A DNA stretch of 47,744 nucleotides, from assembly GCA_021807115.1 (NCBI GenBank), contig JAKAPJ010000009.1, positions 1 to 47,744 of the forward strand, written 5' to 3'. Positions 1-47,744 of this stretch are shown here, piece after piece. The position numbers and the translations under genes are program-made. The number at the start of each line of letters is the position of its first letter. Position 1 is the stretch's first letter. This stretch comes from Microcaldota archaeon. GTDB lineage: Archaea > Micrarchaeota > Micrarchaeia > Micrarchaeales > Micrarchaeaceae. The notes under the pieces were generated by a model. That model saw nothing but the letters and a program-made list of their open reading frames with translations, was not told where the DNA came from and ran no database searches.

Positions 1-737
1 TTGGCCTCGGGCTGTCCAGACAGCACGGTACCGTACATGTCCCTGAGCGTACCCATGCCACAGTATATGGCTGCGAGGTTATACGCATGCATGTATTCCT
101 TCTCCAACTCCCATATGTTTGAGCACGGCGTACGGAATATCAGGTGCATATATTCCGTAATTGCTGGGGATATCTCCTTTAGGTATGCAGACTCCTTATC
201 GCTCAAACCTACGCTGGCCGCCTCGGTTTCCAGTGCCAGAAGTATAAGGGGTATGGAGTCGTACTGTCGTAGCCAGCTATCCCTCTCCCTCTCGGGTGTG
301 TCATCTATCATGAATATTGTCCTGCCGGATCCGTCGGTGAACTCCAGCTTGGCGAGGTCCCCGTCCTTGCCCATTCTTGCATATATGTGGTGCTTGAGCT
401 TTAGGAACTCCGAATCGCCCTTACCCAGCTTTGCAAGCTCAGACATACCCGGGGAATACTTGCGCGCGATTGTACAGTTGAACTCGTTTATGTGCCGTGC
501 CGCAGCGCGGGCCGCAGCAGAATTGCCGGGACCATCCTCGCGCACGAACGATGCGTAATGCAGCAGTGCTATTGCAATGAAACTTGAGTCGCGTATCCAG
601 TGCGGAAAATACCACCTGTAGGTAGGGGAGGCGGAGACGTATCCGTCCGGGGTGACCTGCTTCACCAGATGCATGGCGGCACGGTCTAGTGCCTCCGCAT
701 ACGCTTTGCTGTCGTGTGGATCCATGCAAAACAACAT
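1..737 (-). CDS. GH15-type glycosidase (glucoamylase/trehalase-like), 3' end cut by window edge
   Basis: The minus strand is open from an ATG at 737 (a second ATG at 725) through the left edge, about 245 codons. The residues YRWYFPHWIRDSSFIAIALL near position 35 match the substrate-loop region of GH15 glucoamylase/glucodextranase-like (alpha/alpha)6-barrel enzymes, where a W-x-RD motif contacts the terminal sugar. The catalytic carboxylates lie beyond the edge, so specificity (glucan, trehalose or glycogen end) cannot be told. No signal peptide is seen at either start, so a cytoplasmic enzyme is likely. A TATA-like TTTATATTT at about 781-789 lies 45-50 bases upstream of 737. The start is uncertain between the two ATGs. 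Family recognition rests on one motif and general pattern. Confidence 0.7.
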   Translation of the reverse strand, partial: MLFCMDPHDSKAYAEALDRAAMHLVKQVTPDGYVSASPTYRWYFPHWIRDSSFIAIALLHYASFVREDGPGNSAAARAAARHINEFNCTIARKYSPGMSELAKLGKGDSEFLKLKHHIYARMGKDGDLAKLEFTDGSGRTIFMIDDTPERERDSWLRQYDSIPLILLALETEAASVGLSDKESAYLKEISPAITEYMHLIFRTPCSNIWELEKEYMHAYNLAAIYCGMGTLRDMYGTVLSGQPEA

Positions 738-812
738 GTCGCCGCCGGATGCACGGCGTAGTACGCTATGATACGGCCAAAAATATAAATGTTTAGAATA
801 TGCTAGGAGGCA

Positions 813-2150
813 TCAATTGAACAGGCGCACCCTGATCACCTTCTTCCCATTCAGCTCCCTTAACGAATAGTATGTAGCCAGCAGCAGTATTATCAGCATT
901 ACGCCTATCTCGAGTGCCTCCTTTGGCATGCCTGTGAACATTACCAGCAGCATTATGATGCTGAGCGCGGGGAGGTACGGGTAAAGCGGCATGCGGAACG
1001 GCGCCTTCACACCGTGCCTCCTGAAGTGCACGACATCGAACCCTATTAGCATGTAATCGAATATCAGGCCGAAGTTGGATATGGATGCTATGACATATAT
1101 GTTGCCTGCGAACAGTATGAGCACGCCTATTATTGCGGACACTATTATACCGTTCTCGGCGGTGTCGGTGTGCGGATTGTACTTCCTGAAGTACCGCGGC
1201 AGCAGCCGGTCAGTGCTCATCTGGTAGAGGGAGCGCGATGCGCTCAGTATCATTGCTATGGTGGCGGATGTGGTTGCGACGAGAGCACCTATGTCCACAA
1301 GGGTAAATAGCCAGGATGGGGCATTAACGCTCTTCAGCGCGTACGATAGCGGGTCTGCGGTTATGCTGTAGGCGGACGGGGGGAGAAGTAGTATCATGGC
1401 AAGTACCACCAGTATGTAGAGCACAATGCTCACTATTACTGCGCCGAGAATTGCGGTTACATACCCGCGTGCTCCGCCCCTTATCCTTTCGGTAAGGGTA
1501 GATATTGATTGGAAGCCAGAATATGCGAAGAACACGGCCACACTTGCCGCGAATATGCCGCCGAGAGTCCCTCCGGATACGCCGAAGGACATGTTGGATG
1601 TGCCTATGGAGGGGTTGGTGAGCGCTATGTAAAGTGCAAACCCTATGAACAGGGCCAGAACCCCAATCTTCACAACGACAAGTATTGAATCTGCGCTGGC
1701 GGCCTTCTTCACGCCTAGCATATTAACCAGGGACAGCACAAATATCAGAGCCATGGCGAATGGTATCGAATATGTGCCGAGAGGGATGCTGAGAAAGCTT
1801 GCAAGATAAGACCCGAAGCCCAACGCTATGGCGCCTATTGACGTGGCCAGCGCCATGTACCTTAGCATCCCGGTTATGAAACCAAGCTCGCTGCCAAGCG
1901 CCATGTAGGTGTATGAGTATGACGCGCCTTTCACATTTGGCATCAGGGAGCCGAGCTCACCGAGCTCGAGTGCTATTATCAGCGCAAGAAGCCCGACAAG
2001 AGCGAACGCCGCAAGCGCATATGAGCCGGCCAGTGCTATTGCAGTGCCGCTGAGCACGAATATGCCCGCACCTATTATTGCACCTAGCCCTACTGCGGCG
2101 GCCGTCCACGGACTTATCTTGTCCCTTTCTTTGTCGACCATGCAACTCAT
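813..2150 (-). CDS. APC-superfamily amino acid permease
   Basis: A 445-residue polytopic membrane protein with about 12 hydrophobic segments. The first segment carries the APC signature GLGAIIGAGIFVLSG (about residues 22-36), the unwound helix that binds the amino group and carboxylate of the substrate in LeuT-fold transporters. The segment around SGFQSISTLTERIRGGARG is the typical TM6-loop region, and ASRSLYQMSTDRLLPRYF is the conserved loop after TM8. Length and layout match cationic/neutral amino acid permeases of the CAT/YfnA type; the substrate cannot be assigned. The ATG at 2150 lies about 35 bases from a TATA-like GATAAATATC at 2182-2192 (minus-strand GATATTTATC). Transcribed alone, toward the glycosidase gene. 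Confidence 0.9.
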   Translation of the reverse strand: MSCMVDKERDKISPWTAAAVGLGAIIGAGIFVLSGTAIALAGSYALAAFALVGLLALIIALELGELGSLMPNVKGASYSYTYMALGSELGFITGMLRYMALATSIGAIALGFGSYLASFLSIPLGTYSIPFAMALIFVLSLVNMLGVKKAASADSILVVVKIGVLALFIGFALYIALTNPSIGTSNMSFGVSGGTLGGIFAASVAVFFAYSGFQSISTLTERIRGGARGYVTAILGAVIVSIVLYILVVLAMILLLPPSAYSITADPLSYALKSVNAPSWLFTLVDIGALVATTSATIAMILSASRSLYQMSTDRLLPRYFRKYNPHTDTAENGIIVSAIIGVLILFAGNIYVIASISNFGLIFDYMLIGFDVVHFRRHGVKAPFRMPLYPYLPALSIIMLLVMFTGMPKEALEIGVMLIILLLATYYSLRELNGKKVIRVRLFN

Positions 2151-2362
2151 CAGTGAATAAGAAATGCCAGCAGGTCATTCGCAGATAAATATCCTTCGCA
2201 TTTCAAGAATATAAACCATTGCCATCCCCAAATCCATATATTGTGTGTGGTTCAATGCATTTGGCGCCGGCGAGGGATTTTCGGCACAGCCATAAAAGAT
2301 AATTAATTTAAGGATTGCATGAGATTAGGCATGGCATTTCGTGTATTTTTCAAGCGGTAACA

Positions 2363-3304
2363 ATGAGGAAAATAGTCGGGATTGACATAGGAGGTACCAA
2401 TGTCAGGGCCGCGCTGGCTGATGAACGTGGCAGGCTGCTGCATGTCCTGTACCGCAGGACAGACCCAAAGAATCTGATAGGACAGATATTCGAACTGGTG
2501 GAGGAGTTCTCCGACTACGATGGCATAGGCGTTTCGGCAGGCGGACCTCTTGATATCAACAGAGGCACCTTGCTCACTCCGCCCAACCTTGATGTAGCCG
2601 ACATGGAGATAGTAAGACCCATTGAACGCAGATTTGGGACCAAGTGTTATCTGCTCAACGACTGTGTGGCCGGAGTGATGGCTGAAAAGTTCTTTGGGGC
2701 CGGCAGGAGCCACAGAAACGTGGTATACCTCACCTTCAGCACAGGGATAGGGGGAGGAGTAATAGTTGACAACCACCTGGCATTGGGGAAAGACGGCAAC
2801 GCGCACGAGGTAGGGCACTTCCTTTTCGAGCCAGACAGCCGCGTGAGGTGCGGCTGCGGGGCCTACGGACATTGGGAGGCGTTCTGCGGCGGCAAGAACA
2901 TGCCAAAGTATGCCAAGTACCTGCTGCGCACCCTATACAGAGGAAAGGAGACCCGGCTGCGCGGCGCAAGGGATCTCAGAGCCGAGGACATATTTGGCGC
3001 CAAGGGCGATAGGATCGCGGTGGATATAGCACGGCGCGTGTGCATGATAAGTGCGATAATGGTGGCGAACGTTGTGAATGCCTATGACCCTGAGGTTGTG
3101 TCGATAGGCGGCTCAATCATGCTCAACAACCGTTCGCTATTCCTGGATGCAATAGGGAGGTATAGCAGAAGCTATGCGATAAACCGCATGCCCAAGGTCA
3201 TGGCAACGCCGCTAGGCCACAACGTCTGCCTCCTCGGTGCCGTGGCAAGCGTATTGCATCCAGACTGGATAAGGAGGGACTCTGCCCCATCGCAGCGAGC
3301 CTAG
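2363..3304 (+). CDS. ROK-family sugar kinase (glucokinase-like)
   Basis: A 313-residue protein starting MRKIVGIDIGGTNVRAAL, the phosphate-1 motif of ROK kinases. Later come DCVAGVMAEKFFGAG and TFSTGIGGGVIVDN (phosphate-2 region), then the ROK zinc/sugar motif AHEVGH followed by RCGCGAYGHWEAFCGG. The usual CxCGxxGCxE has His in place of the third Cys (GHWE); I believe this variant also occurs in other archaeal ROK proteins, but I could not check. Expected reaction: ATP-dependent phosphorylation of glucose or an N-acetylated hexose in the cytoplasm. The open frame begins at 2315, but the family alignment starts at the ATG at 2363. An AT-rich stretch TAATTAATTTAAG at 2300-2312 may be the promoter. 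The nearby GH15 enzyme suggests a role in using released glucose. Confidence 0.87.
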   Translation: MRKIVGIDIGGTNVRAALADERGRLLHVLYRRTDPKNLIGQIFELVEEFSDYDGIGVSAGGPLDINRGTLLTPPNLDVADMEIVRPIERRFGTKCYLLNDCVAGVMAEKFFGAGRSHRNVVYLTFSTGIGGGVIVDNHLALGKDGNAHEVGHFLFEPDSRVRCGCGAYGHWEAFCGGKNMPKYAKYLLRTLYRGKETRLRGARDLRAEDIFGAKGDRIAVDIARRVCMISAIMVANVVNAYDPEVVSIGGSIMLNNRSLFLDAIGRYSRSYAINRMPKVMATPLGHNVCLLGAVASVLHPDWIRRDSAPSQRA

Positions 3305-3391
3305 CCGTAGCGCAGCGGCTTGTGGCGCTCGAGGATTAGCGGACAACCGAATGGACAGTCACGGCATGGAAATCCTCATGCTGCCATTTTA

Positions 3392-3457
3392 TCAGGCCAT
3401 TTTACATGGCTTTGCGATGACTGAACGCCGTACGTGCCACAACCATCCATTGGTCAT
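3392..3457 (-). CDS. Possible leaderless 21-residue peptide or small RNA from a palindrome-controlled promoter
   Basis: The predicted start of transcription, 26 bases from the centre of the minus-strand TATA box at 3480-3486, falls exactly on an ATG at 3457. This opens a 21-codon frame, MTNGWLWHVRRSVIAKPCKMA, ending in TGA at 3392. The promoter carries the same upstream palindrome and a TATA context (CGGCTAAATATCC) like that of the small RNA at 41937 (CGGCATAAATATC). I do not recognise the peptide, and the unit may instead be a small RNA: GATGAC/GTCATC and GCCAT/ATGGC can pair. Low confidence that it is translated. Confidence 0.25.
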   Translation of the reverse strand: MTNGWLWHVRRSVIAKPCKMA

Positions 3458-3495
3458 CCAAGAATATAACCCAGCAGGGATATTTAGCCGATAAA

Positions 3496-3511
3496 GTACC
3501 CTGTTAGGTAC
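3496..3511. promoter_or_regulatory. 16-bp palindrome GTACCCTGTTAGGTAC, putative HxlR-regulator site
   Basis: Imperfect inverted repeat GTACC-N6-GGTAC placed 9 bp upstream of the minus-strand TATA box (3480-3486). Same length and half-sites as the sites at 15538, 25789, 41260, 41808, 41843 and 41884. Confidence 0.55.
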
Positions 3512-3592
3512 CAGGCATGCCGATGAGCGCATGTGAGCCGTAGGCGGAGGGGCGAGGGCGGCAAGTACGCGCTGGTACGAAGACAATGGGAT

Positions 3593-3617
3593 GCTGCCTG
3601 TGTTAGTATCAGGCGGC
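3593..3617. repeat. Hairpin (8-bp stem, 9-base loop)
   Basis: GCTGCCTG at 3593-3600 pairs with CAGGCGGC at 3610-3617 (one T-G pair). It lies 34 bases past the uvrC stop on the minus strand, so it could help end that mRNA. It also lies inside the longer GGCATGCCG/CGGCAATGCC fold (3514-3631). Confidence 0.4.
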
Positions 3618-3650
3618 GCGGCGGCAATGCCTGCCGTATTTCATTATGGA

Positions 3651-5255
3651 TCAGTCTTTGAATTCCTCCCTCATTCGCATCTGCCTGCGCTTGCGGTTGT
3701 AGGTTATGGCGAAGTTGTGGGTGGCGTCCCTTATTCTCCTGATTAGCAGCATCATCCTGCCGTTGCTGTCGTACCGCCTGGGCACGACCTCGCCGGGCAG
3801 GTATATCTCTTCGAACTTTTTCGCGAGCCCTATTGCCGGGATGTTCAGGCCCAGCGCAGCCAATGACTCTGTTGCTGACCTCAGCTGCTCGGCACCTCCA
3901 TCTATCAGTACCAAGTCTGGCATCTTGGCGCCCTCGTCAATCAGCCTCTTGTACCTCCTGCCTACTACCTCCCTCATGCTAGCGAAGTCGTCGGCGCCGC
4001 TGACGGTCCGCATCTTGAACTTGCGGTAGCCGCTCTTGTCGGGCTTGCCATTGACGAACCGCACCATCCCGGCAACCACGTGCTCGCTGCCGATGTTTGA
4101 TATGTCGAACGACTCTATCACAATTGGCAGGGATGGCAGGTTAAGCGCGTTCTGAATGTCGCCAAGCGCGGCATCGTGGTCCATGTTGACCTCTATGTTC
4201 TTGCCAGCCAGCTCTATTAGGGACCGCTTCTCCCCCCTTTCCGGCACAGTTATGCTCACGGGCCCGCCCCTAGACCCAGAGAGGAACTCCTCTAGGGCAT
4301 CCTTCTCATCCGGATCGGCCCAGCACCCATCGCTTATTATGATCTCGCGCGGGATCTGGTTGGACGAGTAGAATGCCTTGAGGAACTCCTGTTCGAAATT
4401 CTCCTGATATTCAACCTTGAAGTCGCGCTTCCCGAGAAGCACGCCTCTGCGTATGCCCATCTGCACCACCAGCACGCTGTCCTGCGCCCTCCTGAAGGCT
4501 ATAACGTCCTGGTCGTAGGTCCGCTCGTTGTCGACTATCTGCTTGCCCGACAGGAGGTTGACGCTGTAGAGCTGGTTGCGGAGCTCCAGGGCACGCTCAT
4601 ACCTCCTGGCGGCGGAGGCTTCCTTCATCTCCTTGGCGAGCATCTCCTCAGTCTCCTTTGTGTCCCCATTCAGGAACACCCTAGCCGCCTCAACCTGCCT
4701 CGCATAACCCTCTTCAGTCACCTTGCCTATGCACGGTGCCGTGCATATGCCTATGTGGTAGTTCAGGCATGCCCGCTTTGGCAGGGACCTGCAGGTCCTT
4801 ATCTTGAATATGCTGACCACAAGCCTTTGGAGCTCCCTGCGCTTTGTCACGTCGGTGTACGGCCCGAATGCCTCCAGCTTAGCTCCGGTCTTCCGGGTAG
4901 TCAGTACGCGTGGAAACTTGTCCTGTGTGAGCGCGATGTATGCAAATGTCTTCGCATCCTTGAGGTTTATGTTGTATTTGGGGGTGTGCTGCTTGATCAG
5001 CTTGTTCTCGAGGAGCAGCGCCTCAACCTCGCTCCTTACCACTATCCAGTCTATGTCCCTTATCTTCGACACGAGGTGCCTGGTCTTTATTGCAAGCCGG
5101 TCTGGACTTGCGAAATATGTGCTGACGCGGTTGCGCAGGTTCTTTGCCTTGCCGCAGTAGATTATTGTCCCGGCTGCGTCCCTGAACATGTATACGCCCG
5201 GATCTGTGGGCACCTTCTGGGCATCGAACCCGACCCCCTCCACTATCCCCATCAT
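3651..5255 (-). CDS. uvrC: UvrC, excinuclease subunit C, lacking the C-terminal HhH domain
   Basis: A 534-residue dual-incision nuclease of nucleotide excision repair; it joins the UvrB-DNA complex and cuts on both sides of the lesion. Domains in order: GIY-YIG nuclease (about residues 17-95, PGVYMFRDAAGTIIYCGKAK), Cys-rich linker (CRSLPKRACLNYHIGICTAPC), UVR motif that contacts UvrB (KEASAARRYERALELRNQL), and an RNase H-like nuclease with D384 (SFDISN), D452 (LIDGG) and H513 (RDATHNF). The protein stops 21 residues after H513, so the usual tandem helix-hairpin-helix DNA-binding end is missing. The ATG at 5255 (MMGIVEG) follows GGTGA by 6 bases and lies 5 bases past the uvrA stop. The frame stays open upstream into uvrA, but that is not a likely start. 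Confidence 0.93.
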   Translation of the reverse strand: MMGIVEGVGFDAQKVPTDPGVYMFRDAAGTIIYCGKAKNLRNRVSTYFASPDRLAIKTRHLVSKIRDIDWIVVRSEVEALLLENKLIKQHTPKYNINLKDAKTFAYIALTQDKFPRVLTTRKTGAKLEAFGPYTDVTKRRELQRLVVSIFKIRTCRSLPKRACLNYHIGICTAPCIGKVTEEGYARQVEAARVFLNGDTKETEEMLAKEMKEASAARRYERALELRNQLYSVNLLSGKQIVDNERTYDQDVIAFRRAQDSVLVVQMGIRRGVLLGKRDFKVEYQENFEQEFLKAFYSSNQIPREIIISDGCWADPDEKDALEEFLSGSRGGPVSITVPERGEKRSLIELAGKNIEVNMDHDAALGDIQNALNLPSLPIVIESFDISNIGSEHVVAGMVRFVNGKPDKSGYRKFKMRTVSGADDFASMREVVGRRYKRLIDEGAKMPDLVLIDGGAEQLRSATESLAALGLNIPAIGLAKKFEEIYLPGEVVPRRYDSNGRMMLLIRRIRDATHNFAITYNRKRRQMRMREEFKD

Positions 5256-5260
5256 GGCGC

Positions 5261-8107
5261 TCACCTTCCAAGCGCTGGGATCAGGAACTGGCCGGTGTAC
5301 GAGCCCTTGGCTTTCGCTATCTCCTCCGGAGTTCCTGCCGCAACAACTCTGCCGCCCGCCATCCCACCCTCCGGGCCCAGATCCACCAGGTAGTCGCAAC
5401 ACTTGACCACATCGAGGTTGTGCTCTATGACATACACGGTGTTGCCCTTGGAGACGAGGTCGTTGAGCACGGCGACCAGCTTCTTTGTGTCATCGAAATG
5501 GAGTCCGGTCGTTGGCTCGTCCAGCATATAGACCACATGGCCCTGCTTGCTCTTGCTCAGCTCCCTTGATATCTTCACCCTCTGGCTCTCCCCACCTGAC
5601 AGCGTCGTCGCGCTCTGGCCGAGCTTTATATACCCCAGCCCAACGTCAATCAGCGTCTTGAGTTTCCTAGCGAGCGGCGGTATGTTCTCGAAGAACGTGT
5701 ATGCCTCCTGCACCTCCATGTTGAGGACCTCTGATATGTTCTTGCCCTTGTACAGGACTGCAAGCGTCTCCCTGTTGTACCTCTTGCCGTGGCACTCGCT
5801 GCACTCCACGTACACGTCGGGCAGGAAGTTCATCTCTATCTTGAGCACGCCGTCGCCCTGGCACGTCTCGCACCTTCCCCCCTTTACGTTGAACGAGAAC
5901 CTCCCTTCAGTATAGCCCTTGATCTGCGCATCCCTGGTTGATGCAAACATCTTCCTTATCTCGTCAAACAGCTTGGTGTATGTTGCCGGGTTGCTCCTTG
6001 GTGTCCTGCCAATAGGGTCCTGGTCGATTATGATGACGTTCCTTACCTCGTCCGGAACATCGAAGGATGAATGTGCACCTGCTCTGTCCGCCTGCTCCCC
6101 GAACTTCCTCTTTAGAAGGGGCATCACGGTTTGGTTCATGAGCGTGCTCTTGCCAGATCCGGATACGCCCGTTATCCCGCACAGTACCCCGAGTGGCAGC
6201 TTTACGGTGAGGTCCTTTAGGTTGTTCTCCTTCGCGCCGGTCAGCGTAATATAGCCGGCGGGCCTACGCCTCTGCGCAGGCATGTCTATCTTCATGTCTC
6301 CGGCCAGGTACCTACCGGTCAGGCTCCTGGGGTTCTTCATTATTTCCTTGGGTGTCCCCTCAGCCACTATGTGGCCCCCGTGCACCCCGGCACCTGGTCC
6401 GATGTCAACTATGTAGTCTGCGGCCATTATGGTGTCGAAGTCGTGCTCGACAACTATCAGGGTGTTGCCTATGTCCCTGAGCCCCTTGAGGGTGCGTATG
6501 AGCTTCTCGTTGTCCCTCTGGTGCAGGCCGATGCTGGGCTCGTCCAGGATGTAGAGCACGCCCATGAGGTTGCTCCCTATCTGGGTCGCCAGCCTTATCC
6601 TCTGCGCCTCGCCCCCTGATATGGTCCTTGCGCTCCTGGAAAGCGTGAGGTATCCGAGGCCCACGTTCTTGAGGAAGCCAAGCCTTTCGTTTATCTCCTT
6701 CAGCACCTGCACCGCTATGGCAAGCTCCTTGGGCTGCAGCCTCGATGATAGCCCACTGAAGAAATCTAGGGAGTCGTCTATGCTCATGTCGGTGGCGTCT
6801 ATTATGCTCTTCCCCTCAATCTTAACCGCAAGGACGACGGGCTGCAGCTTCTTGCCCATGCACACCGTACATGGATCGGACTTCATGTACCTCTCTATCT
6901 CCTCCTTCCTCCACTCGCTGTGCGTCTCGCGGTAAAGCCTCATGGTCTGCGGGATTACGCCCTCGAAACCGCTATACTTCTGCCACCTTCCGCCTCCCTC
7001 TATCTCCCTGCGGTCCCCGTACAGCAGCACGTCCAGCTGTTTCTTCGACAGCTTCCCTATAGGGGTCCACACGCCAAACCCGTGCCTCTTGCCGGCCTCT
7101 GCTATCTGGTGCGCCCTCCAGGACAGCTCCATCTTGCCGTAGACTTCTATGGCCCCGTCCATAACGGACTTGGACATGTCTGGTATGAGCAGTTCCGGGG
7201 ATATCTCCGTTATCTCGCCAAGCCCGTGGCATGAAGGGCATGCGCCGAACGGGCTGTTGAATGAGAACATCCTTGGCTCAAGCGCTTCAAACACGACCTC
7301 GGGGTGGTTCGGGCATGCACCGAATGTGCTGTAGGATGTCTCGCCCGCGAACCTGTCTAGTTCCTTCTTCTTCCCGCCTTCGTCCTTCCCGCTCACTACG
7401 GTCAGCCTCCCCTTCCCGACCAGCAGCGCCTGCTCCGCGGCCTCGGATATCCTGGAGCGCTCCTCGTCGCCTATCCTTACCGTGTCTATCACCGCCTCAA
7501 TCCAGTGCTTCTCGTACCTGGCCAGCCTCGCCTCGCTGCGCACTGTGTCCGATTGGTAGATTCTCTGGTCAATCCTTATCTTGGAGAAGCCCTGCTTGCG
7601 CAGGTCGTCTATGACCTGCTCATGTGTGCCCTTCTGACCGCGCAGTATGGGCGCAAGGAAGACAAGGTTCTGGCCCTTCGAGGCCATGATCAGACTGGTT
7701 ATGTTCTCCGCGGTCTGCGGCTTTATGGTGCTGTTGCACTTGGGGCAGTGGTGCACGCCTATCCTGGCGTAGAGGAGCCTGAGGTAGTCGTATATCTCGG
7801 TTACGGTGCCAACAGTGGACCGAGGGTTCTTGTTGGTGGTCTTCTGCTCTATGCTTATGGCAGGGGAAAGCCCGTCTATGCTGTCCACGTCGGGCTTGTC
7901 CATCAGGCCGAGGAACTGCCTGGCATACGCGGAGAGGCTCTCCACGTACCTGCGCTGTCCCTCCGCATATATGGTGTCGAACGCCAGCGTGGACTTGCCG
8001 GATCCGGATATCCCTGTCACCACTATGAACTTGTTCCTTGGCAGCTCTACGCTTATGTTCTTTAGGTTGTGCGCCCTAGCTCCCCTTACGAATATGCTGT
8101 CCCTCAC
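5261..8107 (-). CDS. uvrA: UvrA, excinuclease subunit A (ABC ATPase damage sensor)
   Basis: A full-length (948 residues) damage-recognition ATPase that loads UvrB at bulky lesions. It has two ABC modules with Walker A motifs GISGSGKST (near residue 34) and GVSGSGKST (near residue 650), signatures TISGGEAQR and TLSGGESQR, and a DEPSIGLHQRD/DEPTTGLHFDD pair. The C-terminal zinc module has four Cys (RCETCQGDG ... VECSECHGKRY). In the insertion of the first half the zinc module reads CPNH ... ACPSC, with one ligand position as His. It starts with GTG at 8107, overlapping the uvrB stop by 4 bases (GTGA), so it is translated with uvrB; uvrC follows directly. Bacterial-type uvrABC in archaea is generally held to be horizontally acquired. 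Confidence 0.97.
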   Translation of the reverse strand: MRDSIFVRGARAHNLKNISVELPRNKFIVVTGISGSGKSTLAFDTIYAEGQRRYVESLSAYARQFLGLMDKPDVDSIDGLSPAISIEQKTTNKNPRSTVGTVTEIYDYLRLLYARIGVHHCPKCNSTIKPQTAENITSLIMASKGQNLVFLAPILRGQKGTHEQVIDDLRKQGFSKIRIDQRIYQSDTVRSEARLARYEKHWIEAVIDTVRIGDEERSRISEAAEQALLVGKGRLTVVSGKDEGGKKKELDRFAGETSYSTFGACPNHPEVVFEALEPRMFSFNSPFGACPSCHGLGEITEISPELLIPDMSKSVMDGAIEVYGKMELSWRAHQIAEAGKRHGFGVWTPIGKLSKKQLDVLLYGDRREIEGGGRWQKYSGFEGVIPQTMRLYRETHSEWRKEEIERYMKSDPCTVCMGKKLQPVVLAVKIEGKSIIDATDMSIDDSLDFFSGLSSRLQPKELAIAVQVLKEINERLGFLKNVGLGYLTLSRSARTISGGEAQRIRLATQIGSNLMGVLYILDEPSIGLHQRDNEKLIRTLKGLRDIGNTLIVVEHDFDTIMAADYIVDIGPGAGVHGGHIVAEGTPKEIMKNPRSLTGRYLAGDMKIDMPAQRRRPAGYITLTGAKENNLKDLTVKLPLGVLCGITGVSGSGKSTLMNQTVMPLLKRKFGEQADRAGAHSSFDVPDEVRNVIIIDQDPIGRTPRSNPATYTKLFDEIRKMFASTRDAQIKGYTEGRFSFNVKGGRCETCQGDGVLKIEMNFLPDVYVECSECHGKRYNRETLAVLYKGKNISEVLNMEVQEAYTFFENIPPLARKLKTLIDVGLGYIKLGQSATTLSGGESQRVKISRELSKSKQGHVVYMLDEPTTGLHFDDTKKLVAVLNDLVSKGNTVYVIEHNLDVVKCCDYLVDLGPEGGMAGGRVVAAGTPEEIAKAKGSYTGQFLIPALGR

Positions 8108-10032
8108 TTTCGCTCACGTTCTATCAGTCGCTTCACCTCCTCTATCCTGTCCCTCAGCTCTATCGCCTTCTCAAACTCCAGCTTCTCGGCATAGACCTTC
8201 ATCTCCGCGTCCATCCTTGCAAGCTCCTTGTGTATATCGGAGCGGCCCATGTGTTTTATGCCCTTTATCGTACCCTTCTTTGCCTGGACCGCCTTGACTA
8301 TGGTCTTTGGTGTTATGCCGTGGGCGCGGTTGTACTCGACCTGCCTGCGCCGCCTCTCCTGTGTTATCCTAACAGCCTCACTTATGGAGTCAGTCATTAT
8401 GTCTGCGAAAAGCACAACCCTGCCGTCAACGTTCCTCGATGCCCTGCCTATCGTCTGGATGAGGCTGCGTGTGTCGCGCAGGAACCCCTCCTTGTCCGCG
8501 TCAAGTATGAAGATGGTGCCGACCTCTGGTATGTCAAGGCCCTCCCTGAGCAGGTTTATACCCACAAGCACGTCGAACTCCTTGGCTCTTAGCTGCCTTA
8601 TCAGCTCTATCCTGTCCAGGTTGTCAACCTCACTGTGCAGGTATCGGACCCTGAATCCCTCCTTAGCAAGGAAATCGGTTAGATCCTCGGCCGCCTTCTT
8701 TGTGAGCGTGGTTATCATGACACGGTTGTTCTCCGCTATGGTTTTGCGAGCCTCACCCATCAGGTACCCCATCTGCCCTTCCATCTTCCTTACCTCCACC
8801 ACCGGGTCCAGCAGACCGGTTGGGCGGGTTATGAGCTCAACGACACCGCCGCTGCGGCTGATCTCGTATTCGGCAGGGGTTGCGGATACAAACAGCGTGG
8901 TCCCCATCTTGCGCTCCAGCTCCTCGAACTTGAGGGGGCGGTTGTCGAATGCGCTGGGCAGCCTGAACCCGAAATCAATAAGATTCTTCTTGCGCATGTG
9001 GTCCCCATTGTACATCGCCCTGGCCTGGGGTATCGTCTGGTGGCTCTCGTCTATTATGAGCAGATAGTCCCGCGGAAAGTAGTCAACCAGAACATAGGGG
9101 GGCTCTCCTTGCGCCCTGCCATCGAAATGCCTACTGTAGTTCTCTATCCCGTTTGTGTAGCCCATCTCGCTGATCATCTCTATATCGTACTTCACCTTCT
9201 TCTCCAGCCTATGCGCCTCGAGAGGCGGGAGCTGCGGGAGGCGGGCCGCAAGCTCGATCCTTATGGATTCCAGTGCGGCCTGTGTCTTCTCAGGAGGGAC
9301 CACATACTGCCTTGCCGGATAGATTGTAACGCTGTCAACCGCGGCTATAACGTCCGCAGTTATGGAGTTTATCTCCTTTATGCTGCCCACCCTGTTCCCT
9401 TCCAGCTCAATCCTTATTATGTTTGCCTCGTACGCCGGTATCACGTCTATGGTGTCGCCATGCACCCTGAACTTGCCGGGTTCTATGGACTTGTCGTTCC
9501 TTTGGTACTGTATCCCGACCAGCGATGCAAGCAGGCTTCCCCTAGTCACCCGTGCGCCCGTGCTCAGTTCCACAGACATGTTCCTGAAGTCATCTGGGCT
9601 GCCTATCCCGTATATGCAGCTTATGCTCGCCACTATTATTGTGTCCTTCCTACTAATCAGGCTCGAGACCGCGTGGAGCCGCATCCGCTCTATCTGCTCG
9701 TTTATGGCTGCATCCTTCTCTATGTATGTGTCTGTTGTGGGCATGTATGACTCGGGCTGATAGTAGTCGTAGTACGAGACAAAGTATTCCACCCTGTTTT
9801 CAGGGAAGAGCTCGGAGAGCTCGGTGTAGAGCTGTGCGGCGAGGGTCTTGTTGTGCGCAATTATCAGTGTTGGCTTCTGCAAGCCCTGTATCACATTGGC
9901 CATCACGAACGTCTTGCCGCTTCCAGTTATACCCAACAGCGTCTGCTTGTCCGACTTGGAGAACCCGGACAGCAGCTGCGCTACGGCATCCGCTTGCCCA
10001 GGGGAGACTTTGTATGGCGCCTTCAGCTTGAA
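8104..10032 (-). CDS. uvrB: UvrB, excinuclease subunit B; start codon unclear
   Basis: DEAD-like helicase of excision repair that verifies the lesion and docks UvrC. Motifs: Walker A GITGSGKT, beta-hairpin region YYDYYQPESYMP, DESHQ Walker B, motif V/VI NLLREGLDIPEV and QTIGRASRNVDG, and a C-terminal UVR motif (AEKLEFEKAIELRDRIEEVKRLI) that mirrors the UvrC one. The UvrB N-terminus is clearly encoded upstream of the first usable start (TTG at 9936): the frame continues as FKLKAPYKVSPGQADAV ... DKQTLLGIT from 10032 on. That frame stays open to a TAG at 10066-10068 yet contains no in-frame ATG, GTG or TTG upstream of 9936. A TATA-like GTATAAATAC at about 10084-10093 puts the transcript start near 10060. 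First gene of the uvrB-uvrA-uvrC operon. Confidence 0.9.
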   Translation of the reverse strand, partial: FKLKAPYKVSPGQADAVAQLLSGFSKSDKQTLLGITGSGKTFVMANVIQGLQKPTLIIAHNKTLAAQLYTELSELFPENRVEYFVSYYDYYQPESYMPTTDTYIEKDAAINEQIERMRLHAVSSLISRKDTIIVASISCIYGIGSPDDFRNMSVELSTGARVTRGSLLASLVGIQYQRNDKSIEPGKFRVHGDTIDVIPAYEANIIRIELEGNRVGSIKEINSITADVIAAVDSVTIYPARQYVVPPEKTQAALESIRIELAARLPQLPPLEAHRLEKKVKYDIEMISEMGYTNGIENYSRHFDGRAQGEPPYVLVDYFPRDYLLIIDESHQTIPQARAMYNGDHMRKKNLIDFGFRLPSAFDNRPLKFEELERKMGTTLFVSATPAEYEISRSGGVVELITRPTGLLDPVVEVRKMEGQMGYLMGEARKTIAENNRVMITTLTKKAAEDLTDFLAKEGFRVRYLHSEVDNLDRIELIRQLRAKEFDVLVGINLLREGLDIPEVGTIFILDADKEGFLRDTRSLIQTIGRASRNVDGRVVLFADIMTDSISEAVRITQERRRRQVEYNRAHGITPKTIVKAVQAKKGTIKGIKHMGRSDIHKELARMDAEMKVYAEKLEFEKAIELRDRIEEVKRLIERERK

Positions 10033-10132
10033 ACCCGTCGTATCACCGAAAAGTAGACTTTCTTCCTAATTGTACTTTCAAGTATTTATACCCCAAAGTA
10101 GTGGGCCTGCAGTGCCTATGACTCCAGGACGG

Positions 10133-10185
10133 GTGGGCCGGGCTGCGAAAACGCCATGCACTTTAATGGCAGTGGCGGCCCCTCA
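10133..10185. repeat. Nested hairpins between the uvrB and winged-helix promoters
   Basis: GTGGGCCG at 10133-10140 can pair with CGGCC-CCTCAC at 10176-10186 (with a small bulge), enclosing a second hairpin GCCAT-GCACTTTA-ATGGC at 10153-10170. It lies in the divergent spacer between two promoters. Could be part of a small transcript or only dyad DNA; I cannot decide. Confidence 0.3.
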
Positions 10186-10225
10186 CCAAGAGACGCTTTT
10201 CTCCCGTATGGCCATGTTTCATCAA

Positions 10226-10258
10226 TAATAGCGATGACTTAATAGCTATTTGCTATTA
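10226..10258. promoter_or_regulatory. Triple TAATAGC operator over the promoter of the winged-helix gene
   Basis: TAATAGC occurs at 10226-10232 and again at 10240-10246, and its exact inverse GCTATTA at 10252-10258. The last two form a perfect 7-bp inverted repeat around TATTT. The cluster overlaps the likely TATA region (CTTAATAGCTATT) about 25 bases before the expected transcript start near 10265, a position suited to autorepression by the protein encoded next. Confidence 0.55.
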
Positions 10259-10278
10259 GAACATGTTAGGTGATTTGA

Positions 10279-10527
10279 ATGAAAAGAACAATAACGGAAA
10301 GGGAGGCACCGTCGCCCACCCTAAACACTGTGATTATGGTCGAGCGGACCATAAGGAAGGCAGAAGGCGCTGTCATCTCAGTAGCGGACCTGAAAAGGAA
10401 GCTGCCGAGGCAGGTGAACCACTGCTCCCTGATGGTGGTGCTGGATTACTTGATAAGCACCGGTAGGGTCCACACGACACTGAGAGGGGTAAGGTGGGAA
10501 GGGGAACTGCATAATATGGAAGCCTAA
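10279..10527 (+). CDS. Small winged-helix DNA-binding protein
   Basis: An 82-residue basic protein. The core, from TLNTVIMVERTIRKAEGAVISVADLKRKLPRQVNHCSLMVVLDYLISTGRVHTTLRGVRW, reads as helix-helix-recognition helix followed by a beta wing. The pattern (LKRKLPRQV..., then a helix ending YL..GR) resembles small archaeal winged-helix proteins of unknown target. The ATG follows AGGTGAT at a normal distance. It is the first gene ahead of the giant surface protein, whose ATG lies 11 bases after this stop, so the two are probably one operon. The inverted repeats over its promoter suggest it represses itself and the surface protein. Function is inferred from fold and position. Confidence 0.7.
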   Translation: MKRTITEREAPSPTLNTVIMVERTIRKAEGAVISVADLKRKLPRQVNHCSLMVVLDYLISTGRVHTTLRGVRWEGELHNMEA

Positions 10528-10538
10528 CCGGTACACAG

Positions 10539-13500
10539 ATGCGCAGCGTATCGACTTTGCTGTTAGCGCTGTATGTTGCCATAGCAATTGCAGGATTTGG
10601 CTTGGTATCAACAAACATGACAGTGTTCCATATTGGTAGCGGAGCATATGCGCATGTGGCGCTGGACGGGCCGCCATCGAATGCCATTTCCAACACTACC
10701 TTAGGGCAGGTGAACGCCACTGCAGCAACGACCACGTCTGCCAGTACGACCACGACGCAGCAGACAAGCACAGCCACAACAATCCAGCCTACTTCGTCAT
10801 CCACAATGACCGCAACACAGGCCAACACGAGCACTGCCATGCAGCTGGAGAACGTGACTTTTTACGAGGCAGGGCTACCTCAGAACGTTACATGGCAGGT
10901 AACATTTGGAAACATTTCTGCCCAGTTTCCCGCACCAGAACCTATAAGATTCAGTGTAGCAGATGGCACATACAGGTTACTGGTCAGCTACAGCACGTCA
11001 AACAGCATCGTGTTCCTGCCGGCACCTAGCAACAGGACTATAAACGTGAATATATCCACGTCCTATGTTATAGCGTTCGCGGGGCAAAGCGTGAATTCGA
11101 CAAATGCCACAACAACGACTACCACGACCACGTCTACTGAGGCATCGACCACTTCTGCGGCATCCTCGCTCACCACTGCAACAACCACCACAAGCACCAC
11201 AGAGGCAACGACACTGACATCCGCATCCACATCTTCAAGCACGGTGAGCACAACCATCACGGCAGCAACCACCACATCGACGAATACGTCCATAAGCACA
11301 TCCACTGCGCAGTCCACGACTACACCGGCAACCACAAGCACAATAAGGTATACAACAAACACCTCGGAGATAGCATCGCTTGCGGCAGGGTATGGTGGCA
11401 CCACGGACGGCCAGGATACGGGATCGTTGTTCAAGTATGGCACGGCAATGAACAGGACTGCCGCTCTAGGCGCAGTGACAAGCCTAAGGCACATTGGTGC
11501 ACAGGTCGGAATGAAGAACATTAGCCTAGAGTATGGGAATCTGTCACGCGGTGGCGTAATGGAGCGACCAGGATGGAATGCATATTTCATAGGCTACACG
11601 AACGGCACGTACAACATAACAGGGGCATACGTGGCGCACCAGAATGTAACAGTATACAACGTAAGCGTGGTAAAGGCAGTACCACGGCTTACCATATCGA
11701 TGGGTGGCACTGAGATGGGATCCCCTAATTCCACTTCTACCATATATGTGCCGCTGCTGCCGGGCCAATTCTCATACGCGCTGTCGCCTTCCATAAGCGC
11801 TTCGATGCTTCCCGGGAACAAAGCATTGTTCAACTATTCCGTTTCCATGGGTGGCGGCGTGGTGGCTGCAGGCAGTCTCTCATCAGGGAATGTAACAAGG
11901 ACTCTAGGCAACTTTACCATTCCGGCAGGTAGCCGCCTTTCTGTCACATTTGACACCGCAGGCAACGCGAACTACAGCGCCGTTGACCCAACCGCAATCG
12001 CAATACCGGTGAATATAGTGGAATATGTGAACATAACCCTGACCAATTCCCAGGCTGCAGCTACTCAGGCGCCATTCCAGCAGATGCTGTCAGTCAACAG
12101 TCTACAATACGCGCCATATGAGACAGGCAACTTGATGAACGTGGAGTTCTTCTACGCAAATGGAATAATTGTGCCATCGTGGCTTGAGGGCAACGACCTC
12201 GCGACAGAAAGCGCCGGGGCCTCCTCGACCTCCACAAATACCCTGTACTGGTTAAGCATAGCCAACGGCATAGCTGCTAGCAGCTCAATAAACGTTTACA
12301 TGGGCTTCGCCGCCAAAACCGTGAGTTTGCTGAGCAACGCGATTAACGGGGAGGCGCCACAGCTCAGTTCAAAATGGGGATATTATGATGACGGGGGCAC
12401 AGTGTTCCCCATATATTCCAACGGCTCAGCCACATTTGCCTTAACACATACAGGATCAGGAGGGAGCGGTCCGTCCAGCACGGCAACTGCGCCAAGCCCG
12501 TATACAACTGCAATAACCGGTTCGGTAGCGGGAGGAGGGTCTGCCGCTACGACGTGGACGACAGACGGGGAAAATTCTGTCGCGGTGCCATCCAACTATG
12601 TGGCGCAGATAATGGTGCAGCTCAGCGGCAGTGCACCGCTCACTGATATGATGACCAACGTGCAAAGTATAACGGGCGGCAGATTCTATGTTTTCAGGTT
12701 TGACGCAAGGAGCGGCCAAACAGATCTTATTGGATACTACGCGAGTGGAGGGACATCCACCACTGTTATAAGTTCGGCGGCAGTTGGGTCGTCCACGGCG
12801 ACGTGGTACCAGATGACTGTGGTTGATGCGGGAGACCAATTGTCGCTCTACAAGAACACTGTGTTCGACTACGCAAACTTCGGCACGCAGGAAGTAGCCC
12901 CACATGCAGGGCAGGGATACAGTGGAGGAGGGTTAGCAGTCACTACAGACGGTGGGACTAGCACAGAGGACTGGACCATGATGGCAGTGCGGGCGTATCC
13001 CCCCAATGGTGCAATGCCTGCAGCGTCATTCAATACTGTGCAGACGCCGATTACATCGAATTTCGTGGAGGCCGGCCTCCCCACCGGCAGCACATGGAAC
13101 GTGGTGTATGGCGGCATCATTGCGTACAATTCCATATCTGTGTCGAACACCGTAAGCTTCTCGACAAACGCAGGGAACTTCCCATACGCCATAGCAAACC
13201 AGGTAATAGGCGTAAACCTGTGGGTGCCTTCGCCTGTTTATGGCAATGTGCTGGCAGGCAACACTGTATCAGTAACATTCACAAAGCAGAACGCGCCGCC
13301 GACACTCACAATCTCCAGCAATCCACTCGCCTATGGCAACACCGCACAGATTACCGCGAATGCGGTTCCTTCCACTGATTCGGTGGAACTTCTGGTATCG
13401 GGCGGGCAGTTCGGCAGCTCCAACGTTGTTGCAGGACCTGTAGCAAGTTCACTCTCGTATGTATTCCCGGTTGTGGCTGCAGGGAGCTATACAATAAACG

Positions 13501-15251
13501 CCTTGGATACCACTACGCTTGCATCAGTAGTTCAGATTCTTACAGTGAACAGGGCCACCCCGGCCATTACGCTTCCCAATTTCCCACAGAGCCCAATATG
13601 CGGTGGCGGAACCGCAACAGTAACTGCGAACATAGTGACGCTGAACAACCAGCTTGCTGCAAACGTATATGCCAACGGGGCGAACATAGCACAGTTCACA
13701 ACGCAGAATACGTTCACGGAATCAGCGTCGGCTACTTACAGCGTGGTGGCCAACACCCTCGGCAACGGAAACTACATCCCCACAAGCGTAAGCAACTCAT
13801 TCGCCATAGATTCATCGCCTAACCTGCCGCCTGCCGTGCTGTACTACTCGTGCATTGATGTGTCGAACAACCAGGTCACATCTCCGCAAGGCAACTTGGA
13901 TGTGCCTGTGTCCTTCAATGCCTTGGGTAACCAAACGCGCCTGTCGACCAACCTGCAGAACGCGGAGTTCTTCTACCAGAACGGAACAGTCGCATACAGC
14001 TGGCTGGAAGGCAACGCACTTAATGCAGCGCAGGCAACCTCCATGAATACCATAGCCAATGTTATATATTGGATTAGACTGCCTGGCAATTTCATACCTG
14101 CATACAGCTCCAACATACTCTATATGGGCTTAGTTTCGCAAAGCATAAACCTGTTCAACGGGAACACGATAGGCGAATCACCGCAGCTGAGCGGGGCATG
14201 GGGTGCGTACGACAACGGGGCAAATGTCTTCTCGGCATACTACAATGGCGCCAGTGCAAGCGGCTGGACGACTGCAGGCTCTGCTGGGTCCACTGCGTCT
14301 GCAGCTTCAGGATCCCCCATAGGGACAAATGCGTTCTACGCAAACAGCGTGAATGGGGATTATATGTATACAAATGCAAACTACAATTCAGGAGGCAACT
14401 ACATATTGCAGTATTACGCCTACAGCACAGGGTTGGGTAATCTTTATTTCTCAGCCGGATCCACAGGGGCGGGGCAGATGTACAGGCTGGAAACAAGGGG
14501 AGGGAACTATGCTGGATTCGCGAAGACAATAAGTTGGACGTCCTGGGATGCCCCATCCGGAAGCGTGACGCTGTCCCCCAGCACGTGGTACCTCATGTCC
14601 ATTGTAATAGCATCAGGGCAGATAGCCAGCTACTACAACGCCGGCTTGAACTACTACGGCAACCTTGGCACTGATATAGACCCACTAAGCGCCACATATA
14701 CTGACACTGGGGGCACTGAGACTTATGCGGAAAATGGGGGGTACATAGGTCTCATAGGCGACGGGCTTGGTGCAACGTATATAACATACTGGAATGGGAT
14801 GCTTGCTAGGCAATACCCGCCGAACGGGATAGAGCCATCCATGTCGTTCAGCGCGTTTGTCGCTGCGCCGCAGACCTGCACCATTTCATTGGGAACTAAT
14901 TTAATAGCATTCGGTTCGTTATACCCTGGTAACACCGCGGAGACAAATATGCTGGTCACCGACACAAACGTAGGGAACACGAACGCGAACATACTGGTGG
15001 GTGGCAGCAACTGGGTCCACGCCGCGCACAGCTTCCCGGTGGGCAACACCCTTTGGGATGTTACCTCTGATCTGTCCTACATGGGCAACTCCCTGCAGCC
15101 GTACCCCCTGTCTATGGCCGCAACAAATACCGTGGCTTACCCGGCATACATCCCAAGCATATACAACGCACTGTACTTCGGGCTCGGGGTGCCATTAAGT
15201 GCGGTGGCCGGCGCGTATACGCAGAACATAGTGGTGGAAAATAGTTGCTGA
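10539..15251 (+). CDS. Giant secreted/surface protein with Thr/Ser-rich linkers and DUF2341-like modules
   Basis: A 1570-residue protein with an N-terminal hydrophobic helix (about residues 4-23, LLLALYVAIAIAGFGLV) that should be a signal or anchor. Two Thr/Ser-rich linkers (about residues 58-105 and 188-275) flank a beta domain starting FYEAGLPQNVTWQVTF; a related copy, FVEAGLPTGSTWNVVYGG, lies near residue 845. Both resemble the GLP-G-W domain found next to thermopsin-type proteases. Two DUF2341-like/concanavalin-like modules follow the pattern LQNAEFFYQNGT...SWLEGN...YWIRLPG (about residues 505-760 and 1115-1440), separated by Ig-like repeats. Many NxS/T sequons imply heavy glycosylation. 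The C-terminus has two Cys and no second membrane helix. Likely cell-envelope or adhesion protein; the neighbouring GT-C genes may glycosylate it. Confidence 0.85.
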   Translation: MRSVSTLLLALYVAIAIAGFGLVSTNMTVFHIGSGAYAHVALDGPPSNAISNTTLGQVNATAATTTSASTTTTQQTSTATTIQPTSSSTMTATQANTSTAMQLENVTFYEAGLPQNVTWQVTFGNISAQFPAPEPIRFSVADGTYRLLVSYSTSNSIVFLPAPSNRTINVNISTSYVIAFAGQSVNSTNATTTTTTTTSTEASTTSAASSLTTATTTTSTTEATTLTSASTSSSTVSTTITAATTTSTNTSISTSTAQSTTTPATTSTIRYTTNTSEIASLAAGYGGTTDGQDTGSLFKYGTAMNRTAALGAVTSLRHIGAQVGMKNISLEYGNLSRGGVMERPGWNAYFIGYTNGTYNITGAYVAHQNVTVYNVSVVKAVPRLTISMGGTEMGSPNSTSTIYVPLLPGQFSYALSPSISASMLPGNKALFNYSVSMGGGVVAAGSLSSGNVTRTLGNFTIPAGSRLSVTFDTAGNANYSAVDPTAIAIPVNIVEYVNITLTNSQAAATQAPFQQMLSVNSLQYAPYETGNLMNVEFFYANGIIVPSWLEGNDLATESAGASSTSTNTLYWLSIANGIAASSSINVYMGFAAKTVSLLSNAINGEAPQLSSKWGYYDDGGTVFPIYSNGSATFALTHTGSGGSGPSSTATAPSPYTTAITGSVAGGGSAATTWTTDGENSVAVPSNYVAQIMVQLSGSAPLTDMMTNVQSITGGRFYVFRFDARSGQTDLIGYYASGGTSTTVISSAAVGSSTATWYQMTVVDAGDQLSLYKNTVFDYANFGTQEVAPHAGQGYSGGGLAVTTDGGTSTEDWTMMAVRAYPPNGAMPAASFNTVQTPITSNFVEAGLPTGSTWNVVYGGIIAYNSISVSNTVSFSTNAGNFPYAIANQVIGVNLWVPSPVYGNVLAGNTVSVTFTKQNAPPTLTISSNPLAYGNTAQITANAVPSTDSVELLVSGGQFGSSNVVAGPVASSLSYVFPVVAAGSYTINALDTTTLASVVQILTVNRATPAITLPNFPQSPICGGGTATVTANIVTLNNQLAANVYANGANIAQFTTQNTFTESASATYSVVANTLGNGNYIPTSVSNSFAIDSSPNLPPAVLYYSCIDVSNNQVTSPQGNLDVPVSFNALGNQTRLSTNLQNAEFFYQNGTVAYSWLEGNALNAAQATSMNTIANVIYWIRLPGNFIPAYSSNILYMGLVSQSINLFNGNTIGESPQLSGAWGAYDNGANVFSAYYNGASASGWTTAGSAGSTASAASGSPIGTNAFYANSVNGDYMYTNANYNSGGNYILQYYAYSTGLGNLYFSAGSTGAGQMYRLETRGGNYAGFAKTISWTSWDAPSGSVTLSPSTWYLMSIVIASGQIASYYNAGLNYYGNLGTDIDPLSATYTDTGGTETYAENGGYIGLIGDGLGATYITYWNGMLARQYPPNGIEPSMSFSAFVAAPQTCTISLGTNLIAFGSLYPGNTAETNMLVTDTNVGNTNANILVGGSNWVHAAHSFPVGNTLWDVTSDLSYMGNSLQPYPLSMAATNTVAYPAYIPSIYNALYFGLGVPLSAVAGAYTQNIVVENSC

Positions 15252-15414
15252 CATCTGCACGCAGCTGCGCCTTCTCCATGATCCGAACAAGATGGGAACT
15301 CTGCACAGCCTTGCGGCACAATACTGCAGAATTGGGTAGCGACCAGCTTCACATACGTGCCCAACCGAGCACCGCATAGGCCCGTAGCCGCATTTCTGTA
15401 GCTCGGGCGGCAAA

Positions 15415-15501
15415 CATATGCGTGGGGGAAGGAAGGTGCACTTTATTGCACAGGAAGGCATATGGAATCTTTTCAATTCGCCCACGCATCTTGCCTTCTC
15501 A
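15415..15501 (-). ncRNA. Structured small RNA, copy 1
   Basis: Read on the minus strand, the RNA begins TGAGAAGGC (15501-15493), about 25 bases from a TATA-like TGTATATAC centred at 15526. It folds into a closing stem ATGCGTGGG/CCCACGCAT (15481-15489 with 15418-15426), a small hairpin GAAT/ATTC, and a hairpin GTGCA-ATAAAG-TGCAC (15436-15451), the latter flanked by two CCTTCC segments. A second copy at 41937-42030 keeps all of these features, with a compensatory change in the GTGCR/YGCAC stem. The same nucleotides fall in different reading frames in the two copies, which argues against a protein. I do not recognise it as a known RNA family. Confidence 0.65.
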
Positions 15502-15537
15502 CTTTTAAAATGGATGCAGCAGTATATACACAGTTAG

Positions 15538-15553
15538 GTATCAATAAGGGTAC
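15538..15553. promoter_or_regulatory. 16-bp palindrome GTATCAATAAGGGTAC upstream of small RNA copy 1
   Basis: Half-sites GTATC and GGTAC in the same 6-4-6 layout as the other sites of this set. It lies about 7 bp upstream of the TATA box (15521-15530) of the minus-strand small RNA, the same geometry as at the second RNA copy. Confidence 0.6.
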
Positions 15554-15846
15554 CCGTACCAAGGCACATAGGACGGCCATTTTTGTTAGAAATTTCTGGG
15601 TAGGTACTGCCGTGGCTTCTTTAGCAAGCCACTTACTGCAATGACCAATGACGTCGCGTGTTGCATATTTTTATTACTTTTCTGACATAATGGGTGCAAA
15701 TGACAACAGCATGCTACTGTTGCATGCTACGGTAGCTTCAGGCCGAACGGACATTCGGCACATGATCTGGATTCTACGATGGTTTGGTGGCTAGGGGCAG
15801 GTTGAGTGGTAGTAAGAGCACGGATGCTTGTGGTAGTAGGAGTGAA

Positions 15847-17256
15847 ATGTTATTGAACCTACTGGCGTTTGCAGCCCTGATGGTCCTGATGGAAGCTGCG
15901 GTCCTTGAATACATAGGACCGCAGATGAGAGGCATAGGTGTTGCGGACGAGGCCTTTTATGCTTACTCACTCGAATATCCGCACTACTTAGACTGTTGCT
16001 CACCTGGGTTTCAACAGGACTTGGGTTTCTTCCTGTACGGCTATCCGTTTCTTGCTATTTTTGGCCATTCAATTGCCACGCCATCCTATATGACCTTGAG
16101 TGCTATACTGCTTACGTCCATGGCAATATTCGCCACTCTTCTGCGCTACCGAATGAGGATTGGAGGCCTGCTTGCCGCAGCGCTCTACCTGTTCAACCCG
16201 CGGGTGTACGCTTATTCCACATCCGTTTACCCTGATATCTTCATAGGCCTACTGCTATCTCTATCTATAATGGTACTGGTCATTGCAAAAATGAGGCAAG
16301 GCAGGAATCTTCACGTTCTGAGCTGAATGGTGGTGGTGTTCGGTGTATTCTTCGGCACTCAAGCATTCTTTGCATTCCTTGGGTGGGCGGTGTTCTCCAC
16401 AGTATTTTTGCTTACGGATGGAAATGGTAACTACATTAAGTACGTTTGGTTCGGGGCGCCGATAATGGCGCTGCCATACATCTTCTACATACCGTCCAGC
16501 CCGTTACAGAATATGATAGTCCACCTATCGTTTTTCCAAGGAAGCGTAGGCACGACATACACCCCATCCTATTTCTACTTGTTGTTTGGCATAAACAACC
16601 CACTGGCGCTACCTATGGCCACAAGCGGTTACCATGCAACCACTGGAATCCTAGCTCAGTTGCTTGCTTTGTCCGCCCTGATGTTCATAAGGAGCAGGAA
16701 GGCGTTGCTACCCTATTTCCTTTCGGCTATCTCAATAGCCCTTTACATGAACTTTGGCATTGAAGGCCTTTCAATGGCACCAATCATGGACATCAACCGT
16801 CTCATAACGCCATTTGTGCCTGTGGCTGCGAGGGGCGTTGGTATGGCAATAGGATGCTTTAACGACAGGCGCATTCGCATGGTTACGGCCATTGCAGTAT
16901 TGACCGCATACATGTACTTCTCCCTGCAAATGTATCACTATTCGATGCTTCCCCCTGGGGCAGCAACGGCATACGACTTCTTCACCCATTTGCAGACAGA
17001 CATGCCGTACCAGAACATGCAGTCATACCGCTTTTACCCCGCAGGCGGTATACCTTCGTACCAACAGCTAATATGCTATGTGTTTGACATAGAGCCACAG
17101 AACTGCTACTTCCCCATGCCCCAGAACGCCACAGTCCAGGATATATGTGCAGAAAATGACACGCTAATATTCTCGAACGCACCCATAGAGTGTGGCATCG
17201 GAAGCAGAGGAACAGAGTATTTTTACAGGCAGGAGTACATATATGTGCATGGTTAG
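15847..17256 (+). pseudogene. GT-C-like membrane glycosyltransferase split by an in-frame TGA
   Basis: A polytopic membrane protein of the GT-C (PMT/ArnT-like) kind, which moves sugar from a lipid-linked donor on the outer face. The ATG at 15847 follows AGGAGTG, an ideal ribosome site; the frame opens earlier (15784) but without such a site. An acidic pair DEAFYAYS lies in the first outside loop (about residue 37), where GT-C enzymes keep the catalytic Asp. Codon 160 (16324-16326) is TGA, and the next codon is ATG in the same frame; the downstream half continues the same protein (FGVFFGTQAFFAFLG) and aligns to the paralogue at 17296, which has FASGTVAALSAFFG there. The stop lines up with its Gly. 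Could be a recent pseudogene, readthrough, two interacting halves, or a sequence error. Confidence 0.72.
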
Positions 17257-17295
17257 GGCGCTTGCATGGCAGGGTGGTTTTAGAGCTTTAGGCAC

Positions 17296-18981
17296 ATGGG
17301 GTTTTATGTGACTATCACGAAAGGGCATGGAAGCGATGCTTTGAAGAGGAATCACTCATACCACCTGAAGCACCTAATCCTAGCCGCAATAGTGCTGTAC
17401 GCGCTTTATGTTTACACATCGCCTACTATAGGGCCTGCACCGGATTACTATGATGGCGCGGATGTATACAGCATACTCTTCCCGCACTCGCTCACGTTCG
17501 TACTGTCATCGTCATTCGGCTTCTATGCCATGGCGGCGCCTTTTGTGGCGCTCATGGGCCACACGCTTGACGTTCCAGTTGCAACAAGTCTACTTGCAGG
17601 GGTTCTCGCAATTGTATTCGTGTACCTGATGGGAGTGGAGGAGGCAGGTTGGCAGGCAGGCATTATAGCAGCGGTTTTCTATGCATTCAACCCTCTTGTA
17701 CTAGCCTTTGCAACAAGGTTCCTTGCAGACCCGTTCATAGGCATGATGCTTGCATGCGCGGCCTTCCTTCTGCTCCGCGCCAGGCGAACTTCCAGTGCGC
17801 CTATATACTTTGCCAGCGGCACGGTAGCAGCCCTCTCCGCATTCTTCGGTATCCAGGCAGGATTTACGATACTCATGTACATCCTGTTTGTTGTGACTAT
17901 AGCCGTCATGGGGGGAAGAAGGGGCAAATTGCGCGGTATGGCATATCCTATCGCAGGGGTAGTAGTGGGCACGCTGGTGTACCTACTTGTACAGTACGCA
18001 GTATATACTAATCCATTTTATACTTTGGAGGCTTCATCGAACTTTTTTACCAATGCGAGCAATTACATTTTCCCAGACAATTTCTACTTCTACACCATCT
18101 TTCCCCTCAAGTATGTTGGCACTTTGCGTGATGGTACGCTTGACGTTTACAGTAGCTTGGGTGTCCTTGGCGTGCTCTTTGTGGCTTGCTGCGTACTGTT
18201 CTCCACGCGACTGTGGCATAGCCTTGTGACATATGCGCTGCCTGTCACGTTCTTCGTAACTTACCTGATTTTCGGGACAGACAGTTTCAGTATATGGGAA
18301 CCTATTATACAGAGCAGCAGGTTTCTCATTCCGGTCGTAGTGCTGCTTGCAGTCGGATCGTCGATATGCATAAGCGAAGTAGCAAAGACACATCCTAGGT
18401 TTGCCGTGGCTGTTGTGCTGGGATATCTTTTTGCCTCATTTCTCTACTATGAGTACACCCTTGAAGGCTATTATGGCTTCACTACTGGCGCCACATTCAC
18501 GTATATAATGTATGCGGTACCTGTGGTGGTTCTATTCACATCCGCAGCGGGGCTTTACCTATACACATACTTCGGCAAGCAGTTTAGGACTGTTGGTTTT
18601 GCACTTGCTGCATACTTGATCATGTCGCTTCTTGTCTACCAGTACATGCTGGCAGGCTATGCTGCAAGATCCTCAACGGGACCTTCCGAAATATACTCAT
18701 ATCGAATGATAAATTACGTGGCAGGCAGGCTGGCATCGATAAACACTTCGGGGTATGCAGTTTACGATGATTATACGTTCCCGTCCGACCTCTGCTTTGC
18801 GCTGGGCGCAGAAGAATGTGGGGGAGGGGTGTCAAATGCGCTATGTAGCAAGCCCGATACCGTAATATTTTCCGGGAAGCGACTCTGCGGGGGCAGTTAT
18901 TTCTTTGCGAACCTCTCAAGCATGCAAGGGGAAAGCTACTATGTATATGTGTACAACGCAACAGGCCGGCCCGTAGGCTAG
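17296..18981 (+). CDS. GT-C-like membrane glycosyltransferase
   Basis: A 561-residue protein with about 11-13 hydrophobic segments and a C-terminal soluble tail of about 90 residues containing paired cysteines (LCFALGAEECGGGVSNALC ... LCGG) and NxS/T sites, likely outside the cell. The first outside loop has PDYYDGADVYS, with acidic residues where GT-C (dolichyl-phosphate-sugar dependent) enzymes place their catalytic Asp. It is a paralogue of the split gene just upstream (shared layout N-P-LVLAFATRFLADPFIG, compare NPRVYAYSTSVYPDIFIG). Its stop overlaps the converging third glycosyltransferase gene by 4 bases. The substrate is probably a polyprenyl-phosphate sugar; the acceptor could be the nearby surface protein, by inference only. 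Confidence 0.72.
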   Translation: MGFYVTITKGHGSDALKRNHSYHLKHLILAAIVLYALYVYTSPTIGPAPDYYDGADVYSILFPHSLTFVLSSSFGFYAMAAPFVALMGHTLDVPVATSLLAGVLAIVFVYLMGVEEAGWQAGIIAAVFYAFNPLVLAFATRFLADPFIGMMLACAAFLLLRARRTSSAPIYFASGTVAALSAFFGIQAGFTILMYILFVVTIAVMGGRRGKLRGMAYPIAGVVVGTLVYLLVQYAVYTNPFYTLEASSNFFTNASNYIFPDNFYFYTIFPLKYVGTLRDGTLDVYSSLGVLGVLFVACCVLFSTRLWHSLVTYALPVTFFVTYLIFGTDSFSIWEPIIQSSRFLIPVVVLLAVGSSICISEVAKTHPRFAVAVVLGYLFASFLYYEYTLEGYYGFTTGATFTYIMYAVPVVVLFTSAAGLYLYTYFGKQFRTVGFALAAYLIMSLLVYQYMLAGYAARSSTGPSEIYSYRMINYVAGRLASINTSGYAVYDDYTFPSDLCFALGAEECGGGVSNALCSKPDTVIFSGKRLCGGSYFFANLSSMQGESYYVYVYNATGRPVG

Positions 18982-20696
18982 CCTGGCCTGTAATACACGG
19001 CATAGTCTGTATAGTTGAACGACGACGAGGAGAGTAGGTTGTACTGTCCGAGGTATGCAGGAACGTTCGGTCTGAACACCGGCCTTAAGCCACAGAGTAG
19101 TTCTATGGTGGCGTTGGCAGGCAGAACCGCATAGCTTCCATGTTCCATGAATGTGCACGTGCCATTGTTGTCCAACCTGAACCCTAGTATTGTGCGCGAA
19201 TATGCAAGGTACTCCACAAGTGGTATGTTGCCGCGGTACACTATGGAATTTGATGGCAGGCTTTCCAGGAAGCTGGCGATCTGCGCGGCAGGCAGCACTG
19301 TGCGGTATTCAGACATGTCCATCGTAATTATTTGGGCCACAGACGCAGCAAGAAGCATTATGGCAAGAGCAAGCAGTACCAACCTTTTCGTCGCAGAAAG
19401 GATCCCAGGCCGTTCACCCTCCATGATCCTTGCCGCGGCGCATCCGGCAAGTATCGCAAGCGCCGGGGCAAATATCAGCATGAACCTCGGGTAAGCTATC
19501 CCTATCGGTATGTAGTGCGTAAGGCTCACCGTACCGTAACCCAGGTATAGGACAGTTGCTGCAATCCAAACAAGCGGCACGATAGCTGCCTTTGGCTTGC
19601 GTATGACAAGGTATAATGCAGAAAGCGCGGCAATGTACCCGAAAAGCCCAACGCCAAGATAGTACGTATCCGCAGGCGGACCTGCCATTATAATCATTTT
19701 TAGGGTGGATGAGAAAGGTGAAAGCACAATTGCAGCAGCATGTGCTGTAAGGGTGCCGCTAGCTGCGATTCTCGCCAACTGCAACAGAGGTCCGTATACG
19801 CCAAGGGGGAATATCCATTCTATGTAGCTATGGAACTGGTTAGTGGGCAAGTTTAACGACGAGTAAGTGGATGAGTTTATTGTGAATATGTAAAGGGGGC
19901 CATTGCCATCAGTAAGACCTATAAGCAGCATCATGATGGCCGCCCACGCCAAACCTTCTACATAAAACTTTATGCCATGCAGCGCCTCTTTGTCCCTGTA
20001 CCAAGCCAAATTGAGCAGCAACAGGATCGCACACGCAACTGATATCACTGCAGCCTGTGAAGTTACCAGGACCCCTATCAGGGAAAGGAATCCGGATAGC
20101 ATGTATGCTCTCCTGTGCTCTGGTTGCCGTTTCATCCCCTTTACAAGCATAAGCACGGAAAGAGAAGCCACAAGCGCCATAGGGCCGTTGTCCCCCACAT
20201 TTGAGCTATTTATTACTGCTATCGGGATGAAGGAGTACAGGAAGGCAGATGCTGCCCCTGCTCTCTTGTCGTATAGCTCACTGCCTATCATGTATGTTAC
20301 AATAATTGTCGCAATGAACGAGGCTACACCGAAAATGGCAGCCTGGAACGAACCTACGCCAAACAGGTCATAGAACAGCGCTATTCCAAACAGCAGTAGA
20401 TATTGCTGCGCTAGTATGCCCTGCGTGACTACTGCACCCACCTGACCGCGGCTTATGAGGTAGCCCAGATCCGCGTATATGTAGTTGTCCGCCCCATAGA
20501 TAGGGCTGGGGCCATAGAAGAATGACGTACTGAGCAGCAGACCGAGAATGATTGAGGACGCAAGCTGGAGCTCATATGGATACCCAGCAATAAACCGCGC
20601 GGACTTGCGTGCAAGCTCTGAAATCGGACGTAGGAGGGCGGCCGGATGGAAGTGATGCATATTATTGACACTTGGCGTGGCAATCGATTTCCTCAT
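18978..20696 (-). CDS. GT-C-like membrane glycosyltransferase (third of the cluster)
   Basis: A 572-residue polytopic membrane protein. After a short cytoplasmic N-terminus and the first helix comes YGPSPIYGADNYIYADLGYLIS, an acidic first outside loop like those of the two neighbours. Helix pattern, and a C-terminal outside domain with Cys and NxS/T sites (NNGTCTF, NATIELLCG), support a GT-C sugar transferase or polymer-processing enzyme. The frame opens at 20759, but a minus-strand TATA box (20720-20727) lies 27 bases from the ATG at 20696, so a leaderless mRNA starting there is most likely. It converges with the gene at 17296 and is transcribed divergently from the small membrane protein at 20804. 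Confidence 0.7.
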   Translation of the reverse strand: MRKSIATPSVNNMHHFHPAALLRPISELARKSARFIAGYPYELQLASSIILGLLLSTSFFYGPSPIYGADNYIYADLGYLISRGQVGAVVTQGILAQQYLLLFGIALFYDLFGVGSFQAAIFGVASFIATIIVTYMIGSELYDKRAGAASAFLYSFIPIAVINSSNVGDNGPMALVASLSVLMLVKGMKRQPEHRRAYMLSGFLSLIGVLVTSQAAVISVACAILLLLNLAWYRDKEALHGIKFYVEGLAWAAIMMLLIGLTDGNGPLYIFTINSSTYSSLNLPTNQFHSYIEWIFPLGVYGPLLQLARIAASGTLTAHAAAIVLSPFSSTLKMIIMAGPPADTYYLGVGLFGYIAALSALYLVIRKPKAAIVPLVWIAATVLYLGYGTVSLTHYIPIGIAYPRFMLIFAPALAILAGCAAARIMEGERPGILSATKRLVLLALAIMLLAASVAQIITMDMSEYRTVLPAAQIASFLESLPSNSIVYRGNIPLVEYLAYSRTILGFRLDNNGTCTFMEHGSYAVLPANATIELLCGLRPVFRPNVPAYLGQYNLLSSSSFNYTDYAVYYRPG

Positions 20697-20803
20697 GTTT
20701 ATTGAAACTAAATGCAGGTTAATAAAACTCTCGGAAACATGTTGCAGGATGACATGCAAAGGCGCATATTTAAATTGTGGGAGTCTAATAGGGTTTGGGT
20801 ACT

Positions 20804-21124
20804 ATGGCAACAAGAACCTCACAAGGAAGTGCTCTGCTGGTAGTCGCATACGTATTCAGCTGGCTGTCGGGCATAGTGCTTTACATAGCAGCCGGAGGCA
20901 AGGATTCCAGACTCAGGTTCCATGCACTGCAGTCGCTTGCGCTGGGCATAGTGTCTGTGGTGCTTATCGACGTACTGGGCTTCGTGCCATTCGCTAATGA
21001 CGCTGGTGTGGTCGTGTGGCTCTGTGGGATATACATAGGCTGGATCGCGTACAACGACAACAGGGATATAGTTGTGCCGCTGCTTGGAAAGTATGCCAGA
21101 CAGTACTCCGGGCATAGCCGCTAG
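20804..21124 (+). CDS. Small membrane protein, DUF4870-like
   Basis: A 106-residue protein with three or four hydrophobic helices: ALLVVAYVFSWLSGIVLYIAA, the amphipathic segment DSRLRFHALQSLALGIVSVVLIDVLGFV, and VVVWLCGIYIGWIAY. The motif RFHALQSL between helices 1 and 2 is typical of DUF4870/TMEM-like small membrane proteins of unknown role. The TATA-like CATATTTAAAT at 20765-20775 gives a transcript start a few bases before the ATG at 20804, a nearly leaderless mRNA. The frame extends to a TTG at 20795, which I consider less likely. Confidence 0.65.
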   Translation: MATRTSQGSALLVVAYVFSWLSGIVLYIAAGGKDSRLRFHALQSLALGIVSVVLIDVLGFVPFANDAGVVVWLCGIYIGWIAYNDNRDIVVPLLGKYARQYSGHSR

Positions 21125-21186
21125 CGGCAGGCTGGGCTGGCAACACTTAAATATTACCTGCTGCAAATCCTACTTTAGGTGGCTGA

Positions 21187-21996
21187 ATGGACCGGGAGGG
21201 TGTGTTAATGGTAGGCGGAATGCTGAGAATGGACCAGGCCGCAACAGTTCCTGCCGCGCGCATGCCCACTAAGCTTGTGCTGTTCGACATAGACGGCACG
21301 CTGTCCCCAAACGGGGATTTCGCTGCATGCCTGACCAAAGCAGCGGAGGAGGTGCTTGGCATAACCATAACCCCAGATTCCGAGAAGGCGAGGATAAAGA
21401 TGGGAAGCACGATAGGGCAGTGGGTGATTGACGCCACGGAGAAGGCGGGAGTGCCTAAGGATAGGGTGCGCGAGATCGCGGACAGCGTCCTTGCCCTGGC
21501 GGAGGAGCACTTCGCGAAGACGCTGGCTGCGTCGGCCCTCAAGCCGTATGAAGGCGTGGCTGAACTGCTCAAGGAGCTGACAGCGCGGGGCGACGTGGTT
21601 ATAGGAATAGTTACAAACAACCTCAACGGCGTAATGTACCTGAAGATGGAAAGCAACGGTCTGCTCGCGTACTTCACAACGGACGGCATAATGGAATCGG
21701 CAAGTATGCTCGGGGACAAGAGTGGCTCGATGAAGGTTGCCATATCAAAGGCGGAGGAAAAGTTCGGGGTCACGTTCGACAGAGGCAGCATATTCTACGT
21801 TGGAGACCATGTCTCCGACATGAAGGCAGGCAAGGCTGTGGGGATAAAGACCATTGGCGTTGGAACGGGCAGGTCAACGCTCGGGGAGCTCGCCAATGCC
21901 GGAGCGGACATCGTTGTGGCAGGCCTGTCCGATTCAAAGACAGTTCTCGCATTCATAGACGCCGGTAAGGTGCCGCAGAAGTCTAGATGCACCTAG
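21187..21996 (+). CDS. HAD-superfamily phosphatase
   Basis: A 269-residue haloacid dehalogenase hydrolase. Motif I is LFDIDGTLSP (about residues 32-41) with the nucleophile Asp and the acid/base Asp two residues on. Motif II is IVTNN, motif III the Lys of LGDKSGSM, and motif IV GDHVSDMKAGKAVG. A helical cap between motifs I and II (about residues 45-115) marks a subclass I enzyme, like phosphoglycolate or sugar-phosphate phosphatases; the substrate is not told by sequence. A TATA-like CACTTAAATATTAC at 21144-21157 lies about 35 bases before the ATG. The first 25 residues precede the fold, so an internal start (for example the Met at residue 26) is possible. Confidence 0.83.
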   Translation: MDREGVLMVGGMLRMDQAATVPAARMPTKLVLFDIDGTLSPNGDFAACLTKAAEEVLGITITPDSEKARIKMGSTIGQWVIDATEKAGVPKDRVREIADSVLALAEEHFAKTLAASALKPYEGVAELLKELTARGDVVIGIVTNNLNGVMYLKMESNGLLAYFTTDGIMESASMLGDKSGSMKVAISKAEEKFGVTFDRGSIFYVGDHVSDMKAGKAVGIKTIGVGTGRSTLGELANAGADIVVAGLSDSKTVLAFIDAGKVPQKSRCT

Positions 21997-22067
21997 CGCC
22001 GCTACGTCACCTGGCATATGACCTGCGCAATGGCTAAATATCTGGAGCGCAGCCAAACTATGCGCTG

Positions 22068-22376
22068 ATGGGGGTGGGGAGAATGGTTGGGGCGCAGAAG
22101 AGCAATGCGAGCAAGGAAGAGTTGATAAGGGTCGCATCTGACAGGGGCACGAAGCCCGATGTACTTGAAGCGCTGTCCAAGAATGATGACAGGGATGTCA
22201 GGGCGGCCGTGGCGGGCAATACGTCTGCGGCACTTTCGCCCACGCTGGACAGGCTGCGCTGGGATCCTGATCCCCAGATAAAGATAGCCGCTACCAGGAC
22301 AATGAATGAGAAGGTGGCACAGTGGCTGAGGGACTTTGATCTGCGGCGCATTGATGAGGGCAACAGGGACGCATAG
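22068..22376 (+). CDS. Small helical repeat protein (HEAT/LRV-like)
   Basis: A 102-residue soluble, highly charged protein built of short helical units. The pattern DRDVRAAVAGNTSAALSPTLDRLRWDPDPQIKIAATRTMN resembles variant leucine-rich or HEAT-like repeats (VR.AVA.N....L..L..D....), which usually serve in protein binding. No catalytic motif. The ATG at 22068 or the second at 22083 (after GGGGAG) could be the start. A TATA-like GGCTAAATATCTGG at 22032-22045 precedes it by about 30 bases. It stands alone between the HAD gene and the giant unknown gene, both on the same strand. Confidence 0.6.
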   Translation: MGVGRMVGAQKSNASKEELIRVASDRGTKPDVLEALSKNDDRDVRAAVAGNTSAALSPTLDRLRWDPDPQIKIAATRTMNEKVAQWLRDFDLRRIDEGNRDA

Positions 22377-22445
22377 GGCCGCCGCGCGCCAGGCGCGTTC
22401 ACGGCCACCCTGATTTAAATATTGAGGATAGCCTAATATTATGGG

Positions 22446-25400
22446 ATGAGTCTTATGCGGCACGAACCCGGTGCAGGAGAAATAGGCGTTGGCGAATTCT
22501 CATTGAGGGCTGGTGTACTGGCAAGGGCGATAAGGGGTTTTGGTCCGGAAGAGGATGACCTAAAAAGGATAAACAGCAGGGTGGAAGAGCTCTTCGGGCT
22601 GATCGATAGTCCGGGCCTTTCCATTGACGAAACCGACGTAGGACGGCTGCTTGCCGCGGTCAAGGGCATCAACGACGCATTATTGGTTAAGGCGGGCGGC
22701 GGGAGGGCGAAGGCTGGCAGGCGCTATCGCAAGCTTGTGTGCAGGGGAGGCAGGGAGGTAAAGGTCATGCATGCCATAATGAAGGGCGCACATGCAGACA
22801 GCCAGCATGGCGATGACACGGAGGGAGCTGCCCACATGAAGCATAAGGTTGGGAGCGTGCTGGATTTCTTTAGGAAGACGCCTGACGGGGTTTCGGATCT
22901 CAACGAGCAAAACGGATGCGGCCCGGAATCCAGGGACAGCATAATAAAATTCGTGAAGTCTAATTTTGACAGCGAGACGCGGGAGAAGGAGGTTGAAAAG
23001 ATGGTAAGGTTTGCAAAATCCATCGGGTCAGACGCCGCAAAAGGCTATTTTAAGGTGCTTGCCGAGACGATGGAGGGCTACGGGAAGCAGAACGTGGCTG
23101 CGCTGCTTGACGACAAGATGGTCGCTAACGCCAAGCTGGCGGCATTTCTTAGGGAGAACAGCGACATTTCAGATGGATATTTCTACGCTGTGCGGTCCAA
23201 CCCCGCAGAGCTGAAAAGGATGGCGGACTCACAGTTCCTGGAAAGGTTGGGAGGCATTGCGTCCAGGACCCCTGGAATTTTTGGCAGCATAAGCCCGGGG
23301 GATGCAGGCACATACATATCTTCCATGCTTTTGTCAAAGGTGGACGGCCTTGAGGGCAAGGCGCTGTCTGACGCCATGGCCAGGGCAGGCAAAGGGAAGA
23401 GCATATGGGGGGAGTATGTCTACGCGGTTGCGGATCTGTCTGCAACAAACCAGGAACTTGCAAGGGCAATGCTGCAGGATAGGGTCATAGGCTTCTTGTC
23501 TTCCGTAGGCGTGGAAGCCGGAATCGGATACGCAAACATCGTAATCAGGACACGCGACGCACGCCTTACCTCCGAGGAATTTGCGGGGAAGGAAGGGGTG
23601 CTGCGCAAGGTGCTTGCAGCGAACGGCGGAGATGCATTCGCCGAATCCTACTTCGCCGCACTTGGCGCGGGATCCAAGAAGGCAATGGACACGTTCATAG
23701 GGAAGAGTTTCGCGGACTTTCTCTCAAGGCTCGAGGAGAGGGGGAGGATAGGAGAGGGCGAGAGCCTTGCGCATATGTACCTCAAGTCCATATTCAGCAA
23801 CAGTGGGCGCGTAGACAGCGCGACAAGGGCAGACATGTTTGCCAGCGGCAGCTTTATGGACTTCGTGGCCAGCATGGACAGGGAGGAGGCGTACTCCTTC
23901 CTCAAAGGGCTCTACTTCTGCACGTTCGGGAAGGAGTTCACGACCTTCCTCGCCGGGGTCATAGAGAAGAACGGCAAGGACATGCAGCGCGTGGCCGACA
24001 GGACAGGGGATCTCTCCGCATATTACGAGGGTGTGAAGGAGATATTCGGCTTTGCGCCTACTGAGGAGATCGAGTATCTTGTAAGGAAGGGGAACAAGGC
24101 GCGAATATCGAGGCTTGCGGAGAACGTAAGGTGCAACTACTCTAATGTGAACGGAACAAAACTTGCCGGATACACAAATGCGCTTGCAGAGTACAGGAAG
24201 GCGGGCGGGCAGGCCGCAAGGCTCATAGACATAATGGATTCGCTTGTGGTGCTCTCCAGCGCAAGCACCTCCAGCGATGCTGCAGAGGAGATACTTGTGA
24301 GGGTGTCCAAGATAATGAGGCAGGAGGAGCCTGCGGTGGATGTTGCGGAGCTGCGCAAGAGGTACCCTGATGTGATGGAATATGTAGACAGGCACATAAG
24401 GTACGGCGAGGAGCACCCGGACTTCAAGTCCAAAATAGACCTGAGCAGGGTAGCGGCGCTTCTGTCGGTGTGCAGCGCGTACGGAAAGCCCGCAAACGTG
24501 CATTCAGTTGACACGGAGAAGCAACAGGCGGCAAGGAGGGGGCAGGCGCGGTTCGACAATAAGTTCGAGGCGAGGTTCATGGATGAACTGTCATCCGCCG
24601 CGGATAGGGCGAGAATGGATGCGCTTACCGAGCTGCTGGACCTGGCCCCGATAGCGCTAAGGTCCGTGGTTGGCGACAGAGCGGACCCGGCAAGGATAAC
24701 GCCGGTGCTGAGGGACGCGCTGCTGGGCCAGTTCAACATGGGCTTGAGCACGGTGGAGACCGAGAGGAAAATGCTTACAGAACTGATAAGGATGTATTAT
24801 ACGGACGGCGCAGAAGCAGCGACGGTATGGTGCCGCGGACTGGAAGGCAACGAAAGGATAAGGAGGGCAATGGAGGGGAGGGGCACGAACATCGAGGCGA
24901 TGCGGCATTTCAGTAGGACATACAGCAAGGCCGACCTCGCGGACTTTGACGAGGAATACAGAAGGAAGGTGGGTCAGGAGTACGTCAATGCACTCGAGGT
25001 GCTCGGCCAGATTGGAAGGAGCAGCCTGGCGGATTATGGGGTAGAGGACATAGCCGCAGCGTCCCCAAAGGAGCTCGTAAGCAGCGCAAAAAGGATAGAG
25101 GCTGCGGTGAGGAGGATGGCGGAACAGGGGCAGATTGGGGTCGGGGAGGCGGCGGCCGTGGCGGACCTCAAACTCCACCTTAACGGGGTGGCGGGCGCAG
25201 CCGGGCAGGTTTACTCGGCATCGAAGGGAGGGTCGGTCACCTTCTTCGCCTCCACGGACCCTATGGAGCGGCTCATGCTAGGCATGGGGTTCACATCATG
25301 CCTGAATGTGGTCAACGGGATAAACAACTTCGCGGCGGTTTCGAGCGCCATAGACGAGAACAACATCATAATGTACGCCAGGGACGACAGGACCGGGGCC

Positions 25401-25766
25401 ATAATAGGCCGCGTGTCGCTCATAGAGTCGCGCGAAGGGTTCGTGGTAAATTCTGGCTTCTACGGCAACACAAGGCTAAACCTGTTCAGGGACGGGAGCG
25501 GGTGGATCGATGTCCTCAGGGACTTCGCCCGCGAGACCGGCCGGCCCGTGCTCATGCCAGACGCCTTCGTCATGGGGGGAGGGTATGTGCCGAGCAACCC
25601 GCGGCTGAAGGAGCTTGTGGCGGGCAATGGGGGAGGCAGGGCTGCGTACAGCGCCCATATCGAGAAGGCGGTCTGCGAGAACATATACTCCGACCTGATA
25701 GGGAACAGGAAGCTGAAGGAGGGCGGAGTTATCGGAGAGCCATTTGACGGATACCGGATAGGGTAA
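22446..25766 (+). CDS. Unrecognised 1106-residue cytoplasmic protein
   Basis: I do not recognise this protein. It has no signal peptide or membrane helix, is rich in charged residues and Ala/Gly, and is mostly helical for its first 900 residues, with loosely repeated units of the type ...FLSRL/…YFAALG/…SYFxAL every 40-60 residues. The last 180 residues differ: FFASTDPMERLMLGMGFTSC (Cys at residue 952), then NNFAAVSSAIDENNIIMYARDD and IIGRVSLI, a compact alpha/beta domain followed by a Gly-rich stretch. That sC-x(n)-N-NiimYArd-G-iiGR pattern looks like a conserved active or binding site. TATA-like TGATTTAAATATTG at 22411-22424 is 29 bases from the ATG. Translation of the whole frame is well supported by length and codon use. 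Confidence 0.8.
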   Translation: MSLMRHEPGAGEIGVGEFSLRAGVLARAIRGFGPEEDDLKRINSRVEELFGLIDSPGLSIDETDVGRLLAAVKGINDALLVKAGGGRAKAGRRYRKLVCRGGREVKVMHAIMKGAHADSQHGDDTEGAAHMKHKVGSVLDFFRKTPDGVSDLNEQNGCGPESRDSIIKFVKSNFDSETREKEVEKMVRFAKSIGSDAAKGYFKVLAETMEGYGKQNVAALLDDKMVANAKLAAFLRENSDISDGYFYAVRSNPAELKRMADSQFLERLGGIASRTPGIFGSISPGDAGTYISSMLLSKVDGLEGKALSDAMARAGKGKSIWGEYVYAVADLSATNQELARAMLQDRVIGFLSSVGVEAGIGYANIVIRTRDARLTSEEFAGKEGVLRKVLAANGGDAFAESYFAALGAGSKKAMDTFIGKSFADFLSRLEERGRIGEGESLAHMYLKSIFSNSGRVDSATRADMFASGSFMDFVASMDREEAYSFLKGLYFCTFGKEFTTFLAGVIEKNGKDMQRVADRTGDLSAYYEGVKEIFGFAPTEEIEYLVRKGNKARISRLAENVRCNYSNVNGTKLAGYTNALAEYRKAGGQAARLIDIMDSLVVLSSASTSSDAAEEILVRVSKIMRQEEPAVDVAELRKRYPDVMEYVDRHIRYGEEHPDFKSKIDLSRVAALLSVCSAYGKPANVHSVDTEKQQAARRGQARFDNKFEARFMDELSSAADRARMDALTELLDLAPIALRSVVGDRADPARITPVLRDALLGQFNMGLSTVETERKMLTELIRMYYTDGAEAATVWCRGLEGNERIRRAMEGRGTNIEAMRHFSRTYSKADLADFDEEYRRKVGQEYVNALEVLGQIGRSSLADYGVEDIAAASPKELVSSAKRIEAAVRRMAEQGQIGVGEAAAVADLKLHLNGVAGAAGQVYSASKGGSVTFFASTDPMERLMLGMGFTSCLNVVNGINNFAAVSSAIDENNIIMYARDDRTGAIIGRVSLIESREGFVVNSGFYGNTRLNLFRDGSGWIDVLRDFARETGRPVLMPDAFVMGGGYVPSNPRLKELVAGNGGGRAAYSAHIEKAVCENIYSDLIGNRKLKEGGVIGEPFDGYRIG

Positions 25767-25788
25767 TAAGCGGTCCGCCGCGCGCCGG

Positions 25789-25804
25789 ATATCCGTAAGG
25801 ATAC
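25789..25804. promoter_or_regulatory. 16-bp palindrome ATATCCGTAAGGATAC upstream of the UbiA operon
   Basis: TATCC-GTAA-GGATA is a perfect inverted repeat, same layout as the site before the NADP oxidoreductase gene. It ends 6 bp before the TATA box ATAAAAATA (25811-25819). Confidence 0.6.
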
Positions 25805-25839
25805 TTGCCCATAAAAATATTGTGGCGTGCCACTCCGTA

Positions 25840-25859
25840 ATCGCCAGCCAACCGGCGAT
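25840..25859 (+). promoter_or_regulatory. Leader hairpin before the UbiA gene
   Basis: ATCGCC at 25840-25845 pairs with GGCGAT at 25854-25859, just before the ribosome site GAGGGAT and the ATG at 25871. The transcript should start at about 25841, so the hairpin would form the very 5' end of the mRNA. Confidence 0.4.
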
Positions 25860-25870
25860 GAGGGATAAAC

Positions 25871-26761
25871 ATGCCTACGGTAAGGGATTACATAACAGAG
25901 ATACTTGAGCCCACTATACTCATCAACACGTTCATAGCGCTCGGTGCGCTAGGTGCTGCGCTCCATTACGGGAAGGCGAGCCTATGGGTTGCACTGCTGT
26001 GCGTTGCGGGCGTAGCCCTCGCGCAGGTCGCTGTAAACCTAGTGGACGACTATGTGGATTTCACCACGGGATTGGACAACGATACCGTGAAGACCAAATT
26101 CAGCGGGGGGAGCGGATTGGTGGTGAGCGGGAGGGTGAAAGCAGGGCATGTGCTTGCGATAGGGACTTTGGCAGCCGCGGCTGCGGCATGCATAGGTGTC
26201 TACCTTGCATATTCGGTAACTATGGCTGTGCTGCCGTGGGTCGCAGTCGGGGCGGTGGCGATTTTCCTCTATGCAGGCTACGCCACCAAGATACCGTTCC
26301 TTGCTGAGCCGTTCGCCATGATGAGCTTTGTATCGGTAGGGATTGGCAGCTTCATAGCGATATCGGGCAACAGCCCGACATGGGCAATGGCGGCATACGG
26401 GCTGGTGCCTGCTGGGATGATGGGAGGGATAGCGCTGCTGGTGAACAATGTACCAGATAGGGCAGCCGACAGGAAGCACGGTAGGAGAAGCGGCGTGGTT
26501 ATGCTGTGGAAGCCAAGGAGGATAGCCGCATATTATGCGGTTTGCGAGGCGGTAGCGTACCTCCTTGTCCTGGCTGGGGTGGCCAGCGGCTCACTGCCTT
26601 TGACGCTGCTTGCGACTTTAATAACGGCACCTATCGCCCTGAAGGTTTTCAATGGGATTTCTAGCTACAGGAGCCCGGCGGCGTACGAGAGGTACATGGG
26701 AATGAACGTTGTTGGGGCATTCGCATTCATGCTGATAGTGGCAATGGCCTTTGCAGTGTAG
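25871..26761 (+). CDS. UbiA-family prenyltransferase (MenA-like)
   Basis: A 296-residue membrane enzyme with eight to nine helices. The first Asp-rich motif NLVDDYVDFTTGLD (about residues 56-69) and the second, NNVPDRAADRKHGRR, bind Mg and the prenyl diphosphate. The spacing and the YVDFTTGLDN context are like MenA (1,4-dihydroxy-2-naphthoate prenyltransferase), which would make demethylmenaquinone; UbiA relatives in archaea also make lipid ethers, so menaquinone is an inference. Its stop overlaps the next gene by one base, and both belong to one operon with the protease. The promoter carries the HxlR-type palindrome, and the neighbour is a quinone-oxidoreductase-like protein, which supports a quinone role. 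Confidence 0.85.
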   Translation: MPTVRDYITEILEPTILINTFIALGALGAALHYGKASLWVALLCVAGVALAQVAVNLVDDYVDFTTGLDNDTVKTKFSGGSGLVVSGRVKAGHVLAIGTLAAAAAACIGVYLAYSVTMAVLPWVAVGAVAIFLYAGYATKIPFLAEPFAMMSFVSVGIGSFIAISGNSPTWAMAAYGLVPAGMMGGIALLVNNVPDRAADRKHGRRSGVVMLWKPRRIAAYYAVCEAVAYLLVLAGVASGSLPLTLLATLITAPIALKVFNGISSYRSPAAYERYMGMNVVGAFAFMLIVAMAFAV

Positions 26762-27801
26762 TGGATAACGTGCGCGCGGTCGGTTTCAGGAGGTACGGGG
26801 GTCCGGAGGTCCTCGAGAGCATGAGCCTGCCAAGGCCGAGGCCCATGGAGGGGAACGCCATTGTGAGGCTGCTGTGCACGTCAGTAAACAGGATTGACAC
26901 GCTTGTGAGGAACGGCGGCAGGAACCTGCCGCTGGCAATGCCCCATGTGCCAGGCTGTGACGTAGTCGGGATAGTAGAAGAGATTAGGGGACGGAGCGAC
27001 GGGGTTTCGGTTGGGGATTTGGTTGTGGCAAATACATTATACGGATGCGGAGGATGCGCCAGCTGCAGGAATGGGGATGAGGTGTCGTGCAGCAGATGGA
27101 AGATGGTAGGGGTGGACATAAACGGGTCATACGAAGAGTTCGTAAGGGTCCCGACATCCACCCTTGTAAGGCCGCCTGGGCTGTTCAGTGCCGAGGAACT
27201 CGCCGCGATGCCGATAAGCCTTTCCATAGCGTGGAGGGCCCTGCGCGTGGTGGGAAAGGCCAAGAGGGGGGAAACTGTGGTGATAAGAGGCGCGTCGGGC
27301 AGCAGTGGGATATTCGGGCTCCTGCTTGCCAAGGCCATGGGGCTGAGGACTATAGCCGTCAGCAGGGACGCGATCAAGATGAAGAAGCTTAGGGAGATGG
27401 GGGCGGACATCGTAATTGGAGGAGGTGAGACGGAGGCCGGCATCGCAGACACAATACTTGGGGCCACGGATGGAGAGGGAGCTGACATAGTCATAGAACC
27501 GTTTGGCGCTACGCTGGCGCAGTCGATAAGGCTTGCAAGGCACGGGGGCAGGATAGTTGTGTATGGGGCATTGGCAGGCGCGGCGGCAAACATAGATATA
27601 AAGCAGCTGTACCTGAAGAATATAAGCGTTGCCGGGACCCACAACTCAAGCAGAGGCGAACTGAAGGAGGCAATGGGGTTTTTGGCCGAAATGAGGATAA
27701 GGCCAGTGATAGCGAAGGTGATGGGACTTGAGGAGGCGGCCAGGGCCCATTCGCTGCTGGAGGGCGGCAGGTGCTTCGGCAAGATATTGCTCAGGCCATA
27801 G
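26761..27801 (+). CDS. Zinc-containing MDR oxidoreductase, quinone-reductase-like
   Basis: A 346-residue medium-chain dehydrogenase/reductase. The N-terminal GroES-like part has VNRIDTLVRNGG and VPGCDVVG, the pattern of quinone oxidoreductases, without the GHE catalytic-zinc motif of alcohol dehydrogenases. The structural zinc lobe is kept (CGGCASCRNGDEVSC, about residues 97-111). The Rossmann part has GASGSSGIFGLLLAKAMG for NAD(P)H. Expected to reduce quinones or enones in the cytoplasm. It starts with GTG at 26761, sharing one base with the UbiA stop TAG, so it is translationally coupled. It is under the same palindrome-bearing promoter, as expected if the regulator senses quinones. Confidence 0.82.
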   Translation: MDNVRAVGFRRYGGPEVLESMSLPRPRPMEGNAIVRLLCTSVNRIDTLVRNGGRNLPLAMPHVPGCDVVGIVEEIRGRSDGVSVGDLVVANTLYGCGGCASCRNGDEVSCSRWKMVGVDINGSYEEFVRVPTSTLVRPPGLFSAEELAAMPISLSIAWRALRVVGKAKRGETVVIRGASGSSGIFGLLLAKAMGLRTIAVSRDAIKMKKLREMGADIVIGGGETEAGIADTILGATDGEGADIVIEPFGATLAQSIRLARHGGRIVVYGALAGAAANIDIKQLYLKNISVAGTHNSSRGELKEAMGFLAEMRIRPVIAKVMGLEEAARAHSLLEGGRCFGKILLRP

Positions 27802-28430
27802 GTGATAACACGGAAAAACTGTCTTACTATGCATATCTCGCGCTGCCACTAGCGCTGTGGCCGCTGTCATTCATAGTGCTGCGGTCGTCTTTCATTTATG
27901 CGATGTGCGCATCGACGTTCGTACTCGCATCCTTCTCCTTGATTAGGTACAGGGGGCGCATAAAATGGGGCACGCTGTCCCCCTCATCGCTCGCGGCGGG
28001 CGTTGTGGGCGCGGTGGTGCTGTACCTCCTCTTCCTGTTCGGCTACGTGGCGGCGCCGCTGGTCGGACTTTCAGGGTCCGTAGCAGGGGCGTTCGGGATG
28101 ATATACGCAGCAAACACCAAGGCCGAACTGGTGTTCCTGCTGGCGCTTATAGGCGTGTTCGAGGAAATATATTGGAGAGGGGGAATCCAGGGGATAGCGT
28201 CAGGGAAAGGCGGACTTATGGGGCGCATGCCATGGGCGGCAGCTGCCGCGTATTACACCTTGGTGCACATCTCCACGCTCAACCCAATACTTGTCATAGC
28301 TGCGCTGTTCGTAGGGCTCATGACGAGCCTGATAGCGCATAAGTACGGCATAATAGCATCCACACTCACGCACATACTGTGGATAGAGGCGATTATAGTG
28401 TTCCTGCCGCTTACCGCCCTTGCGCTCTAG
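27771..28430 (+). CDS. CPBP-family intramembrane protease (CAAX protease-like)
   Basis: A 219-residue protein with seven to eight hydrophobic helices. It has the diagnostic glutamate pair FEEIYWRGGIQG (EExxxR, about residues 126-137), a His in YTLVHIST, and THILW near the end, the metal/active-site pattern of the ABI/CPBP (Rce1-like) family. Substrate unknown. The only in-frame start that keeps the first helix is a GTG at 27771, after GGAGGGCGGCAG; this overlaps the MDR gene by 31 bases. It is the third gene of the UbiA operon and converges with the glyoxalase-fold gene, sharing 4 bases at the stops. Confidence 0.8.
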   Translation: MLRQDIAQAIGDNTEKLSYYAYLALPLALWPLSFIVLRSSFIYAMCASTFVLASFSLIRYRGRIKWGTLSPSSLAAGVVGAVVLYLLFLFGYVAAPLVGLSGSVAGAFGMIYAANTKAELVFLLALIGVFEEIYWRGGIQGIASGKGGLMGRMPWAAAAAYYTLVHISTLNPILVIAALFVGLMTSLIAHKYGIIASTLTHILWIEAIIVFLPLTALAL

Positions 28431-28834
28431 CCCCGGGACTTGGACTCGCTGCGCAGCCCTACCCATATCCCATTGGGATCCTTGACGAAGCCCATGGATA
28501 TCTTGGTGCCTTCCCGCTCAAAGTCGTGCAGCTCCATCGCGACTGGCGCGCCTGCGGACACAAGCGCCTTGTACTGCCGCTTTGCATCCTTGACCACAAA
28601 CATTAGGTGGTCCAGCTCCACGCCATCCTGCTTCCAGGGCGCGTACATCCTGCAACCCCTCGAGTACCACATCAGGTTTATGCGCTGCTTGGTTGACTTG
28701 TCCTCAAGGCTGACGATCTCCTCGCCGGGTATCGGGCTGCGCTTGCCCACCACCTTCAGCCCCATACCCCTTGTGTAGAACCTTACGGATTTCCCCATGT
28801 CTTTTACCCTTATGCTCGTGTATGCCAGTCCCAT
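28427..28834 (-). CDS. VOC/glyoxalase-fold protein
   Basis: A 135-residue single-domain vicinal-oxygen-chelate protein: GLAYTSIRVKDMGKSVRFYTRGMGLKVV at the N-terminus, DHLMFVVKDAKRQYKALVSAGAP in the second half, and FVKDPNGIWVGL at the end. In lactoylglutathione lyases the metal ligands include a His in the first strand and a Glu in the last (n-x-IEL). Here those places read Tyr-Thr and Gly, so metal binding is doubtful and the enzyme may be a different VOC type or a binding protein. The ATG at 28834 follows GGTGA; the frame runs open far upstream, but those residues do not belong to the fold. Confidence 0.78.
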   Translation of the reverse strand: MGLAYTSIRVKDMGKSVRFYTRGMGLKVVGKRSPIPGEEIVSLEDKSTKQRINLMWYSRGCRMYAPWKQDGVELDHLMFVVKDAKRQYKALVSAGAPVAMELHDFEREGTKISMGFVKDPNGIWVGLRSESKSRG

Positions 28835-28969
28835 TGTATTCACCAATACATAATGCCATGAAAATTTAATAATATGATGCCGCACGTTGTTGTGGCGGGA
28901 CTGCTCGGTTACTTGATGGAATTGCGAAAAGCAGTTTTCAATTGCTATCAAAACGAATAGTGCTGTGCC

Positions 28970-28976
28970 TAAAAAT
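28970..28976 (+). promoter_or_regulatory. TATA box of the cytochrome b gene
   Basis: TAAAAAT, about 35 bases before the ATG at 29008. A palindrome GAAAA-GCAG-TTTTC at 28926-28939 lies upstream and could be a separate operator. Confidence 0.45.
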
Positions 28977-29007
28977 GTGAATGTTTCTATTTCTGGTGGG
29001 AGATTAG

Positions 29008-30438
29008 ATGAAGGCTTCGGAGGGCAATAGCATACTGGACGACATAAAAGGGGTAATCGACGATTACACGATAAAGAGCGGGCCATCATACAGCAATAAC
29101 TTCTTTTTCACGATTGGGGTGTACCTTCTTGCGCTCTTCGGGCTGCTGGCCCTGACCGGAATAATAATGGTGCTCTTTGGCCCGTTCTGGTGGGACCTCA
29201 CGCCGGTGGGGACGTTCATACGCAGCATACACACATGGGCCGCTGAGGCGTTCGTCACATTGATATTCATACACCTCCTGGTGAACTTCAGCACCTCCGC
29301 CTTCAAGAACAGGAAGCTTATGTGGATGATAGGGTGTGCCATGCTCATGCTGGCCATGCTGGAGTTCGCATTCGGGGTTGGCATGGGAGGGAGCATAGTG
29401 GCGCAGGTCAACCAGCAGGCTGGCGCTGACCTTTGGAACGGCATGGGGCTGGGATACTGGATAAACCCGATGAACTCGGGGGCAGTGTTCGGCTGGCACG
29501 TAGCCGCAATACCGATAGTGCTTATAGTGCTGATGCTGCTGCACTACAGCGTAATGCGCAGGCGCGGGCTGAGCACGCCGTACAGGAGCGACATACCATA
29601 CACCACGGCGCACATAAACCACATGACCATGTACAAGAGAACTGCCTATGTTTTTGCGGTAGTGCTTGTGTTCGCTATACTGTTCAGGGCGCCTTACATC
29701 CCGCCGCTTACGATAAGCCAGGCTGCAACGCAGCAGCCCGATGCGGTTGCCAGCGCATTCCTGAACGAATCCAACATGTCATCCGCGACAGCCACGTACT
29801 TTGACACCATAGACCCGTACTCGTTCAGCACCAGGACGGTGTACGTGACTGATCCCTACTCGGTTTACCTCAACCTGACGCATTCGAAGAACTTGCAGGC
29901 GCAGTTCATGTCGGAGAGCGCTTCGCAGCAGAATGCCACGATGGCCGAGGCATACGCATACTTCCGGGCAAATGGCACAATCAAGGACGGCATGAATTCG
30001 TCAAACCCCATGATAGCACTCGCATCCGCTCTTACGTACATGTCCCAGACCGGCGCTTACCAGCCGATTCTGCAGAACGAGGTGGAGAGCGGCCTGAACA
30101 CCACATACGTGATAAGGTTCCTATATGATACTGGGGTGCTGTGGGATGTAGGGGCGCAGTACAACCTGAGCGTGCCGCAGTGGGGCATGATGAGCATAGG
30201 CGCGCCGAGCTGGTCGCTGCAATACTGGCTGTACCCGTACAACCTTATGCAGATAGACACGGCAAGCATGCCATGGTGGAGCGACTTGGAAAACGGATCG
30301 GTGGCCATTTTCGCCTTCATGGTCCTGCTTTTCTTGCCGTACATACCAGGGCTCAAGCAGCTGCCTGACAAGATAGGCCTCTACAAGCTGTTCTGGAACA
30401 AGTACACCGTTCCTGAAATGAAGAAAGGGAAAAAGTGA
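29008..30438 (+). CDS. Cytochrome b (b6-like heme pairs) with a large extracellular domain
   Basis: A 476-residue membrane protein. Four helices at about residues 32-58, 73-95, 103-126 and 159-183 form the heme-binding bundle. Heme ligands are visible: H75 and H89 (13 residues apart) and H164 and H179 (14 between); the 14-residue gap is the cytochrome b6 spacing, rather than the 13 of bc1. A fifth helix (about 211-228) is followed by about 195 residues of soluble, sequon-rich sequence outside the membrane and a last helix near 430-450. It should carry electrons from quinol across the membrane in a bc/b6f-like complex. No Rieske protein or other subunit gene is adjacent. The heme operon directly downstream could supply its heme. 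Confidence 0.85.
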   Translation: MKASEGNSILDDIKGVIDDYTIKSGPSYSNNFFFTIGVYLLALFGLLALTGIIMVLFGPFWWDLTPVGTFIRSIHTWAAEAFVTLIFIHLLVNFSTSAFKNRKLMWMIGCAMLMLAMLEFAFGVGMGGSIVAQVNQQAGADLWNGMGLGYWINPMNSGAVFGWHVAAIPIVLIVLMLLHYSVMRRRGLSTPYRSDIPYTTAHINHMTMYKRTAYVFAVVLVFAILFRAPYIPPLTISQAATQQPDAVASAFLNESNMSSATATYFDTIDPYSFSTRTVYVTDPYSVYLNLTHSKNLQAQFMSESASQQNATMAEAYAYFRANGTIKDGMNSSNPMIALASALTYMSQTGAYQPILQNEVESGLNTTYVIRFLYDTGVLWDVGAQYNLSVPQWGMMSIGAPSWSLQYWLYPYNLMQIDTASMPWWSDLENGSVAIFAFMVLLFLPYIPGLKQLPDKIGLYKLFWNKYTVPEMKKGKK

Positions 30439-30446
30439 TGCCGCCG

Positions 30447-30467
30447 CCTGCCGGGATTCCTGGCAGG
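30447..30467 (+). terminator. Hairpin just after the cytochrome b stop
   Basis: CCTGCC at 30447-30452 pairs with GGCAGG at 30462-30467 around a 9-base loop, 9 bases after the TGA. No clear T-run follows, so this may be an mRNA-end stabiliser rather than a terminator. Confidence 0.35.
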
Positions 30468-30530
30468 ATGGCGCACGGCACCCGCCCTCCCTGTGATTAG
30501 AGGGGGGCGCGGCCCGAAGCCTTGAGTCGG

Positions 30531-30582
30531 ATGCGCTTTGGGGCAGGATGGCACGTCATGGGTTTTGGTTTGCAAAGCGCAT
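30531..30582. repeat. Perfect 10-bp inverted repeat, possible small RNA or mRNA hairpin
   Basis: ATGCGCTTTG at 30531-30540 and CAAAGCGCAT at 30573-30582 are exact reverse complements around a 32-base loop. It lies between the cytochrome b gene and the heme promoter. Its closing stem begins ATGCG, like the two small-RNA copies, but the interior does not match them. Confidence 0.4.
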
Positions 30583-30625
30583 GTTGGCGCAGGAGGCAAA
30601 ACTATCAATGCGGATACTGCCCTGC

Positions 30626-30633
30626 ATAAATAT
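30626..30633 (+). promoter_or_regulatory. TATA box of the heme operon
   Basis: ATAAATAT; the predicted start of transcription is near 30655, giving a leader of about 60 bases before hemE. No HxlR-type palindrome lies upstream, so this operon is not part of that set. Confidence 0.5.
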
Positions 30634-30716
30634 GCCAGTCCGCAAATGGTTTAATTGACTACACGGACCGACGACACCGGCGTGGCCGGATGCGCGGGCG
30701 GGGGGTCTGGGATTTT

Positions 30717-31751
30717 ATGGCTGGCAGGGATGGCATTTTCATCAGGGCGTGCAGGATGAAGAAAAGCAGCCGCACGCCGGTCTGGTTCATGAGGCAGGCG
30801 GGCAGGTTCCTGCCCGAATACAGGAAGCTAAGGAAGCAGTACGGATTCATGGACATAGTAAAGGACCCGAAGCTTGCCGCAGCGGTAACCCTCATGCCTG
30901 TGGAACGGCTCGGGGTAGATGCTGCGATACTGTTTTCCGACATCATGACCCCCTTGGAGGGGATGGGGGTGCGGTTCAGGATTGAGGACGGCATTGGGCC
31001 TGTTGTGGATGCGCCGGTGAGGGACTTCTATGATGTGGAGTCGCTGCGCGAACTGGATCCCTATGAGTCCACCGCTTTTGTGATGGAGGCAGTAAGGCGC
31101 TCGAAAAGGGCCCTGCACGGCAGGACGCCTCTTATAGGGTTCGCAGGCGCGCCGTTCACCCTGGCGACATACCTGGTTGAAGGGAAAAGATCCGAAGACC
31201 TCTCTGTCACAAAGTCTTTCATGCACAGCAAAAGCGACGCATGGCACGCGCTCATGGAACGCCTGGCTGCCGCTTCTGCCGAATACCTTTCCGCGCAGGT
31301 GCTGTCTGGTGCAGATGCGGTGCAGCTGTTCGACAGCTGGGCAGGCGGCCTCAGCCCCGCGGACTACGAGGAATACGTCCTTCCTTATGTAAAGGACATT
31401 TTCAGGCGCCTGAGGGGCATGGAGGTACCGACCATATACTTCAGCACTGGCACATCGGTAATGCTTGATTCAGTGGGGAGGACCGGTGCGAATGTTATAA
31501 GCGTGGACTGGCGCATAGACATAGGGGATGCATGGGATAAGATAGGCAAGAAGGCGCTGCAGGGCAACCTTGACCCTGCGCTCATGCTATGCGACATCAA
31601 GACAATAAGGGAGAGGGCGGGTAGGATACTTGATAGGGTGGGCGGGAGGCCTGGTCACATATTCAACCTCGGGCACGGGATGCCGCCTACGACCCCGGTT
31701 GATAACGCAGCAGGGCTGGTAAGCGCGGTGCACGAATACGGTGCGCACTGA
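30717..31751 (+). CDS. hemE: Uroporphyrinogen decarboxylase
   Basis: A 344-residue cytoplasmic enzyme that removes four carboxyl groups from uroporphyrinogen III to give coproporphyrinogen III. The signature RTPVWFMRQAGRFLPEYRKLR (about residues 17-37) holds the two Arg that bind substrate carboxylates. AILFSDIMTPLEGMG contains the catalytic Asp, and GFAGAPFTLATYLVEG and the late HIFNLGHGMPPTTP (catalytic-region His) are also kept. The ATG at 30717 follows a purine-rich GGGGGTCTGGG; an upstream ATG at 30690 would add nine residues outside the family. First gene of the nine-gene heme operon. Confidence 0.95.
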   Translation: MAGRDGIFIRACRMKKSSRTPVWFMRQAGRFLPEYRKLRKQYGFMDIVKDPKLAAAVTLMPVERLGVDAAILFSDIMTPLEGMGVRFRIEDGIGPVVDAPVRDFYDVESLRELDPYESTAFVMEAVRRSKRALHGRTPLIGFAGAPFTLATYLVEGKRSEDLSVTKSFMHSKSDAWHALMERLAAASAEYLSAQVLSGADAVQLFDSWAGGLSPADYEEYVLPYVKDIFRRLRGMEVPTIYFSTGTSVMLDSVGRTGANVISVDWRIDIGDAWDKIGKKALQGNLDPALMLCDIKTIRERAGRILDRVGGRPGHIFNLGHGMPPTTPVDNAAGLVSAVHEYGAH

Positions 31752-31760
31752 GGTGGTAGC

Positions 31761-32699
31761 ATGGGTAATGTGGCTGGAATTATAATGATGGCGTACGGGT
31801 CTCCGGATTCGCCTGACGACATCGTGCCGTATCTTGCAGACATTAAGGCCAGATACGCAAGGAAAGGCACGCATGCAGGTCCGACGGAGGAAGAGATAGC
31901 CAGGCTGCGCCGCCGCTATGGGGCCATAGGCGGCCTGTCGCCGTTCAACCGCATCACTAATGAGCAGGCGGGGGCGCTGCGGGCCGAGCTGGAGCGGCGG
32001 GGGGTGCAGTCCAATGTATACATAGGGATGAAGCATTGGAAGCCGAAGATATCGGATGCCGTATCGCAAATTGTGCGTGACGGAGTAGGAAGCTTGACTG
32101 CGCTGCCCATGGCGCCATACTATTCCACGATGAGCACTGAAGGGTATAGGATGGACCTTGAGGCTGCGCTCGAAGGCGAAGGGGCGAAACCTGAGATAAG
32201 ATTCATAAGGGATTGGCACATGAATGGCGCGTTCATAGATTCCTGGTCCGAAAGCCTGCGCGCGGCGATCAGGGCAATGCGGACCACGGTTGACGACACC
32301 CGCATAGTCTTTACCACCCACAGCCTGCCTAGCGCGATATTGAAGATCAAGGACCCGTACCCTGCACAGTTTGCAGAGACTGCCGCAGCCGTTGCCACGG
32401 CAGTGGGATCGAAGAACTGGTCAATCGCTTACCAGAGCGGCGGGGGGCGGGACGGATGGCTTGGCCCGGACATAACGGCGGTGCTGGAGGGGCTGGTTTC
32501 GTCAGGGGGCGGCAACGTGCTCGTAGCGCCGATAGGCTTCGTGGCCGAGAACCTTGAGACAATGTATGACATAGACATAGAGTGCGTCCGCACGTTCAAG
32601 GGGCGCGGGCTGAATATATCAAGGGCCGCTGCGCCAAACGCATCGCCGCGCTTCGTGGATGCTCTCGTTTCTGTGGTGACCGGGGTGGAACGCGCATGA
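31761..32699 (+). CDS. hemH: Ferrochelatase, Bacillus-type (coproporphyrin ferrochelatase-like)
   Basis: A 312-residue enzyme that inserts Fe(II) into a porphyrin. It is close in pattern to Bacillus subtilis HemH/CpfC: MAYGS near the start (metal-site Tyr), RYGAIGGLSPFNRIT, YIGMKHWKPKI, FTTHSLP with the catalytic His, WLGPDI, and PIGFVAENLETMYDID with the catalytic Glu. In that bacterial group the substrate is coproporphyrin III rather than protoporphyrin IX, so with the oxidase encoded next in the operon the product is probably coproheme. It starts 9 bases after hemE and overlaps hemC by 4 bases. The symbol cpfC may be more exact. Confidence 0.93.
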   Translation: MGNVAGIIMMAYGSPDSPDDIVPYLADIKARYARKGTHAGPTEEEIARLRRRYGAIGGLSPFNRITNEQAGALRAELERRGVQSNVYIGMKHWKPKISDAVSQIVRDGVGSLTALPMAPYYSTMSTEGYRMDLEAALEGEGAKPEIRFIRDWHMNGAFIDSWSESLRAAIRAMRTTVDDTRIVFTTHSLPSAILKIKDPYPAQFAETAAAVATAVGSKNWSIAYQSGGGRDGWLGPDITAVLEGLVSSGGGNVLVAPIGFVAENLETMYDIDIECVRTFKGRGLNISRAAAPNASPRFVDALVSVVTGVERA

Positions 32700-33634
32700 T
32701 GCAATTGAGGATAGGCACAAGGGGCAGCAGGCTGGCGCTGATACAGACAGGGACAGTTGCAGGGCTCCTCAAGGCAAAGGCCGGAATCGACTCGGTTCCG
32801 GTGGTCATAAAGACAGCAGGGGACATCGACCAGGGCAGGCCCCTATTCGGCATGGGGGGAAAGGGCATATTCGAAAAGGAGATAGACGCCGCTGTGCTGA
32901 ACGGTGAGGTGGACATGGCGGTGCATAGCACGAAGGACCTACCTACATCGATGGATGGCGGGCTGGTTATAGCTGCGGTGCCAGAGAGGGCTGCGGCAAA
33001 CGATGTACTCATTTCCAGAGGTGGGACCATGCTCGAAGACCTGAAAGAGAAGTCTGTCATAGGCACAAGCAGCCTGCTCAGGATAGCCGAGCTCAGGCAC
33101 ATGAGAGACGACCTCAGGGTGAAGTCGATACGCGGCAATGTCGAAACGCGCATAGCCAAGCTTGACAGGGGCGACTACGATGCCATACTGCTTGCAGAGG
33201 CAGGTGTGCGCAGGCTGGGGCTTGGCGGCAGGATAACGCAGGTCCTGCCGCTGGGGGATTTCCCGCCGGCAGCCGGGCAGGGCGCGCTTGCCGTGGTGGC
33301 GGCGGAGGAAAACGCCGAGGTAATGATGGCGCTGAGGGAGCTGAATGACAGGAATGCCATGGCCGAGGTGACCGCCGAACGCGCGGCGACCGGCACGCTT
33401 GGGGGGGGCTGTGAGGCTTCCGTGGCATCCATAGCCAGAGCGGAGGGAGGTTCGCTCACGCTTAGCTGCAGCGTATTCTCCGTAGACCCAAAAAAGGTGC
33501 TTACTGCCTCGTTGACCGGGGCCGCTGACAGCGCTGAGGAACTGGGTATCAAGGCCGGAAATGACCTGGCCTCAAGGGGCGCGGGCAGGGTGATGGATGA
33601 GTGGCGCGTTAGGGAGAAAGGTGCTTACGAATGA
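32696..33634 (+). CDS. hemC: Hydroxymethylbilane synthase (porphobilinogen deaminase)
   Basis: A 312-residue enzyme joining four porphobilinogens into hydroxymethylbilane. Motifs: RIGTRGSRLALIQT at the N-terminus, HSTKDLPT with the catalytic Asp, RGNVETRIAKLDRGDYDAILLAEAGVRRLG, and GGGCEASVAS with C239, which carries the dipyrromethane cofactor. The ATG at 32696 sits in the ATGA overlap with the hemH stop; a second ATG follows directly at 32699. The stop overlaps hemD by 4 bases. Confidence 0.95.
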   Translation: MMQLRIGTRGSRLALIQTGTVAGLLKAKAGIDSVPVVIKTAGDIDQGRPLFGMGGKGIFEKEIDAAVLNGEVDMAVHSTKDLPTSMDGGLVIAAVPERAAANDVLISRGGTMLEDLKEKSVIGTSSLLRIAELRHMRDDLRVKSIRGNVETRIAKLDRGDYDAILLAEAGVRRLGLGGRITQVLPLGDFPPAAGQGALAVVAAEENAEVMMALRELNDRNAMAEVTAERAATGTLGGGCEASVASIARAEGGSLTLSCSVFSVDPKKVLTASLTGAADSAEELGIKAGNDLASRGAGRVMDEWRVREKGAYE

Positions 33635-34425
33635 TTGAGGGCAAGGTCATAGCAGTAACTAGGGCAGACGAGGGGCAGGCCGAGGTGTCCAGAATAATTT
33701 CGGAAATGGGCGGCATACCGTTCAACATACCGGTTGTCGAGTTTGAGGGGACAGGATGTGCAGGCGCAGTCAGGGTGCTGGTAGGGGACATAATGGAGGG
33801 CAGGGTGGATTATCTGGTGTTCCTGAGCTGGAACGGCTTCAGGTACATGCTCGATGCAGCAGGAGATGGGCGCTCAGAGGCAATTGCGGCAATAAGGGAA
33901 AAGACCGTTGTGGCGGCGGTAGGTCCGGCCACTGCAGGCATGATAATGAAGGCAGGGGTAGAGGTAGGGGTGACTGCGGAAAACAGCATGGCAGAGGGGA
34001 TTGCGCATGCGCTGGCTGGCAGGGGCATTGCGGGAAAGCGCATTGCGGTGATAAGGAACGAGGCAGGAGGCGGAGGTCTGGGCGGGATGCTTTCCGGTGC
34101 CGGGGCGCAGGTCACTGAGATAGCGACATACAGGACTGTGGCCCCGAAATTCTGCGGAGCCCTGGGGCAGTTCATAGAGAAGGCTTCGGTTGGGGGGATT
34201 GACGCGGTTGTATTCGGCAGCCCGCTGGCCGCGGCAAACATGGTTGGTATGATGTCCGGATCAGTGGGCCGGGAAAGGGCGAGGGGAATCCTGGGTGGTA
34301 TGGTTATAGCCGCAATTGGGAGGTCTACGGAGGCCAAGCTTGCGGAGCTTGGCTTGAGGGCCGATGTCGTACCTGACAAGCCCGGGTTCAGGAACGTGAT
34401 AGCGATGCTGGCGGGGCGGTTGTGA
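33631..34425 (+). CDS. hemD: Uroporphyrinogen-III synthase
   Basis: A 264-residue enzyme that closes hydroxymethylbilane with inversion of ring D. The family diverges strongly, but the fold is clear: two Rossmann-like lobes starting GKVIAVTRADEGQAEVSRIISEMGG and KRIAVIRNEAGGGGLGGMLSGAGAQVTEIATYRT, the motif VVFGSPLAAANM for Thr/Ser-type substrate contacts, and a C-terminal IAAIGRSTEAKLAELGL (GxxTA-like). Position between hemC and hemA supports it. ATGA overlap with hemC; the stop shares bases with the hemA start. Confidence 0.92.
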   Translation: MIEGKVIAVTRADEGQAEVSRIISEMGGIPFNIPVVEFEGTGCAGAVRVLVGDIMEGRVDYLVFLSWNGFRYMLDAAGDGRSEAIAAIREKTVVAAVGPATAGMIMKAGVEVGVTAENSMAEGIAHALAGRGIAGKRIAVIRNEAGGGGLGGMLSGAGAQVTEIATYRTVAPKFCGALGQFIEKASVGGIDAVVFGSPLAAANMVGMMSGSVGRERARGILGGMVIAAIGRSTEAKLAELGLRADVVPDKPGFRNVIAMLAGRL

Positions 34426-35609
34426 TGGATATAGCAAGCATGCATGCAACATTCAGGAAGATGAAGCTTGCGGAGCTTGAGAAATGGACAAAGCTTGCCC
34501 CTGAAGATCTGGGCAGGGCGATGAAGAATGCATCGGTGCACGAATGGGCGTTGCTCAGGACGTGCAACCGCTTTGAGGTCTATGCTGCTGCGCCTTCAGC
34601 CGCGAGGTTCAGGGACGCGTTGGGCGCCCTCGCTGACAGCATGGGCACGCACAACATTTACTTCCTTGAGGGTGTGGAATCCCAGAGGCATCTGATGGAA
34701 GTGTGCTCGGGCCTGGATTCCATGGTCGTTGGCGAGCAGGAGATCCAGCGGCAGGTCAAGGAATCGCTTGGGGCGGCGCAGAAGGAGGGGCGCTGCGGCA
34801 AGACCATCAACTACATGTTCATGAAGGCGATAAGCACGGGCAAAGAGGTTAGGGAGAAAACTGCCGTAACGAGGGGTGTGGTGTCAATACCGCAGGCGGT
34901 TGCCAGGGTGGTGGCGGGGCATAAAGGCATTGGTAGCGTGTGCGTGGTCGGCACCGGACAGATGGCGAAGAGCGTTATGGGCAGCCTCAGGGGCGCAGGA
35001 TTTAGCATGACGGTGTGCGGGAGGAGGGAGGGGAAGGCGAGGGAGCTTGCAGCGCTCTTCTCGGCACGGGCATCAGGGATGGAAGGGCTTGACCCGTCAC
35101 GGTTCGATGTTGTAATAACTGCAGTATCCGCACAGTGCCCAGTGCTGCACATGGCCGGGGGAGACATGCCGCGGCTGGTGATAGACATGGGCAACCCTCG
35201 CAACGTGGAGGGCGCATGGGATGGCCAGTACGTGTCGCTCGACGACCTGAAGAAGCATGTGCACAGGAACATGAAGGTAAGGAAGGGGGATGTGAGGAAG
35301 GCAAATGAGATAATTTCGAGGAACGCGGCTTCGGCGGGGGAGAAACTTAGGATGATGGATGCAGAGGCTGTGATATCGCAGATGTATATGAACGCGGAAA
35401 GGGCCAGGGCTTCGGCAACAGCCAGGGCCCTGACATCCATTGGGGAGGAGCACAGGCGCACGGTGGATGATATGACCAGGTCCCTCACAAACGCGATACT
35501 TGCGGACCAGACCGCCAGGATAAAGAGCGTGCTGTGCAGCGGCGACAAGGCTAAGATAGCCGCCCTTATGGAGATATACGGGGGCGGCGGGTCGGGTGGG
35601 AAGGAATGA
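34425..35609 (+). CDS. hemA: Glutamyl-tRNA reductase
   Basis: A 394-residue NADPH enzyme that makes glutamate-1-semialdehyde from Glu-tRNA, the committed C5 step. LLRTCNRFEVYA holds the catalytic C47; SGLDSMVVGEQEIQRQVKES is the next family signature, followed by the Rossmann motif VVGTGQMAKSVM and the C-terminal helical dimer region. The ATG at 34425 forms TGATG with the hemD stop; a GTG three bases earlier is an alternative. Its presence shows that 5-aminolevulinate comes from the C5 pathway rather than from glycine and succinyl-CoA. Confidence 0.95.
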   Translation: MDIASMHATFRKMKLAELEKWTKLAPEDLGRAMKNASVHEWALLRTCNRFEVYAAAPSAARFRDALGALADSMGTHNIYFLEGVESQRHLMEVCSGLDSMVVGEQEIQRQVKESLGAAQKEGRCGKTINYMFMKAISTGKEVREKTAVTRGVVSIPQAVARVVAGHKGIGSVCVVGTGQMAKSVMGSLRGAGFSMTVCGRREGKARELAALFSARASGMEGLDPSRFDVVITAVSAQCPVLHMAGGDMPRLVIDMGNPRNVEGAWDGQYVSLDDLKKHVHRNMKVRKGDVRKANEIISRNAASAGEKLRMMDAEAVISQMYMNAERARASATARALTSIGEEHRRTVDDMTRSLTNAILADQTARIKSVLCSGDKAKIAALMEIYGGGGSGGKE

Positions 35610-37030
35610 GGGATATTGTGGTCATAGGAGGGGGCATATCAGGGCTTTCCGCAGCATACTATATCAGGAAACTGGCCGCAGGCAGCGGTACTGAGGTGAA
35701 TGTGACACTGCTGGAGGAGGGGGGGAGGACAGGCGGGAAGATACGCACGGATTTTGATGGAGGGTTCTTGGTTGAGGGCGGACCGGATTCCGTGATGGCG
35801 TCCAGAGGTCGTTTCATGGAACTGTGCGAGGAGCTGGGGATATGGGGGCGCGTTATCGCGCCCAGTGCGCAGAATGGCGGCACGTTCATATTCTTAGACG
35901 GCGCGCTAAAGAAGATCCCTTCCGGCATGACGCTTATGCTGCCTACGAGCATCGGCAGCCTTGCGGTGTCGGACATAATATCCTACAAGGGTAAGGCAAG
36001 GTCGGCGATGGAGGTGCTCGTGCCGAGAAGGACGGATGACTTGGACGAATCAGTGGCGAGCTTCGTTAGGAGGAGGTTCGGCGCGGAGGTGTACGAGAGG
36101 ATGGCGGAGCCCATAATCAGCGGAATACATTCTGGAAATCCGGAGATCACCAGCACAAAGTGCACATTCCCGCTTCTGCGCAAGATGGAGGCTGAGCACC
36201 GCAGCATCATAATCGGTATGCTCAAGTCTAGGAAAGGGGGCAAGAAGGGCGGCGCGGGCTTCGTCTCCTTTGACGGGGGAATGGCCTGCCTAGTGGCGGC
36301 GCTGGAGGCCGCAGTTGGCAAGCCTGCAATACGTACGAATTCACGCGCATGCAGGGTATCTGTGGATAGCGGGAGGGACGGGCTGGGGCGCGGCTACCAT
36401 ATAGGTATGGATGACGGCACATCGATACATGCGGATGCGGTGGTTTTCGCCACCCCTGCATTTGTCACCTCATCCCTTCTGGAGGGAATTGACAGGGGGC
36501 TGGCCAGCCTGCTGGCTGGTATACCCTATAACACTATAGCCACCGTGTCTTTGGCTTACAGGGAGGACAGCATGCCGGGCGGGGCGCAGGGCGCGGGATT
36601 CCTTGTGCCAAGGATAAGCGGCATGAGGCTTGCCGCCGCCACGTGGAGCTCGTCCAAATGGGCTGGGAGGGCGCCGGAGGGCCACTACCTGATAAGGTGC
36701 TACTTCAGCGGTGCGTACCAGGACGGGAGGGTGGCAATGGACAATGACGCGCTTGTGAGGGCGGCGGAGGAGGACCTGCGCACGGTGATGGGTGTGACTG
36801 CGAGGCCGGTGCTGGCCAAGGTGTACATATGGCGCAATGGCATGCCCCACTACACATTGGGGCACGATGAGAGAGTGGCTTCCATAGCCGCCGCTGCCGC
36901 GGCGCATGGCGGCATCTTCGTAATTGGTGCATGGAAGGGCGGCGCCGGTGTGCCCAGCTGCATAAGCGGGGCGTACGAGGAGTCCAGGCTCGTGGTGGAC
37001 TACATTTCTGGTTTGGAGGTGCGAAAATGA
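35606..37030 (+). CDS. hemY: HemY-type coproporphyrinogen/protoporphyrinogen oxidase
   Basis: A 474-residue FAD flavoprotein. The N-terminus IVVIGGGISGLSAAYYIRKL is the dinucleotide-binding fold, then EEGGRTGGKIRTDFDGGFLVEGGPDSVMA, the flavin/substrate loop of the HemY/PPOX family, and near the end GIFVIGAWKGGAGVPSCISGAYEES for FAD. It uses O2 to oxidise the porphyrinogen; the Gram-positive relatives (CgoX) act on coproporphyrinogen III. With the Bacillus-type ferrochelatase in the same operon and no HemN/HemF, coproporphyrinogen is the likely substrate. Overlaps hemA and the radical SAM gene by 4 bases each (ATGA). Confidence 0.9.
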   Translation: MRDIVVIGGGISGLSAAYYIRKLAAGSGTEVNVTLLEEGGRTGGKIRTDFDGGFLVEGGPDSVMASRGRFMELCEELGIWGRVIAPSAQNGGTFIFLDGALKKIPSGMTLMLPTSIGSLAVSDIISYKGKARSAMEVLVPRRTDDLDESVASFVRRRFGAEVYERMAEPIISGIHSGNPEITSTKCTFPLLRKMEAEHRSIIIGMLKSRKGGKKGGAGFVSFDGGMACLVAALEAAVGKPAIRTNSRACRVSVDSGRDGLGRGYHIGMDDGTSIHADAVVFATPAFVTSSLLEGIDRGLASLLAGIPYNTIATVSLAYREDSMPGGAQGAGFLVPRISGMRLAAATWSSSKWAGRAPEGHYLIRCYFSGAYQDGRVAMDNDALVRAAEEDLRTVMGVTARPVLAKVYIWRNGMPHYTLGHDERVASIAAAAAAHGGIFVIGAWKGGAGVPSCISGAYEESRLVVDYISGLEVRK

Positions 37031-38175
37031 CAACAGGTGGAACTCACGGAGGACATCAGGGCGGCGCGCACGGCATGGATTTCTCAAGCAAGCCTGTCCT
37101 TGTTTTCTGGGAGACGACAAAGGCGTGCATGCTGGCATGCAGGCACTGCAGGGCCTCTGCGATACATACGCAGCTGCCCGGTGAGCTCACCACCGACGAA
37201 GGGCGCATGCTCATAGACCAGATTGCATCGTTTGGAGGGCCGGCGCCGGTTGTAGTATTCACAGGAGGGGATCCCCTTATGCGCGGCGACATCTTCGAAC
37301 TGCTCGAATACGCTAAGCGTGCCGGGTTGAAGTTTGCGGTCTCACCGGCGGTCACAGGGCTACTCACAAGGGAGAAGCTTGAGAAGCTGCGGGACGCAGG
37401 AGTCACATCGATATCTGTAAGCCTAGACGGCGCATGCAGCGGCACTCATGACGGAATAAGGACGGTGGATGGCACATTCGATTGCACTCTGGAGGTGATG
37501 AGGGACGCGGTTGACATCGGCTTGGGGATACAGGTAAATACTACGGTGATGAAGAGGAACATAGGGGAGCTTGCCAGGATATTCCACCTGATAAAAGGCA
37601 TAGGAATAAGGACGTGGGAGGTGTTCTTCCTCATAAAGGTTGGCAGGGGGGCGGAACTGGAGGAGCTCGACCCTGCCGCCTACGAGAGCTCGTGCAACTT
37701 CCTGTACGACGCATCTAAGTACGGGATGGTGGTAAGGACGGTGGAGGCGCCTTTCATGCGCAGGGTGGCGAAGATGAGAGAGGGGGGACTGTACTGGGCA
37801 GACAAACGCTACACTGCCCTGCACGATGAGCTCGTCGCGCTGGAAGGCGAGCCGACCTTCTCATCCACCATATCACCGCGCGGCACGCTTGACGGGGACG
37901 GGATAGTGTTTGTGGGATACGACGGCGCGGTATACCCTGGCGGCTTCCTGCCGGAGAGGGTGGGTAACGTAAGGGAGGGCAACATAGTGCAGCTTTACCG
38001 TGAAAACCCGATAATGAGGGACATAAGGGAAAGGAGGATGGAGGGAAAGTGCGGGGGCTGCGGCTATAGGGCGGCGTGCGGCGGAAGCAGGGCGCGGGCG
38101 TATGCCGCCTGCGGCAATCCGCTTGCATCGGATCCTGCATGCATGCTCGTCGCAGCTGACAGCATCGGGCACTGA
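37027..38175 (+). CDS. Radical SAM/SPASM protein, probable coproheme decarboxylase (AhbD-like)
   Basis: A 382-residue iron-sulfur enzyme. The radical SAM cluster motif is C34-x3-C38-x2-C41 (TKACMLACRHCRAS), followed by VVFTGGDPLMRGD and SISVSLDGACSGTHD. The C-terminus has a SPASM-like auxiliary cluster set: C342, C345, C351, C362, C372. The layout and the stretch WEVFFLIKVGRGAEL match, as I recall, the TIGR04053-type proteins related to AhbD, which converts Fe-coproporphyrin III to heme. In this operon the last step, normally done by HemQ/ChdC, has no other candidate. The N-terminus (residues 4-16) is a Gly/His-rich tail that might bind metal. The ATG overlaps the hemY stop. Confidence 0.85.
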   Translation: MTTGGTHGGHQGGAHGMDFSSKPVLVFWETTKACMLACRHCRASAIHTQLPGELTTDEGRMLIDQIASFGGPAPVVVFTGGDPLMRGDIFELLEYAKRAGLKFAVSPAVTGLLTREKLEKLRDAGVTSISVSLDGACSGTHDGIRTVDGTFDCTLEVMRDAVDIGLGIQVNTTVMKRNIGELARIFHLIKGIGIRTWEVFFLIKVGRGAELEELDPAAYESSCNFLYDASKYGMVVRTVEAPFMRRVAKMREGGLYWADKRYTALHDELVALEGEPTFSSTISPRGTLDGDGIVFVGYDGAVYPGGFLPERVGNVREGNIVQLYRENPIMRDIRERRMEGKCGGCGYRAACGGSRARAYAACGNPLASDPACMLVAADSIGH

Positions 38176-38189
38176 ATTGGTTGATTAGT

Positions 38190-39476
38190 ATGGCGGGATA
38201 CAAAACCTCAAGGAGGCTCTATGCAATTGCCAAAAGGGTAATGGTTGGAGGGGTGAGCAGCCCTGTCAGGGCCTTCCAATCGGTGGGCGGGGGGCCTCTG
38301 TTCCTGGATAGGGGGCGCGGGCCGTGGATATGGGATGTGGACGGCAACCGCCTGCTGGATTACGTATGCTCGTGGGGCGCCCTGATACTGGGGCATGCAA
38401 ACAGGAGGGTAGCAGGAAGGGCCGCACGCGCAGTTGCGGCAGGGTCGAGCTTCGGTGCACCTACTGTGCCGGAGCTCATGATGGCGAGGGAGATAAAAAA
38501 GCGCATGAGGTCCATGGAGAAGGTAAGGTTCGTCAACTCGGGAACAGAGGCCACAATGTCAGCCGTACGGCTCGCCAGGGCGTATACGAAACGCGCCAAG
38601 GTGATAAAATTTGACGGCTGCTACCATGGGCATGCGGACCAGTTCCTTTCCGGGGCGGGGTCGGGCCTTGCCACACTTGGCATACCCCAATCAGCAGGAG
38701 TCCTGCCGGGCGCGGTGAGGGACGTGGTTACGCTGCGGTACAATGACATTGAGGCGCTGGACGGGGCTTTTGGCAGGATGGGGAATGATATAGCCGCGGT
38801 TATCGTGGAGCCGGTCGCAGGGAACATGGGAGTCGTGCCGGCGCGGCGGGGGTTCCTTGAGGCGGCGAGGAGGCTGTGCACGGAAAACGGGTCGCTGCTG
38901 ATATTCGATGAGGTGATAACAGGTTTCAGGGTGGGGCCGCACGGGGCGCAGGGACTGTACGGCATAAGGCCCGACATAACGTGCCTTGGCAAGATAATAG
39001 GAGGGGGATTTCCTGTGGGGGCATACGGCGCTGGCCGCAGGATAATGGACCTTGTGGCGCCAAACGGTCCTGTTTACCAGGCAGGAACGTTGTCAGGAAA
39101 CCCTGTTGCCATGGCTGCTGGACTGGCAACACTGTCGCTGCTGGACAGGAGTGCTTATGCGAGGTTGGAGAGGCAGTCGGGCGACTTGGAGCGGGGTATA
39201 GCTGATGCCGCGGCGCGGAGCGGCGTGGACATGGAAGTAAACAGGGTTGGCTCCATGCTGGGGGTCTTCTTCACCGGCAGGCATGTAGAGAACTTTGACG
39301 ATGCGAAGCTTACGGACCCGAAACTGTTCAGGAAGTTCTTCTGGGGCATGCTTAGGAATGGGGTGTACCTGCCGCCTTCGCGGTTCGAATCCATGTTCGT
39401 CTCCACATCTCACGGCGAGGGCCAGATAGGGATGACGGTGGATGCCGCTGGAAGGGTAATGGAGGGGTTGCGGTGA
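38190..39476 (+). CDS. hemL: Glutamate-1-semialdehyde 2,1-aminomutase
   Basis: A 428-residue PLP enzyme that turns glutamate-1-semialdehyde into 5-aminolevulinate. Signatures: GGVSSPVRAFQSVGG, VRFVNSGTEATMSAVRLARAYT, FDGCYHGHAD, IFDEVITGFRVG, and CLGKIIGGGFPVGAYG with the PLP Lys at about residue 268, as expected for the family. The frame opens at a TTG at 38181; the ATG at 38190 with GGTTGAT before it fits the family start. It lies 14 bases after the radical SAM stop and its stop is followed by hemB with overlapping frames. Confidence 0.95.
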   Translation: MAGYKTSRRLYAIAKRVMVGGVSSPVRAFQSVGGGPLFLDRGRGPWIWDVDGNRLLDYVCSWGALILGHANRRVAGRAARAVAAGSSFGAPTVPELMMAREIKKRMRSMEKVRFVNSGTEATMSAVRLARAYTKRAKVIKFDGCYHGHADQFLSGAGSGLATLGIPQSAGVLPGAVRDVVTLRYNDIEALDGAFGRMGNDIAAVIVEPVAGNMGVVPARRGFLEAARRLCTENGSLLIFDEVITGFRVGPHGAQGLYGIRPDITCLGKIIGGGFPVGAYGAGRRIMDLVAPNGPVYQAGTLSGNPVAMAAGLATLSLLDRSAYARLERQSGDLERGIADAAARSGVDMEVNRVGSMLGVFFTGRHVENFDDAKLTDPKLFRKFFWGMLRNGVYLPPSRFESMFVSTSHGEGQIGMTVDAAGRVMEGLR

Positions 39477-39493
39477 TTTGGATGGAGGGTGGA

Positions 39494-40474
39494 ATGGCTA
39501 GCAGAATAGGCCAAAGGATGAGGAGGCTGAGAAATAACGATGTGCTGCGGGGCATGCTGAGCGAGACTAGGCTGGATGCCGGGGAATTTGTCGCTCCGGT
39601 GTTTGTGAGGCACGGCAGGCACGTTGTGGAAGAGGTAGGCGCGATGCCGGGCGTACACAGGTACTCGCATGACACTGTGGGCAGGTATGCTGCGCAGCTT
39701 GCCGACTGCGGGATAAAGTCCATGCTCATTTTTGGCATACCTAAGTCCAAGGACAGCGTGGGCTCGCACGCGTACGCGAGCAGCGGGGTCGTGCCTGCGG
39801 CCATAAGGGCCGTGCATGATAGCGTGCCGTCCATGGTCGTGATGGCTGACGTGTGCCTTTGCGAGTACACGGCCCATGGGCACTGCGGGGTGCTTAAGGG
39901 GAGGAATGTTGACAATGACAGGACGCTGCCGCTACTGGCTAGGGCTGCGGTGCAGTACGCCAAGGCAGGGGCGGACGTGGTGGCGCCAAGCGCAATGATG
40001 GACGGGCAGGTGGCTGCGATAAGGGCAGGACTTGACCTGCATGGATACGAAGACACTCTCATCATGGGGTATTCCGCAAAGTATGCATCTTCATTCTACG
40101 GGCCGTTCAGGTCCGCCGCGGGCTCCGCGCCGTCGTTCGGAAACAGGAGGTCGTACCAGATGAACCCAGCAAACGCCAGGGAGGCGATGCGGGAGATAGA
40201 ACTTGACATAAGGGAGGGCGCCGACATGGTGATGGTCAAGCCGGCCATTGGGTTCCTTGATGTCATATCGGAGGCGAGGAAGCGCTTTGACGCACCGCTT
40301 GTTGGCTACAATGTAAGCGGGGAGTATGCGATGGTGAAGGCGGCTAGCCAGAACGGCTGGCTGGACGGCATGGCCGCGGCGGAGGAGATACTGATGTCAA
40401 TAAAGAGGGCGGGGGCTGATCTTGTGATAACATATCATGCAGAAGAGCTGGCCCGCCACATGAAGGGCAAGTGA
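39494..40474 (+). CDS. hemB: Delta-aminolevulinic acid dehydratase (porphobilinogen synthase)
   Basis: A 326-residue TIM-barrel enzyme that condenses two 5-aminolevulinates. The zinc-binding motif DVCLCEYTAHGHCG has the three Cys of the zinc-dependent type. The two active-site Lys are K196 (YSAKYASSFYGPF) and K249 (MVMVKPA). The frame is open from a GTG at 39473 overlapping hemL, but the ATG at 39494 follows GGAGGGTGG and matches the usual N-terminus RMRRLRNNDVLRGMLSETRL. Last gene of the heme operon; it converges with the NADP oxidoreductase 10 bases later. Confidence 0.95.
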   Translation: MASRIGQRMRRLRNNDVLRGMLSETRLDAGEFVAPVFVRHGRHVVEEVGAMPGVHRYSHDTVGRYAAQLADCGIKSMLIFGIPKSKDSVGSHAYASSGVVPAAIRAVHDSVPSMVVMADVCLCEYTAHGHCGVLKGRNVDNDRTLPLLARAAVQYAKAGADVVAPSAMMDGQVAAIRAGLDLHGYEDTLIMGYSAKYASSFYGPFRSAAGSAPSFGNRRSYQMNPANAREAMREIELDIREGADMVMVKPAIGFLDVISEARKRFDAPLVGYNVSGEYAMVKAASQNGWLDGMAAAEEILMSIKRAGADLVITYHAEELARHMKGK

Positions 40475-40484
40475 ATAGAGGCAG

Positions 40485-41201
40485 CTACTTGGCATTGGTG
40501 CGGCGCACAGGGTGCTGGTGCACCGCAGGCTGCCCCAGTTCCCCTGTTACGAGCTTGAATCCTATTTTCGTCCCCATCCTCTGCGCGAATGCTAGGGAGA
40601 TATTGAGCAGGCCTAGCGGCTCGAGGTATCTCGCGGCCTTGAGGGGGCCCGCGTCAATCGCTTCGAACCCGATGTCCTGCGCAAGCCGGATTACCTCTGA
40701 TCTGCTCTTTTGGTCGTCGCCGCATGCGAACATCGTGAGTTTTGTGCCGTGCAGCACACCTGTGCTCATGTGCTCCGCGAATATGGTGTTGAACGCCTTC
40801 ACCACGTTTGTTTTTGGCAGCATCTTGGAAAGCTCCTCCGCACCGGAAGTGGTGAAGCCTATTGCCAGGTCAAGGTTGCGCGTTATTGCGTTTGTCACGT
40901 CAACCACGGTCTTGTTCCTGAACTTCGCAGGTCCTATCCCAATTACCGTATCTCTTACTGAAGAGAAGGGCACGGCAATTATCACAATACTTCCGGCAGC
41001 CACGGCTTCGGACTGGGGTTTTATCATGACATTCTTTGGTAGCCTCTCCATCCGATCCATGACATCGTTCGGATGCCTTGACCCGAGCACAACGGAGTAG
41101 CCGGCCCTTGAAAGGCCCCTTGCAAGGTTTAGGGCCACCTGCCCGGTTCCTATGATGCCTATGGTAGTGTCTGTCTGTTGCAATGCGTGTTCGTCCTGCA
41201 T
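40485..41201 (-). CDS. NADP-dependent oxidoreductase of the F420H2:NADP/STEAP-like family
   Basis: A 238-residue Rossmann protein: IGIIGTGQVALNLARGLSRAGYSVVLGSR binds NADP (SR after the second strand fits the 2'-phosphate), then VIIAVPFSSV, VVDVTNAITRN, and VVKAFNTIFAEHMSTG, the signature of the COG2085 family that contains F420H2:NADP oxidoreductase and the STEAP reductase domain. Whether F420 or a flavin is the partner cannot be read from this. The promoter (TATA at 41243-41251) carries a perfect 16-bp palindrome 8 bp upstream, and the HxlR-family regulator is the next gene upstream, so it is a likely member of that regulon. Confidence 0.85.
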   Translation of the reverse strand: MQDEHALQQTDTTIGIIGTGQVALNLARGLSRAGYSVVLGSRHPNDVMDRMERLPKNVMIKPQSEAVAAGSIVIIAVPFSSVRDTVIGIGPAKFRNKTVVDVTNAITRNLDLAIGFTTSGAEELSKMLPKTNVVKAFNTIFAEHMSTGVLHGTKLTMFACGDDQKSRSEVIRLAQDIGFEAIDAGPLKAARYLEPLGLLNISLAFAQRMGTKIGFKLVTGELGQPAVHQHPVRRTNAK

Positions 41202-41259
41202 TCAAATCACTGAAGCTTGCGCCCCTTTGATTTGTGTTTTGTATATTAAAAAGAAGCGA

Positions 41260-41275
41260 GTATCCGACGGGATAC
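41260..41275. promoter_or_regulatory. 16-bp perfect palindrome GTATCCGACGGGATAC
   Basis: GTATCC-N4-GGATAC, exact inverted repeat, 8 bp upstream of the minus-strand TATA box ATATTAAAA (41243-41251) of the NADP oxidoreductase gene. The best match in the set, used here as the reference. Confidence 0.65.
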
Positions 41276-41331
41276 CATTGGAACAGGGGAGTTTGTCGGC
41301 GCGATTAAGCATGGGTGCCAGGGGGGCTTTA

Positions 41332-41778
41332 TCAGGATGACTTGGCGGAGGGCTTCCCGAAGACATTGCAGGCACTGCACTTTATGTACTTGCAGTACGA
41401 GTTCATCCCATACCAGCAAATTCCGACTTCCTTTGCCTTCTTTATAACTCCCGCAACGGCCTCGCCCTTCTTTGTGAGCGCATACTCAGTGTGGAGCACG
41501 TTTCCCTCCCACCTTTCGCCCTTGCTTATTACGGACGTGGCGTAGAGGTCCTTGAGGCACTTGCTGAGATTCCTAGGTGTTATTCCCCCGACAGAGGACT
41601 GCAAATCGTTGAAGGAAACCTTGTTGCCGGAGAAGTAGAGCTCTTCGAGGACTGGCACTGTCCACTTCTTGCCCAGCAGCCTCATCATGCTCAGTGTTGG
41701 GCATTTTGGCTTGGTATCGGCCCTTGGCATGGCGCAGCTTGATGTTATTACGCTATCCATTCTGATATCGCCAGCCAT
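41332..41778 (-). CDS. HxlR/DUF24-family winged-helix regulator with Cys-rich tail
   Basis: A 148-residue regulator. The core, KCPTLSMMRLLGKKWTVPVLEELYFSGNKVSFNDLQSSVGGITPRNLSKCLKDL, is the HxlR winged helix. Cys26 in KCP sits where YodB/HypR-type redox sensors have their reactive Cys, and Cys15 lies upstream. The tail GICWYGMNSYCKYIKCSACNVF has four more Cys and may bind a metal or form disulfides. The ATG at 41778 follows AGGTGA; a GTG at 41802 opens the same frame. Its promoter is flanked by two palindromes (41808-41823 between TATA and start, 41843-41858 upstream), as expected for autoregulation. Likely controls the seven-site set described in the findings. Confidence 0.83.
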   Translation of the reverse strand: MAGDIRMDSVITSSCAMPRADTKPKCPTLSMMRLLGKKWTVPVLEELYFSGNKVSFNDLQSSVGGITPRNLSKCLKDLYATSVISKGERWEGNVLHTEYALTKKGEAVAGVIKKAKEVGICWYGMNSYCKYIKCSACNVFGKPSAKSS

Positions 41779-41807
41779 TGTTTCACCTACGTACTTTCTC
41801 ACAATTG

Positions 41808-41823
41808 GTATACTGTAGGATAC
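41808..41823. promoter_or_regulatory. Palindrome GTATACTGTAGGATAC over the regulator start region
   Basis: It lies between the minus-strand TATA box (41828-41836) and the expected transcript start near 41806, so binding would block its own promoter. The extended form GGTATAC-TGTA-GGATACC is 18 bp. Confidence 0.6.
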
Positions 41824-41842
41824 CTAGTATTTAAATGTGCTA

Positions 41843-41858
41843 GTACCCTTACAGGTAT
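41843..41858. promoter_or_regulatory. Palindrome GTACCCTTACAGGTAT upstream of the regulator TATA box
   Basis: Same half-sites, placed 6 bp upstream of the TATA box at 41828-41836; matches the usual position of this element before the other promoters. Confidence 0.55.
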
Positions 41859-41883
41859 TGCTTGCATGCGTGGATGCGGACTG

Positions 41884-41899
41884 CTACCTAGTTGGGTAC
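41884..41899. promoter_or_regulatory. Palindrome CTACCTAGTTGGGTAC upstream of small RNA copy 2
   Basis: TACC-N6-GGTA inverted repeat, 8 bp upstream of the plus-strand TATA box ATAAATAT (41908-41915) that drives the small RNA. Confidence 0.55.
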
Positions 41900-41936
41900 T
41901 TGGCGGCATAAATATCTGGAGCGCGTGTATATGTAC

Positions 41937-42030
41937 TGAGAAGGCGCAGATGCGTGGGCGAAATTGCAGGATTTCGGATTTGCCTTCCTGTGCGATAAAG
42001 GCGCACCTTCCCCACCCACGCATGCTTTTT
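41937..42030 (+). ncRNA. Structured small RNA, copy 2
   Basis: The predicted transcript starts TGAGAAGGC at 41937, 26 bases from the TATA centre. Closing stem ATGCGTGGG/CCCACGCAT (41950-41958 with 42015-42023), inner hairpin CGAAAT-TGCAGG-ATTTCG (41959-41976), linker TTGCCTTCCT, hairpin GTGCG-ATAAAGG-CGCAC (41990-42006), then CTTCC before the closing strand. A T5 run at 42026-42030 follows the stem. Compared with copy 1, the last pair of the second hairpin changes from A-T to G-C, keeping the pairing. A 75-residue frame runs through it, but it is not conserved in copy 1. Confidence 0.68.
42026..42030 (+). terminator. T-run after small RNA copy 2
   Basis: GCTTTTTATC directly after the closing stem; oligo-T is the known archaeal termination signal. 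Copy 1 has only a TTT at the matching place. Confidence 0.45.
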
Positions 42031-42130
42031 ATCCCGCAGTTGGTCTTGTGCACATGTTTGGCGCGGGCCTTGCAACTCTCGCAGAAGCCATGAAAGTATC
42101 AGAGCTGCACCTGTACAATTGGCCTTGTAG

Positions 42131-42709
42131 TCAGTCCGTAAGAACCCTGTATCTTACGGCGTGCAGTATGGCCCATGTAACTAAGTATGCGGCAAAAGCC
42201 AGATAGCTGTTCCACCACAGGGTGTATACGAACAGCCCCTGCCCTATGAGCAGCCGCTCGCCCAGTGCCCCGAAGAATGCGAATACTATGCAGTCGGCAA
42301 GCGAATGCCACTTGTTGAACTTCCGCGGCAGGTACAGAGCCCATGCAGCCCCACCGAAAAGCGCTATGCACATCACCTGGACTGGAACTACGCCCAGTGC
42401 CAGAACAATTCCCATGAGATTCGATGGCACGGTATGCCACAGGCCAGCAAACCAGCCGGCGTTCTCCGCCACGAGGTCGAAGAGCATTAGGAACAGCCCT
42501 ATTTCCAGCGCGCGGGTTAGACGTCTCCTGTTTCGGCTCCCCTCTATTACAAGCCAGCCTATCGCGCTCAGTGCCAGTATGTCCCACGCCAGCTGGCCGA
42601 GGTGCACGAAATAGAACAGCAGCGCAAGCAGTACGAAGTACCCTACGAGGATGTACATGAACCTGAACTCCGCGGTTCCGGCCACGGACCGCCTGGATGC
42701 CCTCCTCAT
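42131..42709 (-). CDS. Unrecognised polytopic membrane protein
   Basis: A 192-residue protein with a basic N-terminus (MRRASRRS) and six or seven hydrophobic helices. Conserved-looking polar spots inside or next to helices: FDLVAENAGWFAGLWH and FGALGERLLIGQGLFVYTLWWNSY. The Glu/Asn/Trp pattern faintly recalls lycopene-cyclase-domain membrane proteins, but I cannot support that. The ATG at 42709 is 26 bases from the TATA box TTTAAAAATA (42731-42740 on the plus strand), so the mRNA is probably leaderless. It ends about 100 bases from the small RNA, in convergent orientation. Confidence 0.6.
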   Translation of the reverse strand: MRRASRRSVAGTAEFRFMYILVGYFVLLALLFYFVHLGQLAWDILALSAIGWLVIEGSRNRRRLTRALEIGLFLMLFDLVAENAGWFAGLWHTVPSNLMGIVLALGVVPVQVMCIALFGGAAWALYLPRKFNKWHSLADCIVFAFFGALGERLLIGQGLFVYTLWWNSYLAFAAYLVTWAILHAVRYRVLTD

Positions 42710-42781
42710 GATTAGCTCTGGGATTAATAATTTAAAAATATTGCTATTTTGCCGGCGCGGCAAGGCCATGGAAAGCCGTGC

Positions 42782-43522
42782 CTATCTTGATATGCATAGG
42801 CCGTGCGGGGTGACCTCGTACGGCATGGTCCTGAGGCTGTGGCTTGTGCCCCGCATCTCGAGCACCTCAATGGTCCTCACCCTGGTATCGGCACCCTCGC
42901 CAGAGCCTTCCCGCAGGTAGAGCATGATTATACCGTCCACCTCGAAGAACTCCTGCTCGAAAGTCAGCTTGCTCCGTTGGGGGCTCGATAGCTCGCTTAT
43001 GATTATACCAGTAACGCCAGCTTCCTTCAGGGAGTCGTGGAGGCTGACGGCAAAATTTCGGTATTCCCAGTCGTCCTTGAAGAATATGCGCAGTATAGTC
43101 ATGTTGTCTATGACGATGGTCTGCGCGTGTGCCTCCTTTATGATAGGCGCAACCTGCGTACTTACGCTCTTGAAGAACCGCTCCGCAAGCTCCAGCCTGG
43201 TCATATCCGGATTGCCGAACAGCGCGGTCATGAGCTTCTTGGCGTCGTAGATTGTTATCTCACCGGACCGGAGCATGTCGTCTATGCCGGTGAATTCAGG
43301 AAATGCGGATTTGGCGTTCTCTACTATGTCCTCGGCGTTCTCTTCCAGCGATATTATTATGCCTGGCCTGCCGAGCTGGGCATTCTTGTACACAAAGGCG
43401 AATGTGAAGAGTGTCTTGCCAGTGCCGGGCCCGCCAGCGAGCAGGACCTGGTTGCCCTTGGGTACGCCGCCGCCCATCATGTCATCCAGCCCATCGACCC
43501 CGGTGGTTATTCTTTCCCTCAT
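42782..43522 (-). CDS. KaiC/RadA-like single-domain ATPase
   Basis: A 246-residue RecA-fold ATPase. RITTGVDGLDDMMGGGVPKGNQVLLAGGPGTGKT contains Walker A (about residues 30-37), followed by GIIISLEENAEDIVENA with the catalytic Glu pair and TIVIDNMTILRIFF as Walker B. Length corresponds to one KaiC domain, as in the many archaeal KaiC-like proteins linked to signal transduction or motility, whose roles are mostly unknown. Lacks the second domain and phosphorylation sites of cyanobacterial KaiC. A minus-strand TATA (CTATAAA, 43593-43599) lies about 70 bases before the ATG. It is transcribed divergently from the copper operon. Confidence 0.82.
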   Translation of the reverse strand: MRERITTGVDGLDDMMGGGVPKGNQVLLAGGPGTGKTLFTFAFVYKNAQLGRPGIIISLEENAEDIVENAKSAFPEFTGIDDMLRSGEITIYDAKKLMTALFGNPDMTRLELAERFFKSVSTQVAPIIKEAHAQTIVIDNMTILRIFFKDDWEYRNFAVSLHDSLKEAGVTGIIISELSSPQRSKLTFEQEFFEVDGIIMLYLREGSGEGADTRVRTIEVLEMRGTSHSLRTMPYEVTPHGLCISR

Positions 43523-43623
43523 ACGGCCTCAGATATCAGGGATGCACAACCCGACTGTGGATTCCCGACAGATTAGATTTCTATGACAAACTCTATAAAC
43601 CGTTGTGCACTCCGCGTTTGTGC

Positions 43624-43639
43624 GTATCAAGCTTGATAC
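43624..43639. promoter_or_regulatory. Perfect palindrome GTATCAAGCTTGATAC upstream of the copper operon
   Basis: Exact 16-bp inverted repeat with the outer GTATC/GATAC of the HxlR-type set but AAGCTT in the middle. It lies between the divergent KaiC-like and copper genes. A second inverted repeat, CGGTT-GTT-AACCG (43645-43657), follows directly. It may belong to the same regulator or to a separate metal sensor. Confidence 0.45.
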
Positions 43640-43729
43640 TGCATCGGTTGTTAACCGTGGATGCAGATTTTTGAAATGCGAAAGGTATTTTGCTTTAACT
43701 TGAGATGCCGTGCTGGAACTGGCGATAGA

Positions 43730-43870
43730 ATGATGGATCCTGTGTGCGGGATGGAGGTAGGGGGTGGGTCGAAATTCAGCAGCCGCCATGGAGGCAGGAT
43801 GTACTTTTTCTGCTCTGCACAGTGCAAGAAGAGCTTCGACAGCGCACCTGGCAGGTATGCAAAGGTGTAG
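43730..43870 (+). CDS. Small YHS/TRASH-domain metal-binding protein
   Basis: A 46-residue protein made almost entirely of a YHS domain: MDPVCGMEV ... RHGGRMYFFCSAQCKKSFDSAPGRY. The Cys of PVCGM and the pair FCSAQC bind metal, presumably copper or another soft ion. The start at 43730 follows GGCGAT and begins at the domain; the frame also opens at 43661 and 43676 (MRKVFCFNLRC...), which would add two more Cys. Same domain occurs at the N-terminus of the ATPase two genes downstream, so it may act as a cytoplasmic metal chaperone for it. First gene of the operon. Confidence 0.75.
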   Translation: MMDPVCGMEVGGGSKFSSRHGGRMYFFCSAQCKKSFDSAPGRYAKV

Positions 43871-43875
43871 GCGCT

Positions 43876-44019
43876 ATGCGATACCTGTGCAGGGTATGTG
43901 GACTGCACTATTTGTCTAGGGATCTTGCGGATGCGTGCTATGATTGGTGCTCAAAGCACGACAGCTGCAGTCTGGCCGTAGCAAGGCAGTCTATTGAGGC
44001 CAAACACAAAAGGGCGTGA
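43876..44019 (+). CDS. Cys-rich small protein between YHS protein and copper ATPase
   Basis: A 47-residue protein: MRYLCRVCGLHYLSRDLADACYDWCSKHDSCSLAVARQSIE. It has Cys-x2-Cys, a lone Cys, then Cys-x5-Cys with a His between, enough for a small metal site. Similar short proteins lie next to metal-transport genes in other archaea, as I recall, without a proven function. It begins 5 bases after the YHS stop and ends 3 bases before the ATPase start, so it is co-transcribed; a metal-delivery or sensing role is inferred. Confidence 0.7.
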   Translation: MRYLCRVCGLHYLSRDLADACYDWCSKHDSCSLAVARQSIEAKHKRA

Positions 44020-44022
44020 TTT

Positions 44023-46101
44023 ATGACTACGGATCCGATATGCGGTATGTATGTGAATGAAGGCATCACTACACTCACAAGCGAGAGGCAGGGGAGAATG
44101 TATTACTTCTGCAGCACAAACTGCAAGGTGCAGTTCGAAAGGCCGGAGAGGGAACTGGCCGCGCTGAGGTCGGCACTGATGGTGGCCACGCCGCTCACTG
44201 CCGTGGTCGCGGTGCTTACGTACTCAATCAGCCTGCCATACGGTGGGTACATGGCGTTTGTAATTGCAAGCATAGTGCAGTTCTATTCAGGAGAGAGGTT
44301 CTATGCAGGGGTGGCGGACGCAGTAAGGAACAGGTCTGCCAACATGGATACGCTCATAGCCATAGGATCCACTGCAGCATGGGCATTCAGCACAGTTGTA
44401 CTTTTCTTCCCCCATGCGTTCGGCGGGGGTGGGATGTACTATGACACATCCACGGTAATCATAACACTGATACTTGCGGGCATGTATATGCAGAGGAATG
44501 CTGAATCGAGGGCGTCTGATGCCGTGGCTGCACTCGTAGCGCTGCAGCCGAAAGTCGCTCATGTGGTTGCCAGGGGCAGGGTCATCGACAGGCCCGCGGA
44601 TGGGCTGAAGCCTGGCGACATTATACTGGTGAGGGCGGGGGAAAAAGTGCCAACAGATTCGGTGGTAGTAGATGGGGAGGGCGAGGTGGACGAGTCGATG
44701 ATCACGGGGGAGAGCGTGCCTGCAGCCAAGCGGAGGGGGGATGCCCTGACTGGAGGCACCATAAGTTCTGCAAGCTCGCTTAGGGCCAGGGTAATGCGGG
44801 TCGGGAACGACACTACGCTGTCGCAGATCATAATGATAGTTCAGGATGCCGCCTCAAGCAAGGTGCCCGTGCAGGAACTGGCCGACAGGGCGGCATCGTA
44901 TTTCGTGCCCCTAGTTGTGGCGGTGGGCGTGCTCGCCTCGCTGGGATGGTATTATCTCGGCCACGTGGGTGCTGGGACCGCGGTGCTGGTGTTTGTCAGC
45001 GTCATGATAATAGCTTGCCCTTGCGCGTTGGGCATAGCGACACCGACCGCGCTCCTGGTCGCCTCCGGCACCGCAGCGAGGAATGGCGTACTCATAAAGA
45101 GCGGCAGTAGCCTGCAGGCCGGAAGCACCATAGACACGGTGATGCTGGACAAGACAGGCACGCTGACCGCAGGCAGGCCACAGGTTACCGACATAATAAA
45201 GACATCCACGTATAGCCCAAGGGAGATACTCGGGTATGCGGCCATGGCTGAGCTGAGCTCGGAACACGTCCTGGGCAAGACGATAGTCGAGAAGGCCAGG
45301 GCGTCTGGGCTGCCGCTGAGGCTGCCCAAAAAATTCAGCTACAGGCAGGGCAGCGGCATAATTGCCACGGCGCAGAAAGGCGAGGTAGTGGCGGTCGGGA
45401 ACAGGGGTCTCTTCGAGGAGAGGCAGCTAGCGGCTGCGGAGAAAATGGTGCAGTCTTTGGAGATGGAGGGGAAGACATGCCTCATAGTAGGGGTGGGCGG
45501 GAGGATAGTAGGGATCATAGCGCTTGCTGATGCAATCAAAAGCGGCAGCAGGGGTGCCATAGACATGCTGCACGCAGACAGGAAGGATGTATGGATGATT
45601 ACGGGAGACAATGGCATTGTTGCAAATGCAGTAGCCAAGAAACTTGGCATAGACAATGTGGTGGCTGGCGCCAAACCCCAGGACAAGATGAGGAAGGTTG
45701 CAGAGCTACAGCGGGCTGGCAGGAAGGTCGCAATGATAGGCGACGGGGTGAATGACGCACCGGCGCTGACAAAGGCAGACCTGGGCATAGCGATAGGCGC
45801 CGGTACGGACGTGGCGATACAGGCGGGCGGCATGGTCTTGATGCGCAATGACATCTATGACGCGGTATTTGCGCTCAGGCTTGCAAAAAGTACGATGTCG
45901 AAGATAAGGCAGAACCTTTTCTGGGCGTTCGCGTACAACGCAGTGCTGATACCAGTGGCTGCCGGTGCACTGATACCGTTCTTCACTGTGAGCGTATACG
46001 ACGTCCTGCCTGCGCTTGCGGCGGCGGCCATGGCGCTGAGTTCGCTTACGGTGGTCTCAAACTCTCTGCTTCTTTCCGGCTTCAAGCCTAGGCGACACTG
46101 A
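44023..46101 (+). CDS. copA: P1B-type copper-exporting ATPase with N-terminal YHS domain
   Basis: A 692-residue heavy-metal pump. An N-terminal YHS domain (DPICGMYV ... YYFCSTNC, residues 3-40) replaces the usual HMA domain. The membrane metal site is CPC at residues 332-334 (IIACPCALGIATPTALL), typical of Cu(I) pumps; the phosphorylated Asp is D376 in LDKTGTL; the actuator motif is ITGESVP, and MIGDGVNDAPAL is the hinge. The nucleotide-binding motif usually read as SEHPLG here is SEHVLG (H415, V416), so Pro is lost. Copper is the most likely substrate, silver possible. Third gene of the operon with the two small metal proteins. Confidence 0.92.
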   Translation: MTTDPICGMYVNEGITTLTSERQGRMYYFCSTNCKVQFERPERELAALRSALMVATPLTAVVAVLTYSISLPYGGYMAFVIASIVQFYSGERFYAGVADAVRNRSANMDTLIAIGSTAAWAFSTVVLFFPHAFGGGGMYYDTSTVIITLILAGMYMQRNAESRASDAVAALVALQPKVAHVVARGRVIDRPADGLKPGDIILVRAGEKVPTDSVVVDGEGEVDESMITGESVPAAKRRGDALTGGTISSASSLRARVMRVGNDTTLSQIIMIVQDAASSKVPVQELADRAASYFVPLVVAVGVLASLGWYYLGHVGAGTAVLVFVSVMIIACPCALGIATPTALLVASGTAARNGVLIKSGSSLQAGSTIDTVMLDKTGTLTAGRPQVTDIIKTSTYSPREILGYAAMAELSSEHVLGKTIVEKARASGLPLRLPKKFSYRQGSGIIATAQKGEVVAVGNRGLFEERQLAAAEKMVQSLEMEGKTCLIVGVGGRIVGIIALADAIKSGSRGAIDMLHADRKDVWMITGDNGIVANAVAKKLGIDNVVAGAKPQDKMRKVAELQRAGRKVAMIGDGVNDAPALTKADLGIAIGAGTDVAIQAGGMVLMRNDIYDAVFALRLAKSTMSKIRQNLFWAFAYNAVLIPVAAGALIPFFTVSVYDVLPALAAAAMALSSLTVVSNSLLLSGFKPRRH

Positions 46102-46160
46102 AATGCGCCACCCTCTGGCGGCGCCAAACTGTTTTTATTTGTTAACAACGAATAGCAACC

Positions 46161-47129
46161 ATGCTTGACGTAGTCACACTCGGCTCGGCCACAAAGGACA
46201 TTTTCCTTTTCGCAGGGGCCAGCAGCCTGGAGTCGGGGCCCCGAAGCCATTTCCTAGAGATCCCGCTGGACAAGAAGATAGAGGTAGTGAGGAGGCTGGA
46301 GTTCACAGGGGGCGGCGCGACAAACTCCGCTGCGACTTTCGCGAATTTCAAAAAGGATGTGGCGGTGATTTCGAAGATAGGCGACGACTACAACGGGGAC
46401 TTCATAGTCGACGAGCTGAGGCGCATTGGGGTATCGACAAGATACCTTATACGCACGGAAGGGGAAACCCCTTTCACAAATATACTGGTATCGAGCAACG
46501 GCCACATGATAATACTGTCGATGAGGGGTATAGCAGACACCATGGGCGCGGACGAACTTAGGCTGGACTTCAAATCCCAATGGATGTACATAAGCCCGCT
46601 TTCAGGAAAAAGCTATTCAGTGCTGCCCAAGGTACTTGGCTACTGCTCCAAAAACGGAATAAAAGTTGCACTGCTTCCTGGCTCGATGGAACTGGACATA
46701 GGTATAAGGGGGATGAGGGATACGATGGGCAAAGTGGACCTCGTGGCAATGAACATAGATGAAGCAGGAAGATTCGTTGGTTCGGGCAACTACAGAAAGA
46801 ACTTGATATCCCTTGCCCGGGCCGTGGCTGGCACAGCCATAATAACCATGGGAGGTAGGGGGTCTATAGTAGCAAGCGAAGGGCGTGTATACAAGGCAGG
46901 CGTTTTCAAGGCAAGGCAGATCAACACAATAGGCGCTGGCGATGCATATTCATCAGGGTTCGTGACCGGGCTGATAGACGGCCGCGGGATAGAGGATTGC
47001 ATAAACTTGGCAAGCTACAACGCGAAGGGTGTGATTGGTGGCTACGGAGCAAAGAGCGGCCTTGTGGACCGCTACCCGTCCACCGGAGTGAAAATAGAGC
47101 GCATAGGAAGCTACCTGCCAGCCGCATAG
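46161..47129 (+). CDS. PfkB-family carbohydrate kinase (ribokinase-like)
   Basis: A 322-residue sugar or nucleoside kinase. VVTLGSATKDIFLFAG starts the fold; LEFTGGGATNSAATFANF is the substrate-region glycine motif, and NTIGAGDAYSSGFVTGL is the PfkB signature 2 with the catalytic Asp of GAGD. The substrate is not evident; the N-terminus is closer to adenosine/ribokinase-like archaeal members than to fructose kinases. TATA-like TTTTTAT (46132-46138) is 25 bases from the ATG, so the mRNA is leaderless. Monocistronic, between the copper operon and the CYTH gene. Confidence 0.87.
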   Translation: MLDVVTLGSATKDIFLFAGASSLESGPRSHFLEIPLDKKIEVVRRLEFTGGGATNSAATFANFKKDVAVISKIGDDYNGDFIVDELRRIGVSTRYLIRTEGETPFTNILVSSNGHMIILSMRGIADTMGADELRLDFKSQWMYISPLSGKSYSVLPKVLGYCSKNGIKVALLPGSMELDIGIRGMRDTMGKVDLVAMNIDEAGRFVGSGNYRKNLISLARAVAGTAIITMGGRGSIVASEGRVYKAGVFKARQINTIGAGDAYSSGFVTGLIDGRGIEDCINLASYNAKGVIGGYGAKSGLVDRYPSTGVKIERIGSYLPAA

Positions 47130-47336
47130 CATTGCACCGGACGCTCGGATCTTCTGCGGCAGTTGGCGAGCAGCCCTTTTACACCTATGCGCATCTACAT
47201 TGTCCTACACCGATCCTGGGTATATCCACGGCGGGTGGCGGTTAACGGCCGCCGGAGCCGATGGACATGTGTCTAACGCAGTGGACCGCTTAAATATTAG
47301 CCAAGCGATATAGTATATGTCTTGTAGTGGATTTGC

Positions 47337-47744
47337 ATGGCAGGTCAGATAACCGTGCTGCCTAGGCACCTTACGTCCATGGCAGCCGAAGACAGTTTCA
47401 CTGTGGCTCCTGAAAGGGAGCGTAAGTTCCTTGTGGCACAGCTCCCTAGGGACCTGTCTTCATATCAGCACGAGGAGCTGCGGCAGGCCTATGTCAAGGA
47501 CGGCGCGAGCGGGGAGTGGGTCAGGGCGCGCGAGGTGGACGGAGGCAGGGAGTACATACTTACCATAAAGGTAACGAAGGACGACTACGAAAGGATTGAA
47601 GGGGAGAGACCGATAACCAAGAAGGAGTTTGAACTCATACTTGCGCTTTCTGAAGGCAGGGCGCTGGAGAAGACAAGGTACTACATACCGCACAGCGGCA
47701 GGACCTTTGAGCTCGACGCGTACCACGGAAAGCTGGAGGGCATG
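47337..47744 (+). CDS. CYTH-domain protein, 3' end cut by window edge
   Basis: 136 codons are seen. After about 25 extra residues comes APERERKFLVAQLP, with the ExExK motif (E-R-E-R-K) that defines CYTH (CyaB/thiamine triphosphatase) enzymes. WVRAREVDGGREYILTIKV gives the strands with basic residues for a triphosphate, and EKTRYYIPHSGRTFELDAYHGKLEG the expected next strands. Family members hydrolyse triphosphates (thiamine triphosphate, inorganic tripolyphosphate) or make cAMP; the class cannot be told from this part. The TATA-like CTTAAATATT (47289-47298) precedes the ATG at 47337 by about 40 bases. The C-terminus lies outside the window. Confidence 0.82.
   Translation, partial: MAGQITVLPRHLTSMAAEDSFTVAPERERKFLVAQLPRDLSSYQHEELRQAYVKDGASGEWVRAREVDGGREYILTIKVTKDDYERIEGERPITKKEFELILALSEGRALEKTRYYIPHSGRTFELDAYHGKLEGM

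Follow-up and report, generated by a model that had tools for sequence, protein, structure and literature searches.

Respiration, redox cofactors and small RNAs in a predicted HxlR-family regulon of a micrarchaeon

Introduction

One 16-bp palindrome recurs next to TATA boxes on a contig from a genome whose relatives are Candidatus Micrarchaeota, and one of the genes behind it encodes an HxlR-family regulator. Which genes does the palindrome serve, is HxlR the protein that reads it, and to which signal would the system respond? The original prediction, made from seven sites, described a local regulon that is activated from upstream of TATA and may answer to quinone or thiol stress. We compared the locus with related genomes and with known regulators of bacteria and archaea. 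The window analyzed here is the whole contig of 47.7 kb; the genome has a size of 1.18 Mb (1,175,990 bases) and is ~86% complete.

Results

A foreign origin of the contig, or contamination, was ruled out because other Micrarchaeota have proteins 71-73% identical to its cytochrome b, and because its heme operon has kept its synteny in three relatives (G031, G249 and G250). The contig also carries a bacterial-type uvrB-uvrA-uvrC repair cluster (3651-9936), within a small archaeal genome, and two very large ORFs at 10539-15251 (1570 aa) and 22446-25766 (1106 aa). These two ORFs had no Pfam match and possibly encode surface proteins.

All seven palindromes were recovered, and the predicted local regulon built on them is larger than first described. 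Pattern searches and 360 kb taken from elsewhere in the genome supplied the background. The exact pattern GTAYC-N6-GRTAC occurred five times in the genome, and four of these sites were on this contig (P ~1.3e-5 for such clustering). Relatives have ~2 perfect palindromes per genome and, therefore, the number of perfect sites alone is no proof. With up to two mismatches, the window contained 66 sites where 46 were expected, a modest excess. Three sites had been overlooked: a perfect palindrome at 43624..43639 (GTATCAAGCTTGATAC), which has a KaiC-like gene on one side, YHS/CopA copper genes on the other and no TATA in register, and two promoter sites at 28945 and 30602, in front of cytochrome b and the heme operon, respectively.

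The motif was rebuilt from the flanks of HxlR homologs of other Micrarchaeota, leaving out the DNA of the window. All 5+5 palindromes with spacers of 0-8 were ranked against Markov simulations (n = 120). The top palindrome around the HxlR genes of the relatives was TATCC-N4-GGATA with a z of 8.2, while the best of the 120 simulations reached 5.1. CTATC-N6-GATAG and GTATC-N6-GATAC, both in register with it, were also among the top eight. This supports HxlR as the likely protein of the regulon. The matrix trained on the relatives, whose flanks contain some cytochrome b promoters, had the consensus NANTATCNNNNNNGATANTN, and its top matches in the window were 25789, 30602, 15538, 41808, 41753, 28945, 41260, 41884, 3496 and 43624; the site at 41843 scored slightly below these ten. 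At a score of at least 12 there were 10 matches in the window against 1.7 expected from the 360 kb elsewhere in the genome. We regard the match at 41753, within the HxlR gene, as probably due to chance.

Conservation in relatives that keep HxlR held in part. The motif tops the HxlR flanks, and hemE of G031, which was outside the training set, has a site and a TATA in the same arrangement as in the window. No clear site was found at cytochrome b in the HxlR-bearing genomes G051, G052 and G059, or at hemE in the HxlR-bearing genomes G052, G038 and G029. Some HxlR-negative genomes scored above 11 in AT-rich upstream DNA (G001, 15.8; G028, 12.4; G017, 11.8).

The sites and their spacing to TATA can be read directly from the sequence. 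TATA-like, AT-rich 8-mers were present 3-11 bp from nine of the ten window matches scoring at least 12, the match at 41753 being one of the nine, as compared to 12.6% of random positions. With a stricter TATA matrix, the best TATA was 7-10 bp away at six of nine promoter sites (25789, 28945, 30602, 41260, 41843 and 41884), and 1.2% of random positions of the genome had their best TATA at 5-10 bp. In relatives, the TATA was found at 7-9 bp for 11 of 16 sites. The position just upstream of TATA, on which the original prediction had relied, is the usual one in the window and in its relatives alike.

The HxlR gene itself (41332..41778, minus strand) starts with an ATG at 41778, with a possible GTG-start reading from 41799. 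Its promoter follows the order site, TATA, site: on the minus strand, a palindrome at 41843..41858 precedes the TATA TTTAAATA (41828-41835, offset 7), and a second palindrome at 41808..41823 (score 16.6 with the relative-trained matrix) lies between TATA and start codon, a predicted autorepression position that had been proposed before. The same layout recurs at the cytochrome b promoters of G002, G198 and G199, and in G248/G249 the site is found only downstream of TATA.

The other genes that had been assigned to the regulon were placed behind sites as well. On the minus strand, the perfect palindrome at 41260..41275 precedes the TATA TTAATATA (41242-41249, offset 10) of an NpdG-like NADP/F420 oxidoreductase gene (40485..41201), which scored 60.9 bits with Pfam F420_oxidored and 70.7 bits with NCBIfam npdG, under the cut-off of 149.8. 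On the plus strand, the palindrome with the top score in the window (25789..25804, score 18.1) is followed by the TATA TAAAAATA (25812-25819, offset 7) and by genes that domain searches assigned to a UbiA prenyltransferase, a quinone-reductase-like zinc dehydrogenase and a CAAX-protease (25871..28430). A further perfect palindrome on the minus strand (3496..3511) stands before the short, unassigned unit at 3457, for which the site and its TATA-like word TAAATATC (3479-3486, offset 9) are the sole support; a word further on outscores this TATA-like word.

The list of served genes was incomplete, since cytochrome b and the heme operon were missing from it. Both are on the plus strand. The site at 28945..28960 (score 14.1) lies 63 bp before the ATG of the cytochrome b gene (29008..30438) and has the TATA CTAAAAAT at 28969-28976 (offset 8). 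The site at 30602..30617 (score 17.0), with the TATA CATAAATA at 30625-30632 (offset 7), precedes a nine-gene heme operon (30690..40474) of hemE, hemH, hemC, hemD, hemA, hemY, a radical SAM gene, hemL and hemB. The first eight were identified by Pfam/NCBIfam and hemB by sequence and syntenic homologs. The operon includes protoporphyrinogen oxidase and a TIGR04053 radical SAM protein; in the studied micrarchaeon Mia14, of the same phylum, heme synthesis and the greater part of respiration are missing (PMC5498576). With these additions, the predicted window regulon comprises HxlR, the NpdG-like oxidoreductase, the UbiA, quinone-reductase-like and CAAX-protease genes, cytochrome b, the nine-gene heme operon and two small RNAs.

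A similar gene content was found around HxlR in relatives. The regulator gene adjoins cytochrome b in G031, G002, G035, G198 and G199, the heme operon in G031, G249 and G250, and the anaerobic ribonucleotide reductase NrdD in G018, G038, G050, G187, G188 and G189. In G250, three sites stand before a Rieske-cytochrome b-TatC operon. The genes associated with the sites and with HxlR fell into a respiratory group (heme, cytochrome b, Rieske, UbiA) and an anaerobic one (NrdD), with a single quinone-reductase-like gene, and the detoxification genes expected of YodB/QsrR sensors of quinones and electrophiles were not found as a set in the window or in the HxlR neighborhoods of relatives. Judged by gene content, the theme of the regulon is respiration and oxygen status and not detoxification.

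The regulator belongs to the HxlR/DUF24 winged-helix proteins (Pfam HxlR, 43.2 bits, cut-off 20.8), and both profile comparison and its predicted fold (mean pLDDT 84) matched it to YodB, QsrR and HxlR. Its orthologs have four invariant cysteines, Cys26 and a C-terminal CX4CX2C (Cys 129, 134 and 137), and the same pattern was present in Aenigmatarchaeota orthologs. Cys26 is the conserved N-terminal cysteine before the first helix that is typical of the family. The CX4CX2C tail extends beyond the reach of the matches to the solved HxlR, YodB, QsrR and HypR structures, and no match above cut-off was obtained to the redox-sensing RrpB subfamily of HxlR proteins (NCBIfam NF047364, 20.9 bits, cut-off 175). 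Such a set of cysteines hints at a thiol switch more complex than usual or at a site for a metal or an Fe-S cluster. The same genome contains a second HxlR-like gene (G000:C27:32647-32949) without the conserved cysteines. Its homology continues beyond a TGA in frame, and the gene may be a paralogue in decay.

The two small RNAs of the original prediction are copies of each other and share their core with RNAs of other genomes. Copy A (41937..42023, plus strand) follows a palindrome at 41884..41899 with the TATA CATAAATA at 41907-41914 (offset 7). Copy B (15418..15501, minus strand) follows a palindrome at 15538..15553 (score 16.8) with the TATA-like word TATATACT at 15521-15528 (offset 9), which is outscored here by a second such word farther away, at offset 28. 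The copies are 81% identical over 88 columns. Their core, CCUUCC-hairpin-CCUUCC, was found beside HxlR in G007 and G239, with an upstream site scoring 18.6-20.0 and a TATA, and around 1400-1600 in contigs of G042 and G044, with neither a site nor a detectable HxlR. In G042 the CCUUCC-hairpin unit occurs twice in tandem. No Rfam 15 family exceeded its gathering threshold anywhere in the window, including the small RNAs, and the family with the CCUUCC core is previously undescribed.

The pairing of the hairpin has been maintained despite sequence changes, as seen by direct comparison of six copies; a MAFFT alignment shifted the hairpin by one base. A conserved 5' GAAGGY is predicted to pair with box 1 (RCCUUC), and the last pair is C with G in the window copies, U with A in G042/G044 and broken in G007/G239. 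The reading as a small protein was dropped because of frame-changing indels between copies A and B, the absence of an AUG in G007/G239 and the kept hairpin pairing. Target prediction among the window genes gave no coherent set; the best candidate was a HAD gene, and cytochrome b had a p of ~0.07. A weak match in G052 was rejected as an apparent protein-coding stretch without the CCTTCC core. In G059, a site and a TATA downstream of HxlR (704-960) are followed by a longer, strongly folding predicted transcript, possibly a diverged form of the small RNA.

Discussion

The sites in the window probably belong to an HxlR-run regulon for respiration and redox cofactors, in which the regulator would activate from upstream of BRE/TATA, repress its own gene and respond to oxygen, redox state or iron. 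HxlR, probably as a dimer, would bind immediately before BRE/TATA, at the 16-bp palindrome STATC-N6-GATAS, and help to recruit TBP/TFB at the promoters of cytochrome b, the heme operon, the UbiA-oxidoreductase operon, the NADP oxidoreductase, the two small RNA copies and HxlR itself. Once abundant, it would occupy the second site between its own TATA and start and repress itself. The signal, most likely oxygen, redox state or iron, would be received through Cys26 and CX4CX2C, which may together hold a metal or an Fe-S cluster, and the small RNA would probably act on mRNAs through its paired CCUUCC segments.

Activation by HxlR is the predicted direction that we favor, and the argument for it is the promoter geometry together with the analogy to archaeal activators. 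For archaeal TrmB-family regulators, a site location upstream of BRE/TATA is associated with activation and a downstream one with repression (PMC4158304), and CopR of P. furiosus has a similar site-promoter geometry (PMC7830388). Ptr2, TFB-RF1, TrmBL1/Tgr and CopR share with the micrarchaeal system a semi-palindrome placed at constant spacing directly before BRE/TATA (offsets 7-10 bp in the window), and downstream sites going with repression (PMC4158304, PMC7830388). In contrast to them, the micrarchaeal regulator comes from another protein family, and its activation is predicted.

If HxlR worked in the way of YodB or QsrR, as a classical repressor for thiol/quinone stress, it would block TFB/TBP or RNA polymerase beside BRE/TATA until quinones or disulfide stress modified its cysteines and released the genes. 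We regard this as unlikely. Its family membership and conserved N-terminal cysteine, and YodB working through Cys6 and Cys101 (PMC8063818), are compatible with such a mechanism, but the CX4CX2C tail falls outside the matches to the QsrR, YodB, HypR and HxlR structures. One operon does include a quinone-reductase-like gene, but the neighbors are otherwise heme, cytochrome b, Rieske and NrdD genes and not detoxification enzymes. The site downstream of TATA in G248/G249 would suit a repressor, whereas most sites precede TATA by a fixed distance, and this spacing leaves the BRE free. The operator also differs from the TACT-N7-AGTA of YodB (PMC8063818). Quinone or thiol stress, as originally suggested, is therefore not supported as the signal; oxygen, redox state or iron, possibly sensed at a metal or Fe-S site, appears to fit better because the linked genes are respiratory or anaerobic and four cysteines are invariant.

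The palindrome might also be the operator of a different, unlinked regulator, with HxlR merely among its targets. The presence of the small RNA in genomes without HxlR would agree with this, but the RNA copies of these genomes have no site, the motif ranks first among palindromes exactly in the surroundings of HxlR genes, in many genera, and the HxlR promoter itself has two sites; we therefore consider it improbable. Chance palindromes in AT-rich promoters, to which the modest excess at two mismatches and the ~2 perfect sites per genome could be attributed, are most improbable of all and are already contradicted by the independent recovery from relatives, the fixed TATA spacing and the clustering.

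The HxlR-run regulon proposed here shares with the known HxlR/DUF24 regulators (YodB, QsrR, HypR and HxlR) the winged helix, the conserved N-terminal cysteine, a palindromic operator and a predicted autoregulation of linked genes. It differs from them in the CX4CX2C tail, the respiratory gene set, the small RNAs as predicted targets and the archaeal BRE/TATA promoters. FNR and other bacterial Fe-S regulators of the oxygen and iron response have four conserved cysteines, and their gene set joins respiration, heme and anaerobic ribonucleotide reductase. The micrarchaeal regulator resembles them in cysteine count and gene set, while its protein family is unrelated and its cluster binding is hypothetical. 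The iron-sparing RNAs IsrR and FsrA, whose C-rich segments target Shine-Dalgarno regions, are likewise short RNAs that have unpaired C-rich segments beside hairpins and stand under a regulator tied to respiration or iron (PMC9410917); the micrarchaeal RNA is archaeal and has no sequence homology to them.

A wider reading, which we offer tentatively and think more likely wrong than right, is that a DPANN-specific four-cysteine HxlR would be an FNR- or Fur-like master switch with an Fe-S or metal site. It would set heme and cytochrome b respiration or the anaerobic supply of DNA precursors in response to oxygen or iron, and would reach translation as well by driving small RNAs of a new archaeal family that act in trans. 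Among the papers searched, none treated DPANN archaea together with a regulon and small RNAs. At this locus, the regulator, its operator, the promoter geometry and a predicted co-regulated small RNA family can all be deduced from genome sequence and cross-checked in relatives. Because site and TATA are uniformly spaced, archaeal activation can be tested cleanly in vitro, and the set of four cysteines points to a testable new sensing mode for the HxlR family.
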